DNA of 44,046 nucleotides, from the IMG/VR virus record IMGVR_UViG_3300037475_000059, positions 1 to 44,046 of that record, one strand, 5' to 3'. Both the position numbers and the translations under genes were made by a program. A model generated the notes under the pieces. The model had not been told where the DNA came from and did not search any database. It was given only the letters and a program-made list of their open reading frames with translations. The stretch is from a virus. This document shows positions 1-44,046 of the stretch, piece by piece; position 1 is the first letter of the stretch; each line of letters begins with the position of its first letter.

Positions 1-127
1 TAATGAAAGATGTTGGAAAAACTTATGTACATAAAGGTTACGAAACTGGAACTGTTTTTAACTTTGTGGATTACGAGAAACAATTATTATTAGAAGTTTT
101 ATTAGATATTCGAGATTTGTTAAATAA
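1..127. repeat. 127-bp terminal direct repeat, left copy
   Basis: This block is identical to 43920-44046. A perfect repeat of exactly 127 bp equals a common largest assembly k-mer, so it is best read as the overlap of a circular contig, not a biological terminal repeat. A reading frame runs through both copies without interruption. A short physical terminal repeat cannot be excluded from sequence alone. Confidence 0.95.
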
Positions 128-143
128 GCCCATTATAAAATAA
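3..143 (+). CDS. Small hypothetical protein, 3' part of a junction-spanning gene
   Basis: The frame enters from the right end of the window. Joined to 43901-43919 it gives a 53-residue protein starting MRTKEEIMKDVGKTY and ending LLNKPIIK, with the stop at 141-143. It is charged and probably helical, with a leucine-rich C-terminal half (about residues 34-48). I do not recognise a family. An internal ATG at 3 exists, but the upstream start across the junction is more likely. Confidence 0.7.
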   Translation: MKDVGKTYVHKGYETGTVFNFVDYEKQLLLEVLLDIRDLLNKPIIK

Positions 144-144
144 T
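117..144 (+). promoter_or_regulatory. Possible promoter for the 150-510 RNA
   Basis: TTGTTA at 117-122 and AATAAT at 139-144 are separated by 16 bp, a reasonable sigma70 pair. Transcription would begin near 151, where the GC-rich structured stretch begins. The AT-rich background makes chance matches common. Confidence 0.35.
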
Positions 145-150
145 AAGAGA

Positions 151-510
151 GAGGATAGAGGATTTCTGGGGCGTGGCAACACGATAATGATGTGAACCGA
201 TGAGCGAAGACACATCTGATACGCTCACCGCCCACCAAAAGTTCTTTATCAGATACAGTTCAGAGAGTTGGGGATGATTTCATAAGATTGTGGTTAATCG
301 GGGGGCTTATGGAAGATACGTCCCGAGCAGTAGTCAAAAAAATGGATTCCATTCTCCTCAACCCCCTGCACTGTATCAAAAGGATTCGTGGGTGTCCGCT
401 AGTAGTCAATAATCAGTGCTCTAGGAGGAACTGGTTTAAATCATCCGAAAAGCGTGAGGCCTTGAGACTACTAGCGAGTGTCCATGAATCCATCAAGGTA
501 AGTTAGAATT
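151..510 (+). ncRNA. Candidate structured non-coding RNA, unknown family
   Basis: This stretch has no convincing gene and is clearly richer in G and C than its flanks. Arms seen: a hairpin 172-175/180-183 closed by a GCAA (GNRA) tetraloop; GATGTG 189-194 with CACATC 211-216, whose loop (TGAGCG 201-206) can pair with CGCTCA 222-227 as an H-type pseudoknot; an alternative stem 214-221/247-254; CATAAG 281-286 with CTTATG 306-311; an 8-bp long-range stem 342-349/486-493 enclosing a perfect 11-bp stem 397-407/466-476. It does not match tmRNA, RNase P or group I/II intron signatures that I can recall. The RNA call is an inference from pairing. Confidence 0.45.
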
Positions 511-595
511 TATTAATTAATAAAAATGTATATGAAAAATAAAGAAGGCACAGAAATAGGGTAAACTTTTATCAGTAGATTAATAATTAAAGGGG

Positions 596-814
596 ATGAG
601 TGGAAAAGAAATTTGCGATTTAAAAATAAAATATAAGAAAAGAAAGAAAGCATGGGAACAATCTTTATATTATTTTATTAGATACGGTAGTTATGGAACA
701 CCCTATAAATGCAAATATTGCGGAAAATATCATCTAACATCAAAACACGCTCAACCTCCAGCTCCTCAATTTATTAGAGAATTTAATCAATGGTATGGTG
801 CACAAGTATTATAA
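596..814 (+). CDS. Small zinc-finger-type hypothetical protein
   Basis: The protein has 72 residues, with a lysine-rich N-terminus and a C-x2-C-x3-H-x4-H arrangement (CKYCGKYHLTSKH) near residues 39-51, which could bind one zinc. Small phage proteins with this CGKYHLTSK-like motif are common and uncharacterised. The gene opens the small-gene block after the candidate RNA. Function unknown. Confidence 0.75.
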   Translation: MSGKEICDLKIKYKKRKKAWEQSLYYFIRYGSYGTPYKCKYCGKYHLTSKHAQPPAPQFIREFNQWYGAQVL

Positions 815-849
815 GCTATCATTACAAACCCTAAAAGAGAAATAAATTT

Positions 850-1002
850 ATGAAAAACTTTATATTAACAATCGCTTGGATTTTATCAACAGCACCACTA
901 ATTTATAGTCTAATCATACATAATTGGTTGATGTTAATTCTTATAATGGTAGGAGAATGTGGTTCTGTAGTTTATCAAGCTCTAAAAGCAATAAAAGATT
1001 AG
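850..1002 (+). CDS. Small membrane protein, 50 aa
   Basis: The frame starts MKNFILTIAW and holds two hydrophobic stretches (about residues 3-19 and 22-36), the second rich in Leu, Ile and Met. The ATG follows an A/T-rich leader with no Shine-Dalgarno. It lies between the zinc-finger gene and the YopX-like gene in the same orientation. It could be a membrane-modifying early protein; no family recognised. Confidence 0.55.
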   Translation: MKNFILTIAWILSTAPLIYSLIIHNWLMLILIMVGECGSVVYQALKAIKD

Positions 1003-1026
1003 CCCCCTTATAAGATAAAAAATATC

Positions 1027-1482
1027 ATGACAAATAGAATAATAAAATTTAGGGCGTGGGATAGTAGAAATAGAATAATGGAAACTGCTGACGTGCTAGA
1101 CGATGAGTGGGAATCTTTAGCATTTAAGTTTCAAGATGCACAATATGTAATGATGCAATTCACAGGCCTTCTTGACCGCAACGGCAAAGAGATTTATGAG
1201 GGGGATATAGTGAAACTAACTTGGCATCCCTTAGACCATAAAGACCCAAATGCTCTTATTGGAGAGCGTATAGGCTACATAGAATATACCCCATTTTTAG
1301 GAATTCATATTATCCCTGGGAGATTTACTGAACCTGTCTTCATTCAAGTAAATAAACCATCTCCTTTGAAATCATACAGAGAACAAAAAGAGGGATTCCA
1401 ACAATTAAGTGAATATAATGTAAAAGACCACAGAATTGAAATCATCGGCAACATTTACGAAAACCCAGAATTACTAAAATGA
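1027..1482 (+). CDS. YopX-family protein
   Basis: The protein has 151 residues and the pattern of the phage YopX family: the opening IIKFRAWDSRNRIM, then MQFTGLLDRNGKEIYEGDIVKL (residues about 38-60), and a C-terminal IEIIGNIYENPELL. YopX proteins are common in phages of many hosts; their function is unknown. The stop overlaps the next start by 4 bp (ATGA), so the two genes are probably translationally coupled. Family assignment is firm; role is not. Confidence 0.92.
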   Translation: MTNRIIKFRAWDSRNRIMETADVLDDEWESLAFKFQDAQYVMMQFTGLLDRNGKEIYEGDIVKLTWHPLDHKDPNALIGERIGYIEYTPFLGIHIIPGRFTEPVFIQVNKPSPLKSYREQKEGFQQLSEYNVKDHRIEIIGNIYENPELLK

Positions 1483-1673
1483 AAACTCCCACCCCACCCA
1501 AAATCAATACAAGAGGAAGGAGGAAAGTAAAAACCATAAAAGCATGGGTCGTAATTTATGGTGATGATTCAAAGCCGAGTATTCAGTTTATAGCCCCTAC
1601 AATTTTAGAAAGATTAGATGCGTTGTCTTTTGGAATTAAATATAAGCCTTGTAAAATAACTTACCATCCCTAA
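1479..1673 (+). CDS. Small basic hypothetical protein
   Basis: The protein has 64 residues, with a proline- and arginine-rich start (TPTPPKINTRGRRK) followed by a more hydrophobic body. It begins in an ATGA overlap with the YopX-like gene, which supports translation. No family recognised. Confidence 0.6.
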   Translation: MKTPTPPKINTRGRRKVKTIKAWVVIYGDDSKPSIQFIAPTILERLDALSFGIKYKPCKITYHP

Positions 1674-1686
1674 TCATTAAATATAT

Positions 1687-2316
1687 ATGGAATTTAATTT
1701 AACAAAAGAAGTAGAAAAATTAAGTAAAAAACACAAGAAATCAGTGTTTGAGGATGAGCAATGGTTACTTGCTTCAATAATGGATATACATAATAATGGA
1801 AAAACATTTGATTGCGACCCGATGTTCTTTAAGGGCAATTTTTACAAAGAGGGAATAGATATGCCAAAACTTTGTTTTGATTTGAATCCACAAGAATATT
1901 GGATAAAAAAAGCTGATGCCACAAATTTACCCTTACAAAAAAATTCACTAGATAGTATTATTCTCGACCCTCCTTTTATGTTTGGCGGACATGGAAAACA
2001 GAATAATTTTTATTCATCGCGTACTCATGGAATTATGAGTTGGGTAGAATTACAAAAACTTTATAAAGGAATTATTAAAGAAGCCTATAGAATATTAAAT
2101 AAAAATGGGAGACTTATTTTTAAATGTCAAGATTACACTGACAATAAAACTACCATGACACATTGTTTAGTTTATAATTGGGCTATTGAGCAAGGATTTT
2201 ATGCAAAAGATTTAGCAATTTTAGTTAAACCAAACAAAGTAACGAATCCCAATACTAAACAACGACATCTAAGAAAAATTCACACCTATTTTTGGGTATT
2301 TATTAAAAAAATTTAA
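1687..2316 (+). CDS. DNA methyltransferase-like protein
   Basis: The protein has 209 residues and resembles SAM-dependent DNA amino-methyltransferases. DPPF at residues 94-97 is the catalytic motif IV, preceded by LPLQKNSLDSIIL as in Rossmann-fold methylases. The later IIKEAYRILNKNGRLIFKCQD (about 119-140) resembles motifs V-VI. A clear FxGxG SAM motif is not seen and no restriction partner is nearby, so it is likely an orphan phage methylase, perhaps protecting the genome from host restriction. Base specificity cannot be told. Confidence 0.8.
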   Translation: MEFNLTKEVEKLSKKHKKSVFEDEQWLLASIMDIHNNGKTFDCDPMFFKGNFYKEGIDMPKLCFDLNPQEYWIKKADATNLPLQKNSLDSIILDPPFMFGGHGKQNNFYSSRTHGIMSWVELQKLYKGIIKEAYRILNKNGRLIFKCQDYTDNKTTMTHCLVYNWAIEQGFYAKDLAILVKPNKVTNPNTKQRHLRKIHTYFWVFIKKI

Positions 2317-2328
2317 TCAAATAATATT

Positions 2329-2727
2329 ATGGATACAAAAGAACTAAGTAAGTGTTGTGGGGCAAATAAGAAAATAGTTTCTCGTAAACCACAAAATTGT
2401 GATTGGAGAATTGATGCTTATTGTCAGAAATGCGGTAAACCCTTCGTCGCCCAAGAAGAAAAGAGAACTTGGTTGGACGCGGCTGGACAAAATATATCCG
2501 AAGTTTCTCTCCCAAATAATACATTTATAGAGAAGCGACTGGCGGAGTTTGATGAAAAGTTTTGGAAGGGTGATTTTTATTGTGAAGACCCTTATGATGG
2601 AGAGGATGTGGAAAAATTAAAATCTTATATTAAAGAGTCGCTCACCGATTTAGATAATGAATGGAGGAACAGAATTGAGGTTGCAACTAGAGCATATGAG
2701 AAATTATCAGACTTACTAAAGAAATAG
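2329..2727 (+). CDS. Small zinc-ribbon hypothetical protein
   Basis: The protein has 132 residues. The N-terminus carries two Cys pairs (KCCG near 8-10 and CQKCG near 32-36), as in a zinc ribbon. The rest is acidic and ends in a predicted helix. It sits among other short Cys-containing proteins. No specific family recognised. Confidence 0.65.
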   Translation: MDTKELSKCCGANKKIVSRKPQNCDWRIDAYCQKCGKPFVAQEEKRTWLDAAGQNISEVSLPNNTFIEKRLAEFDEKFWKGDFYCEDPYDGEDVEKLKSYIKESLTDLDNEWRNRIEVATRAYEKLSDLLKK

Positions 2728-2730
2728 GAT

Positions 2731-2859
2731 ATGAAAAACGAAGGCTGGGCAGTAGATTTTAATAGAATAGAAACAAAAGAAGGAGAATTTTACTCCACTG
2801 TTACTTTTTATCCCGTCGAACAAACATTAACAGCTTTAACCCCCTCACCCAATGAATAG
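2731..2859 (+). CDS. Short hypothetical protein, 42 aa
   Basis: An open frame from ATG 2731 (MKNEGWAVDFNRIET...) to the TAG at 2857 fills the space between neighbouring genes and overlaps the next start by 8 bp. The placement and overlap suggest a real gene, though it is short. No domain recognised. Confidence 0.5.
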   Translation: MKNEGWAVDFNRIETKEGEFYSTVTFYPVEQTLTALTPSPNE

Positions 2860-3190
2860 AAACGAAGAGAAATGTAAATCCTGTGGTAGTCTAAAGCCAA
2901 AGCTAGGCTACCATAAATGTAAGCCACAAAAACACCCAGACCATATATGCCGATTTAACGACGGTGAACAGGAATGTGATTGTTATGACAAAGGCTTTCA
3001 AGCGGGTCGCTCCTCTACCATTGCTGAAATACGAGAGGCGGTGAAAAAGCAAAAATACGACGAAGACCATGAAGATATAGGTGGAGAAGCGATTGCCGAC
3101 CATGCTTATGCCAATAAATTTGAGGCTTTTATGTTCGGCTATAACCAATCTACGAAGGAATTATTAGATTTTTTAGATACTTTAGAGTAG
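2852..3190 (+). CDS. Zinc-finger-type hypothetical protein
   Basis: The protein has 112 residues. The first 45 carry CKSC, HKC, HICRF and CDCYD, enough for one or two small zinc sites. The middle segment GFQAGRSSTIAEI is a pattern seen in phage hypothetical proteins. The tail is a predicted acidic helix. Function unknown. Confidence 0.65.
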   Translation: MNRNEEKCKSCGSLKPKLGYHKCKPQKHPDHICRFNDGEQECDCYDKGFQAGRSSTIAEIREAVKKQKYDEDHEDIGGEAIADHAYANKFEAFMFGYNQSTKELLDFLDTLE

Positions 3191-3192
3191 TT

Positions 3193-3333
3193 ATGAAATA
3201 TAACTCTGAATTATATTACATAAGAAATTCTTACACGGGAGAAACACTGGAACAAACCAAAGCTCGGCTAGCAGAAAAACGCAGACAGCGATTAGACAAA
3301 ATTAAAAATAAAAGTTATACTAAAGAAAAATGA
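3193..3333 (+). CDS. Short basic hypothetical protein, 46 aa
   Basis: The frame runs from MKYNSELYYIRNSY to a lysine-rich end and overlaps the GT6 gene by 4 bp (ATGA). Residues 18-46 form a charged Arg/Lys/Glu helix. Its coupling to the glycan cluster makes it the likely first gene of that run. No family recognised. Confidence 0.5.
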   Translation: MKYNSELYYIRNSYTGETLEQTKARLAEKRRQRLDKIKNKSYTKEK

Positions 3334-4361
3334 ATCCTCAAGATTTCAAACGCCTCGCAAATAATTTTTATCTCTCAAAGGGAATTGATTATAGCATGGA
3401 ACGCGTAGGAGTAGATGCAGATTTAATAAACTATTTTAGTACGCATCAGGAAAATAAGAAATTTAAGGTAGCTTTCGTATTTATATGTCTTAATCCTCTT
3501 TACTGGCAGTATGCACCCGAAATGGTTTTAGGAGCGAGAGAATGTTTTTTACCAGGGCATAATACTGATTATTTCTTTTGGACTGATATACCAGAAAAAT
3601 CTAGTGAAATAAGAGAAAAAATGTCCAAGGCTTTTACCGAAAAAGGCATAGACTTAAATAGTGAAGTAAACGCTCAACACGCTAATATTTTAATGCAAAG
3701 TGTAGTGGATTTAAGAAAACAACCTAATATTCATATCATTCCCACAGAATCCGTAGATTGGCCATTTCCTACCCTTTTACGTTACAATCTTTTCTTACAA
3801 GAAGAAGCTAAACTCAAAGAATACGATTATATATTTTATCTAGATATAGACATGAAGTTCGTAAATATCGTAGGAGATGAAATTCTCGGGGAGGGAATAA
3901 CGGCTTCGGTGCATCCTGGTTACTATATAAAAAAGGAACTTTATCCTCCTTATGAACCTAATCCTAACTCTGCTTCTTATATCAAACGTCCAGGTAAGTT
4001 AATCAACGAAAATGGTAAACCAAGATTTCAACCCTTGTACTTTGCGGGTGGTTTTCAAGGTGGGCGTTCTAAGAAGTTTATCAAGGCCATGAAGGACTGT
4101 AAAAAGTTAATTGAAACTGACTTGAATAAAAGTTATATTCCAATTTGGAATGACGAAAGTGCTTGGAATAAATATCTATCCAAAAATCCGCCTGAAATAG
4201 TTCTTACTCCTTCCTATATTTATCCTGATAGTCTGATTAAGGAATATTATGTTCCCCAAGTCTGGGGTAGAGATTTTCCACCTAAAATAGTTACAATTAC
4301 AAAGTGGTTTACCATTAACAAAGAGGGTGGACAAGCCGTCGCCCAGATGATTAAACAATGA
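3330..4361 (+). CDS. GT6 family glycosyltransferase (ABO / alpha-1,3-Gal(NAc)-transferase type)
   Basis: The protein has 343 residues and carries the GT6 landmarks in order: metal-binding DID inside FYLDIDMKF (DxD at 172-174), HPGYY (195-199), NPNSASYI (211-218), YFAGGFQGG (237-245), NDESAWNKYL (274-283, with the Glu of the DES catalytic motif at 276) and VLTPSYIYPD (291-300). GT6 enzymes are retaining transferases that add Gal or GalNAc to a Gal acceptor, as in blood groups A and B. The donor-selecting triad reads Ala-Gly-Gly (239-241); Gly at the third position is the A-type (GalNAc) residue, but specificity is only a guess. No membrane segment is seen, so the enzyme is probably soluble. 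It opens the glycan cluster and overlaps the next gene. Confidence 0.93.
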   Translation: MNPQDFKRLANNFYLSKGIDYSMERVGVDADLINYFSTHQENKKFKVAFVFICLNPLYWQYAPEMVLGARECFLPGHNTDYFFWTDIPEKSSEIREKMSKAFTEKGIDLNSEVNAQHANILMQSVVDLRKQPNIHIIPTESVDWPFPTLLRYNLFLQEEAKLKEYDYIFYLDIDMKFVNIVGDEILGEGITASVHPGYYIKKELYPPYEPNPNSASYIKRPGKLINENGKPRFQPLYFAGGFQGGRSKKFIKAMKDCKKLIETDLNKSYIPIWNDESAWNKYLSKNPPEIVLTPSYIYPDSLIKEYYVPQVWGRDFPPKIVTITKWFTINKEGGQAVAQMIKQ

Positions 4362-5011
4362 TTTCAATAAGTATTTCCAGTTACAATCAAAGTGAATGGT
4401 TGAGAGATGCTATTGAAAGCGCGCTTGGTCAAAGTTCTGAAATAATTTGCGTAGATGATGGAAGTACGGACAATTCTTTAGAAATCGCTAGAAGTTATGA
4501 ACCACAAATTAAAGTTATTTCTCAAGTAAATAAAGGATTAAGTTCAGCTAGAAACACAGGAATTATGAATGCTATTGGAGACTATATTCTCTTCTTAGAT
4601 GCTGATGATATACTTATGCCGAATTGCATTGAAGTCATGGAACGAGTCATTAAAGAAACTAACGCTGATATAATAGCTCCATCTTTTAAGAATTTTGGAC
4701 TATATAATAATGAAGTTAATCTTACTCAATGTACCCATGCTGATTTTATGACAGCAAATAGAATAGGATATTTTTCGGCTATTCGTAAATCAAAGTTACT
4801 AGAAATTGGTGGTTATAGTCCGCGTATGACATTTGGTTTTGAAGACTACCACATTTGGCACAATCTATTATGCAGAGGGGCTACTTTACAAGTGCTTAAA
4901 GATATATTAGTATTATATAGAACCAAACCAAACTCTATGCTTACCACAGCAAACGAACACCAAGAGGAATTACTAAACCAAATTAACAAAGATTTCTATG
5001 CAAAATCCTAG
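4358..5011 (+). CDS. GT2 family glycosyltransferase (GT-A fold)
   Basis: The protein has 217 residues and a typical GT2 N-terminus: SISSYNQSEWL, then CVDDGSTDNS (31-40), NKGLSSARNTG (58-68) and FLDADD (79-84), the last holding the metal-binding DxD. A C-terminal FGFEDYHIWHNLL matches the ED base motif. This inverting enzyme probably acts on a lipid-linked or protein-linked glycan in the cytoplasm. It overlaps both neighbours, so it is likely co-translated with the GT6 and GT11 genes. Acceptor unknown. Confidence 0.93.
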   Translation: MISISISSYNQSEWLRDAIESALGQSSEIICVDDGSTDNSLEIARSYEPQIKVISQVNKGLSSARNTGIMNAIGDYILFLDADDILMPNCIEVMERVIKETNADIIAPSFKNFGLYNNEVNLTQCTHADFMTANRIGYFSAIRKSKLLEIGGYSPRMTFGFEDYHIWHNLLCRGATLQVLKDILVLYRTKPNSMLTTANEHQEELLNQINKDFYAKS

Positions 5012-5588
5012 GTCACTTTGGGGCGGGCTCGGTAATCGAATGTTTCAAATGGCATACATTTTCGCCAAAATGGCTGAAGGTGAATTGCCAGATATTTATT
5101 TGCAAGACCACAACTATTTTAAGAAATACAGTAAGGAGTTAAAAGAATTTTATGGTACAGGCATAATAAAAAGTGATTGTATATCTTTACACATAAGACG
5201 GGGTGATTATGTGAATAACCCAGTCTATGTAGATTTAACTCAAACTGATTATTACGATAAAGCTATCGCCGAATTTCCAGATGAGAAGTTTTTAGTTTTC
5301 TGTGCTGATAGGCAAGAAGGAAGTAATGATACAAAAGATAAAGTATGGGCGATGAATTTTTTAGAAAATAAGTTTGGGAATAGATTTGAATTATATATAG
5401 GCAAAGATGAAATAGAAGATTTTAACGCAATGGCTGGATGTAAATCTAATATATTAGCGAATAGTAGTTTTTCATGGTGGGCTGGATTTGTCAATCCAAA
5501 TCCTGATAAAAAAGTAATAGCTCCCCTCCAATGGTTTACTGATGGAATAGGTCGCGTAACTTTATTAGAGGAATGGATAAAATTATGA
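4998..5588 (+). CDS. GT11-type alpha-1,2-fucosyltransferase, compact form
   Basis: The protein has 196 residues and GT11 hallmarks: GGLGNRMFQMAY (9-20), the GDP-fucose-binding HIRRGDYV (65-72), FCADRQE, and NSSFSWWAGF near the C-terminus. GT11 enzymes transfer fucose from GDP-fucose to O-2 of galactose. The usual length is near 280-300 residues; the segment between GLGNRMFQ and the RRGDY motif is much shortened here, so it is either minimal or damaged. Placed after a GT6 gene it recalls blood-group H followed by A/B synthesis. No GDP-fucose synthesis pair is recognised, so donor supply would come from the host. Confidence 0.88.
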   Translation: MQNPRSLWGGLGNRMFQMAYIFAKMAEGELPDIYLQDHNYFKKYSKELKEFYGTGIIKSDCISLHIRRGDYVNNPVYVDLTQTDYYDKAIAEFPDEKFLVFCADRQEGSNDTKDKVWAMNFLENKFGNRFELYIGKDEIEDFNAMAGCKSNILANSSFSWWAGFVNPNPDKKVIAPLQWFTDGIGRVTLLEEWIKL

Positions 5589-6016
5589 AATCAGAAAAAA
5601 GTAAAATTAAAAATAGAGAGTATATGCGAAAATATAACTTAAAATATTATGCAAAAAATAAAGATGATGTTTTGGCTCGCAATAGAAAATATGCCAAAGA
5701 ACATCCTGAAATAATGGCAAAAGTTGCAAGAGATTATAGACAAAGATACCCTGATAGACAGAAAAATAGTCGCCTTAAATACAAGTATGGCATTTCATTA
5801 GAAGATTATCAAAAATTACTTGATTCTCAAAATGGGGTTTGTGCTATTTGTTGGGATAAAAATATTTACAAAAAAACTCTTGTAGTAGACCATTGTCATA
5901 CTTCCGATAAAGTTCGTGGACTTTTATGTGATAATTGCAATTTAGCGTTAGGATTAACAAAAGATAATCCTGAAATTTTATTAAGAGCTATTAAATATTT
6001 AAATAATTATCTATGA
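5585..6016 (+). CDS. HNH endonuclease, recombination endonuclease VII type
   Basis: The start at 5585 lies in a 4-bp overlap with the fucosyltransferase stop and is preferred over an in-frame ATG at 5573. About 143 residues: a Lys/Arg/Tyr-rich N-terminus with repeated RKY/YA motifs, then YGISLEDYQKLLDSQNG, CAICW, VVDHCHTSDKVRGLLCDNCN. This is the endonuclease VII/HNH zinc fold with Cys pairs and DHCH catalytic core. Such genes are free-standing homing endonucleases in phages. It splits the glycan cluster yet keeps the overlapping stop/start pattern, so it seems well settled. Confidence 0.92.
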   Translation: MKSEKSKIKNREYMRKYNLKYYAKNKDDVLARNRKYAKEHPEIMAKVARDYRQRYPDRQKNSRLKYKYGISLEDYQKLLDSQNGVCAICWDKNIYKKTLVVDHCHTSDKVRGLLCDNCNLALGLTKDNPEILLRAIKYLNNYL

Positions 6017-6987
6017 AAATTTTAATCACAGGGAGTCTGGGGCTTGTAGGCAGTGAAGCTATGAGTTTCTTTAAACAAAAAGGTTGGAATGTTATTGGCA
6101 TAGATAACAATATGCGGTCGTATTTATTTGGCGTGCGAGAAGATAATTTAGATACAAAAACTGACATACGTGACGAACAAGCTATTGAGGCTCTATTTTC
6201 TTTGCACAAATTCGACGCCATTCTTCATACGGCCGCCCAGCCTTCACACGACTATTCCAAAGACCACGTTTTAGAAGATTTTGATATAAACGCTCGAGGT
6301 ACTTTGATACTCTTAGAAGCTACTCGAAAATATTGTCCTAACGCAACCTTTGTTCATATTTCTACCGATAAAGTTTATGGAGAAAATATGAAACATATTG
6401 CTCTAGGAGAAGAGATAACTAGATATAATCGTAAAAATGGGGAGTTCAATGAATCTCTTTCGTTAGATAATACTACCCGTTCTCCATTTGGTTGTTCCAA
6501 AACCGCCGCCGATATTTACGTTCAAGAATACGGGAATTATTTTGGCATGAATACAGTTTGCTTCCGACTTGGTTGTATTACTGGCAAGAACCATAAAGGA
6601 GCCGAATTGCACGGCTTTATGTCTTATCTCGTGAAATGTATTAAGCAAGAAATCCCATATAAAATCTTTGGCTATAAAGGTAAACAAGTCCGCGACCAAA
6701 TTCACGCTTATGATTTAGTTACCGCTTGCTATGAATTTATTCAGAATCCCAAAAAAGGAGCGGTATATAACTTAGGCGGCGGGACAGAACGAAGTGTATC
6801 TATTTTAGAAGCGATTGGTTTAATAGAAAAAGAAACTGGCAAGAAAGCAATCACTAAGTACATTGACCAGCCACGAAAAGGAGATAGGATTTGGGACATT
6901 CACGATGTAAGTAAATTTAAAAAAAATTATCCAAATTGGGATTATAAATATAGTTTACAAGATATTATAAAAGATTTATGTCAATGA
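6013..6987 (+). CDS. CDP-paratose 2-epimerase-like SDR
   Basis: The 324-residue extended SDR has GSLGLVG (7-13) for NAD, HTAAQPSHDYSKD (72-84), HISTDKVYGE (115-124), SPFGCSKTAAD (157-167), GCITG, ELHGFMSYLVK (198-208) and GYKGKQVRDQIHAYDL (220-235). These are characteristic of the family annotated as CDP-paratose/tyvelose 2-epimerase (RfbE type). The YxxxK Tyr is Phe159 here; as I recall, some relatives share SPFG. The known enzyme epimerises C2 of CDP-paratose to CDP-tyvelose. The exact sugar is inferred. Overlaps both neighbours. Confidence 0.85.
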   Translation: MKILITGSLGLVGSEAMSFFKQKGWNVIGIDNNMRSYLFGVREDNLDTKTDIRDEQAIEALFSLHKFDAILHTAAQPSHDYSKDHVLEDFDINARGTLILLEATRKYCPNATFVHISTDKVYGENMKHIALGEEITRYNRKNGEFNESLSLDNTTRSPFGCSKTAADIYVQEYGNYFGMNTVCFRLGCITGKNHKGAELHGFMSYLVKCIKQEIPYKIFGYKGKQVRDQIHAYDLVTACYEFIQNPKKGAVYNLGGGTERSVSILEAIGLIEKETGKKAITKYIDQPRKGDRIWDIHDVSKFKKNYPNWDYKYSLQDIIKDLCQ

Positions 6988-7661
6988 TTATTACTGGTCA
7001 TAAGGGAAATATAGGTTCTCGGCTATATAAGTTTTTTCCTGATGCAATAGGTATTGATACTAAGGATGGACTCGACCTTCTTACTTGTGAACTTCCTCAA
7101 AATGTAAATATAATCTATCATTTAGCCGCCCACGCTCCTGTCGAAGATAGCTGGAAAGACCCCGTCAGAACTATGCAGAATCTATCTAACACGGTGCGGT
7201 TAGCTCACACTTATCCGAATGCTAAAATAATATTTGCGACAAGTGTAGCCTCAATAGACCCAGCTTCGCCGTATGGTTTTTCTAAATGGGCTTGCAACGA
7301 ATACCTTAAACGATTCCATAGTAACGCAGTGATACTCTATTTTACCAATATATTTGGAATCCCTAGAAGTGTGGTCGATATTTTTAAGGGAAAAGAGGAA
7401 GTAGTGATTTATGGCGATGGCGAGCAGACACGAGATTACGTTCATGTAGATGATATTGTGCGAGGATTAGTCAAAGCTAAAGATTGGGAAACTGGAGAAT
7501 ATTTTATGGGCAGTGGAGTGAAAACTAATTTACTTCAGTTAGCCGAAGGGAAGACAGTAATATTTAAACCAGCCCGTAAGGAGGCTAGAGAATCTAGTTT
7601 AGACAATACCACCCCAAATTGGGAGCCAATTATTAACGTAATGGATTACTTAAATGAGTAA
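6978..7661 (+). CDS. NAD-dependent sugar epimerase/reductase, short extended SDR
   Basis: The protein has 227 residues: GHKGNIG (7-13) binding NAD(P), YHLAA (47-51), ATSVAS, catalytic YGFSK (Tyr99, Lys103), and GEQTRDYVHVDDIVRGL typical of GalE-like sugar-nucleotide enzymes. It is shorter than the usual 310-340 residues, with a trimmed substrate domain. Next to the RfbE-like gene it could be the 4-ketoreductase step of a dideoxysugar pathway or a UDP-glucose 4-epimerase type. Substrate not determinable. Confidence 0.85.
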   Translation: MSMIITGHKGNIGSRLYKFFPDAIGIDTKDGLDLLTCELPQNVNIIYHLAAHAPVEDSWKDPVRTMQNLSNTVRLAHTYPNAKIIFATSVASIDPASPYGFSKWACNEYLKRFHSNAVILYFTNIFGIPRSVVDIFKGKEEVVIYGDGEQTRDYVHVDDIVRGLVKAKDWETGEYFMGSGVKTNLLQLAEGKTVIFKPARKEARESSLDNTTPNWEPIINVMDYLNE

Positions 7662-8301
7662 ATACATTTTTTTTGACATGGATGGTACACTCTGCGAAAG
7701 TAGGCAAAAAGCTACTTCGGAAATGTTAATTCATTTAAAGGCTTTGAATGAAAAAAAGAAAGTATTTATTGTTAGTGGAGCTGAACTTGCTCGAATGGAG
7801 TTACAATGTCCTATGAAGTATGTAACATATTTTTCGCAAAATGGAAATATTATTTATGATGGCGATAAGGAAATTAGACACAATGAATTGACTAATAAAG
7901 AAGAAATATTAAAGCATATTGATTTACTAAGAGCGGATTATCCTATCGCCGAAGTGGAAGATAGGGGTTCACAGATTACAGTATCATTTACAGGATTTAC
8001 CGCCCCTCAAGAGATAAAAAATTCATTTGACCCTGACCGAAAAATTAGATTAGAAATGTTAAAGAGGTATCCATTTCATAATGCTTTCGTGGCGGGGCTT
8101 ACTGGAATAGACTATATACCAAAAACTAAGGGCGAAAACATTCAACATTACTTGGAACTACGAAAAATAAAACCAGCAGATTGCATTTATATCGGAGATG
8201 CTTTGGAAAAAGGAGCGAATGATGAAACAGTGGTCGGTGTCATTCCAACTTTTGCAGTTAAGAATCCAGAAGATACTTTAAAATTTATAAAACAACTATG
8301 A
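7654..8301 (+). CDS. HAD-superfamily phosphatase, phosphomannomutase/Cof-like (HAD-IIB)
   Basis: The protein has 215 residues. FFDMDGTLCES (6-16) holds the nucleophile Asp8 and Asp10; FIVSGAEL matches motif II; KTKGENIQHYLEL provides the motif III Lys; YIGDALEKGANDETVVG supplies the motif IV acids. A cap domain lies between. The layout resembles eukaryote-type phosphomannomutase and sucrose-phosphatase-like proteins. In this cluster it could handle a hexose phosphate on the way to a nucleotide sugar. It overlaps the cytidylyltransferase gene by 4 bp. Confidence 0.85.
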   Translation: MSKYIFFDMDGTLCESRQKATSEMLIHLKALNEKKKVFIVSGAELARMELQCPMKYVTYFSQNGNIIYDGDKEIRHNELTNKEEILKHIDLLRADYPIAEVEDRGSQITVSFTGFTAPQEIKNSFDPDRKIRLEMLKRYPFHNAFVAGLTGIDYIPKTKGENIQHYLELRKIKPADCIYIGDALEKGANDETVVGVIPTFAVKNPEDTLKFIKQL

Positions 8302-8690
8302 TAAAAGGAATTGTTATGTCAGCGTTTGATTTATTGCATAGCGGACATATTGCTATGCTTGAAGAAGCTAGAAATCAATGTGATTATTTAATTGTAGGAT
8401 TACACACTGACCCGAGTGTCGAAAGAGATTTTAAAAATAAACCTGTGCAAACTTCTTTTGAGAGGTTTATTCAATTAAAAGGATGTAAGTTTGTAGATGA
8501 AATAATTCCATACGACACTGAAGAAGATGTAATAAATATGCTTCAAGTAGTTCAACCAGATGTTAGATTCATTGGAGAAGAATATCGAGGTAAGAATTAT
8601 ACAGGTAATGATTTACCAATAAAAATGATATATACAACCAGAAGACATAATTTTAGTACAACTAACTTACGAAAACGATGCCAAAAATAA
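8298..8690 (+). CDS. Small cytidylyltransferase-like nucleotidyltransferase (TagD/GCT type)
   Basis: The protein has 130 residues, the normal size of glycerol-3-phosphate cytidylyltransferase. It carries the HxGH motif (HSGH, 14-17) that binds the nucleotide phosphates, and FSTTNLRKR near the C-terminus in place of the RxxxISTT signature. Such enzymes make CDP-glycerol, CDP-ribitol or related donors and NDP-heptoses. Beside a phosphatase and a CDP-sugar-type epimerase it may activate a sugar or polyol phosphate. Substrate unknown. Confidence 0.88.
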   Translation: MIKGIVMSAFDLLHSGHIAMLEEARNQCDYLIVGLHTDPSVERDFKNKPVQTSFERFIQLKGCKFVDEIIPYDTEEDVINMLQVVQPDVRFIGEEYRGKNYTGNDLPIKMIYTTRRHNFSTTNLRKRCQK

Positions 8691-9256
8691 GTATATGTAT
8701 TCCTTCTCATAAAGAGATGAAAAATTATGATTTTTTCTTGAATCGTGCATTAGAAAGCATACGCTCTCAAACTTTTCAAGATTTTGAAATAGTAAATACA
8801 GAAAATGGGAAGGGAATGGCTTCCAATACTAATAGTGCTATCAAACAAGCTACAGGACTTTTAGTCAAAATTCTGTATATGGATGATTGGCTTTATCATA
8901 AAGATGTTTTGCAAAATATTTGGGACAATTTTGAATTTGGAGATGACTGGATGATTAGCGGAGCAACAACAAATCCACACCCTTACTGGACTGATGATAT
9001 TGAAACTGGAAATAATCATTTAGGTTCACCATCGGCATTAACTATGCGAAGAAAATCTGCTATGATGTTTGATGAAAGGATGTCTTGGCTTCTCGACTGT
9101 GATTTATATCGGAGACTTTATGATGAATATGGTCCACCCAAGTTTTTAGATAGTATAGAAATTGGGATTGGAGTTGGGGACCATCAAATGACACATATAC
9201 TAACAGATGAAGAAAAATTAAAAGAACATAAACTAATACAAAAGAAATATGCATAA
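8678..9256 (+). CDS. GT2-like glycosyltransferase
   Basis: The protein has 192 residues. ISICIPSHKEMKNYDFF (4-20), LESIRSQTFQDFEIVNTENG and KILYMDDWLYHKDVL match a GT-A/GT2 fold with MDD in the DxD place. The C-terminal WLLDCDLYRRLYDEYG resembles the ED/acceptor region. The gene overlaps the previous one by 13 bp and the next by 8 bp. Donor and acceptor unknown. Confidence 0.85.
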   Translation: MPKISICIPSHKEMKNYDFFLNRALESIRSQTFQDFEIVNTENGKGMASNTNSAIKQATGLLVKILYMDDWLYHKDVLQNIWDNFEFGDDWMISGATTNPHPYWTDDIETGNNHLGSPSALTMRRKSAMMFDERMSWLLDCDLYRRLYDEYGPPKFLDSIEIGIGVGDHQMTHILTDEEKLKEHKLIQKKYA

Positions 9257-10277
9257 AAGAGTATTATTAACAGGTATAGCAGGAAGTATCGGAATCCATA
9301 CTATGGCACATATTTTCCATAATACTGATTGGGAGATAGTAGGATTATCTAGTTTTCGACACAAAGGACTTGTGGACAGGATTGCTATTACATTACGAGA
9401 CCACCCAAGCTGGGCAACTCGTTTGACGATGGTTACTCAAGATATTTCTGCCCCAATTTCTTCGCTTACTAAAGAAAAAATAGGACACGTAGATTACATA
9501 ATAAATCTTGCCTCATTATCAGACGTGGAAGACAGTATCCAAAATCCAGCTTCATTTATTCAAAATAATGTTGCTCTCATGGTAAATATGTTAGAGTATG
9601 CGAGAGAAATAAAGCCAGAAAAATTTATTCAATTTTCTACGGATGAGGTATATGGTCCAACCACAGGGAAAGATAGTGGATATAAAGAGTGGTCAGCTCA
9701 AATACCAAGTAATCCCTATGCAGCGTCTAAGGCGTGCCAAGAAATGATTTGTATATCCTACTGGAGAACTTATAACGTTCCTATTATTATAACTAATACG
9801 ATGAATAATTTTGGAGAAATGCAACAACCTTTTAAATATCCAGTTATGATACAGAAGGCTATTGCTAATGGAGAAGAAATAACTATTCATGGAAATGAAA
9901 ATGGCGACATAGGTTCTCGTTCATACATTCATTCCCGAAATGCTTCTGACGCTCTTTTGTTTATCCTTAATCAGCCAGTTTATATGCATAAAGCTGGACA
10001 AGCGGACAGACCAGATAGATACAATATAGCTGGAGATAGACAACTCGATAATCTAGAATTAGCTCAAACTATTGCTAGACTTATGGGAAAAGAACTTAAA
10101 TATAAACTTACTAATTTCCACCAAACCAGACCAGGACATGACCCTCACTATGGATTAGATAATACGAAATTATCAGCAATGGGCTGGAAGTCGCCAGTAT
10201 CATTTGAAGATTCTTTAAGAGAAACTATTAAATGGCAAACGGAGAATCCGGAATGGATAAGTAAAAATCATATATGA
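9249..10277 (+). CDS. dTDP-glucose 4,6-dehydratase-like SDR (RmlB/RfbG type)
   Basis: The 342-residue extended SDR has GIAGSIG (9-15), NLASLSDVEDS (86-96), FSTDEVYG (129-136) with the Asp132-Glu133 pair that marks 4,6-dehydratases, YAASKA (157-162) and the family's C-terminal RPGHDPHYGLD and MGWKSPVSFEDSL. These enzymes turn an NDP-hexose into the 4-keto-6-deoxy sugar. It directly precedes, with a 4-bp overlap, an E1-like gene that normally takes that product. The nucleotide (dTDP, CDP or GDP) cannot be told. Confidence 0.9.
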   Translation: MHKRVLLTGIAGSIGIHTMAHIFHNTDWEIVGLSSFRHKGLVDRIAITLRDHPSWATRLTMVTQDISAPISSLTKEKIGHVDYIINLASLSDVEDSIQNPASFIQNNVALMVNMLEYAREIKPEKFIQFSTDEVYGPTTGKDSGYKEWSAQIPSNPYAASKACQEMICISYWRTYNVPIIITNTMNNFGEMQQPFKYPVMIQKAIANGEEITIHGNENGDIGSRSYIHSRNASDALLFILNQPVYMHKAGQADRPDRYNIAGDRQLDNLELAQTIARLMGKELKYKLTNFHQTRPGHDPHYGLDNTKLSAMGWKSPVSFEDSLRETIKWQTENPEWISKNHI

Positions 10278-11446
10278 GAGACTTAAGATATGGTGGTGCG
10301 TTAACGGGCGAAGCTGAAGTAAAAGCAATTATAAGGTCAGTTTTAAAGTCGAATGATACAGGCAACTGGCAAACAGGAGCCGAAGCTAAAAAACTCGAAG
10401 CCGAGGCGAGCAAATTCCTTGGCGTAAAATATGGAATACTTACAACCAGTGGTTCTTGTGCTTGTCTTCTTGCTCTTAACGCATTGGAGCTACCAATTAA
10501 CTCAGAAGTTATCATATCAGCCGTTACTTTTCCGACCGTTTTTAATAGTATTTTACAGTGCAATCTTGTGCCTCTTGTTGTCGATGCTAAAATTGGTACT
10601 TATAATTTTGATATTGACGAAGTAGAGCAAGCAATCATTAAAAGCAAAGGCAAAGTAAAAGCCGTAATCGCCGTTCATGCAGTGGGCAATCCTTGTGATA
10701 TGCCAAGACTAATGAAAGTGGCTAAAAAATATAATGTCAAAGTCATCGAAGATAACTGCGATGGTTGGGGGTCTACAATCAATGGACGAAAAGTCGGCAG
10801 TTTTGGAGATGTCTCAATTACTTCGTTCCACGCTGCGCACATTGTCAGCATGGGAGTTGGTGGAGGAGTATTTACCAATGATAAAAAAATTGCTGAAAAA
10901 GTCAGGGTTTACCGAGATTGGGGCAGACAAGCTGATACAACAAAGTCTCACAAATATAAAGAACTCCCGAAAGACTATAATCCAAGATTTATCTATGACA
11001 AAATAGGTTATAACTTTCAAATTCTAGAACTTCAGGCGGCTATGGGCAGAGTACAATTAAAGAAGTCTAATCAAGTAAAGAGACTAAGACAAAAGAATAC
11101 AGAATATATTTGTGATAATTTAATAGAAATAAAAGAATTGATATTGCCTGAATTAACAAGAATTGATGCAGATGTCTGTTGGTTTTCAATTCCTTTAACT
11201 ACTACGGGAGATAGAGGAAAGCTAGTTAAATACTTAGAAAGTAAAGGACTAGAAACACGCTCTATGTTCAGTGGAAATATTACCAAACACCCAGCTTATA
11301 AAGGTAGTAGATTTAAAGTTTTTGGAAAACTTAGGGAAGCTAATTATATTCTCAAACATTCATTCTGGATAACTTGTCATCCTAGGTTAAAGAAATCAGA
11401 TTTAGATTATATTATTAAGGTATTTAAAAATTACTATAAATGTTAG
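10274..11446 (+). CDS. RfbH/E1-like sugar 3-dehydratase (DegT/AHBA fold, His in place of the PLP lysine)
   Basis: The 390-residue PLP-fold protein resembles RfbH/E1 (CDP-6-deoxy-4-hexulose 3-dehydrase). VIEDNCDGWGS (157-167) holds the cofactor-pairing Asp; SFHAAHIVSMG (184-194) has His189 where aminotransferases have the Schiff-base Lys, the change that defines E1 and ColD dehydratases. YRDWGR (213-218), IGYNFQILELQAAMG (244-258), and a C-terminal TRSMFSGN follow RfbH. The Cys-rich [2Fe-2S] segment expected after DWGR is replaced by QADTTKSHKY, with no Cys. So it may work like ColD without iron-sulfur. Likely product: a 3,6-dideoxy-4-keto sugar (inference). Confidence 0.88.
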   Translation: MRDLRYGGALTGEAEVKAIIRSVLKSNDTGNWQTGAEAKKLEAEASKFLGVKYGILTTSGSCACLLALNALELPINSEVIISAVTFPTVFNSILQCNLVPLVVDAKIGTYNFDIDEVEQAIIKSKGKVKAVIAVHAVGNPCDMPRLMKVAKKYNVKVIEDNCDGWGSTINGRKVGSFGDVSITSFHAAHIVSMGVGGGVFTNDKKIAEKVRVYRDWGRQADTTKSHKYKELPKDYNPRFIYDKIGYNFQILELQAAMGRVQLKKSNQVKRLRQKNTEYICDNLIEIKELILPELTRIDADVCWFSIPLTTTGDRGKLVKYLESKGLETRSMFSGNITKHPAYKGSRFKVFGKLREANYILKHSFWITCHPRLKKSDLDYIIKVFKNYYKC

Positions 11447-12072
11447 AATTGCCGGACGTAACTCTAATTGCGCTAGGAAGTGTGAATGTCATTGGAATGG
11501 CTAATGCCTTAGAACACAGCGCGCGTAATATCAAGTGGGGTGCGATTAAACTCATTACTGAAATTCATTGCAATACAATAGATGAGTGGAACCATGCAAT
11601 TGTCTTTGATTTACGTAAATATGTGGACACTAAATTCTGTATGCTCATCCATCCTGACGGGTTCGTGGTGAATGCGGAAAGTTGGCGACCAGAATTCCTT
11701 GAATATGATTATATTGGGGCTCCATGGCCATTACCGAATGATGATTACTCCTATCGCACCCCTGATGGCGAGATAGTCCGTGTTGGTAATAGTGTATCTA
11801 TTCGCAGTAAGGAGATGTTGGAATTGCCCTACCAATTAGAACTAGCTTGGAAACCTTATTATGGGAATACTAATGAAGATGGTTTTCTTACGTGTCATAA
11901 TAGAAGACTCTTTCAACATTTCGGTGCAAGATATGCTCCGATTGAAATAGCCAAGTATTTTAGTCGAGAATTAGATTTGCCAGAAAACGCGGATGTAGAA
12001 AAACCTTTTGCTTTTCATTTACATGATACAAAAATAGGTCGCAATCAAGAATATAAACATTTAGTCAAATGA
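11440..12072 (+). CDS. DUF5672-like glycosyltransferase-associated protein
   Basis: The protein has 210 residues. FDLRKYVDTKFCMLIHPDGFV (about 66-86), PEFLEYDYIGAPWPLP (about 94-109), VGNSVSIRSKEML and ETNEDGF-type NTNEDGFLTCHN follow the DUF5672 pattern found in glycan loci and often fused to transferases. It is presumed to have a GT-A-like fold. It overlaps the dehydratase gene by 7 bp. Activity unproven in the family as far as I know. Confidence 0.75.
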   Translation: MLELPDVTLIALGSVNVIGMANALEHSARNIKWGAIKLITEIHCNTIDEWNHAIVFDLRKYVDTKFCMLIHPDGFVVNAESWRPEFLEYDYIGAPWPLPNDDYSYRTPDGEIVRVGNSVSIRSKEMLELPYQLELAWKPYYGNTNEDGFLTCHNRRLFQHFGARYAPIEIAKYFSRELDLPENADVEKPFAFHLHDTKIGRNQEYKHLVK

Positions 12073-12233
12073 ATATAATAGATTGGTATAAAAGAAAATA
12101 TCCTAAATGTGATTTCTGTGGTAAATCTTTATTTAGATTCGGCAACCCGTATGGAGGAACGGATGTAAAAATAACATCAAACACAAAGGTAACTGCTTAT
12201 CTATGTAATCTTTGTTATAAATTATTTTCATGA
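12069..12233 (+). CDS. Small zinc-ribbon protein inside the glycan cluster
   Basis: The 54-residue frame starts MNIIDWYKRKYPKCDFCGK and ends YLCNLCYKLFS. CDFC and CNLC make a four-Cys zinc ribbon. It overlaps the genes on both sides by 4-5 bp (ATGA patterns), good evidence for translation. Its role among the transferases is unknown; a nucleic-acid-binding regulator or a stray small gene is possible. Confidence 0.65.
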   Translation: MNIIDWYKRKYPKCDFCGKSLFRFGNPYGGTDVKITSNTKVTAYLCNLCYKLFS

Positions 12234-12991
12234 TATACGGTATTACACACCAAGGGTCGGGGCTAGCAAATCAATTGCACAGAATTATTGCAACAAGGAT
12301 TTTAGCTAAGAGATTAAATACTGACTTCTCTATTATTGCCCGAGATTTATTCAAGGGTAAAGATTTTATGAATGTAGATATGGGGGAGGAAAATTTACTA
12401 GCAACTGCCGTAGAATTTCCCAGTGGTAAGATTAAAGTATTAAATTCTGAATTACCTTTATGGGAAGAATGGGGTAAACATACTTATGACCCAGATTTTA
12501 ATTTCGTAGAAGATAATACTATTATAGATGGCAACTTTGAAGATGAAAGATATTTTGAAAATCACCTCGATAAAGTAGATGAATGGCTAAGGGTGAAAGA
12601 GTGGAATATACCTGACGATGTGTGTGTAATAGGTTTTCGAGGTGGCGAATACTACACTGTTCCCGAACTCGGTTTGCCTTTTCAGTGGTATTATGAAGCT
12701 ATGATAAAAATGGTCAAAGAAGTTAATCCTGAAATGAAATTTGAAGTGCATACTGATGACCCTATTTTAGCCAAACAATTTTTCCCCGATTTAAATATAA
12801 TTCACGATGTAGAATTAAACTGGCGAGCAATGCGATATGCTAAGTATGCTATTATTGCTAACTCTTCTTTCTATGTATTACCAAGAATTTTAAGTAAAGG
12901 GATAACGATTGCCCCCCGATATTGGAATAGATACAACACTAAGAAATGGGATTATCCTCAAGGATATTATAAAGAATTTCAATATATATGA
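12230..12991 (+). CDS. GT11-like fucosyltransferase-type protein
   Basis: The protein has 253 residues. HQGSGLANQLHRIIATRILA (7-26) matches the N-terminal nucleotide-sugar site of GT11 and related GT-B enzymes; GFRGGEYYTVP takes the place of HxRRGDY; FEVHTDDP and ANSSFYVLPRIL follow the C-terminal NSSFSWW region. The first Arg of RRGD is kept, the second is Gly, so it is a divergent member. Donor may be GDP-fucose. Overlaps both neighbours. Confidence 0.78.
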   Translation: MIYGITHQGSGLANQLHRIIATRILAKRLNTDFSIIARDLFKGKDFMNVDMGEENLLATAVEFPSGKIKVLNSELPLWEEWGKHTYDPDFNFVEDNTIIDGNFEDERYFENHLDKVDEWLRVKEWNIPDDVCVIGFRGGEYYTVPELGLPFQWYYEAMIKMVKEVNPEMKFEVHTDDPILAKQFFPDLNIIHDVELNWRAMRYAKYAIIANSSFYVLPRILSKGITIAPRYWNRYNTKKWDYPQGYYKEFQYI

Positions 12992-13644
12992 AATGGATAA
13001 TCTCGCGGTACAACCAAGATATAAGTTATCTTCCTGAATATACTTCAGACTATATTCTTTATGACCGAAGTGAAGCACCTTTACCCGAAGCGATTGTTGT
13101 ACCTAATATCGGTACTGATTTGCATGATAAGTTTACCTATATCATTGATAATTATGATAAATTACCTGATGTGGCGGTGTATACGAAAGCTAACCTTTTC
13201 AAATATGTGAGTAAAGAAGAATTTGATTTGGTGAAAGACAACACAACTTTTACACCCCTTTTAACTCAAAACCACGCTGAAGTTTTGTGTGATGTAAATC
13301 TCTGCCAGCAACTTGGCTTCACGCCCCCTAAATCTTTTTCTTTTTACAAAGACGGAATGTACTATGAACTTAATTATCCTTCGTATTTAAAACACCACGA
13401 TTTGCAGAATAAATACTATCAATATGCCGATACTTATGCACAATTTCCCTTGCTAAAAATCTTAGGAATTGGTAAAATGGAGTATGTCCCCTTCGCTCCA
13501 GGAAGCAATTATATTTTACCTAAAGAAAACATTTTGAAACATTCAAAAGAATTTTACGAAGAATTAAGGTCGTATTTAGCATGGGATAGATACCCTGGTG
13601 AAGCAATGTGCATCGAGCGCGCCTTGTATACTTTATGGCAATAA
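12988..13644 (+). CDS. DUF3431-like putative glycosyltransferase
   Basis: The protein has 218 residues. VVPNIGTDLHDKFTYIIDNYDKLPDVAVY (37-65) and the C-terminal FYEELRSYLAWDRYPGEAMCIERALYTLW fit the DUF3431 family, found in surface-glycan loci of bacteria and in fungi. The family probably has a transferase fold but the activity is not established. Overlaps the next gene by 10 bp. Confidence 0.75.
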   Translation: MKWIISRYNQDISYLPEYTSDYILYDRSEAPLPEAIVVPNIGTDLHDKFTYIIDNYDKLPDVAVYTKANLFKYVSKEEFDLVKDNTTFTPLLTQNHAEVLCDVNLCQQLGFTPPKSFSFYKDGMYYELNYPSYLKHHDLQNKYYQYADTYAQFPLLKILGIGKMEYVPFAPGSNYILPKENILKHSKEFYEELRSYLAWDRYPGEAMCIERALYTLWQ

Positions 13645-14396
13645 TTGATTGTTTTACGATTTTTAATGAGTTGGATATGCTTGAACTTCGGCTCGACATT
13701 TTAGGTGATTACGTAGACAAGTTTATTCTCGTAGAATCTCGCCAAACTTTTACAGGTCAAGAAAAACCTTTATATTACGAAGAAAACAAGGAACGCTTTG
13801 CTAAGTGGAATGATAAAATAATTCATATTATTGCACCAAATATAGAAATCAAACAAGTAGCCTACGAACGCCATTGGTTATGTTACGAACTCATAGAAGC
13901 AGAGTTGATGAAATTTAATATCGAGGATATTGCTTTCTGTTCGGATTTAGATGAAATATGGAATCCCGAAATACTTAAACAGGCTGATAATCAAGCACAT
14001 AGCTTAGCGCAAATTAACTACTCTTATTGGCTCAATTATCGCTCTAGCGAACAATGGATAGGAACAATCATGTCTCCAGTTGGTAACATGTTTATCGGAT
14101 TTAATAAAATGAATCGCACAGCTAAGCCAAACGTTCTTCAAAATGGTGGCTGGCATTTTACGAACATGGGTGGAGTAGAACAGATAATCAAAAAAGTACA
14201 GGCTTTTGACCATGGCCCAGAAATCCCACAAGAGTGGTTTCAGTCGCAGATTAAAGACAGAATGGAACGAGGAGAAGATTATTTAGCACGACAATTAGAT
14301 TGGCATGGCAAACCCTATGTCTTTACAGTCGAGGAAGAAAACTGGCCACAATGGCTTAAGGATAACAAAGAAAAATACACTTATTTATGCAAGTAA
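13635..14396 (+). CDS. GT17-like glycosyltransferase
   Basis: I place the start at ATG 13635 (MAIIDCFTIFNELDMLELRL), within the end of the previous gene; an in-frame GTG at 13608 would add nine unlikely residues. The protein (253 aa) follows family GT17: DKFILVESRQTFTGQEKPLYY (about 31-51), AFCSDLDEIWNPEIL with the DLDE metal site, and a GGWHFTNMGGVEQIIKK segment. GT17 includes the bisecting beta-1,4-GlcNAc transferase MGAT3. Phage members are known; donor here unproven. Confidence 0.88.
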   Translation: MAIIDCFTIFNELDMLELRLDILGDYVDKFILVESRQTFTGQEKPLYYEENKERFAKWNDKIIHIIAPNIEIKQVAYERHWLCYELIEAELMKFNIEDIAFCSDLDEIWNPEILKQADNQAHSLAQINYSYWLNYRSSEQWIGTIMSPVGNMFIGFNKMNRTAKPNVLQNGGWHFTNMGGVEQIIKKVQAFDHGPEIPQEWFQSQIKDRMERGEDYLARQLDWHGKPYVFTVEEENWPQWLKDNKEKYTYLCK

Positions 14397-15307
14397 TAAC
14401 TGGAAAAGGAATATCTGAAAAATGTGATTATTCATTCGGTGACCATCGAGGTTTATGGGATAAAGATTTACCTGGAGTATTCAGCAAGGAAGCTAATGCA
14501 CATAATACGGAGTTTTTGGAACAAGCAAAACAATTTGAAGGTAAAACAATGACTTTGTACATCGACAACATTCGACTTTATCCACGTCCATTACAAGTAG
14601 ACCGAGAAGAAGATAAGAATTTAGTTAACTATCTATTCTCTTTTAATAATCTTTTGGCTCTCTGCTCTTTAATGCCTCGTAATACTTTTGTAATCTATAC
14701 AGGAGAAGAAGATACACCGATAGATGAGTACATTCAAATTCCTCCGAACGTGAAACATATTTACGCTGTCAATGCAGTTTACAATAATGACAGAATCACC
14801 CCTATTCCTTTTGGGTTGCAACGCCAAATGAATCCTAATGATTATAGACTGGGAATTATTAAAGCGATGATTGATACTTCAAAAGAACCCACTAAACTTT
14901 TATATATAAATATGGGAATAGGTAGAAATATAGAACGTAAACCATTAGCCGAATATGAAACTAATGATTGGATTACTACTCGTTTTGATGCTGAAAGTAA
15001 ATTCTTTCCTTATGACCAATATGCTGATTTTTTAAATGAATTACGAGACCATAAATTCGTAGTGTGTCCGAAGGGTCATGGCTTCGACACTCATAGAATC
15101 TGGGAAACTTTATATATGCGCCGAGTCCCAGTTATGTTACGTCATCCATATTTTGAAATATTGCTTAAATCTTTTCCTGTTTTATTTGTAGATAAATGGC
15201 AAGATATAACAAAAGAATTACTGGAACAGAATGATGGTCTGTATCAGACAGCACAGACAATGAATCTCGACAATCTAGATTTGAACTGTATGATGAATCT
15301 GGGTTGA
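14387..15307 (+). CDS. Exostosin-like (GT47-type) glycosyltransferase
   Basis: The protein has 306 residues. FVVCPKGHGFDTHRIWETLYMRRVPVM (about 221-247) is the nucleotide-sugar binding core of exostosin-like enzymes; ITPIPFGLQ and DNIRLYPRP precede it. It ends the low-GC glycan run. Its last residues (NLDNLDLNCMMNLG) lie in sequence that merges into the GC-richer radical SAM island, so the original C-terminus may have been replaced at the recombination joint. Reaction unknown. Confidence 0.75.
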   Translation: MQVITGKGISEKCDYSFGDHRGLWDKDLPGVFSKEANAHNTEFLEQAKQFEGKTMTLYIDNIRLYPRPLQVDREEDKNLVNYLFSFNNLLALCSLMPRNTFVIYTGEEDTPIDEYIQIPPNVKHIYAVNAVYNNDRITPIPFGLQRQMNPNDYRLGIIKAMIDTSKEPTKLLYINMGIGRNIERKPLAEYETNDWITTRFDAESKFFPYDQYADFLNELRDHKFVVCPKGHGFDTHRIWETLYMRRVPVMLRHPYFEILLKSFPVLFVDKWQDITKELLEQNDGLYQTAQTMNLDNLDLNCMMNLG

Positions 15308-15328
15308 GTTCTTTGAAAGGGGAACAAG

Positions 15329-16894
15329 ATGAAGAGAATCACTTTGATTACTCCTCCATCAGTATTCTTACTTGATGAGAGAGTATTTCCTAGCCTCGGC
15401 ATTCTCAAAGTGGCTGCATCAATGGAGCAATCGGGGTGGACAGTTTCTCATCTCGACCTCTGTGGGTACAGCAACTACGGGAAAATCGTGGCTGAATACG
15501 CAAAACATGAGGAGTCGCCAATATTTGGATTAACAGCGACAACTCCACAACTGCCTGCCGCAATGGAAATTCTGGCAGCAATTCGCTCAGTTCGTGTCGA
15601 CGCCCGAGTAATTTTGGGTGGTCCGCATGTAACGTTGGTATACGCCGCTAAGCGTGTCGAAGTTAAACAGAATCGTCAGGGTCGTGCACATCGTGCGGCT
15701 CAACGGCTCGAAGAAAACTTTGATTGTCTGGTAACGGGCGATGGTGAACTGGCTATTTTCGAAGCCTGCAAACCGAACGCCCCAAAGGTTGTCGACGCTG
15801 ACGGTTTCAAGGACAATGGACTCATTTCTCCGTTGTACTTAACTCGTAAGCAACTGACAGAGGCAAGTCTGCCTGCTCGTCACCTCGTTGACCTCGAAAC
15901 ATACCACTACAACATCGAAGGAGTGAATGCTACCTCCATCGTCGCTCAACTTGGCTGTCCGTTCAACTGTGGATTCTGTGCGGGTCGTAACTCGCCTAGC
16001 CTGCGCAGTATTCGTACGAGAGATACTAACGCTGTTATCGAGGAGATGGTGCATCTGCACACTCACCACGGTATCAGAGGATTTATGTTCTCGGATGACG
16101 AACAGAACTTAGTCAACAAACAGTTCCTCGAGTTTCTCGAAGCAATTACGAGAAAGCAACGGGAACTCGGAACAGAATGGAGACTGCGTGGTTTCCTGAA
16201 GTCTCAGTTATTCAACGAAGACCAAGCGAAAGCGATGTACGAAGCGGGCTATCGAAAAATCCTCATTGGGTTCGAGTCAGGTGCGCCGCAGATTCTGGAG
16301 AATATTCAGAAGAAAGCTACGCAAGACGACAACACTCGGTGCATGGATATTGCGCGCAAAGCTGGACTCGAAGTGAAAGCTCTGATGTCTGTCGGACACC
16401 CTGGAGAATCTAAATGGACTATCGACGCAACTCGTCGCTGGCTTCTCGACGTCAAACCTCCAGATTTCGATGTGACTATCATCACGCCTTACCCTGGCTC
16501 GCCGTATTATGACGATGCCGTGCCAACAGGAGAATTGCACGAAGGTAAGGAAGTTTTCAAGTATACGTGCAAGAATACGACCAAAGGTTATGTCGAATGG
16601 GAAATCCCTGACGGCTTACCCGATGTGTTGTATCAGGTAGAACTTGACTACCGAACTGAGGTGGACTATTACAAGGGAGACCCGAATGCTCTTATTCTCT
16701 CCCACGTATGGACTGAATACCTCTCAGCTGAAGAAATCGTTCTCGCTCGTAATGCCGTAGAAAAGGAAGTTCGAGATAATCTCGGTCTTCCCTACTACCC
16801 GCGCGCCGAAGCGGTTGATTGTGCCACTATCAACTTTGACCATTCTATGGGGCAGACACCAATCTTGCCCTCGCGAATGTTCCGAGTATCTTAA
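15329..16894 (+). CDS. Radical SAM protein with B12-binding-like N-terminal domain
   Basis: The protein has 521 residues. Residues 1-150 resemble the Rossmann-like cobalamin-binding fold (PSLGILKVAA, ILGGPHVTLV, TGDGELAIFEA), though the DxHxxG cobalamin motif is not evident. C-PFN-C-GF-C at 210-217 is the CxxxCxxC [4Fe-4S] site; FSDDEQ, IGFESGAP and MSVGHPGES continue the TIM barrel. Such enzymes often methylate or rearrange unreactive carbons, including on sugars. A Shine-Dalgarno (AAGGGG) precedes the ATG, and base and codon use are GC-richer than all neighbours, indicating transfer from another genome. Confidence 0.9.
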   Translation: MKRITLITPPSVFLLDERVFPSLGILKVAASMEQSGWTVSHLDLCGYSNYGKIVAEYAKHEESPIFGLTATTPQLPAAMEILAAIRSVRVDARVILGGPHVTLVYAAKRVEVKQNRQGRAHRAAQRLEENFDCLVTGDGELAIFEACKPNAPKVVDADGFKDNGLISPLYLTRKQLTEASLPARHLVDLETYHYNIEGVNATSIVAQLGCPFNCGFCAGRNSPSLRSIRTRDTNAVIEEMVHLHTHHGIRGFMFSDDEQNLVNKQFLEFLEAITRKQRELGTEWRLRGFLKSQLFNEDQAKAMYEAGYRKILIGFESGAPQILENIQKKATQDDNTRCMDIARKAGLEVKALMSVGHPGESKWTIDATRRWLLDVKPPDFDVTIITPYPGSPYYDDAVPTGELHEGKEVFKYTCKNTTKGYVEWEIPDGLPDVLYQVELDYRTEVDYYKGDPNALILSHVWTEYLSAEEIVLARNAVEKEVRDNLGLPYYPRAEAVDCATINFDHSMGQTPILPSRMFRVS

Positions 16895-16929
16895 ATGGGC
16901 GGGGCGAGATAATTTCAAACCCCAACCAC

Positions 16930-16958
16930 TTTACAAATTTATAAATAAGCGATATACT
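16930..16958 (+). promoter_or_regulatory. Sigma70-type promoter for the chaperonin/packaging run
   Basis: TTTACA at 16930-16935 and TATACT at 16953-16958 are spaced by 17 bp. Only six bases separate the -10 from the ATG at 16965, so the transcript would start at or next to that ATG and be leaderless. It follows the radical SAM gene and would drive the GroES/GroEL and packaging genes. Confidence 0.65.
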
Positions 16959-16964
16959 TTATAC

Positions 16965-17126
16965 ATGAAAAAAATCTCAGAGAAAGAGTGCGAACAGATA
17001 ATAAATACTTTCTACGAACTGAATGCTCCGGTGAAAATCTATGGAGCAGTCAAAGAATTATTAACTAACTTACCAGAAATAAAAGAAAAAAATGAAAGCG
17101 TACAAAATTCTCCTAAAAGTAAATAA
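16965..17126 (+). CDS. Small hypothetical protein, first gene after the promoter
   Basis: The start is placed at ATG 16965 (MKKISEKECEQIINTFYEL, 53 aa); the same frame stays open upstream to 16815 inside the radical SAM gene, but that extension has no start context. The body reads INTFYELNAPVKIYGAVKELL, a compact helical protein. It overlaps the GroES-like gene by 35 bp. Function unknown. Confidence 0.65.
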   Translation: MKKISEKECEQIINTFYELNAPVKIYGAVKELLTNLPEIKEKNESVQNSPKSK

Positions 17127-17322
17127 AGAAGAAAACAAATGGGATTACGAAGCCAAGGGTGCTGTGCAAATAGGTGAAGTAGCATTTCCATATAAAAATG
17201 ATGATGTAGATTTAAAAAAAGGTGATATTGTATATTTTCAAGATGATTATTCCCATAAACTCAATATTGATGGTAAGGAATTTATTAGCACTAATCCTAC
17301 AAACCTTATATGTCTAAAATAA
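17092..17322 (+). CDS. GroES-like co-chaperonin, short
   Basis: The protein has 76 residues, against about 97 for GroES. GAVQIGEVAF (23-32) and LKKGDIVYFQDDYSHKLNIDGKEFIS (41-66) follow the GroES barrel pattern of VGDxVLFxxYxGxxVxxDGxEYxIL. The N-terminal strand is shorter and the mobile loop that contacts GroEL is not obvious. The gene sits directly upstream of, and overlaps by 13 bp, a GroEL-like gene, as in bacterial groESL operons; that context raises confidence. Confidence 0.72.
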   Translation: MKAYKILLKVNKEENKWDYEAKGAVQIGEVAFPYKNDDVDLKKGDIVYFQDDYSHKLNIDGKEFISTNPTNLICLK

Positions 17323-18848
17323 TTAACCTTGACTCAGCTAAACAAAAACAACTTATCGGAATAAAAAAAGCTGTTGACGCTATGGCAATAACAATAGGAC
17401 CACGAGGTAAGAACGTCTGCTTGTCTAATGGAGATATTGTTAACGACGGTAAGCGTATTGCCGAAGATATAATTTTAAAAGACCAATTAGAAAACAAAGG
17501 AGCCACAAAAGTTCGAAATATGATACGCAAAATCTCGGCTGATGTAGGAGGCGGGCGTACGGCTTGTGGTATTTTATATAAAGAACTCTGCACCACAGGA
17601 CTTAATCTCTTAGAACGTGGATTTAATGCTAATCTTATTAAGAAAGGTATGGATTTAGCTGTTAAAGACATCACTGCTGAGCTAGATAAAATGGCTAAAC
17701 CAGTTAAAGGACATTTAAAAGAAATTGCTACTATCTCAACCGAAAGTGAAGAATTAGGTAAGGTCATAGCCGATACTATTGAAAAAGTAGGATTAGATAG
17801 TGTAGTTACTGTAGAAGAATCACAATCATTTGGCATTACCACCGAAATCGCCGAAGGACTTAAGTTTGACAAAGGTTTCGTTAGTCCGTATATGATTAAC
17901 AACGAACGCCAAGAAGCTATCTATCAAGATATTGCTGTGTTGATTACAGATAAAAAGCTCTCTTTCTTTAAAGATTTACAACCTATTTTAGATTCATTAC
18001 TTAAAAAGAGTAAAAAAGAACTATTTATCATCGCCGAAGATTTTGAAGGCGAGGCATTAAATGTAGCTGTAATTGCTAAACTCAAAGGTCAATTTAATAC
18101 ACTAGCTATTAAAACTCCTGGAATAGGTAACAATAAACAATTCTGTATTGAAGATTTATGCGCACTAACTGGAGCTGAAGTATGGACAGAATACACTAAA
18201 GAACCAAAGCTCGGTAAAGCTAAAAAGGTATTAAGCACAAAAGACTCCACCATTATCCAAAGCTCACAAAATCTCCAACACTGGATAACTACTCTAAAAA
18301 CGCGCGAAGCCTTGACTGAGAATAAATGGGAAAAAGACCAATATCAAGAACGCATCGCTAAACTCCTAAATGGTATTGCTGTAATCAAAGTAGGTGCAAG
18401 CAGTGAAGATGAAGTCAAATACTTGAAACTCAAGATAGAAGATGGTGTAAACGAAACTAAGCGTGCTTTAGAAGAAGGAATTGTTATGGGTGGTAATGTA
18501 GCGTTTGTGAATATACTTAAAAATGTATCGGCAGAAATAGATAAAGAAAATCAAGATATAGAATTAGGTTATGAAATAGTTACTCGAGCTATAAAAGCTC
18601 CGTTAAGACAAATTGTAGAAAACAGTGGAGGTTCACCAGATGTTATAATAGATAAAATTATAGATTCAACTAGCTTGACAACAGGCTATAACTCATTGAA
18701 TAATGAAATAGTAGATGATATGTACAAGTTAGGTATTATAGATGCAGTAAAAGTCGTAAAAGCTGTGCTACAATATGCAGTAAATGAAGCAGGTATATTC
18801 CTATCTATCGGAGGAGATATTAGTGAAGAAGTAATTGAAACTAAATAA
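17310..18848 (+). CDS. GroEL-like chaperonin (HSP60) lacking the catalytic Asp87
   Basis: The protein has 512 residues (bacterial GroEL about 545). Kept motifs: ITIGPRGKNV (27-36) for ATP phosphates, NDG (45-47, Asp52 equivalent), KGFVSPYMIN (188-197), IEDGV (Asp378, equivalent of Asp398) and GIVMGGN (390-396). The GDGTTTA nucleotide loop is GGGRTA (80-85), so Asp87 is Gly and the Thr run is lost. The C-terminal GGM tail is absent. It presumably folds phage proteins such as the capsid, alone or mixed with host chaperonin. ATP hydrolysis is expected to be weak or altered (inference). Confidence 0.92.
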   Translation: MSKIINLDSAKQKQLIGIKKAVDAMAITIGPRGKNVCLSNGDIVNDGKRIAEDIILKDQLENKGATKVRNMIRKISADVGGGRTACGILYKELCTTGLNLLERGFNANLIKKGMDLAVKDITAELDKMAKPVKGHLKEIATISTESEELGKVIADTIEKVGLDSVVTVEESQSFGITTEIAEGLKFDKGFVSPYMINNERQEAIYQDIAVLITDKKLSFFKDLQPILDSLLKKSKKELFIIAEDFEGEALNVAVIAKLKGQFNTLAIKTPGIGNNKQFCIEDLCALTGAEVWTEYTKEPKLGKAKKVLSTKDSTIIQSSQNLQHWITTLKTREALTENKWEKDQYQERIAKLLNGIAVIKVGASSEDEVKYLKLKIEDGVNETKRALEEGIVMGGNVAFVNILKNVSAEIDKENQDIELGYEIVTRAIKAPLRQIVENSGGSPDVIIDKIIDSTSLTTGYNSLNNEIVDDMYKLGIIDAVKVVKAVLQYAVNEAGIFLSIGGDISEEVIETK

Positions 18849-19003
18849 TGATAGAGTTTAGAGAAGGAGTAAAAAGATTATTAGACGGTGATACAACATA
18901 CAATAAATTTCCACCATTTAGAAACTGGAAATATAAGCCTAAATATAAGATAATAGATTATAGAAGTGTATTATGGAGAAGATTATTCCACAAACAATAT
19001 TAA
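18848..19003 (+). CDS. Short basic hypothetical protein, 51 aa
   Basis: The ATG shares one base with the GroEL stop (TAATG). The frame reads MIEFREGVKRLLDGDTTYNKF and ends RRLFHKQY. It is rich in Lys, Arg and aromatic residues and overlaps the next gene by 31 bp. No family recognised. Confidence 0.5.
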   Translation: MIEFREGVKRLLDGDTTYNKFPPFRNWKYKPKYKIIDYRSVLWRRLFHKQY

Positions 19004-19167
19004 GAAAAGAATGTTGCATATGTGGATACGATTGCAAAAAGAATTATACAAGAGACTTATTATTCGGCTGGTACTTATGTGAATGGTGTAAAGAAATAGG
19101 TTTTCAATATAATAAATATTTACCTTATAGAAAAACAATAATTTATGGAAGAAGAAAACGTTGCTAA
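18973..19167 (+). CDS. Small zinc-ribbon protein
   Basis: The protein has 64 residues. CCICGYDC near 14-21 and CEWC near 36-39 make a likely four-Cys zinc site; the tail is basic. It overlaps the TerS candidate by 23 bp. Role unknown. Confidence 0.6.
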   Translation: MEKIIPQTILRKECCICGYDCKKNYTRDLLFGWYLCEWCKEIGFQYNKYLPYRKTIIYGRRKRC

Positions 19168-19432
19168 CAACGGAGAAAACAAGCTCTTAGGAGGTATAAC
19201 TGGGAAAGGATTTATGCCAGGTAAGAGCGGCAATCCCAGTGGAAGACCAAAGGGTACGATGAAAGCCTATTTAGGTAAGAAGTTTATGGAAATGTCTGAT
19301 GCAGACAAAGAAGAATTCCTATTAAAACACGGTGTATCAGGTAAAGACCAAATAGAATTTGGGGAAGGTAAAGCTAAACAAGATGTAAATGTAGAAGGAG
19401 AAATAGAAATGTTAATTAAAATAGATGAGTGA
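19145..19432 (+). CDS. Terminase small subunit candidate (DUF5681-like N-terminus)
   Basis: The protein has 95 residues. GFMPGKSGNPSGRPKGT (22-38) is the signature found in short phage proteins encoded just before large terminases. It precedes TerL with an 8-bp overlap. The small subunit recognises phage DNA for packaging. Assignment rests on the motif and position, since small terminases are poorly conserved. Confidence 0.65.
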   Translation: MEEENVANNGENKLLGGITGKGFMPGKSGNPSGRPKGTMKAYLGKKFMEMSDADKEEFLLKHGVSGKDQIEFGEGKAKQDVNVEGEIEMLIKIDE

Positions 19433-20837
19433 TAAAAAAGAAATTAAATTCTCTGATTTATGTAAGTTTCTTCCTAAACAAGAAGATGCTAAATTAGCTT
19501 CACAACGCTTTAAATTTGTACTATACGGTGGCTCACTTGGTTCTGGTAAATCATATTGGTTACGTTGGATGATGGTGTATTGGCTCATTAAATTAGCTGG
19601 TCAATATAAGATGAAAGGTATCCGTGCGGGACTATTCTGTGAAGACTATCGCTCACTTGAAGACAGACATCTAAGTAAGATTAAATATGAATTCCCTGCA
19701 TGGCTTGGAACATACAATGGTCAACGGAATGAGTTCACCCTCAAACCTCAATATGGTTCTGGAGTTATAGCTTTTCGTAACTTGGATGATGCAGAGAAAT
19801 ATCTCTCTGTTGAGTTTGCAATCATGGCTGTAGATGAAATCAATCGTAATCCTGTTACTACATTCAGAGAGTTGCGCAAACGTCTACGTTGGGCTGGAAT
19901 TAAAGATGTGAAGTTTCTAGCTGCTTGTAATCCGCGTGGTGAAGCATGGGTCAAGAACATGTGGGTCAAGCGTATGTTTCCACCAGAAGAGAATGAACCA
20001 TATGAGTTTGTATTCGTACCAGCGTTACCCACAGATAATCCTTATCTTGACGCTTCATATTGGAAATCACTTGAATCATTACCTGAAGCCGAGCGCAAAG
20101 CTTTCTTAGAAGGAGATTGGGATTCATTCGATGACACAATGGATGACAAAGGTTATATACGTTTAGTAAATGATAGAGAAATACAACAGTCAGTAGTTAA
20201 TGGTGGTGAACATTCTGGCTATAAGATATTAGGCATAGACCCCGCAGCAGGTGGCGATAATTCGGCTATTGTACTCAAGTCTAGTAATTTGCAAGAAATA
20301 CTATTTAATCAAAAGTTACAGAACACCATGGACTTAGTTGGAGTAGCATTTAAGTTCTATCGTGAATATCAATGTGATTACATTGTGGTGGATAAGACAG
20401 GTATTGGACAAGGTGTTTACGATAGATTAAGAGATATGGACTTGCCAGTGCGCGGGGTATCCTTTGGTGAAAAGAGTGAAGACGACCAATTTGGCAATCT
20501 TAAAGCTGAATGGCATTGGCGAGAACGCAAATGGTTATTAAGCGGAGGCAGGCTTTTATACAATGTAGGTTGGAATGAATTTGAATATGTAAAGTATAAG
20601 AATAAGGATGGCAAGATACTTATCCAACCTAAAGAAGAACTATTTAGAGATGGATTGATGAGTCCAAACTGTGTAGATGCTGCGGTTCTTACAATGTGCA
20701 TTGATGACAAGAACATAAAGACTCAAAAGTTTATTCAGCGTAATGCAGGACGTAAACACTACGATGCTATGGACGCAGTATGGAAAGGTGAAAGTAATCT
20801 ATTAGATAATCCAGGCTTCTTTGATAGTACACTCTAG
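19425..20837 (+). CDS. terL: Terminase large subunit (TerL)
   Basis: The protein has 470 residues, a normal length. ATPase domain: Walker A GGSLGSGKS (35-43), Walker B AIMAVDE (132-138), coupling motif AACNP (166-170). Nuclease domain (RNase H fold): GIDPAAGGDNSA with Asp272, YIVVDKTG with Asp323, and CVDAAVL with Asp418. It translocates DNA into the prohead at the portal and cuts the concatemer. The family does not by itself show headful or cos packaging here. Confidence 0.96.
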   Translation: MSDKKEIKFSDLCKFLPKQEDAKLASQRFKFVLYGGSLGSGKSYWLRWMMVYWLIKLAGQYKMKGIRAGLFCEDYRSLEDRHLSKIKYEFPAWLGTYNGQRNEFTLKPQYGSGVIAFRNLDDAEKYLSVEFAIMAVDEINRNPVTTFRELRKRLRWAGIKDVKFLAACNPRGEAWVKNMWVKRMFPPEENEPYEFVFVPALPTDNPYLDASYWKSLESLPEAERKAFLEGDWDSFDDTMDDKGYIRLVNDREIQQSVVNGGEHSGYKILGIDPAAGGDNSAIVLKSSNLQEILFNQKLQNTMDLVGVAFKFYREYQCDYIVVDKTGIGQGVYDRLRDMDLPVRGVSFGEKSEDDQFGNLKAEWHWRERKWLLSGGRLLYNVGWNEFEYVKYKNKDGKILIQPKEELFRDGLMSPNCVDAAVLTMCIDDKNIKTQKFIQRNAGRKHYDAMDAVWKGESNLLDNPGFFDSTL

Positions 20838-20846
20838 TTATCCACA
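20838..20846 (+). promoter_or_regulatory. DnaA-box-like site TTATCCACA
   Basis: A perfect match to the strict bacterial DnaA box lies immediately after the TerL stop and just upstream of the portal-operon promoter. Two more perfect copies are at 38776 and 39513. It could be chance or a DnaA-sensitive switch. Confidence 0.4.
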
Positions 20847-20855
20847 AATATTCTT

Positions 20856-20884
20856 TTGCTGTAAATACTTGACACATTCATAAT
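20856..20884 (+). promoter_or_regulatory. Promoter with overlapping palindrome upstream of the head genes
   Basis: TTGCTG (20856-20861) and CATAAT (20879-20884) are 17 bp apart, and the ATG at 20891 follows the -10 by six bases, the leaderless spacing seen at 16965 and 40628. A perfect 7+7 palindrome, ACACATT-CAT-AATGTGT (20872-20888), covers the -10 and looks like an operator. An alternative TTGACA at 20869 has no well-placed -10. Confidence 0.5.
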
Positions 20885-20890
20885 GTGTGC

Positions 20891-21268
20891 ATGAATGATA
20901 CTAACTTTGAGTTAATGAAGGAAACAGATGAGATTGTCGGTGTCAAGGAACATAAGTGGTATGGTAAAGAAGACCAAACCGATGAGAAACTTATGCACGA
21001 CAAAGGTTCTGGCGAACCAGTAATAATTCGTCTATTTGAATTTAAGTTTCCTCCTACACTCGAAGTTCTACCAACCAAAGAACAAATCTTGACTCCTGAA
21101 TATCTGAAATACTTAAATGTCCAATTATGGTCAGATTCTTTGCGTTTGGTTATGGAACCACGGGTTGTTATTGATAAAACTGGTTGTAAGATATTTGCTC
21201 CTTGTCAGGCTCGAGCTGGAGCTACCCTAATGGAAGAACCTAAAACTCTACAGGAATGGATACGATAA
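20891..21268 (+). CDS. Hypothetical protein upstream of the portal
   Basis: I choose ATG 20891 (MNDTNFELMKETDEIVG, 125 aa) over an in-frame GTG at 20885 because it fits the promoter spacing. The sequence is acidic and mixed alpha/beta, without a recognised domain. It lies between TerL and portal and overlaps the portal start by 13 bp. Confidence 0.7.
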   Translation: MNDTNFELMKETDEIVGVKEHKWYGKEDQTDEKLMHDKGSGEPVIIRLFEFKFPPTLEVLPTKEQILTPEYLKYLNVQLWSDSLRLVMEPRVVIDKTGCKIFAPCQARAGATLMEEPKTLQEWIR

Positions 21269-23163
21269 CGAAAAAAGTCGAAGAAGTGGCTTATAGTTAC
21301 GAAGAGTCTTTTCAATTTCTACAGGCACGTAAGAAGCGTCAAGCTAATCAGCTTAAATTATTAGTTAACCTCCAAAAAGGTGACCAGAATATATCTTCAA
21401 CATTGCTACTTACGCTATTTAATCGTTTGTTATCTTCGCTTTACGACGATAAACTTCAGGTCAAATTCTTGCCATCCCAAGGAATAATTCAAGAACAAAT
21501 CAGTGCTTACAATATCCTAGCCCAGTCCGACTACATCGAGATGAATAAAGCCAAGATAGACTATGATTGGTGCTGGGATACACTTTTTTATGGGCGTGGC
21601 TACGTAGAAACCCAGAAGTTCAATAAGAAACGCAAGATAATGGAACCTCATGTAATTAATCCCTTAGTCTTCGGCTATGACCCTATCTCAAACGAAGTCC
21701 AAGACTGGCGATACTACTGGAAGTGGATAAGTAAGAATAAGTGGGAAATCAATAAACTTATTAAGAATGGCACGATTACGGGGATTAGTGATGCCAAAGA
21801 AATTCCCTCAGGTGTTGACCCTTACCTTTGGGAATACAAAACTATTGTCGAACAAGCTCGTGATGGAATAATGCCTTCACCTGACCCAGGAACACTAGAC
21901 ATCTTTCAAATACTAGAGTTTTACTATTACGATGATGACGGTGATAAGGCTGTATGTTGGGTAGATAAAAACTTCTCTATGGTACTTATGCAAGAGAAAC
22001 TTAACTTAGACGACGATGGAGAAGGCGGCTCTAAATGGCCAATAGTAGTCAAAGAAGGTTACAGGCAACCACACTCATCGCTACCTTTTTCTGTGGCTGA
22101 TTTACTCGATGATAAACACCGTGCCAAATCAGTCCTCTTGAACTTAGCTCTTATTGCCGCTAAAGACGAAGCCAATCCAGTGTATTGGTATGACTCAGAT
22201 AAAGTAGACGATGTAACTCAATTCTTATCTCGCCAAGTCAATCAACATATTCCGGTTAGTGGTAATGGTGCAGAGATTATTGGCCCTATCAACAAAGCTA
22301 ATTCAATGTCTCCTGAGTTGATTCAGTTTATTTCAGTGCTAACTCAAGAAGCCAACGACCCAATTGGCACAGGTCAAACTATGCAACCTAATGCTGCTAA
22401 GGGTGACAAGACAGCTACGGGAGACGCTATCAATCAACAACTTAACGATATGGCACAGTCTATTCTTTCAAAGGTTATGCAATTCGGCGAACAGGAGTTC
22501 TGGTCACACTGGTTTCATAGATATGCCCAACATGCTGACAGTTTAGGAACTAAGATGGCGAACATTGTTGGAGTTAAAGGTGTAGATACCAAAGAAGTAG
22601 ATTTAGGTCTATTTAATACAGACTTTCCTCCAGGAGTTATGGTTTACTCAGCCAAAGAAGCTGAATATAAAGAACTTGTTAAGCGCAGAGATTATATGCA
22701 ACTCTATCCTGAACTTGCCCAAACTCTTGACCAAGATGGTATGCGTAACTTTAATAAGTATGTTTTCTTCCCAATGTTCTTAAACGACCCATCACTTGTT
22801 GATGTAGTATTCCCAAAGACTATTGACGAACTCAAAGCAGAAAGTGAAAATCTTGAACTTGAAGCTGATAAGTATACAGACCCATTACCAACAGATAATC
22901 ACACGACTCATATTTATATACACAATATGATTCCGCCTGGCAAGAAAACATGGGCAATGTGGTTTCATATCGCTGCCCACGAACAGATGTTAGGAGAACA
23001 AAAAGCCCAAGAATTACAAGCCCAACAAATGGCTATGCAACAAGGTCAGCCCTCTGGTAGTCCTCCAGGCGGTGCATTAGGTGGTAAAGGACAGGTCGGA
23101 AAAGAGAAGTCTAGTCCAATGAGTCAGGCATCTCCATTAGCAACAGAATTAAAGAATAAATAA
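21256..23163 (+). CDS. Portal protein
   Basis: The protein has 635 residues, encoded two genes after TerL. Features fitting a podovirus-type portal: a helical N-terminus (KKVEEVAYSYEESFQFLQARKKRQANQLKLL), the segment WDTLFYGRGYVETQKF (about 106-121), INPLVFGYDP, and a long helical region around IGTGQTMQPNAAKGDKTATGD (about 372-392). The last 60 residues are Gln/Gly/Pro-rich and probably disordered. It forms the dodecameric ring through which DNA enters. Call rests on size, order and these motifs. Confidence 0.88.
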   Translation: MDTITKKVEEVAYSYEESFQFLQARKKRQANQLKLLVNLQKGDQNISSTLLLTLFNRLLSSLYDDKLQVKFLPSQGIIQEQISAYNILAQSDYIEMNKAKIDYDWCWDTLFYGRGYVETQKFNKKRKIMEPHVINPLVFGYDPISNEVQDWRYYWKWISKNKWEINKLIKNGTITGISDAKEIPSGVDPYLWEYKTIVEQARDGIMPSPDPGTLDIFQILEFYYYDDDGDKAVCWVDKNFSMVLMQEKLNLDDDGEGGSKWPIVVKEGYRQPHSSLPFSVADLLDDKHRAKSVLLNLALIAAKDEANPVYWYDSDKVDDVTQFLSRQVNQHIPVSGNGAEIIGPINKANSMSPELIQFISVLTQEANDPIGTGQTMQPNAAKGDKTATGDAINQQLNDMAQSILSKVMQFGEQEFWSHWFHRYAQHADSLGTKMANIVGVKGVDTKEVDLGLFNTDFPPGVMVYSAKEAEYKELVKRRDYMQLYPELAQTLDQDGMRNFNKYVFFPMFLNDPSLVDVVFPKTIDELKAESENLELEADKYTDPLPTDNHTTHIYIHNMIPPGKKTWAMWFHIAAHEQMLGEQKAQELQAQQMAMQQGQPSGSPPGGALGGKGQVGKEKSSPMSQASPLATELKNK

Positions 23164-23586
23164 ATGAGTAATTATGCAAGAAGACAACCAATAGATGAAT
23201 CTCAAAGCACAATCCAAAATGCGGCAACACCTTTTCCAGCTCGCGTTACATGGAACATAGCCAACGGAGTTGCATCATCGGTTATCAATTTAAACCCAAA
23301 TACAACCAGATTAGAGATTAGCGCGGTGGGTGGTCAAGGTGCGGCAATCAAGTGGATTCCACTAACAGATTCAACATCTGCTTCAGTGGTTTCTTCAGGA
23401 TTGTCCGCCAACTTTGATAACTTCATTCCCGCAGGAACCATGCGCCACTTTGTTGTGCCACGTGAAACTGCAGGAGTACCAACTAATCCTAATGTTCAAA
23501 TCGGAAGTATTCAGGGTCTTTATCAACGAGTCGCATGGATAAATGCTGGTATAACCGCGTCGAGCATTTTAGCGAATGAATATTAA
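23164..23586 (+). CDS. Putative virion protein, beta-rich
   Basis: The protein has 140 residues, begins at the portal stop, and is rich in Ser, Thr, Ala and Asn with alternating hydrophobics (TRLEISAVGGQGAAIKWIPL), typical of small capsid or decoration proteins. Its composition resembles the product of 24026-24538. A head-decoration role is an inference. Confidence 0.6.
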   Translation: MSNYARRQPIDESQSTIQNAATPFPARVTWNIANGVASSVINLNPNTTRLEISAVGGQGAAIKWIPLTDSTSASVVSSGLSANFDNFIPAGTMRHFVVPRETAGVPTNPNVQIGSIQGLYQRVAWINAGITASSILANEY

Positions 23587-23588
23587 AT

Positions 23589-23747
23589 ATGCCAAAGAAA
23601 GAAACAAAAGTAGTTCCCGTAACTTCAACCTCATATCAAGTAGAAGAAGTTAAATCAATAGAAAAGTTAGAACCGTTTGGAAATGAAGATATGCACAAAT
23701 TAGTAGCCAAAATAAACGAAATAATACAACAAATCAATGAGTCCTAA
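23589..23747 (+). CDS. Short hypothetical protein, 52 aa
   Basis: The frame MPKKETKVVPVTSTSYQVEEV to KINEIIQQINES is charged and ends in a predicted helix. It overlaps the next start by 11 bp. Together with the next gene it lies within the head-gene run. No family recognised. Confidence 0.55.
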   Translation: MPKKETKVVPVTSTSYQVEEVKSIEKLEPFGNEDMHKLVAKINEIIQQINES

Positions 23748-23988
23748 ATTCTTAGAAAGTAAGTTAAAAAAGGAATATGGAGCTAATTCCAAAGTCCCTT
23801 ATATGGTTATGAATAAAATAGGAGCAATGCATGGTAACAAGGAAACTAAAAAAGGAAAGAATATGGAAAAGAAACACGATGCAAAAAAGACAACACTTCC
23901 AGTCAAGGGTGACAAGCCAAAGCCATTATACACAGGCAAAGGTACACGGGCACGATTAAATACCTATGCCAAAAAAGCAGGTTTTTAA
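23737..23988 (+). CDS. Small lysine-rich protein
   Basis: The protein has 83 residues, very basic in the middle (KKGKNMEKKHDAKK). The end reads GKGTRARLNTYAKKAGF, and the start LESKLKKEYGANSKVPYMVMNKIG recalls small phage proteins encoded near portals. It may bind DNA or act in the head. Function unknown. Confidence 0.65.
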   Translation: MSPKFLESKLKKEYGANSKVPYMVMNKIGAMHGNKETKKGKNMEKKHDAKKTTLPVKGDKPKPLYTGKGTRARLNTYAKKAGF

Positions 23989-24025
23989 CAAGGTCGAAGA
24001 ATTATTAGAATAATCAAATAATAAA

Positions 24026-24538
24026 ATGGGAATCAGATTACCTTTACAAACAGTTGCCACAATATCCGATACAGGAAATGTTGGCGCAACATCAGTAGCC
24101 GGAGGTTCAGGTTTTAACTTCTTTCTCCCCCAAGATTCAGATAATGCTGTAGTTAAGTTTACAGCTAGTATCTCAGGTGGAGGAGTAAGTGCAACTTGGC
24201 AAACTACCGATGACGGAGGAACAACTTGGTATGATGTCGCTCGAACTAGTGTCGTTAGTAATGCTAACGCTACTACAGCTCAGTGGCTTTCAGTTCCAAC
24301 AATTAGTCCAGGAATAAGTCCAATACCAACTTCGAGCGTTCTTTTCACAGGAAGTGTGATGTCGTTTTCACAAACGATTGGTTCAGCCGCCGCTTCGACC
24401 TTGGGTTCAAGACAAGTTTCAGGTATGCCTATATTAGGTTCACTCAATAGAATCTTCTTTATTTATACTTCAGGAGTTTCCGCGAGTTCCTTAGTACAGG
24501 CCGTTATTAAGTCGAATAGTCAAACACCAAACGCATAA
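24026..24538 (+). CDS. Putative virion/decoration protein, beta-rich
   Basis: The protein has 170 residues, rich in Ser, Thr, Gly and Val. VKFTASISGGGVSATWQTTDDGGTTWYDV resembles beta-sandwich domains that detect a signal over background (Ig or jelly-roll-like). It lies between portal and scaffold, so a head-surface protein is likely. No named family recognised. Confidence 0.65.
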   Translation: MGIRLPLQTVATISDTGNVGATSVAGGSGFNFFLPQDSDNAVVKFTASISGGGVSATWQTTDDGGTTWYDVARTSVVSNANATTAQWLSVPTISPGISPIPTSSVLFTGSVMSFSQTIGSAAASTLGSRQVSGMPILGSLNRIFFIYTSGVSASSLVQAVIKSNSQTPNA

Positions 24539-24849
24539 TGAATAATGCTTTTATAAATCAAGAAGAAATAGATTCTTCAACTCTCTCGAGAGAGAAAGTG
24601 GAAACACTTACTGAAACGATAGAGGCATTACAACAGATTGCTAATTCAAGTTATTGGAAGGTGTTAAAACAAAATGTATTTGACGTGGACTTAGCCAAAG
24701 CGAAGAGGTCGCTCGTTAACTCTAAGGACACAACAGAGATGTTTCGATTACAAGGAGAGATTCGCTGGGGAGAGAAACTTTCTTTAGAGAATCTAATCTT
24801 TAAGTATCGAAATGAATTATCAGCGTTAAAACAACAAATCAATGAATAA
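24538..24849 (+). CDS. Coiled-coil hypothetical protein
   Basis: The protein has 103 residues and is mostly helical. Heptad-like stretches run at about 18-40 and 70-100 (LSLENLIFKYRNELSALKQQI). The ATG overlaps the previous stop (TAATG) and its end overlaps the next start. This resembles small phage proteins near portals that form stalks, but its role is unknown. Confidence 0.65.
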   Translation: MNNAFINQEEIDSSTLSREKVETLTETIEALQQIANSSYWKVLKQNVFDVDLAKAKRSLVNSKDTTEMFRLQGEIRWGEKLSLENLIFKYRNELSALKQQINE

Positions 24850-25207
24850 CCCGAATGCGACAGTTCAACCAGTGTCGACACGAGAAACAGTAAGGAAACA
24901 AGGGGCTATGGGTCACGTAACTAGGGTATATCCCAAGGTTTACGGAGGAATTTGTGAAAAGTGTGGAGTGCTTGACCAAAATGTCGAGTCTCAAGACCAA
25001 TACAAACTCTGTGAACATTATCGTGGACTCAGTTTGGAATGTAACTATTGCGATGCGACGAAAGACCAAAGAGAGGTCACTCGTATCTCAAAGTTATATG
25101 TTTACGACCATCCAACCCAACGAGGAGCAGATGGACGTCCCGCTTTGGCCGTAGTGTGCGATTCATTCACGTGTACTAGCAAATTCAATGCTGAGTATCG
25201 TGCATAG
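24842..25207 (+). CDS. Zinc-binding virion-region protein
   Basis: The protein has 121 residues with CEKC (39-42), CEHY, CNYC (67-70) and CDSFTC near the end, enough for one or two zinc ribbons. It is encoded in the head-gene run and followed by two hairpins before the scaffold gene. Similar proteins are found in uncultured phages. Function unknown. Confidence 0.65.
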   Translation: MNNPNATVQPVSTRETVRKQGAMGHVTRVYPKVYGGICEKCGVLDQNVESQDQYKLCEHYRGLSLECNYCDATKDQREVTRISKLYVYDHPTQRGADGRPALAVVCDSFTCTSKFNAEYRA

Positions 25208-25211
25208 CTCG

Positions 25212-25283
25212 CTATAAGGAACGCATTGAGCCTTATAGTTGATGTATTAACAAATGTTTAGTTGCAGGGGTTCGTCACCCTGC
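25212..25283 (+). promoter_or_regulatory. Two hairpins upstream of the scaffold and capsid genes
   Basis: CTATAAGG (25212-25219) pairs perfectly with CCTTATAG (25231-25238), and GCAGGG (25264-25269) pairs with CCCTGC (25278-25283). No T-run follows either, so they are unlikely to be terminators. They could be RNA processing or stabilising elements that set a high level of the scaffold/capsid message. No sigma70 promoter was found within the interval. Confidence 0.5.
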
Positions 25284-25307
25284 GGAGCTTAAAATAAATT
25301 AAAAATC

Positions 25308-25784
25308 ATGGCAGATGAAGAAGAATTGAACCTCGACAATGAATCAAATGAGGACATTATTAGTAGAAAAGACAAACGTCTTAAATCACTCAACGATAGT
25401 GTTAGAGAAACCAAAGAAGAACTAGCTAAGCAAGCTGAAGAGAAAGCAAAACTTCAAGCTGAAAGAGATAATGCTTCTAAGGAAAGAGATTTCTATAAAG
25501 GTTTCAATCAAGTCGCCACCAAGTATCAAGGAGCGAATGAGTACCAAGATAAAATCTGGGAAAAAGTGCAATCAGGATATGACGTGGAAGATGCAACTGT
25601 AGCGATTCTCAACAAGGAAGGAAAGCTAATCCCTAACCAACCAGTTGTCGAACGCGAAAGTGCCATCGGCGGAAGTGCCAACACCAACATGACAGGTGGA
25701 AGTAAATCACCCGATGAAATGTCTCAAGCTGAAAGGCGAGCGGCTCTCGATGAAGCTTTTGCAAAAGGAGATTTAAAACTCTAA
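25308..25784 (+). CDS. Capsid scaffolding protein candidate
   Basis: The protein has 158 residues, encoded immediately before the major capsid gene. Residues 20-70 form a highly charged coiled coil (VRETKEELAKQAEEKAKLQAE) and the tail (DEMSQAERRAALDEAFAKGDLKL) is a charged helix, the usual scaffold pattern. It would guide prohead assembly and then be lost. Sequence identity to known scaffolds is not expected, so the call is from order and composition. Confidence 0.75.
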   Translation: MADEEELNLDNESNEDIISRKDKRLKSLNDSVRETKEELAKQAEEKAKLQAERDNASKERDFYKGFNQVATKYQGANEYQDKIWEKVQSGYDVEDATVAILNKEGKLIPNQPVVERESAIGGSANTNMTGGSKSPDEMSQAERRAALDEAFAKGDLKL

Positions 25785-25808
25785 ACCTATCCACGAGCTT
25801 ATAAACTT

Positions 25809-26897
25809 ATGGCAGTAACATCACGAGGAACAGGATGGGGAGGTGCAACAAGCAATACCTCAGCTCTCCTAGTTTCTTATATAAACGGAAAGATTGATGT
25901 CCTAGAACCAGATTTGAAATATGCAACTCTTGGTCTACGACGCGATGTGCCATCAGGATATGATAGACTCTTGTTCCCACAAACTAACCAGTTGCCAGTG
26001 AAGATAAACACTTCTATGACAACAACTGGAGGCCCAGCAGGCTTCTCAGGAGGTGGTTCAGTCTGGGGCGCAGGAACTTCAATTCTTGGAGGTGCAGCCG
26101 CAACTGCTCCTGGATTCCCTGTATCTTCAACCGAAGGTGTAGCGGCATTCACAGCAGAAGGTACAAACCCAACAGCTATTACTTGGGGTGCTACGAACTA
26201 CAGTTCTGGCCCTGCACAGTATGGTATTTTGGTGCAAATTACAGACTTGCTTGTTAGAAACTCTGCGATTGAAACAATCGACGAGGCTTCAATGCAAGTT
26301 CGAAATGCATTAGCTCGATTAGTAGATACAGTTCTTCAGACTGTAGTTAATGCTGGTTCTAACGGCGTACTTTACGCTGGCGGTAACACAGCACGTACCG
26401 GTTTGAATGCTGGTAACACAGCTGTTACTTCGGACATTGTTCGAGGTACTACATGGCTACGTTCTTCTAATGCTGCTGGTCTCCAGCCATTCGAAGGTCA
26501 GTACTATGTGATGATTATTAGTCCAAATGCAATGGCCGACCTTATGTCGCAAACTGCATCTGGCTCATGGTCAGATATGGCTCGTTACTCAGATGTTGAA
26601 GGAGTAAAGAAAGGTCAATATGGTTCATTCCGCGGAGTTCGCGCCTTGGAATATGCTTATCAGAACTACTTCACTTCGACTGTTAACGTTACTCCAGTTA
26701 CCTTAATTGGTGACCGAAGTTTCGGTTGGGGATATTTCCAACAGCCTCAGGCTATTCTTACAACTACTGCGGATTCAAACAATCCTCTAAACCTTTTCAA
26801 GTCTATTGCTGGAAAAGTGTCACTAGGTGCGACTCGTTTCGAAGATGTAGCTGGTTATGTCAGAATCGTACGTTACGAGTGTGCGTTCACCTCATGA
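25809..26897 (+). CDS. Major capsid protein, N4-gp56 type HK97 fold
   Basis: The protein has 362 residues. YGILVQITDLLVRNSAIETIDEASMQVRNALARLVDTVLQ (about 138-177) closely follows the N4-gp56 family pattern of ITDxLLxxxxxxxxxEA. YVMIISPNAMADLM and GSFRGVRALEYAY complete it. Position after the scaffold agrees. N-terminus starts MAVTSRGTGWGG. It is likely the most abundant virion protein. Confidence 0.92.
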   Translation: MAVTSRGTGWGGATSNTSALLVSYINGKIDVLEPDLKYATLGLRRDVPSGYDRLLFPQTNQLPVKINTSMTTTGGPAGFSGGGSVWGAGTSILGGAAATAPGFPVSSTEGVAAFTAEGTNPTAITWGATNYSSGPAQYGILVQITDLLVRNSAIETIDEASMQVRNALARLVDTVLQTVVNAGSNGVLYAGGNTARTGLNAGNTAVTSDIVRGTTWLRSSNAAGLQPFEGQYYVMIISPNAMADLMSQTASGSWSDMARYSDVEGVKKGQYGSFRGVRALEYAYQNYFTSTVNVTPVTLIGDRSFGWGYFQQPQAILTTTADSNNPLNLFKSIAGKVSLGATRFEDVAGYVRIVRYECAFTS

Positions 26898-26900
26898 TTA

Positions 26901-26957
26901 CAATATAATTATTGTATTCTGTCAATACACCTCTCCTATGGGGTGTATGACACAGAA
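26901..26957 (+). promoter_or_regulatory. Palindrome and long hairpin between capsid and HNH genes
   Basis: CAATA/TATTG (26901-26914) is followed by a nested hairpin: TTCTGT (26917-26922) with ACAGAA (26952-26957) outside, ATACACC (26925-26931) with GGTGTAT (26942-26948) inside. No clear T-run follows. It may cap the capsid mRNA or reflect the landing site of the HNH gene. Confidence 0.5.
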
Positions 26958-26960
26958 AAT

Positions 26961-27449
26961 ATGAAAAAAGAATGTATAGTTTGTAAAATTGAATATTTAA
27001 AACCAATAAACTGCAGTAAAAAAGACTGGGGCTATAGGAAGTTCTGTTCACGAAATTGCATGAATAAATATTGGATTGGTAAACCAAATGGTAGAAAAAA
27101 ACAAGGAAGTAAAAATGCAGTTCCTGCGTGGAATAAAGGTAAATCATTTCCTCAATTTCAAGGTGAAAATTCTGTAAACTGGAAAGGTGGTATTACTGCC
27201 GTCAATCAAAGAATTAGAACTTCTGCTCCGTACAGAAATTGGAGAAAGAAAGTTTTTGAGCGAGATAATTATACTTGCCAAGAATGTAAAGGAAGTGGAG
27301 TAACTTTACAAGCAGACCACATTAAGCCATTTGCCTTTTTCCCTGAATTAAGATTAGTAATTGAAAATGGTCGTACGTTATGTGTTCTGTGTCATAGAAA
27401 GACAGAAACATATGCCGGAAAAATATTTAAATATCAAAAACAACAATGA
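26961..27449 (+). CDS. HNH homing endonuclease
   Basis: I use ATG 26961 (MKKECIVCKIEYLKPINC); a GTG at 26943 lies in the hairpin. About 162 residues. The N-terminal C-x2-C and FCSRNC form a zinc finger, NWKGGI (about 75-80) is typical of phage HNH genes, then YRNWRKKVFERDNYTCQEC, LQADHIKPFA and NGRTLCVLCHRKT give the HNH core. It sits between capsid and connector genes, a frequent invasion site, and overlaps the next gene by 4 bp. Confidence 0.92.
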   Translation: MKKECIVCKIEYLKPINCSKKDWGYRKFCSRNCMNKYWIGKPNGRKKQGSKNAVPAWNKGKSFPQFQGENSVNWKGGITAVNQRIRTSAPYRNWRKKVFERDNYTCQECKGSGVTLQADHIKPFAFFPELRLVIENGRTLCVLCHRKTETYAGKIFKYQKQQ

Positions 27450-28138
27450 CCCTAGCAACAATTCTCGCCTTTGCGCGAGCCCAAGTACAAACAGATTCTA
27501 ATGGCTTAACTGATGCTAATGGTATTATTTATGCCAACGAAGCCTTACAAGACTTTCACCGACGATTAGTAGCGGGCGGAGTAGATGCTTCTCAAACTCA
27601 AGAGGCCTACACAGATGCCACAGCTAATCAAGGAACATATCTTTATCCAAGCGATATGTTGTTTCTCAAGGCTATTGAATGTAACTTCACTGATACTAAT
27701 GCAAATAACTATTGGCCAGCTCAGCAAGTAGATGTCTCTAATCTGTCGTATAACAATTCTTTCTCATGGCTTCGAGGTAATCAAAGTCCAATCATGCCAC
27801 TTTTCGATGATAGAGGTGACCAATTTGAAGTCTTCCCAACTCCAGTGGGAGGATTTAATTTAAGTCAAGCTATTCGTATTTTTTATTATCTCGAACCAAC
27901 GCAATATACTTCGACTTCAGATACTGTGGCTTATCCCGAAAACCTCGACACCACTATTCTCGGTTGGAGAATTGCCGCCGATTATCTCTATTCCTTGGGT
28001 ACATCCCGAATTCCGGACGGAGATAAATTTAATGCCAAATACGATGAACGAGTTAAACAATACATTAGTACCCTTAGTCGAGGTATTCAGACACCAATGC
28101 AGGCAACACCCATACAAAACACGGGGTGGAATTATTAA
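27446..28138 (+). CDS. Head-tail connector/adaptor candidate
   Basis: The protein has 230 residues. The N-terminal LATILAFARAQVQTDSNGLTDANGIIYANEALQDFHRRL (2-40) resembles the helical start of gp6-like adaptor proteins; the rest has beta-rich segments (YLYPSDMLFLKAIECNF). The gene follows the capsid and HNH genes and begins the tail run, as in podoviruses. Family call is moderate. Confidence 0.65.
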   Translation: MTLATILAFARAQVQTDSNGLTDANGIIYANEALQDFHRRLVAGGVDASQTQEAYTDATANQGTYLYPSDMLFLKAIECNFTDTNANNYWPAQQVDVSNLSYNNSFSWLRGNQSPIMPLFDDRGDQFEVFPTPVGGFNLSQAIRIFYYLEPTQYTSTSDTVAYPENLDTTILGWRIAADYLYSLGTSRIPDGDKFNAKYDERVKQYISTLSRGIQTPMQATPIQNTGWNY

Positions 28139-28336
28139 ATGAGTTGGACTAAAATTTCAAAACCAAATAGTTCTACTTACACCAATGTCAACGCTCAAGG
28201 TAAAGAGCAATACGACCAACCGAGCTTAAGTTACGATGATGCCAATACATTTTACGATGGAGTAAATCAAAGTGAATGGACAAATTTATCCAAACCAAAT
28301 AATAATTCATGGCATAAAATAGCCAAACCAATATAA
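28139..28336 (+). CDS. Small repetitive protein
   Basis: The protein has 65 residues with three copies of a W-x(2)-I/L-S/A-K-P motif: WTKISKPN (3-10), WTNLSKPN, WHKIAKP. It is rich in Asn, Ser and Tyr. Between connector and fibre genes, it may bind in the tail. Its stop overlaps the next start (TAATGG). Confidence 0.6.
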   Translation: MSWTKISKPNSSTYTNVNAQGKEQYDQPSLSYDDANTFYDGVNQSEWTNLSKPNNNSWHKIAKPI

Positions 28337-29214
28337 TGGCATATCCTTCAACAATCACATCATTTCAATATCCTACCGCAACAAGTAGATTAAATAATCC
28401 AAGTCATTCGGCTTTGGAAAATTTACAGAGTTCCACTATCGGACAACTTGAAGCTGTTATCGGACTTGCTGACGGAGGTTCTGTGCTTGGTACAGTGATA
28501 GGAGATTTACGTTCACCTAACTCAACTGGCGGTGGACACGTGCAAGGTGCCGTTTTTGGAGGCACGGGTCAAACTAATTTCACGAAAGGTGATATTTTAG
28601 TAGCCCAAAGTGCTTCGGTTTTAAGTAAACTTGCGGTAGGTACAGACGGACAGGTTTTACAGGCTCAATCAGGACAAGCATTGGGAGTCCAGTGGAGTGC
28701 AGTTGTAGCCAATAAAGTTCAAATAAATACTAACTCAATTACTGCGGCAAGAGGAGCGTTCAGTGTGGCTACTATTTTGGGAGCAGCTAGTATTGCTGGA
28801 AGTACACTAGGTACCAATGGAGGTATACGTTTTACAGGATTGGTTAATAATTTCAACTTAGGCAATGGAGCCAATGTAACTTTTTTGGCTAACTACGGAA
28901 ACAATGTGGTGGCAAGTATAGTCATAGCAACAGTAGGAGGAAGTGTATCAGGATTAAGAGGAAAAATAGAAGGATTCGTATTAGGAAACGGAAACGTATC
29001 TTCACAGATTGGATTTATAAATTTTAATTCTTTTTTACCTTCGATAAATCTAATCAATGGAGGTAGTCAAGGTTATACTTTAGGTAATGGAGCTGGTTCA
29101 GGTAATTCTTCAGTTAATTCTCAGCAGGCACAAACACTTACAGTTACAGGACAAACAAGCGATACTTCTGGTTCGATATTATCATCTGCCTTTATAGTAG
29201 AAAAAATAGTCTAA
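28336..29214 (+). CDS. Putative tail fibre protein
   Basis: The protein has 292 residues. It opens with a helical attachment-like segment (ITSFQYPTATSRLNNPSHSALENLQ), then GTGQTNFTKGDILVAQSASVLSKLAVGTDGQVL (about 76-108), common in phage fibre proteins, and ends with glycine- and asparagine-rich beta repeats (LGNGAN, LGNGNVS, LGNGAGS). The stop overlaps the next start by 1 base. Receptor unknown. Confidence 0.78.
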   Translation: MAYPSTITSFQYPTATSRLNNPSHSALENLQSSTIGQLEAVIGLADGGSVLGTVIGDLRSPNSTGGGHVQGAVFGGTGQTNFTKGDILVAQSASVLSKLAVGTDGQVLQAQSGQALGVQWSAVVANKVQINTNSITAARGAFSVATILGAASIAGSTLGTNGGIRFTGLVNNFNLGNGANVTFLANYGNNVVASIVIATVGGSVSGLRGKIEGFVLGNGNVSSQIGFINFNSFLPSINLINGGSQGYTLGNGAGSGNSSVNSQQAQTLTVTGQTSDTSGSILSSAFIVEKIV

Positions 29215-30851
29215 TGCCATTAAAAATCATCGACAATTTCAGCGGACGACTTACCCGAGACAATATCGGAGATATGAACTCAGGTATGGCAAAGTATCCT
29301 ACTACATTTGGTAATGACCCATTTTCTAACATTGGAAACCTAACATGGTTTCAATCTCCAGTACAAATAGATAGTGGAGCGTCTGTTATCACCGATTTAA
29401 TTATGGCTATGCGACCACGCCTAGAATCAGGAATTACTTACGTTTACGCTATTGGACACACCGGAAGACTATATAAAATTCAAGTTAATGACCCGACGAG
29501 TTACAATCCGGCGGTTAATTCTCCTACCTTATTGGCAACTCTGGTTATTAACTCTCCCACCTTTAAATATGGTTCATCAATTCAATTCTACGGTAGTACC
29601 GAGAAACTTTTTATCGGACACGACAAAGGAGTAACTAAAATAAACTTCGATGGCACAAATGAAACTTTTGTAGGTACATTAGGTTCGTACACTGCTAATG
29701 TTCCCAGACCTTCGAATAACTTTACTGGTAAACTTTACTTTGGAAATGGAAATAACTTGCTTACAATAGATTCAACTGAAACTGTAACTACCTACGCTAC
29801 CTTATCCCCTGCTTTCCCTTCAGGAACTTACGTGCGAGATTTAGATATTTCGATTGACGGAAATTATTTACAGATTGTGGTATCACGACTAACTCCTCCC
29901 GATATGACTTCTACTACCCAAGATACTAACTCATTATCCACAGCTGACTCATATAAATTCTTATGGAATGGAAGTGACGCAGGATATACATCTTTTGAAA
30001 CTTTTAATTCCTATTCGCTCAATACTAATACTACCTTTGGTTCTAACTCTTATACTATGGGTTTTGACTTAGGCGGCGGAGCAATTTATTTAAATGGCGA
30101 TAAAGAAATTACCTTGCCGAACTTTCTATCCCCTAACTTTGCTTCAATGTGGTCATCAGGCAATATGCTTGGCTTTATAGCTCCTGAATTAAACAATGGA
30201 TTTATGAAAGCCTCAATGATGCAATTCGGTCAATATGATTACGAAACCACAAAGGGATTATTTAGAAACTTTACTATGGCGGCGACTTCACCTGAAACTG
30301 ACATTATTCAAGTGCCTTGTTCTGGGATAGTCTCTAATCTTTTGTTTGGGGCTTCTTCAAATGGATATGCAGGTAATCAAGTTGGAACTCCTCAACTTTT
30401 CTTTTCTACTCTTGAAACTTCAGCCGCTCCGACTACTCAATATCGTTTTTACTCTTTCAACACTTATCCAACCCCAAACACACGTTCATTTGGCACAACT
30501 GGTTTTATTCCTGGAGTATATGAAACTCAACAAGAAACATCTCTTAAATTATTTCGTAATATAATATCTCGTAAGTTCAAACCTACTCAAGTACGTCTCT
30601 ATTTACAGCAATCAGCTAATGTAACTTTTCCAGCTAAGTTTACAATAGATTTAATTGGAAGCGATGGCACTCCAATGAATGGGGGTAGTAAAACTTTTAC
30701 CATGACTGGAAGTTTATTACATAATGATTTTGTATGGTATACCCCAGCCACGCAACCTACATATTCACTGGGAGTAAGAATAACCAATGTCAATGGAGCA
30801 AATTGGGTCGGAGAAAAATTAGAAGTAGAGTATGAAGAAGCAGGAGTATGA
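29214..30851 (+). CDS. Tail tube/nozzle-like beta-propeller protein
   Basis: The protein has 545 residues, beta-rich with repeats of blade-like pattern (VYAIGHTGRLYKIQV, KLFIGHDKGVTKINF, KLYFGNGNNLLTID at about 79-190). This resembles the nozzle or stabilisation proteins of podovirus tails such as T7 gp12 or P22 gp10. A C-terminal beta-sandwich (about 440-540) may be a carbohydrate-binding-type domain. Role inferred from order and repeats. Confidence 0.6.
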   Translation: MPLKIIDNFSGRLTRDNIGDMNSGMAKYPTTFGNDPFSNIGNLTWFQSPVQIDSGASVITDLIMAMRPRLESGITYVYAIGHTGRLYKIQVNDPTSYNPAVNSPTLLATLVINSPTFKYGSSIQFYGSTEKLFIGHDKGVTKINFDGTNETFVGTLGSYTANVPRPSNNFTGKLYFGNGNNLLTIDSTETVTTYATLSPAFPSGTYVRDLDISIDGNYLQIVVSRLTPPDMTSTTQDTNSLSTADSYKFLWNGSDAGYTSFETFNSYSLNTNTTFGSNSYTMGFDLGGGAIYLNGDKEITLPNFLSPNFASMWSSGNMLGFIAPELNNGFMKASMMQFGQYDYETTKGLFRNFTMAATSPETDIIQVPCSGIVSNLLFGASSNGYAGNQVGTPQLFFSTLETSAAPTTQYRFYSFNTYPTPNTRSFGTTGFIPGVYETQQETSLKLFRNIISRKFKPTQVRLYLQQSANVTFPAKFTIDLIGSDGTPMNGGSKTFTMTGSLLHNDFVWYTPATQPTYSLGVRITNVNGANWVGEKLEVEYEEAGV

Positions 30852-31147
30852 AACAAGATAATTTACAAATCAATAAAGATTTCGAAGATAAGGTACATAA
30901 AGTCATGCGTAAACTTATGCCTATTTACAACAAAGGACGAGGTTTTATTGACAGAAAACTTACCGATACCCCTACCGATGCTTTACAAACAGTCAATCGC
31001 AAGTATGTAACTTTAAACGGAGTAACTTCAAGTCGTCCAACTTCTTCAGTTTTTGGTCAATCATACTTCGATAATACAATTAACAAACCAATATGGTATA
31101 GCTCTGTCGTCGGAGCTTGGGTAGACGCCACTGGTACAGTAGTATAA
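30848..31147 (+). CDS. Fibre-associated small protein
   Basis: The protein has 99 residues. Residues 40-99 (DTPTDALQTVNRKYV, FGQSYFDNTINKPIWY, GAWVDATGTVV) match a segment commonly found at ends of tail fibre proteins. The basic helical N-terminus may attach it to the tail. It overlaps the nozzle gene by 4 bp. Role inferred. Confidence 0.65.
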   Translation: MKQDNLQINKDFEDKVHKVMRKLMPIYNKGRGFIDRKLTDTPTDALQTVNRKYVTLNGVTSSRPTSSVFGQSYFDNTINKPIWYSSVVGAWVDATGTVV

Positions 31148-31151
31148 ATAT

Positions 31152-32546
31152 ATGCCATCACAATTAGTAGGATTTACAAGCAACGAAGCAAGAGACGCCA
31201 ACATAGCAAGTGGCAGATTTAGTGCTGCACAAGCCAATAGTGTGCCAGTAGGAGGTGGGGCAGATAACACAGTCAATTATGACTCCAAAACTGGAGCAAG
31301 ATTAGCTCCTGGGCAATCTACTACCGATAGTTTAGGTAACACATATAAGCAAGGACAACAATTTGGCGCACCCGTATCGCCAGCAGTATCAACCAAAAAC
31401 ACTCCTGCCATGACCACTCAACCTAGTCCAGCCACTACAAATGCTACTAGTGGACTTCCAGGCGCTCCAGCGACTTCTCCAATTCCTAGTACACCTCTTA
31501 CACCACAACAAATGGCATCTGATAAAGGTTCAGTAGGTGTTTTAAGTCCTCAAGCTCAAGGACAAATCAATGCTCAAAAAAGTGGAACCCCTCCTCCACA
31601 AGGTAACGGAACAGCTACAACTATAACCTCCCAATACACTCCTCCAGATAATAGTAATCCAGCTCTTCCACAAAGTGTTCAAGATTATCTAAATCCTAAA
31701 ACTAATCCGAATATGTCTGACAATATTCAAGCTATTCGAGATATGATTGAACCCCAATCAGTCCGTGACCAACTAGCAAAAGAATTTAGTCAATTAACTC
31801 ACGACCAATCAGGACTCAATGCAGATAAGTTAAAATTGATGAACATGAAACAACTCATGGCTGGAACGGAAGCTGATATTCGTAAAGAAATAACTACAGC
31901 TAATGGTTTTGCAACTAATAGTCAAGTTATGGCTATGGCAGTGGCTAGAAATACGACTCTACAAACTCAAGTAACTCAACTTGAAGACCAAATAGCTCTT
32001 CAACAAGACCAAGTTTCTACTGATACGAGTATTTACAATAACGATAAAGCCACGGCGGCTAGTGAAGCAACTCAAGCTATGGGTATCTGGGACCACTTGC
32101 AAACCGCTCAACAGAATACCGAAAACGCCTACAAAGACGGAATTAAAACCATGATTGCCTCGGTTGGTATTAGTGGATTGTATAACGGACTGATGAACAC
32201 TGACCCAACTGGTGCTAACGCTGCCGCCGTAGCCTCACATTTTGGCTGGACACCAGCACAGTTTCAAGCGGCCGCTGCAGAAGATTTAAAAACTCAAAAA
32301 GCCCAACAAGCCTTACAAGAAGGTAATCTAAATATACAAAAATCTCAACTTGCTATCCAAAAAGCACAATTAGATGCCGCAAAAAATCCCGCAGATATAT
32401 TTGCAATGCCAGGCGAATCAGATAAGTCAAAAGTATTTTCCGCAATTCCAAAACTAGATACAGCAACACAAAAAACAATAGATATGTCGAAATTAGCAAC
32501 CGACCCAAAGTATTTTTACTGGGTTAAATCACAAATAGGATTATAA
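31152..32546 (+). CDS. Putative internal virion/ejection protein
   Basis: The protein has 464 residues. Residues 60-190 are Pro/Thr/Ser/Gln-rich and probably disordered; 190-330 form helices including a coiled coil (TTLQTQVTQLEDQIALQQDQV); a further helix ends at about 415. This is the profile of ejection proteins that enter the host with the DNA. No lytic domain is seen. Function inferred from place and composition. Confidence 0.5.
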   Translation: MPSQLVGFTSNEARDANIASGRFSAAQANSVPVGGGADNTVNYDSKTGARLAPGQSTTDSLGNTYKQGQQFGAPVSPAVSTKNTPAMTTQPSPATTNATSGLPGAPATSPIPSTPLTPQQMASDKGSVGVLSPQAQGQINAQKSGTPPPQGNGTATTITSQYTPPDNSNPALPQSVQDYLNPKTNPNMSDNIQAIRDMIEPQSVRDQLAKEFSQLTHDQSGLNADKLKLMNMKQLMAGTEADIRKEITTANGFATNSQVMAMAVARNTTLQTQVTQLEDQIALQQDQVSTDTSIYNNDKATAASEATQAMGIWDHLQTAQQNTENAYKDGIKTMIASVGISGLYNGLMNTDPTGANAAAVASHFGWTPAQFQAAAAEDLKTQKAQQALQEGNLNIQKSQLAIQKAQLDAAKNPADIFAMPGESDKSKVFSAIPKLDTATQKTIDMSKLATDPKYFYWVKSQIGL

Positions 32547-32547
32547 T

Positions 32548-34059
32548 ATGGCAGATTTATCATACAATGCATTTCAAACAGGTTCGACTCCACCACCTCA
32601 AGGATTTTTCTCTAAAGTTGGTAACTTTTTATCAGGAGCGGCAAAAGATGTTGCTAATACTCTTTTAGTAACTCCAGCAGCACGAGCAACCGAAGCCGCA
32701 ACTAGATTATTTGCTCCCAATTCGCAAGCCGCCCAAGGTTATAATGCTATGGCTGACCAAGGACAAGGACAATCTTTCGGTTCACCACTTGGCAATATAG
32801 ACGTCCCCGCTCAAAAGGCTTTCGGTCAAGGTGGTGGAGAACAAATTGCTGGACAGGCATTAAAATCAGCAAGTTATTTAGCTCCAGCGGCCGCTGTAAG
32901 CGGTTTGCCATCAGTAGGGATAGCAGGAAGTGGGATTGCTTCTGGTATTGGAGGTGGAATTGCCCAAGGAGCAAAACTCGGTGCATTAGGAGGTGGTTTA
33001 GGCGGCGCAGGAAATGCTATGAGTCAAGGGGCAAGTTCCGGAGATGTTATCGGACAAGGACTTCAAGGAGCAACAATAGGAGGTATTGCAGGAGGTGTGA
33101 TTGGTGGAGTAACCGGAGGATTATCTAAACCAAATCCAAATGAACTTAATACCAGTCATCCCATTTTCAGTTCTAACTACGACCAAACTCTTGCCAATGC
33201 TCAAGGAGCAAATATGCAAGCGGGAAACACGGCAACTGATGCAGTCCATGAAGCAAGCAATACTATAAATGACATGACCGTGGGAGCAGGTAATCAATAC
33301 GCTCAAGCCCCACAAATGATTTCACAAGTTGACCCAAACGCTGGAACGACTTTAAATGCAGATATTTTAGCAAAAATGAACGAACTCAAAGATACTAAGG
33401 CTTGGTCATTACCAGATTCCATTAGAAACGCTGATTCCATAAATGGAGAAATAAAACTAACTCCGCAAGATAGTCAAGACTTAATTAAATCTTTAAATGA
33501 TTTGAAATATAATTCTAAGGGAGATGTAAGAGTGAACAGTCAAGTTAGTAGTTTAGTAAGTGATGTAAAAAATGCCGCTCAGGCAGGAATGGGTCATGTT
33601 ACTGATAACCTAGGGAATAGTGTTTGGGATAGAATGTCGCAAGACTATCAACAAGTCCAAGACGCCAAAGATGCCATGAGTAGTCTTATCCCTATTAAGA
33701 AATTTCAAGGAGAAATATTAGACCCAAAAGAAGTAAATGATTCTGTAAATAAGATGATGAAAATGATGGAAACTCCTCAAGGCACTTCTGCATTATTACG
33801 TTCCAACGCAGAAGTTAAAGCAGCAACTGGTTATGACATATTAAATGACCCAATGGACGCTATTCAGAAACTAATGAAATCAAATGAGGAAGTCGCAACA
33901 GCAACCAAAGGTAATTATGGGCATCAATTTTTACAAGGACTAAAAAACCCACAAACATTATCTCGAAGAGCTATATATACCATTGGAACGATTTTAGGAA
34001 TAGCCACACTTGGAACAGCATTTAGAAAACAGATAGGTAGTCTTATTAGTGGTCAATAA
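32548..34059 (+). CDS. Putative ejection protein with glycine-zipper segment
   Basis: The protein has 503 residues. The span 110-195 is built of Gly/Ala zippers (GIGGGIAQGAKLGALGGGLG, GGIAGGVIGGVTGG), which commonly insert into membranes. Residues 200-470 are helical, and the C-terminus has a hydrophobic segment (AIYTIGTILGIATLGTAF, about 475-492). It may form part of the channel for DNA across the membranes. Inferred from sequence character. Confidence 0.6.
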   Translation: MADLSYNAFQTGSTPPPQGFFSKVGNFLSGAAKDVANTLLVTPAARATEAATRLFAPNSQAAQGYNAMADQGQGQSFGSPLGNIDVPAQKAFGQGGGEQIAGQALKSASYLAPAAAVSGLPSVGIAGSGIASGIGGGIAQGAKLGALGGGLGGAGNAMSQGASSGDVIGQGLQGATIGGIAGGVIGGVTGGLSKPNPNELNTSHPIFSSNYDQTLANAQGANMQAGNTATDAVHEASNTINDMTVGAGNQYAQAPQMISQVDPNAGTTLNADILAKMNELKDTKAWSLPDSIRNADSINGEIKLTPQDSQDLIKSLNDLKYNSKGDVRVNSQVSSLVSDVKNAAQAGMGHVTDNLGNSVWDRMSQDYQQVQDAKDAMSSLIPIKKFQGEILDPKEVNDSVNKMMKMMETPQGTSALLRSNAEVKAATGYDILNDPMDAIQKLMKSNEEVATATKGNYGHQFLQGLKNPQTLSRRAIYTIGTILGIATLGTAFRKQIGSLISGQ

Positions 34060-34065
34060 AAATAT

Positions 34066-34407
34066 ATGCAACCAAATCAAACAACTCAAGGACAATCAAT
34101 GAACCCACAAGATGCTAAACTTGGACTCGGGATTATTACCAATCTCCAAAAGTATCTTTTACCCCAGCAAGGAAATGGTCAACCTATGCAAGACGCTGGC
34201 TCTACTCCAACTCAAGACCCAAATCAAGGCGCACCAAGTAATCAAAGTAATCAAACCGATGTCAAAGCCGAGATTGCAGGCACAGAATCTCGAATTATGG
34301 ATGAAATCAATACCTTACGCGCTGAAATGAAGCAACAAGGCGATGGTAAAAAAGAATTAGAAGACCTTAAGAAACAAATTGAAAGCGTATTAAATTCCAA
34401 TGACTAA
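34066..34407 (+). CDS. Gln/Asn-rich coiled-coil protein
   Basis: The protein has 113 residues, with a Gln-, Asn- and Pro-rich middle (about 35-67) and a helical coiled-coil end (SRIMDEINTLRAEMKQQ, ELEDLKKQIESVL). It lies between the ejection protein and the large fibre, overlapping the latter by 8 bp. It could be a minor internal or fibre-attachment protein. Confidence 0.55.
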   Translation: MQPNQTTQGQSMNPQDAKLGLGIITNLQKYLLPQQGNGQPMQDAGSTPTQDPNQGAPSNQSNQTDVKAEIAGTESRIMDEINTLRAEMKQQGDGKKELEDLKKQIESVLNSND

Positions 34408-36421
34408 AAAGGATAAATTACGAGAAATATTGCGAACAATGAATGGAGACGCTATTGATTTTAGTGGTTTTGATGCTGGCGTAGCCCAACTTCGTAAATC
34501 TCTTGAGGAGAAAGTAGCCATTCCCACTCTTGATAAAGTTAATAGGGAACTTACTAATTTCAAAAAAAATGTAGATATTTCTCCTCTAGTGAAATCAGTC
34601 GAAGATATAAAATCTACTGTTCAAAAAGAACTGAAGAATATATCTGATAAATATGATAACAAGATTTCTGCTCTTGGAGAAAAAAGTGCAAACGATAACG
34701 AAACCTTAGAAGAGAATCTTCTTAAACAACTAGAAACCGAAGTAGTTAACCTAAAAGTAAAAATTGCCTCAATCGACTACGAAGATAAAGATGCAGACAT
34801 TAAAAAAGAACTTTCCGATTTAAAGAAAAATATAAATGAAAAATTCGCTAACCTAAAAATCCCCGACGACAAAGAAGAAGATTTAAAAGAACTAAAATCT
34901 ATTCTTGAAACAACTCGCTTGGATTTAATCAATCAAATCAATAAAAAAGGAGGAGGTTCGATGCCACGTAAAATAAGTGTCAGCGGAGCAGTTATGTCTA
35001 ATAAATATGCTGACTTTAACTTACTAGGAGCTACTGCGACTGATAACAACACGACTAAACAAGTAGACATAACCACAGGCACGGCTATTGGTGGAACGGT
35101 GACAAATGGTACAGCCAACTCCGTTCTTTTCGTCAACCCAACAGGGATTCTCGCCCAAGATAATGCCAATTTCTCCTTTACCGATGATTCTACTAAACTT
35201 TTCCAATTAGGCTCTGTTCTTACAGGCGGGCAAGGCATCACCCAAATAAAAGGTGGAGTATTGGGTGGAAGCTCTCCTACTGATAACTTTTTAAATGTAA
35301 CTGGTACTTTGCCAGCTACTGTAACTGCTGCTCAATCAAATGGAGTATTTTTTAGCATTACTTCAGCGGGTACTTCAAACTTTGCAGTCCGAGCTGTAAA
35401 TGTCGCTCTTAACGCAGGGTATACAGGTGGTTCTTCAACATTTTCAATGAGAAATTTGAATAGTGCTGCAGGAACAGGGACAGCCGTATGGACAGGAGGA
35501 AATGCAAACTATGGGCTTTTCAACAAAGCTTCGTCTGTTACTATAGGACATAACATAGGTTTATATAATGTTGCAGATAGTAGCTCTGTTTTAAACATGG
35601 GGAACCTTAATAATGCCATCTCAGCAACCAGTACACCAGCATTGAATGTAGGCACAGGAAGCTTAGCCTTAAACGGTACGGTTAATGTAGCTGGCTTCTT
35701 TGGCTTAATGACCACTGCTCCAACCTTAGGAACTTCTACAGCTCTCATAGCCGATAATGGAGCAACTGGGGCGGATATATTCTCTACTCGAAGTAATGGA
35801 ACTGTAAATTTTAAAGTTAATGATGCGGGACACTTGCTAGTGGAAGGAGTAACCTCTACAGGAGCTACAGGCACAGGAAAATTTGTCTTTGATACAGCGC
35901 CGCAAATTTCAACCATCGAACTCGGTAATGCTTCAGACACCACAATCTCCCGAGTTTCCGCTGGATTAATTGCCGTAGAAGGAGTAACGGTAGTAGATGT
36001 AAGCAGTTCGCAAACTCTTACCAACAAAACTCTTACTACGCCAGTTATTAACCAGATAAATGCTTCGGCAAATACTAGTTTACAACTCAATGAAGGCACC
36101 TACCAAAATATTCAGACCTATACTCCAAGTGCGGCAGGTACAGCTACTCTCGACCTTTCAAAAGGAAATATCCACCACATAACCATGCCTGCTGGAAATA
36201 TCACCATTGCTCTTTCCAACGGAACAGCAGGTCAATGTTTTATTATTCGTATCTTACAAGATGGTACAGGGTCGAGAACTGTTACATGGTTTACGACAAT
36301 CAAATGGGCGGGCGGGACAGCGCCAACCCTCACTACTACAGCAAGTAAGGCAGACACAATGGGTTTTGAAATTACAGGTACTAATACCTACGACGGATAT
36401 GTAGTGGGACAAAACATCTAA
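34400..36421 (+). CDS. Large tail fibre/spike protein
   Basis: The protein has 673 residues. Residues 1-190 are coiled coil (EEKVAIPTLDKVNRELTNF, KKELSDLKKNINEKF). From 195 the protein is Gly/Thr/Asn-rich and beta-structured, with a motif common in phage tail proteins (SSQTLTNKTLTTPVINQINAS, about 535-555). The end (GQCFIIRILQDGTGSRTVTWFTTIKWAGGTAPTLT) is a beta-sandwich tip seen in other fibres. It is a strong candidate for the receptor-binding protein. No enzyme site seen. Confidence 0.82.
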   Translation: MTKKDKLREILRTMNGDAIDFSGFDAGVAQLRKSLEEKVAIPTLDKVNRELTNFKKNVDISPLVKSVEDIKSTVQKELKNISDKYDNKISALGEKSANDNETLEENLLKQLETEVVNLKVKIASIDYEDKDADIKKELSDLKKNINEKFANLKIPDDKEEDLKELKSILETTRLDLINQINKKGGGSMPRKISVSGAVMSNKYADFNLLGATATDNNTTKQVDITTGTAIGGTVTNGTANSVLFVNPTGILAQDNANFSFTDDSTKLFQLGSVLTGGQGITQIKGGVLGGSSPTDNFLNVTGTLPATVTAAQSNGVFFSITSAGTSNFAVRAVNVALNAGYTGGSSTFSMRNLNSAAGTGTAVWTGGNANYGLFNKASSVTIGHNIGLYNVADSSSVLNMGNLNNAISATSTPALNVGTGSLALNGTVNVAGFFGLMTTAPTLGTSTALIADNGATGADIFSTRSNGTVNFKVNDAGHLLVEGVTSTGATGTGKFVFDTAPQISTIELGNASDTTISRVSAGLIAVEGVTVVDVSSSQTLTNKTLTTPVINQINASANTSLQLNEGTYQNIQTYTPSAAGTATLDLSKGNIHHITMPAGNITIALSNGTAGQCFIIRILQDGTGSRTVTWFTTIKWAGGTAPTLTTTASKADTMGFEITGTNTYDGYVVGQNI

Positions 36422-36422
36422 T

Positions 36423-37106
36423 ATGGCAATCACACGAGTACAAACAACATATAAGGCAAAAGACGGAGTAGCGCTGACAACGTTGGCTACATCGTCTATC
36501 ACCACCACTACAGGCAACACATTAATAGTCTGTACGAGAACAGGTGTGCCCTTACCAACGACTGTAACTTCCATTTCAGATGGTACTAATACCTTTACTA
36601 AAGCTGTGGAAGTAACAGGACAAGACCCTAATATGTCTATTTGGTATGCCAAAAACATCACGGGAGTCTCGGGAGCCATAACCGTTACCTTTGCTAATAG
36701 TTCTAACTATGGGTGGATATATGTGGCGGAATATTCAGGACTAGACAAAACAGCTCCGCTTGATGCTTCTGGGTCTGGTACAAACAATGGGGCAGGTGGA
36801 ACAACTAACTTAACTAGTAGTGCTTTCTCTACGGCAGTCGCGGGAGAACTTGTCTTTCTCGGAGCTGGACAGAACAACTTCGATACTTATACTGCCGGCA
36901 CAGACTTTACTTTGATTGAGGGAAGTATCCACGACGCTTCGGGTAACTATGGAGGAGTCGAACAGTATATCCCCGCCGGCACACTGTCTTCCTATACCGC
37001 CCATATTACGGCTACCGGAACTGACCAATATACAGTAGTCTGGGCAAGTTTTCAACCAGCCGTGGCTAATAATACCAACCCAGCTTTTTTATTAAAAATG
37101 ATTTAA
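36423..37106 (+). CDS. Beta-sandwich virion protein, possible adhesin
   Basis: The protein has 227 residues. TTGNTLIVCTRTG, ISDGTNTFTKAVE, MSIWYAKNITGVSGAITVTF and WIYVAEYSGLDKTAPLDASGSG make a jelly-roll-like domain often found in phage and surface proteins. It lies directly after the large fibre, one base from its stop, so it may be a second receptor-binding or carbohydrate-binding module. Confidence 0.7.
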   Translation: MAITRVQTTYKAKDGVALTTLATSSITTTTGNTLIVCTRTGVPLPTTVTSISDGTNTFTKAVEVTGQDPNMSIWYAKNITGVSGAITVTFANSSNYGWIYVAEYSGLDKTAPLDASGSGTNNGAGGTTNLTSSAFSTAVAGELVFLGAGQNNFDTYTAGTDFTLIEGSIHDASGNYGGVEQYIPAGTLSSYTAHITATGTDQYTVVWASFQPAVANNTNPAFLLKMI

Positions 37107-37115
37107 CTAAAATAT

Positions 37116-37316
37116 ATGAATCCACATCAAACAAAAATTAGCGAAGAAAAAATAGATAACGGAGATGGAACTTTTACTGTAAATACCATATGGCAATTTA
37201 CTGAAAGTACCACCATAGACACCAACGAGATACAAGCACAGATTGATACATTACAAGCCCAAGTAGCTGATTTGCCCGTCGGAGCAATGAAAGCAGTTAA
37301 TCAAGAAGTAATATAG
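37116..37316 (+). CDS. Small fibre-region protein
   Basis: The protein has 66 residues. EEKIDNGDGTFTVNTIWQFTES (10-31) followed by a heptad coiled coil (EIQAQIDTLQAQVADL). The layout resembles small proteins beside phage fibres, for instance trimerising stalks. Role inferred. Confidence 0.6.
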   Translation: MNPHQTKISEEKIDNGDGTFTVNTIWQFTESTTIDTNEIQAQIDTLQAQVADLPVGAMKAVNQEVI

Positions 37317-37338
37317 TAGCCCATACGTCATCTTAAGG

Positions 37339-37635
37339 ATGAAAAAACAAATGGAACCACCAAGAACAGATGAAGTCAAAATAGCAGTACTCGAAGAACA
37401 GATGAAGTCCCTACGAACTGGACTTGATGCTGTGGCAACTAAAATAGATAGTCTCACTCAAAAGATAGACGACGCTTACGTTAAAAAAGAAGATTTTAAT
37501 AAATTCTTAAAAGATGATTTTTCCCCAGTTAAACAAACCACTGAAAAACTTTGGTGGAATCTTGCCTTGCTTATCGGTGGTGGTGGTGTAATAATTACTT
37601 TAGTAAACTGGTATTTAATATCCAAACACCCATGA
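37339..37635 (+). CDS. Coiled-coil protein with C-terminal membrane anchor, holin-like
   Basis: The protein has 98 residues. The N-terminal 65 are charged heptads (EEQMKSLRTGLDAVATKIDSL), and the last 30 hold one membrane segment (LWWNLALLIGGGGVIITLVNWYLI). This is the XhlA-type layout found in lysis modules. It lies two genes before the endolysin. An in-frame ATG at 37351 is also possible. Confidence 0.72.
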   Translation: MKKQMEPPRTDEVKIAVLEEQMKSLRTGLDAVATKIDSLTQKIDDAYVKKEDFNKFLKDDFSPVKQTTEKLWWNLALLIGGGGVIITLVNWYLISKHP

Positions 37636-37736
37636 TACAAGATATATTTAACGCAGTCAGAAACACTCTTGGAGATATTGACATAATTCTTCTCTCTGGC
37701 TATCTTTTTATTAAACTATTTGATAAAATAATCTAA
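37632..37736 (+). CDS. Tiny hydrophobic protein, 34 aa, lysis module
   Basis: The frame reads MIQDIFNAVRNTLGDIDIILL and ends LFDKII. The C-terminal half is a hydrophobic helix. It overlaps the preceding stop by 4 bp and shares a base with the endolysin start. A holin-accessory role is inferred from place. Confidence 0.55.
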   Translation: MIQDIFNAVRNTLGDIDIILLSGYLFIKLFDKII

Positions 37737-38428
37737 TGGACAAAATACTTTTCTATCCCGTTCGCCCACTACACGTTAATCAACCCTTCGGTGCTAATGA
37801 CAATGCTTTCTATGCTCAAGGTGGCTTAAAAGGTCATCCTGGTATAGACTTTATGGCGACTCACGGACAACCAATTTACGCTTCCCACGACGGACAATGT
37901 TTCCCTGAAATAGACGGTCATGGAGGTAACGGAGTCAAACTAGTTTCACCTGATAAATCTTTTTATACAATCTATTGGCACATGATTCAAGACAATGCCG
38001 TAGTACAAACTTTCGACCAAGTCAAAGCTGGCGACCTTTTAGGTTATGCGGATAATACAGGAGACAGTACTGGCGACCACTTACACTTTGGTTTGCATAT
38101 TCTCGGAACTGATTTACAAAATGGTTATAATGGATTCTCCGACCCTCAACCATACTTTAATGGACAATTTGCCGAGTTTATCAATCATCCCCTTCCCCCA
38201 CCGCCTAAATTCCAATTTAACGTGGATATACGCCTCAAGGCATGGAGTAATGATGTAAAACAACTCCAGATACTGCTACAAAAACAAAACCTCTATACAG
38301 GGGCAATAGACGGTATATTTGGACGTATAACTGAAGTAAGTGTAAAAGTCTTTCAAACAGCACATAACTTAGTCCCTGACGGCATAGTCGGTCCTAAAAC
38401 TCGTGCAGTCTTAAATACACTTATATGA
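37736..38428 (+). CDS. Endolysin: M23 metallopeptidase with peptidoglycan-binding domain
   Basis: The protein has 230 residues. The M23 (LytM) domain covers about 12-150: HPGIDF (His34, Asp38) and HLHFG (His115, His117) are the zinc ligands and base, with YWH (80-82). A proline linker (PLPPPPK, 152-158) leads to a PG_binding_1 domain (about 168-230: VKQLQILLQKQNLYTGAIDGIFG, DGIVGPKT). It cuts peptide cross-links in peptidoglycan to release progeny. No signal peptide, so it needs a holin. Confidence 0.95.
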   Translation: MDKILFYPVRPLHVNQPFGANDNAFYAQGGLKGHPGIDFMATHGQPIYASHDGQCFPEIDGHGGNGVKLVSPDKSFYTIYWHMIQDNAVVQTFDQVKAGDLLGYADNTGDSTGDHLHFGLHILGTDLQNGYNGFSDPQPYFNGQFAEFINHPLPPPPKFQFNVDIRLKAWSNDVKQLQILLQKQNLYTGAIDGIFGRITEVSVKVFQTAHNLVPDGIVGPKTRAVLNTLI

Positions 38429-38646
38429 ATGACCCTGAATTTGAGCAAATAGTGGTCGATGAATATTATAAGATTAACAATAAATTTAAACTTATGTTTA
38501 CATGGAGTATTTGGAGAACTAGATTGTATTATGCGTGTTTGATTGTTATCGGTGGATTATCTGCTCTACAAGGTTCTAAGCTCGGCGACTTTTCCACAGT
38601 TATTGGACTATTAACTTTTATTGAGACAGAATTGAGTGTACAATAA
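38425..38646 (+). CDS. Holin candidate, two-segment membrane protein
   Basis: The protein has 73 residues. After a charged N-terminus, hydrophobic stretches lie near 34-48 (LYYACLIVIGGLSAL) and 56-68 (FSTVIGLLTFIET). It follows the endolysin with a 4-bp overlap. Size and place fit a holin, but the family is not identified. Confidence 0.65.
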   Translation: MNDPEFEQIVVDEYYKINNKFKLMFTWSIWRTRLYYACLIVIGGLSALQGSKLGDFSTVIGLLTFIETELSVQ

Positions 38647-38660
38647 AGATAAAGGATTAT

Positions 38661-38750
38661 GTGGCTTCAAATAATCCAAAAGGTTCTTTAGAGACTCCCC
38701 AAGAAATTGGCGACCGAAATAAATATATTTTTTCACAGAAAAATTTCTAA
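38661..38750 (+). CDS. Possible 29-aa peptide or gene remnant
   Basis: A GTG-started frame reads VASNNPKGSLETPQEIGDRNKY to KNF, preceded by AAAGG at a suitable distance. Its balanced composition looks coding, but at this length it may be chance or the remnant of a gene cut off at the border of the control region. Confidence 0.25.
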   Translation: MASNNPKGSLETPQEIGDRNKYIFSQKNF

Positions 38751-38775
38751 TAATTGTTTGTCCTAACTAAGCCAC

Positions 38776-38784
38776 TTATCCACA
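38776..38784 (+). promoter_or_regulatory. DnaA-box-like site TTATCCACA
   Basis: A second perfect DnaA box, overlapping the left arm of the following terminator hairpin. Near it, TTTTCCACA at about 38590 is a one-mismatch site in the same direction. Confidence 0.4.
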
Positions 38785-38816
38785 GATTTATAAGGAGTCT
38801 GTGGATTTTAGTTTTT
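38778..38816 (+). terminator. Rho-independent terminator after the lysis genes
   Basis: ATCCACAGA (38778-38786) pairs perfectly with TCTGTGGAT (38798-38806) around an 11-base loop, followed by TTTAGTTTTT. It is well placed to end the late transcript after endolysin and holin. Confidence 0.75.
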
Positions 38817-38873
38817 AATAAGCACATAATTAAATACCAGAAGACCGCTCTTCAAAAATTTAACGAGGTGAAT

Positions 38874-39041
38874 ATGGTAAGACATGGCTGGACAGTAAAG
38901 TATTGTAATCACTGCGGAAAATTTACTTCACATTCTATCGTGGAGTCCACCGATGAACACGTCAAAGTCTACATCTGTCTTGACCTTGACCACAACCTTG
39001 ACGAGAAAGCTCGACAAGCAAAACAACAGGAGAAGTTATGA
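38874..39041 (+). CDS. Small zinc-ribbon protein with Shine-Dalgarno
   Basis: I choose ATG 38874 (MVRHGWTVKYCNHCGKFTSH, 55 aa) because GAGGTG sits 4 bases upstream, unlike most genes here; the same frame is open to 38754 but lacks support. CNHCG and ICLD-x-DH suggest a zinc ribbon. GC is higher than the neighbours. It is the first of two genes of apparently foreign origin. Confidence 0.65.
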   Translation: MVRHGWTVKYCNHCGKFTSHSIVESTDEHVKVYICLDLDHNLDEKARQAKQQEKL

Positions 39042-39340
39042 CAATGCGTACCGCCGAGTTTCAAATCCACTGCCCGACGTGCGACCAACCTATGGGCATC
39101 GCAGATGTATCACTCGGCGAGAACTTCGCCATGGTCTTCGGACTCTACTGCTTCAAGTGCAAAGAGAATTTTAACTTTGCATTTACACTCCACTATTTCA
39201 GCAACGAGATGAAGAAACTCTACGCCAAAGATGCGACGAAACTACGTCCGCCCCTCAAGGCCATCGCCCCGCCCGTATTTACTTCACAAGATTTAAACTT
39301 CCTCACAGCCCTAAAAATCTGCGACGAAGAAAAAGTTTGA
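39038..39340 (+). CDS. Zinc-ribbon hypothetical protein with Shine-Dalgarno
   Basis: The protein has 100 residues. CPTCDQP (12-18) and CFKCKEN (38-44) are spaced as in zinc ribbons, and the body reads FNFAFTLHYFSNEMKKLY. GGAG precedes the ATG at a good distance, and the start overlaps the previous stop by 4 bp. Codon use is GC-rich like the radical SAM gene. Function unknown. Confidence 0.72.
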   Translation: MTMRTAEFQIHCPTCDQPMGIADVSLGENFAMVFGLYCFKCKENFNFAFTLHYFSNEMKKLYAKDATKLRPPLKAIAPPVFTSQDLNFLTALKICDEEKV

Positions 39341-39397
39341 CCCGTGTAATTTCGCTACTGGTCAATTAGCCTCCTTGGGAAAGAGGTGTATCAAATT

Positions 39398-39429
39398 GGG
39401 CACAAAACTAAGAATCTTGTGCCCTTTCT
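39398..39429 (+). terminator. Rho-independent terminator
   Basis: GGGCACAA (39398-39405) pairs perfectly with TTGTGCCC (39417-39424), followed by TTTCT. It ends the two zinc-ribbon genes, immediately upstream of a strong promoter. Confidence 0.7.
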
Positions 39430-39431
39430 AC

Positions 39432-39460
39432 TTGACTTTTTATATAACTTAATATATACT
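39432..39460 (+). promoter_or_regulatory. Strong sigma70-type promoter in the control region
   Basis: TTGACT (39432-39437) and TATACT (39455-39460) lie 17 bp apart, right after a terminator. No ATG follows at the leaderless position; the next gene starts at 39875, so the transcript would carry about 400 nt of structured leader or be a non-coding RNA. Confidence 0.75.
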
Positions 39461-39512
39461 TAACATATTCCTCCTACTAACTTTGGATTAGACGGGGATG
39501 CTCTATAGAAAC

Positions 39513-39521
39513 TTATCCACA
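39513..39521 (+). promoter_or_regulatory. DnaA-box-like site TTATCCACA
   Basis: Third perfect DnaA box. Related sites on the other strand (TTATCCCCA) occur near 39812 and 40789. The concentration between 38.6 and 40.8 kb marks a possible replication origin, given that no phage replication genes are recognised. Confidence 0.45.
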
Positions 39522-39636
39522 GACTCGCTTGACGGCGAGTTTTGTGTTTGATAGGATATAAGTATGGCGATTAACAATAACAACGAAAGAGTTTTTTGCG
39601 TAAAGAATTTTTCCGTTGTTAATCGCAACGTACGAG

Positions 39637-39668
39637 CCACCAACCTATTTAATTAGGAGGTGGTTTTT
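39637..39668 (+). terminator. Terminator or attenuator hairpin
   Basis: CCACC-AA-CCTA (39637-39647) pairs with TAGG-A-GGTGG (39654-39663) around TTTAAT, followed by five Ts. An outer stem can form around it, so it may act as a regulated attenuator rather than a simple terminator. Confidence 0.55.
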
Positions 39669-39874
39669 ACGTTGTCTGTGGGGAGTTTAGATATGAAGTG
39701 CAGACAATAAACTATAACTTTGTAGCGTCCCTGCTCACGGGGAGGAAGTGAGGCAACTCAAGGTGTTCTATCTTAATTGCAACTAATACTTTCTTTAAAC
39801 TCATAGTAATGGGGATAAAGGGGAAGTACGAGTTAGCAATCTAAGGTGTTCTATTATTAAGTATCTTTAATTAT

Positions 39875-40102
39875 ATGAAAACTAGAAGAAAAAGATATAC
39901 TATTATAGGTAAGGGAGAATTATGTCCAAAGTGTTCTAAAGAAATGGAACGTCGGCAACATTCAGAAAAACCAATTAGGTGGCACTATACAAATTGGGAT
40001 TATTGTAAACCATGTGGGCATTTGCAACATTACGAAAAATTTAAATCACAAGATTGGCAGGAAGCTGAAAATCAAAATGACTTTTTTAGAAATATAAAAT
40101 AA
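39875..40102 (+). CDS. Zinc-ribbon hypothetical protein
   Basis: The protein has 75 residues. CPKCSKEMERRQ (17-28) and YCKPCGHLQHYEKF (43-56) give two Cys pairs. It starts the small-gene run after the structured leader, and its stop overlaps the next start (TAATGG). Function unknown. Confidence 0.65.
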   Translation: MKTRRKRYTIIGKGELCPKCSKEMERRQHSEKPIRWHYTNWDYCKPCGHLQHYEKFKSQDWQEAENQNDFFRNIK

Positions 40103-40344
40103 TGGAACTAAACATAGACCTAACTAAATATAAAATAGTAAAGCCTCGCAAAGATAATGAAAGAAGAGAACTTGTATCTAAACTAAGTGAAGCTACAGGA
40201 AGAACTACAAAATCAATTCATTTTACTACAATACACTTTCCTACTTCATGGCTAAGAGATGCTCTGCAATCTTGTCTTCATTTCACAGAACAAAAGACAC
40301 GCAATTACCATTTTGGAGAATTTATTAAACAAACAAAAATATGA
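40102..40344 (+). CDS. Hypothetical protein, 80 aa
   Basis: The sequence is basic with KIVKPRKDNERRELVSKLSEATGRTTKSIHFTT near the start, which resembles a small helical DNA-binding or plasmid/phage accessory protein, but no family is recognised. Overlaps both neighbours. Confidence 0.6.
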   Translation: MELNIDLTKYKIVKPRKDNERRELVSKLSEATGRTTKSIHFTTIHFPTSWLRDALQSCLHFTEQKTRNYHFGEFIKQTKI

Positions 40345-40547
40345 AAAAGAAGTTAAGGTGGACTAAAGGGATAAATAGAATAAATTTTCCTATAATGCAA
40401 AAGTTTGGCGATGATGAAGCAGATAAAGAAATTAAAAAGGTTAAGGATTTTTATAAACTTCCAAAATACAAGAAAATCTGCTATCAGAAAGTACACTACA
40501 CAGGAAAAGACCCATTCACTTTAACAGAAGTTTTTATAGAGCGTTAG
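40341..40547 (+). CDS. Small basic hypothetical protein
   Basis: The protein has 68 residues with many Lys and aromatic residues (MKKKLRWTKGINRINFPIM, KDFYKLPKYKKICYQKV). It overlaps the previous gene by 4 bp. It may bind nucleic acid; no family recognised. Confidence 0.6.
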   Translation: MKKKLRWTKGINRINFPIMQKFGDDEADKEIKKVKDFYKLPKYKKICYQKVHYTGKDPFTLTEVFIER

Positions 40548-40591
40548 TTTCTTTATACAGAATACAAAGAGATAGGAATAGATTAACTTGC

Positions 40592-40621
40592 TTGACAATT
40601 ACCATTAAACTGTGATACGAT
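40592..40621 (+). promoter_or_regulatory. Promoter with TACGAT operator-like motif, leaderless
   Basis: TTGACA (40592-40597) and TACGAT (40616-40621) are 18 bp apart, and the ATG of the ribbon-helix-helix gene follows the -10 by six bases. The TACGAT motif recurs at 40782 and 40817 by two more TTGACA promoters, suggesting a shared operator as well as a -10. Confidence 0.65.
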
Positions 40622-40627
40622 GTACTT

Positions 40628-40765
40628 ATGAAAAAAAGATATGCAACTTCGAAAGTGTTAGCCGTGCGTTTTCATTTAGACGAATTAGAAACTTTAAATA
40701 AGAAACGAAAGAAGAAACCATTAAGTGTGTATGTGCGTGAAAAGTCGTTGGATTTGACAACTTAA
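40628..40765 (+). CDS. Ribbon-helix-helix (CopG/Arc-type) regulator, 45 aa
   Basis: The 45-residue frame from ATG 40628 reads KVLAVRFHLDELETLNKKRKK (9-29), then SVYVREKSL (33-41). The alternating strand (VLAVRF) followed by two helices is the ribbon-helix-helix pattern of phage repressors. Its own promoter gives a leaderless message, and the TACGAT repeats around it are plausible binding sites, so it is likely autoregulated. Size is at the low end for the family. Confidence 0.7.
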   Translation: MKKRYATSKVLAVRFHLDELETLNKKRKKKPLSVYVREKSLDLTT

Positions 40766-40833
40766 TTTATTTGATGTGTATTACGATGTGGGGATAACTT
40801 TTGCTTGACACTGTAATACGATAAGTATATAGT
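40754..40833 (+). promoter_or_regulatory. Two further TTGACA promoters with TACGAT motifs
   Basis: First: TTGACA 40754-40759, TGTATT 40777-40782, spacer 17, with TACGAT at 40782-40787. Second: TTGACA 40805-40810, TATAGT 40828-40833, spacer 17, with TACGAT at 40817-40822 inside the spacer. They precede the small-gene run from 40916. The second is the stronger match. Confidence 0.6.
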
Positions 40834-40915
40834 TTAAATATAGAAGCAATTACATTATTAAATTATTTGAATTGTCTTCTGGGGTATAGGGAAAGGGAAT
40901 AAGACGTTTTGGTTT

Positions 40916-41167
40916 GTGAAAGACGGCAATGTGATTAACTTACGAGAACTATCTTTAGTACCTTTCCTAAAAGCCCCAAATTATAAACTAACTTATAAAT
41001 ATATGAAAAATGCAATTATGTTTAGCGGTCAAGACCCATTATCAATAAGAGCCACAGGCACAGGTGAGTACATTAAAAACGAACTTACCCATTTAGTAGA
41101 TTTATTTGACTTAGCTCTCTTTGAAGCCGAAGAGAGTATAAGACAGGATTACGAAAACCATGAGTAA
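40916..41167 (+). CDS. Hypothetical protein, 83 aa
   Basis: It begins with GTG (MKDGNVINLREL when read as Met) since no ATG lies in frame near the start. A segment reads FSGQDPLSIRATGTGEYIKNELTHLVDLFDLALFEAEESI, a helical acidic end. First gene after the RHH-controlled promoters. Overlaps the next gene by 8 bp. No family recognised. Confidence 0.6.
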   Translation: MKDGNVINLRELSLVPFLKAPNYKLTYKYMKNAIMFSGQDPLSIRATGTGEYIKNELTHLVDLFDLALFEAEESIRQDYENHE

Positions 41168-41345
41168 TTATTTTAGAGAAGAATACGAAATTGCCACACA
41201 AGATTATCAAGATGATTTAAAAGCCTTGAAACAAGCCGATGAAGATTTGCAAGAAGCCTATGAGTGGAAAAATAAAATGATAGAAAAATGTAACGCAAGT
41301 GCTTTAAGATTAAATAAATTAAATAAAGATGATGAAAATAAATAA
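41160..41345 (+). CDS. Coiled-coil hypothetical protein, 61 aa
   Basis: The protein is almost wholly helical, acidic and rich in Glu, Asp, Lys and Ala (KALKQADEDLQEAYEWKNKM). It overlaps both neighbours, which supports translation. Function unknown. Confidence 0.6.
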   Translation: MSNYFREEYEIATQDYQDDLKALKQADEDLQEAYEWKNKMIEKCNASALRLNKLNKDDENK

Positions 41346-41427
41346 AATATTAAAAGATAGAAACTTATGGGGTACAGTGTTCATGTCGGCAATGTTAATA
41401 GTAGCCATTATAAGTTTAATTAAATAA
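41332..41427 (+). CDS. Tiny membrane protein, 31 aa
   Basis: MKINKILKDRNLWGTVFMSAM is followed by LIVAIISLIK, a single hydrophobic segment. It overlaps the previous gene by 14 bp and ends just before the OB-fold gene. Function unknown. Confidence 0.5.
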   Translation: MKINKILKDRNLWGTVFMSAMLIVAIISLIK

Positions 41428-41431
41428 AAAT

Positions 41432-41920
41432 ATGTTCGAGAACATCACAATCAAAAACGTAACCGATAAAACAGCCAAGACAGGACGACCGTATAAGTCT
41501 TGTAAGGTATCTAACGAAGCTGGAGCAGATTTTCAAGTTAATGTATTCTCTGACTTCCCAGACTTCGCTAACTTAAAAGAAGGAAGCGTTATAAGGGGCA
41601 AATTAGAGCAAAATGGTCAATATTGGAACTTAGTATCAGAAACACAGGGAAAAGCTCGTGGCGGGGCTAATACGGGCTATAAAACGGCACAAATCGAAAA
41701 GGTTATGGATAAAAAGAACGAAAGTATCTCTCATTTCCAAGATAACAAGGAATTGAGTATCAAAATAGCCTCAACAATGAGAATGGCGGTAGATATAGCA
41801 ACTTCTATGACTGAGGCACAATGGCACGGCACAAGTATGGAAGAAGAAATTAAATACTGGCGTGCATGGTGTTATTCGGAATGGGAAACTCCAAATAAAG
41901 ACCCAATTTATCCTAACTAA
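41432..41920 (+). CDS. OB-fold single-stranded-DNA-binding candidate
   Basis: The protein has 162 residues. ITIKNVTDKTAKTGRPYKSCKV (5-26), FQVNVFSDFPDFANLKEGSVIRGKLEQNGQYWNLVSE (about 34-70) follow the beta-barrel of OB-fold nucleic-acid-binding proteins. The C-terminal half is helical. Phage OB-fold proteins with such a barrel often bind ssDNA in replication or recombination; here it is the only replication-type gene besides the NinG-like nuclease. No acidic SSB tail. Confidence 0.6.
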   Translation: MFENITIKNVTDKTAKTGRPYKSCKVSNEAGADFQVNVFSDFPDFANLKEGSVIRGKLEQNGQYWNLVSETQGKARGGANTGYKTAQIEKVMDKKNESISHFQDNKELSIKIASTMRMAVDIATSMTEAQWHGTSMEEEIKYWRAWCYSEWETPNKDPIYPN

Positions 41921-41921
41921 C

Positions 41922-42209
41922 ATGCAGAAAACACCCCATCAAATTGCAGACGAAAGAATGGGTATGGCAGAAGAATATTCTCGCTATTGTGGTGAACTTG
42001 CAAAGTTAATTAAGTTACAGGCTGATTTCTTTAAACTAAATAGAGAGAAACATAAAAGTGATACGGCGTGCCAAAGAGATTTTGACGGCACAGATGACGG
42101 AGTAAAAATGACAATTATAAAACTGAAATTGAAAGCTATTGAAAAACAATTATCAGCAAGTAATACAATGCTTCGCTTAATGGAGAATGAAGCAAAGAAT
42201 TTATACTAA
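41922..42209 (+). CDS. Helical hypothetical protein, 95 aa
   Basis: The start is ATG 41922 (MQKTPHQIADERMGMAEEYSRY); upstream frame extension lies in the previous gene. The sequence is a long charged helix (LAKLIKLQADFFKLNREKHKSDTACQRDFDGTDDG, then KLKLKAIEKQLSASNTMLRL). Similar short proteins occur near recombination genes in phages. Function unknown. Confidence 0.6.
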   Translation: MQKTPHQIADERMGMAEEYSRYCGELAKLIKLQADFFKLNREKHKSDTACQRDFDGTDDGVKMTIIKLKLKAIEKQLSASNTMLRLMENEAKNLY

Positions 42210-42210
42210 T

Positions 42211-42354
42211 ATGTCTCACGGAACTAAAAGACAAAAAAATAAGAAAAATTTTAATAGACCTAAGGCTGGCGACATCGGATATGTCTCAAGTATTCAAAGA
42301 AACTACAAAAAGAAGGTAAATCCAGTTAGCGAAAAGCAACTTAAATTGATATAA
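42211..42354 (+). CDS. Small basic hypothetical protein, 47 aa
   Basis: The frame MSHGTKRQKNKKNFNRPKAG to KQLKLI is very rich in Lys, Arg and Asn. It lies between two genes with only 1-3 base gaps. It may bind nucleic acid. Confidence 0.5.
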   Translation: MSHGTKRQKNKKNFNRPKAGDIGYVSSIQRNYKKKVNPVSEKQLKLI

Positions 42355-42357
42355 TTT

Positions 42358-42732
42358 ATGTATGAAAAGAACAAAATTAAAGAATATCTTAATTGGTTAG
42401 CTGGATTTTATGAAGGCGAAGGCACAACAGGATTTTATAAGGAAAAAAAGAGAGGTACAACCAGATTGGTGGTTGGTATAGTTCAAAAAGAAGCAGAAGT
42501 GTTGTTAGAAATGAAAAAATATTTTGGGTATGGTTCGGTTGCCCATTTAAGAAAAGGAAAAGTGGGAGAAGTTTATGTGTTTACTTTGTCAGGATATAAC
42601 GCGGAAAATTTCTTAAAAAGTATATATCCCTTTATGCGTTCTACAAAGAAGACAGAACAGGCAAAAAATGCTTTGTATTTATGGAGAAATAGATTATTTA
42701 AGAAAAAACAACATGTTGAGAAAACAAAGTAA
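42358..42732 (+). CDS. LAGLIDADG homing endonuclease
   Basis: The protein has 124 residues. WLAGFYEGEGT (13-23) is one LAGLIDADG motif, with the catalytic acid Glu19 or Glu21. Only one motif is present, so it would act as a homodimer. GTTRLVVGIVQKEAEVLLEMKKYFGYGSV continues the fold, followed by a SGYNAENFL second region and YPFMRSTKK. It overlaps the NinG-like gene by 20 bp. No intron around it is evident, so it is free-standing. Confidence 0.9.
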   Translation: MYEKNKIKEYLNWLAGFYEGEGTTGFYKEKKRGTTRLVVGIVQKEAEVLLEMKKYFGYGSVAHLRKGKVGEVYVFTLSGYNAENFLKSIYPFMRSTKKTEQAKNALYLWRNRLFKKKQHVEKTK

Positions 42733-43093
42733 ACAAAAGATTTCCTTATTACAGAGAAAATTGTGGGCAGAATGCAAGAGAATTATTCGAAAAAACCATA
42801 TACATACTTGCTATACTTGTGGTGCAACTGGTCTTGTTGGTTCTAATCTACATACAGGACACATGTTAGCAAAAGCAAGTGTCGGAGCTTATTTAAAATA
42901 TGATTTGAGACTTCTCAGACCGCAATGCTATTTATGCAACATCCGACACGGAGGACGAGGAGCAGATTTTATAGAAAATATGCGAAAAATTGAAGGTAAT
43001 GAATATGTGGACTCTATTCTAGCTGACAGACAAAAAACAGTAAAGGCATACGACTGGTACGAGCAATTATTAGAGCAATATAAACTTTTATGA
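42713..43093 (+). CDS. NinG/Rap-like recombination nuclease
   Basis: I use ATG 42713 (MLRKQSKQKISLLQRKLW, 126 aa) over the ATG at 42668, which lies within the LAGLIDADG gene. CYTCGATG, LHTGHMLAKASVGAYLKYDLRLLRPQCYLCNIRHGGRGADF give the Cys pairs and His motif of NinG (Rap), a Holliday-junction resolving HNH-like nuclease of lambdoid phages. It probably handles branched DNA during replication or packaging. Confidence 0.82.
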   Translation: MLRKQSKQKISLLQRKLWAECKRIIRKNHIHTCYTCGATGLVGSNLHTGHMLAKASVGAYLKYDLRLLRPQCYLCNIRHGGRGADFIENMRKIEGNEYVDSILADRQKTVKAYDWYEQLLEQYKLL

Positions 43094-43254
43094 CCAAACA
43101 AGAACGTAAAGACATACAAAATAGAAAGTATCATGAAATGATAGCCGAAATGACTGAAGATGTGCAGGAAATGTACCAAAGAAAAGTCGCCCGTGATGCT
43201 TACTTCATAGAGTTTAGAAATTTAAAAGAATCGGTCGAATTTATCAGCCAGTAG
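43090..43254 (+). CDS. Charged helical protein, 54 aa
   Basis: It begins in an ATGA overlap with the NinG-like gene (MTKQERKDIQNRKYHEMI) and is rich in Glu, Arg, Lys. Mostly helical. Function unknown. Confidence 0.55.
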   Translation: MTKQERKDIQNRKYHEMIAEMTEDVQEMYQRKVARDAYFIEFRNLKESVEFISQ

Positions 43255-43260
43255 AATGGA

Positions 43261-43479
43261 ATGTATATGCTACAGATAATTAGAACTTGGACAATAAGAA
43301 CCATAAAAGAATTTGAGGGAATTTCAAATACCCATACTCACTGGGCTTTGTATAAAAATGAAAGGGAAAAAATCTGTGAATTAGATATTACCGAACTTAG
43401 AAAATTAAAAGAATTTTTTGATGAATGGATTGACCCATTTCAAACAGGAAATCCTAAGCATAATGATAAATTAAAGTAA
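43261..43479 (+). CDS. Hypothetical protein, 72 aa
   Basis: The sequence WTIRTIKEFEGISNTHTHWALYKNEREKICELD followed by a helical LRKLKEFFDEWIDPF. Mixed alpha/beta, no family recognised. It stands alone between small genes. Confidence 0.55.
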   Translation: MYMLQIIRTWTIRTIKEFEGISNTHTHWALYKNEREKICELDITELRKLKEFFDEWIDPFQTGNPKHNDKLK

Positions 43480-43515
43480 GGTCGAAAATTATAAGTCAGT
43501 AGAGTTTTAAAGATT

Positions 43516-43626
43516 ATGGCAGAAATTGTATTAACTATATTTTTAGGAGGGTTAGGATTAGGAATATTGATTGTCATAGGAATATCATGTTGGGCGTTTT
43601 ATAAATATGTAAAAAATTACAAATGA
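43516..43626 (+). CDS. Small membrane protein, 36 aa
   Basis: MAEIVLTIFLGGLGLGILIV is a single hydrophobic segment followed by a short basic end (YKYVKNYK). The stop overlaps the next gene by 4 bp. Function unknown; early phage genes often encode such peptides. Confidence 0.55.
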   Translation: MAEIVLTIFLGGLGLGILIVIGISCWAFYKYVKNYK

Positions 43627-43751
43627 GAGAACACATTGACCCACGTTGTTATAGAGATGATAAAGTCTGCTACTGCTCTTACGATGATAAGAATTGGTTG
43701 CAGAAAGTTTGGTTTCATTGCAAGCGATTATTGGGAGTTAATACATGGTAA
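43623..43751 (+). CDS. Small Cys-rich protein, 42 aa
   Basis: The frame MREHIDPRCYRDDKVCYCSY to LGVNTW has four Cys residues in a row of short spacings and overlaps genes on both sides. It may bind zinc. No family recognised. Confidence 0.5.
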   Translation: MREHIDPRCYRDDKVCYCSYDDKNWLQKVWFHCKRLLGVNTW

Positions 43752-43867
43752 ATATGATTGAAATAATATTACAAGGAATAGGATTAGCAATTATTGGACT
43801 TTTTGTTTTAATTACGATTGTGTTTATAGCAATAAAATACTTAACATGGTTGATAGATAAATTTTAA
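43745..43867 (+). CDS. Small membrane protein, 40 aa
   Basis: The first ATG at 43745 overlaps the previous stop; a second in-frame ATG lies at 43754. The segment IILQGIGLAIIGLFVLITIV is a clear membrane helix, followed by aromatic residues. It pairs with the similar 36-aa protein upstream. Confidence 0.5.
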   Translation: MVNMIEIILQGIGLAIIGLFVLITIVFIAIKYLTWLIDKF

Positions 43868-43900
43868 TAGCGGTCGGTCTTAATGTTTGGTAAAAATATT

Positions 43901-44046
43901 ATGAGAACAAAAGAAGAGATAATGAAAGATGTTGGAAAAACTTATGTACATAAAGGTTACGAAACTGGAACTGTTTTTAACTTTGTGGATTACGAGAAAC
44001 AATTATTATTAGAAGTTTTATTAGATATTCGAGATTTGTTAAATAA
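43901..44046 (+). CDS. Start of the junction-spanning small gene
   Basis: ATG at 43901 (MRTKEEIMKDVGKTYVHKG) runs to the window end and continues at position 128 to the stop at 141-143, giving 53 residues. An in-frame ATG at 43883 would add six. See the entry at 3-143. Confidence 0.7.
   Translation, partial: MRTKEEIMKDVGKTYVHKGYETGTVFNFVDYEKQLLLEVLLDIRDLLN
43920..44046. repeat. 127-bp terminal direct repeat, right copy
   Basis: Identical to bases 1-127; see the left copy. The open frame crossing it supports circular joining at this point. Confidence 0.95.

What the first reader, a model, noticed from the sequence alone, without database searches (positions are those of the whole stretch)
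3330..15307. 12-kb phage-borne glycan biosynthesis cluster occupying more than a quarter of the genome
Nine transferase-type proteins (GT6, GT2 x2, GT11-like x2, GT17-like, exostosin-like, DUF5672-like, DUF3431-like) and six sugar-nucleotide enzymes lie in one + strand run with overlapping stops and starts. No phage replication genes are recognisable, so the phage spends more coding on sugars than on replication. It could recode the host surface (superinfection exclusion, release) or decorate the virion or DNA. The gene content is seen; the purpose is inferred.
Basis: partly seen in the sequence, partly recalled or inferred. Interest (0 to 1): 0.9.

Follow-up and report, generated by a model that had tools for sequence, protein, structure and literature searches.

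The report
Phage copy of host sugar-coat assembly line
A small uncultivated virus of bacteria, like the relatives that could be checked, spends a fifth to a quarter of its genome on a set of sugar-chain-building enzymes whose core has the same gene order as a surface-glycan locus of tiny uncultured Nomurabacteria, which suggests that it builds, alters or wears its host's sugar coat.

Summary
Window 3330-15307 is one + strand run of 16 genes: nine transferases, six sugar-nucleotide-type enzymes and a stray endonuclease VII. It is 27% of a circularly assembled 43.9-kb phage.

It is neither chimeric nor decaying. Viral loci with TerL at least 61% identical carry the cluster next to TerL wherever enough upstream sequence is held, seven of them near-complete genomes. 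Catalytic motifs are kept; dN/dS is 0.06-0.25. Outgroup phages (TerL 51-55%) lack it in the part read.

(1) The core GT2-DUF5672-GT11-DUF3431-GT17 has the same order in Candidatus Nomurabacteria chromosomes, beside an initiating transferase, Wzx flippase and Wzy_C; there neighbouring phage genes are fused in 21 ORFs. (2) The DegT slot switches between a His-type 3-dehydrase and a Lys-type aminotransferase at least four times, so the sugar donor is swapped while the transferases stay. (3) Similar clusters occur in other phages, including Synechococcus myoviruses.

Most likely the phage makes a host-type glycan with extra sugars of its own and feeds it into the host's lipid-linked export, recoding the infected cell's surface (0.46). 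Virion decoration is the close rival (0.36). DNA modification is unlikely. Acceptor and host are inferred, not shown.

The parts
3330..4361 (+). GT6 glycosyltransferase (ABO/BoGT6a family) with metal-type DxD motif (LDIDM)
   Evidence: Pfam PF03414 1.8e-22; NF041524 3.6e-44; PDB BoGT6a 2.6e-27; DxD kept in 10 of 10 phages; no hit in the Nomurabacteria loci
4358..5011 (+). GT2 glycosyltransferase (GT2a)
   Evidence: PF00535 9.1e-35; D[AS]DD motif kept in relatives
4998..5588 (+). GT11-type (fucosyltransferase-like) transferase, GT11a
   Evidence: PF01531 1e-15; phrog_2644 1.9e-24
5573..6016 (+). Endonuclease VII, an insert in the operon, not a sugar enzyme
   Evidence: PF02945 7.6e-25; not found at this place in the mapped relatives, some of which have HNH inserts
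6013..6987 (+). CDP-tyvelose 2-epimerase (RfbE)-like SDR
   Evidence: Best PDB 9rl0/1orr CDP-tyvelose 2-epimerase 1.2e-39
6978..7661 (+). Short NAD(P)-dependent SDR (reductase/epimerase) with YxxxK
   Evidence: PF01370 5e-17; PDB epimerases; conserved in some relatives
7654..8301 (+). HAD-IIB phosphatase
   Evidence: TIGR01484 1.1e-13, above cut-off; only here and in the closest relative G016
8298..8690 (+). TagD/HldE-type nucleotidyltransferase
   Evidence: PF01467 1.4e-15; TIGR02199 and TIGR01518 below cut-off
8678..9256 (+). GT2-type transferase GT2b, core gene shared with Nomurabacteria
   Evidence: PF00535 1.2e-5; hits in CPR loci
9249..10277 (+). NDP-hexose 4,6-dehydratase-like SDR
   Evidence: TIGR01181 1.7e-57, below equivalog cut-off; PDB 6bi4 3.2e-43
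10274..11446 (+). DegT-fold PLP/PMP 3-dehydrase with His for the catalytic Lys (SFHAAH); no cysteines in the stretch aligned to the Cys-rich part of RfbH
   Evidence: PRK15407 RfbH 4.5e-96, below cut-off; PDB 3bcx/3bb8 4.6e-70, ColD-type 2.1e-39; His-type in 17 and Lys-type in 5 of the phages on the TerL tree
11440..12072 (+). DUF5672 GT-A glycosyltransferase, core
   Evidence: PF18922 1.9e-11; AF2 pLDDT 89; VIA Z 12.5, rmsd 3.6, 180 aligned to PBCV-1 capsid-glycan transferase 2p72, tied with other GT-A
12230..12991 (+). GT11-like transferase GT11b, core
   Evidence: phrog_2644 1.8e-7; alignment A2; Nomurabacteria hits
12988..13644 (+). DUF3431 putative transferase, core
   Evidence: PF11913 1.5e-7; AF2 pLDDT 86; GT-A-like only weakly, Z 8.1; fused to GT17, GT47 or GT11b in CPR
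13608..14396 (+). GT17 transferase, core (true start probably ATG at 13635)
   Evidence: PF04724 3.4e-24; DxDE motif in all phages aligned
14387..15307 (+). Exostosin (GT47)/RXYLT1-like transferase, accessory
   Evidence: PF03016 1.5e-4, PF24785 2.3e-4, both below cut-off; orthologues at 52-62% in several relatives
15329..16894 (+). B12-binding radical SAM enzyme just downstream, possibly part of the pathway
   Evidence: PF04055 4.5e-21, PF02310 1.8e-12; 74% homologue only in the closest relative; GC 46% and deviant codon use

Best explanation
The cluster is a phage-encoded glycan assembly line of the kind that Nomurabacteria use for a surface glycan. Sugar-nucleotide genes make an unusual donor: in this phage probably an NDP-3,6-dideoxyhexose, in others an aminosugar. 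Soluble transferases then build an oligosaccharide in a fixed order. The phage cluster lacks the initiating phosphoglycosyltransferase, flippase and ligase/polymerase. The likeliest route is that its enzymes take over the host's lipid-linked intermediate and the host's own Wzx and Wzy export it, so that the infected cell shows a phage-specified glycan with phage-only sugars (GT6). That would stop re-adsorption of progeny and superinfection. Shown: gene content, clade-wide conservation, purifying selection, same order and fusions in Nomurabacteria, donor swapping. Inferred: acceptor, timing, host and benefit.
For: Same gene order GT2b-DegT-DUF5672-GT11b-DUF3431-GT17 in Nomurabacteria chromosomes; the GT11b gene is in 17 of 147 genomes of one family, 7 of 297 of the order, and 1 of 380 of the phylum, the centre itself. 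Neighbouring phage core genes are fused in 21 ORFs of these loci, none in phages (Pfam check). The cellular locus has Bac_transf, Wzx, Wzy_C; cluster proteins of the window have no predicted membrane segment. GT17 alleles of phages and CPR interleave. The donor slot switches at least 4 times on the TerL tree, no more clustered than shuffled labels. dN/dS 0.06-0.25. Outgroup without cluster.
Against: The cluster lies on the strand of and next to TerL and the structural genes, which fits late expression better than early surface conversion. A capping enzyme alone would be enough to change a host glycan, yet the phage re-encodes the whole core. No host link by prophage or binned contig. Other phages, including Synechococcus phages, carry the module, so it is not tied to Nomurabacteria alone.
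Confidence: 0.46

Rival explanations
1. Autonomous virion glycosylation: the soluble transferases build the oligosaccharide directly on capsid, tail or fibre proteins in the cytoplasm, as chloroviruses do, giving a host-like coat on the particle.
For: No membrane or lipid step in the phage cluster; same strand and directly before TerL and the structural genes in the sixteen phages mapped. Transferase core always kept while donors vary, as in chlorovirus capsid glycans with conserved core (PMC7826918). DUF5672 model is best matched by a PBCV-1 capsid-glycan transferase, Z 12.5, tied with others. GT6 is absent from the CPR loci.
Against: The closest cellular counterpart sits in a Wzx/Wzy-type locus. 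No initiating protein transferase or acceptor protein could be named. Operon position is not proof of late expression.
Confidence: 0.36
2. Host-fitness genes: the phage strengthens or changes the surface glycan that an episymbiotic host uses to adhere to its own host, as proposed for nucleotide-sugar genes of Patescibacteriota phages.
For: PMC12911398 reports rmlB, rmlD, gmd and rmd in such phages and proposes this.
Against: No lysogeny gene was recognised in the proteins scanned, and no clade member was found in genomes or bins; a lytic phage gains little.
Confidence: 0.09
3. Glycosylation of phage DNA bases.
For: Phage transferases that modify DNA are known (cited in PMC12619734).
Against: No base hydroxymethylase found in the proteins scanned; the transferase families are those of glycan synthesis and are arranged as in a surface-glycan locus.
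Confidence: 0.04
4. Functionless filler for headful packaging, the alternative left open for cyanophage LPS clusters in 2010 (PMC3037559).
For: Large clusters vary in donor content.
Against: dN/dS 0.06-0.25, kept motifs, present in every clade member with enough sequence.
Confidence: 0.02

Closest known systems
LPS/glycan gene clusters of T4-like cyanophages (P-SSM2, S-SSM7, S-SM2 in PMC3037559; here RN05-S and S-H68)
   Same: One-strand phage cluster of transferases and sugar-nucleotide genes; GT17, GT11b, RfbH-type, DUF5672 and GT2b homologues lie together in RN05-S.
   Different: There part of genomes of about 200 kb and sporadic; here 20-27% of genomes of about 40-44 kb, in all clade members seen, with GT6 and next to TerL. 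The phages are unrelated by TerL.
Nomurabacteria Wzx/Wzy-type surface glycan locus
   Same: Same order of GT2b, DegT, DUF5672, GT11b, DUF3431, GT17, sometimes GT47.
   Different: The chromosomal version has initiating transferase, flippase and Wzy_C, and fused multidomain transferases; it lacks GT6.
Chlorovirus PBCV-1 capsid glycosylation (A064R, A111/114R)
   Same: Virus-encoded transferases with conserved core and variable parts; DUF5672 shares the GT-A fold of the PBCV-1 enzyme 2p72.
   Different: Acceptor protein proven there, unknown here; sequence identity in the structural match is 9%.
Phage O-antigen conversion (GtrABC)
   Same: Phage genes changing a surface glycan, if the best explanation is right.
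   Different: No GtrA flippase or membrane GtrB/Gtr; a whole chain is encoded rather than one branch sugar.

Membership tests
Phage-borne LPS/glycan biosynthesis cluster (cyanophage type) | Run of transferase and nucleotide-sugar genes inside a phage genome | tested here: met
Phage-borne LPS/glycan biosynthesis cluster (cyanophage type) | Shared homologous genes with cyanophage clusters | tested here: met
   GT17 27-28% over 97%; GT11b, RfbH, DUF5672, GT2b in L056
Phage-borne LPS/glycan biosynthesis cluster (cyanophage type) | Carried by a T4-like myovirus of cyanobacteria | tested here: not met
   44-kb phage with unrelated TerL and MCP
Wzx/Wzy-dependent glycan locus | Initiating phosphoglycosyltransferase, Wzx flippase, Wzy/ligase | tested here: not met
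   Found in CPR locus L113, no such membrane protein in the phage cluster
Wzx/Wzy-dependent glycan locus | Cytoplasmic transferases and donor genes in order | tested here: met
GtrABC seroconversion cassette | Membrane proteins GtrA, GtrB, Gtr | tested here: not met
   No membrane segments in window cluster proteins; only GT2a has partial GtrB-like PHROG matches
Autonomous virion glycosylation | Glycan on virion proteins | not testable with these tools
   needs mass spectrometry
Autonomous virion glycosylation | Soluble virus-encoded transferases and donor enzymes | tested here: met
RfbH/E1 CDP-4-keto-6-deoxyglucose 3-dehydrase | His replaces the PLP-binding Lys | tested here: met
   SFHAAH
RfbH/E1 CDP-4-keto-6-deoxyglucose 3-dehydrase | [2Fe-2S] cysteines | tested here: not met
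   The Cys-rich stretch of 3bcx has no cysteines in the aligned phage region; which Cys bind iron is from memory
DNA-hypermodifying transferase system | Enzyme making a hydroxylated base as acceptor | tested here: inconclusive
   None found in the proteins scanned; short ORFs not all scanned
Bacterial GT6 | NxN in place of DxD | tested here: not met
   DxD in all ten; the aligned region of BoGT6a reads NAN

The most novel reading that the evidence does not exclude
A lineage of small phages of ultra-small Nomurabacteria has captured the host's glycan assembly line as an obligate part of its virion operon and coats its particles with a host-type heteroglycan capped by phage-only sugars, with donor cassettes swapped like serotypes: autonomous, chlorovirus-style virion glycosylation in a 44-kb bacteriophage.
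Probability: 0.2. Interest if true: 0.88.

Novelty: new variant of a known kind. Interest (0 to 1): 0.72.

Why it matters
Large glycan clusters in cyanophages have been known since 2010, with the open question whether they work or are filler (PMC3037559). This clade bears on that question: in a genome with little room the cluster is present throughout, selected, ordered and mirrored by a cellular locus. It also gives a possible host for an uncultivated phage lineage, points to DUF5672 as a GT-A transferase, and predicts the order of steps of a glycan pathway in Candidate Phyla Radiation bacteria through natural gene fusions.

Tried and rejected
Chimeric assembly: rejected, same order in independent circular contigs. 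End repeat as true terminal redundancy: rejected as assembler overlap. B12 radical SAM as unique oddity: rejected, 74% homologue in the closest relative. Host by TerL in GTDB genomes: nothing, only remote single hits in the Nomurabacteria order and family (L145 has no other clade gene). Megablast against INPHARED: none. Isolate relatives by TerL or MCP: only partial matches of about 30% identity or less. DUF3431 fold: only weak GT-A-like matches. Promoter and terminator scans: no more than shuffles. dN/dS between window and closest relative: dS mostly saturated, so a closer pair was used. PHROGs on the second phage group's large ORFs: no structural names. Phage and CPR RfbE/SDR counts rest on broad profiles and were not used for claims.
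Full report
What is there. The window is an IMG/VR virus record whose ends repeat for 127 bp. Relatives from other samples show 127, 121, 121 and 42 bp; the first values look like assembler word lengths, so the contig is read as a circular assembly of 43,919 bp. The run 3330-15307 covers 27.3% of it. It holds GT6, GT2, GT11, endonuclease VII, an RfbE-like epimerase, a short SDR, a HAD-IIB phosphatase, a nucleotidyltransferase, a second GT2, a 4,6-dehydratase, a DegT-fold dehydrase, DUF5672, a second GT11-like protein, DUF3431, GT17 and an exostosin-like protein. Fourteen of fifteen junctions overlap.

It is real phage DNA and selected. A TerL search gave 53 viral loci, nearly all 66-78% identical; a profile search widened this. 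Wherever the contig reaches far enough upstream of TerL, loci with TerL at 61% or more carry the cluster on the same strand. Seven near-complete genomes of 40-43.5 kb were read in full; from the map, the span from first to last transferase is about 20-27% of each (simple arithmetic). Outgroup phages with TerL 51-55% and related portal and capsid proteins show no cluster gene in up to 7 kb upstream, so the cluster probably came in at the base of the clade. Catalytic motifs are kept. For the pair L019/G018 dN/dS of transferase and donor genes is 0.06-0.25, against 0.086 for TerL and 0.079 for the capsid protein (dS is 1-2.3, so the values are rough).

A cellular counterpart. A profile of the second GT11-like protein, run over 84,980 GTDB species genomes, found 18 loci. 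Fourteen records are named Candidatus Nomurabacteria, two are other CPR bacteria (Parcubacteria, Kerfeldbacteria), one is an unnamed bacterium that falls in the same family and one is a Polynucleobacter MAG. The scan needs exact seed patterns and will miss divergent copies. Most of these loci have all or part of the phage order GT2b-DegT-DUF5672-GT11b-DUF3431-GT17. Twenty-one ORFs fuse neighbours: GT2b+DUF5672, DUF5672+GT11b, GT11b+DUF3431, DUF3431+GT17, GT11b+DUF3431+GT17 and more; no phage ORF does (four fusions confirmed with Pfam). Locus L113 also has an initiating sugar transferase, a Wzx-type flippase and a Wzy_C protein. Prevalence falls from 17 of 147 in the family to 7 of 297 in the order and 1 of 380 in the phylum.

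Evolution. On the GT11b tree phage and CPR proteins are separate groups; on the GT17 tree the phages need several changes, and the GT17 of the window lies in a mixed set with CPR L123, which also has GT47. So the module was probably shared long ago, with later exchange of the GT17/GT47 part. The trees are unrooted, quick searches, and direction is not shown. The DegT slot is His-type in 17 and Lys-type in 5 phages and changes five times on the TerL tree, four of them forced by well-supported branches, as scattered as shuffled labels. The CPR DegT genes are Lys-type except L112. HNH endonucleases sit in and near the cluster of several phages and may help swapping; this is inference.

Chemistry. 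The His-type enzyme is nearest to RfbH, the 3-dehydrase of 3,6-dideoxyhexose synthesis, but lacks the cysteines of the aligned RfbH region, so it may work as ColD does, without an iron-sulphur partner (from general knowledge). With a 4,6-dehydratase and a tyvelose-epimerase-like SDR an NDP-3,6-dideoxyhexose is likely; the nucleotide is not known and no hexose-1-phosphate nucleotidyltransferase of the RfbF/RmlA type was seen. The Lys-type of G008 is nearest to sugar aminotransferases. GT6 has DxD, unlike BoGT6a. DUF5672 is a GT-A fold protein; DUF3431 is only weakly so but is fused to known transferases in CPR.

Function. Two acceptors remain. For the host surface: the only cellular counterpart found builds, by its membrane genes, a lipid-linked exported glycan and supplies the steps that the phage cluster lacks. 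For the virion: no membrane step, position before the structural genes, core always kept, and the chlorovirus parallel. I put 0.46 on the first and 0.36 on the second. Nomurabacteria as host is likely but unproven, since no clade member was found in any genome bin and the module also occurs in other phage groups and in Synechococcus phages.

Known or new. Cyanophage LPS clusters are the nearest known kind (PMC3037559), and nucleotide-sugar genes have been reported in Patescibacteriota phages (PMC12911398). In the open-access papers searched I found no report of this clade, its clade-wide cluster or the fused Nomurabacteria locus; most subscription papers are not held. Hence a new variant of a known kind.

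Noticed in passing
17310-18848: GroEL-type chaperonin (phrog_5725 9.5e-90) between the glycan cluster and TerL; present at this place in about half of the mapped relatives; no GroES recognised.
   Followed up: partly
15329-16894: B12-binding radical SAM enzyme, GC 46% in a window of lower GC and deviant codon use; 74% homologue at the same place in the closest relative only.
   Followed up: partly
5573-6016, 26943-27449, 42358-43093: Endonuclease VII, HNH, LAGLIDADG and NinG-like nucleases; related HNH genes sit at varying places inside the clusters of relatives (L047 has several).
   Followed up: partly
1-127 and 43920-44046: Exact 127-bp end repeat; relatives have 127, 121, 121 and 42 bp, so it looks like assembler overlap.
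   Followed up: yes
L171, L172, L184, L185, L168, L199: Viral contigs without this TerL in the part read carry GT11a-GT2b-(DegT-DUF5672)-GT11b-DUF3431-GT17-GT2a in the same order without GT6: perhaps a second phage group.
   Followed up: partly
L125: MAG named Polynucleobacter sp. GWA2_45_21 has a CPR-type GT11b+GT17 fusion; the only one of 200 Burkholderiaceae genomes, so transfer or mis-binning.
   Followed up: partly
L056 (12001-17275): Synechococcus phage RN05-S (206 kb) has GT17, GT11b, RfbH-type, DUF5672 and GT2b homologues close together, annotated partly as hypothetical.
   Followed up: partly
1687-2316: DNA methyltransferase (phrog_24333 1.7e-45) ahead of the cluster.
   Followed up: no
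19145-19432: DUF5681 protein before TerL, possibly the small terminase subunit.
   Followed up: no
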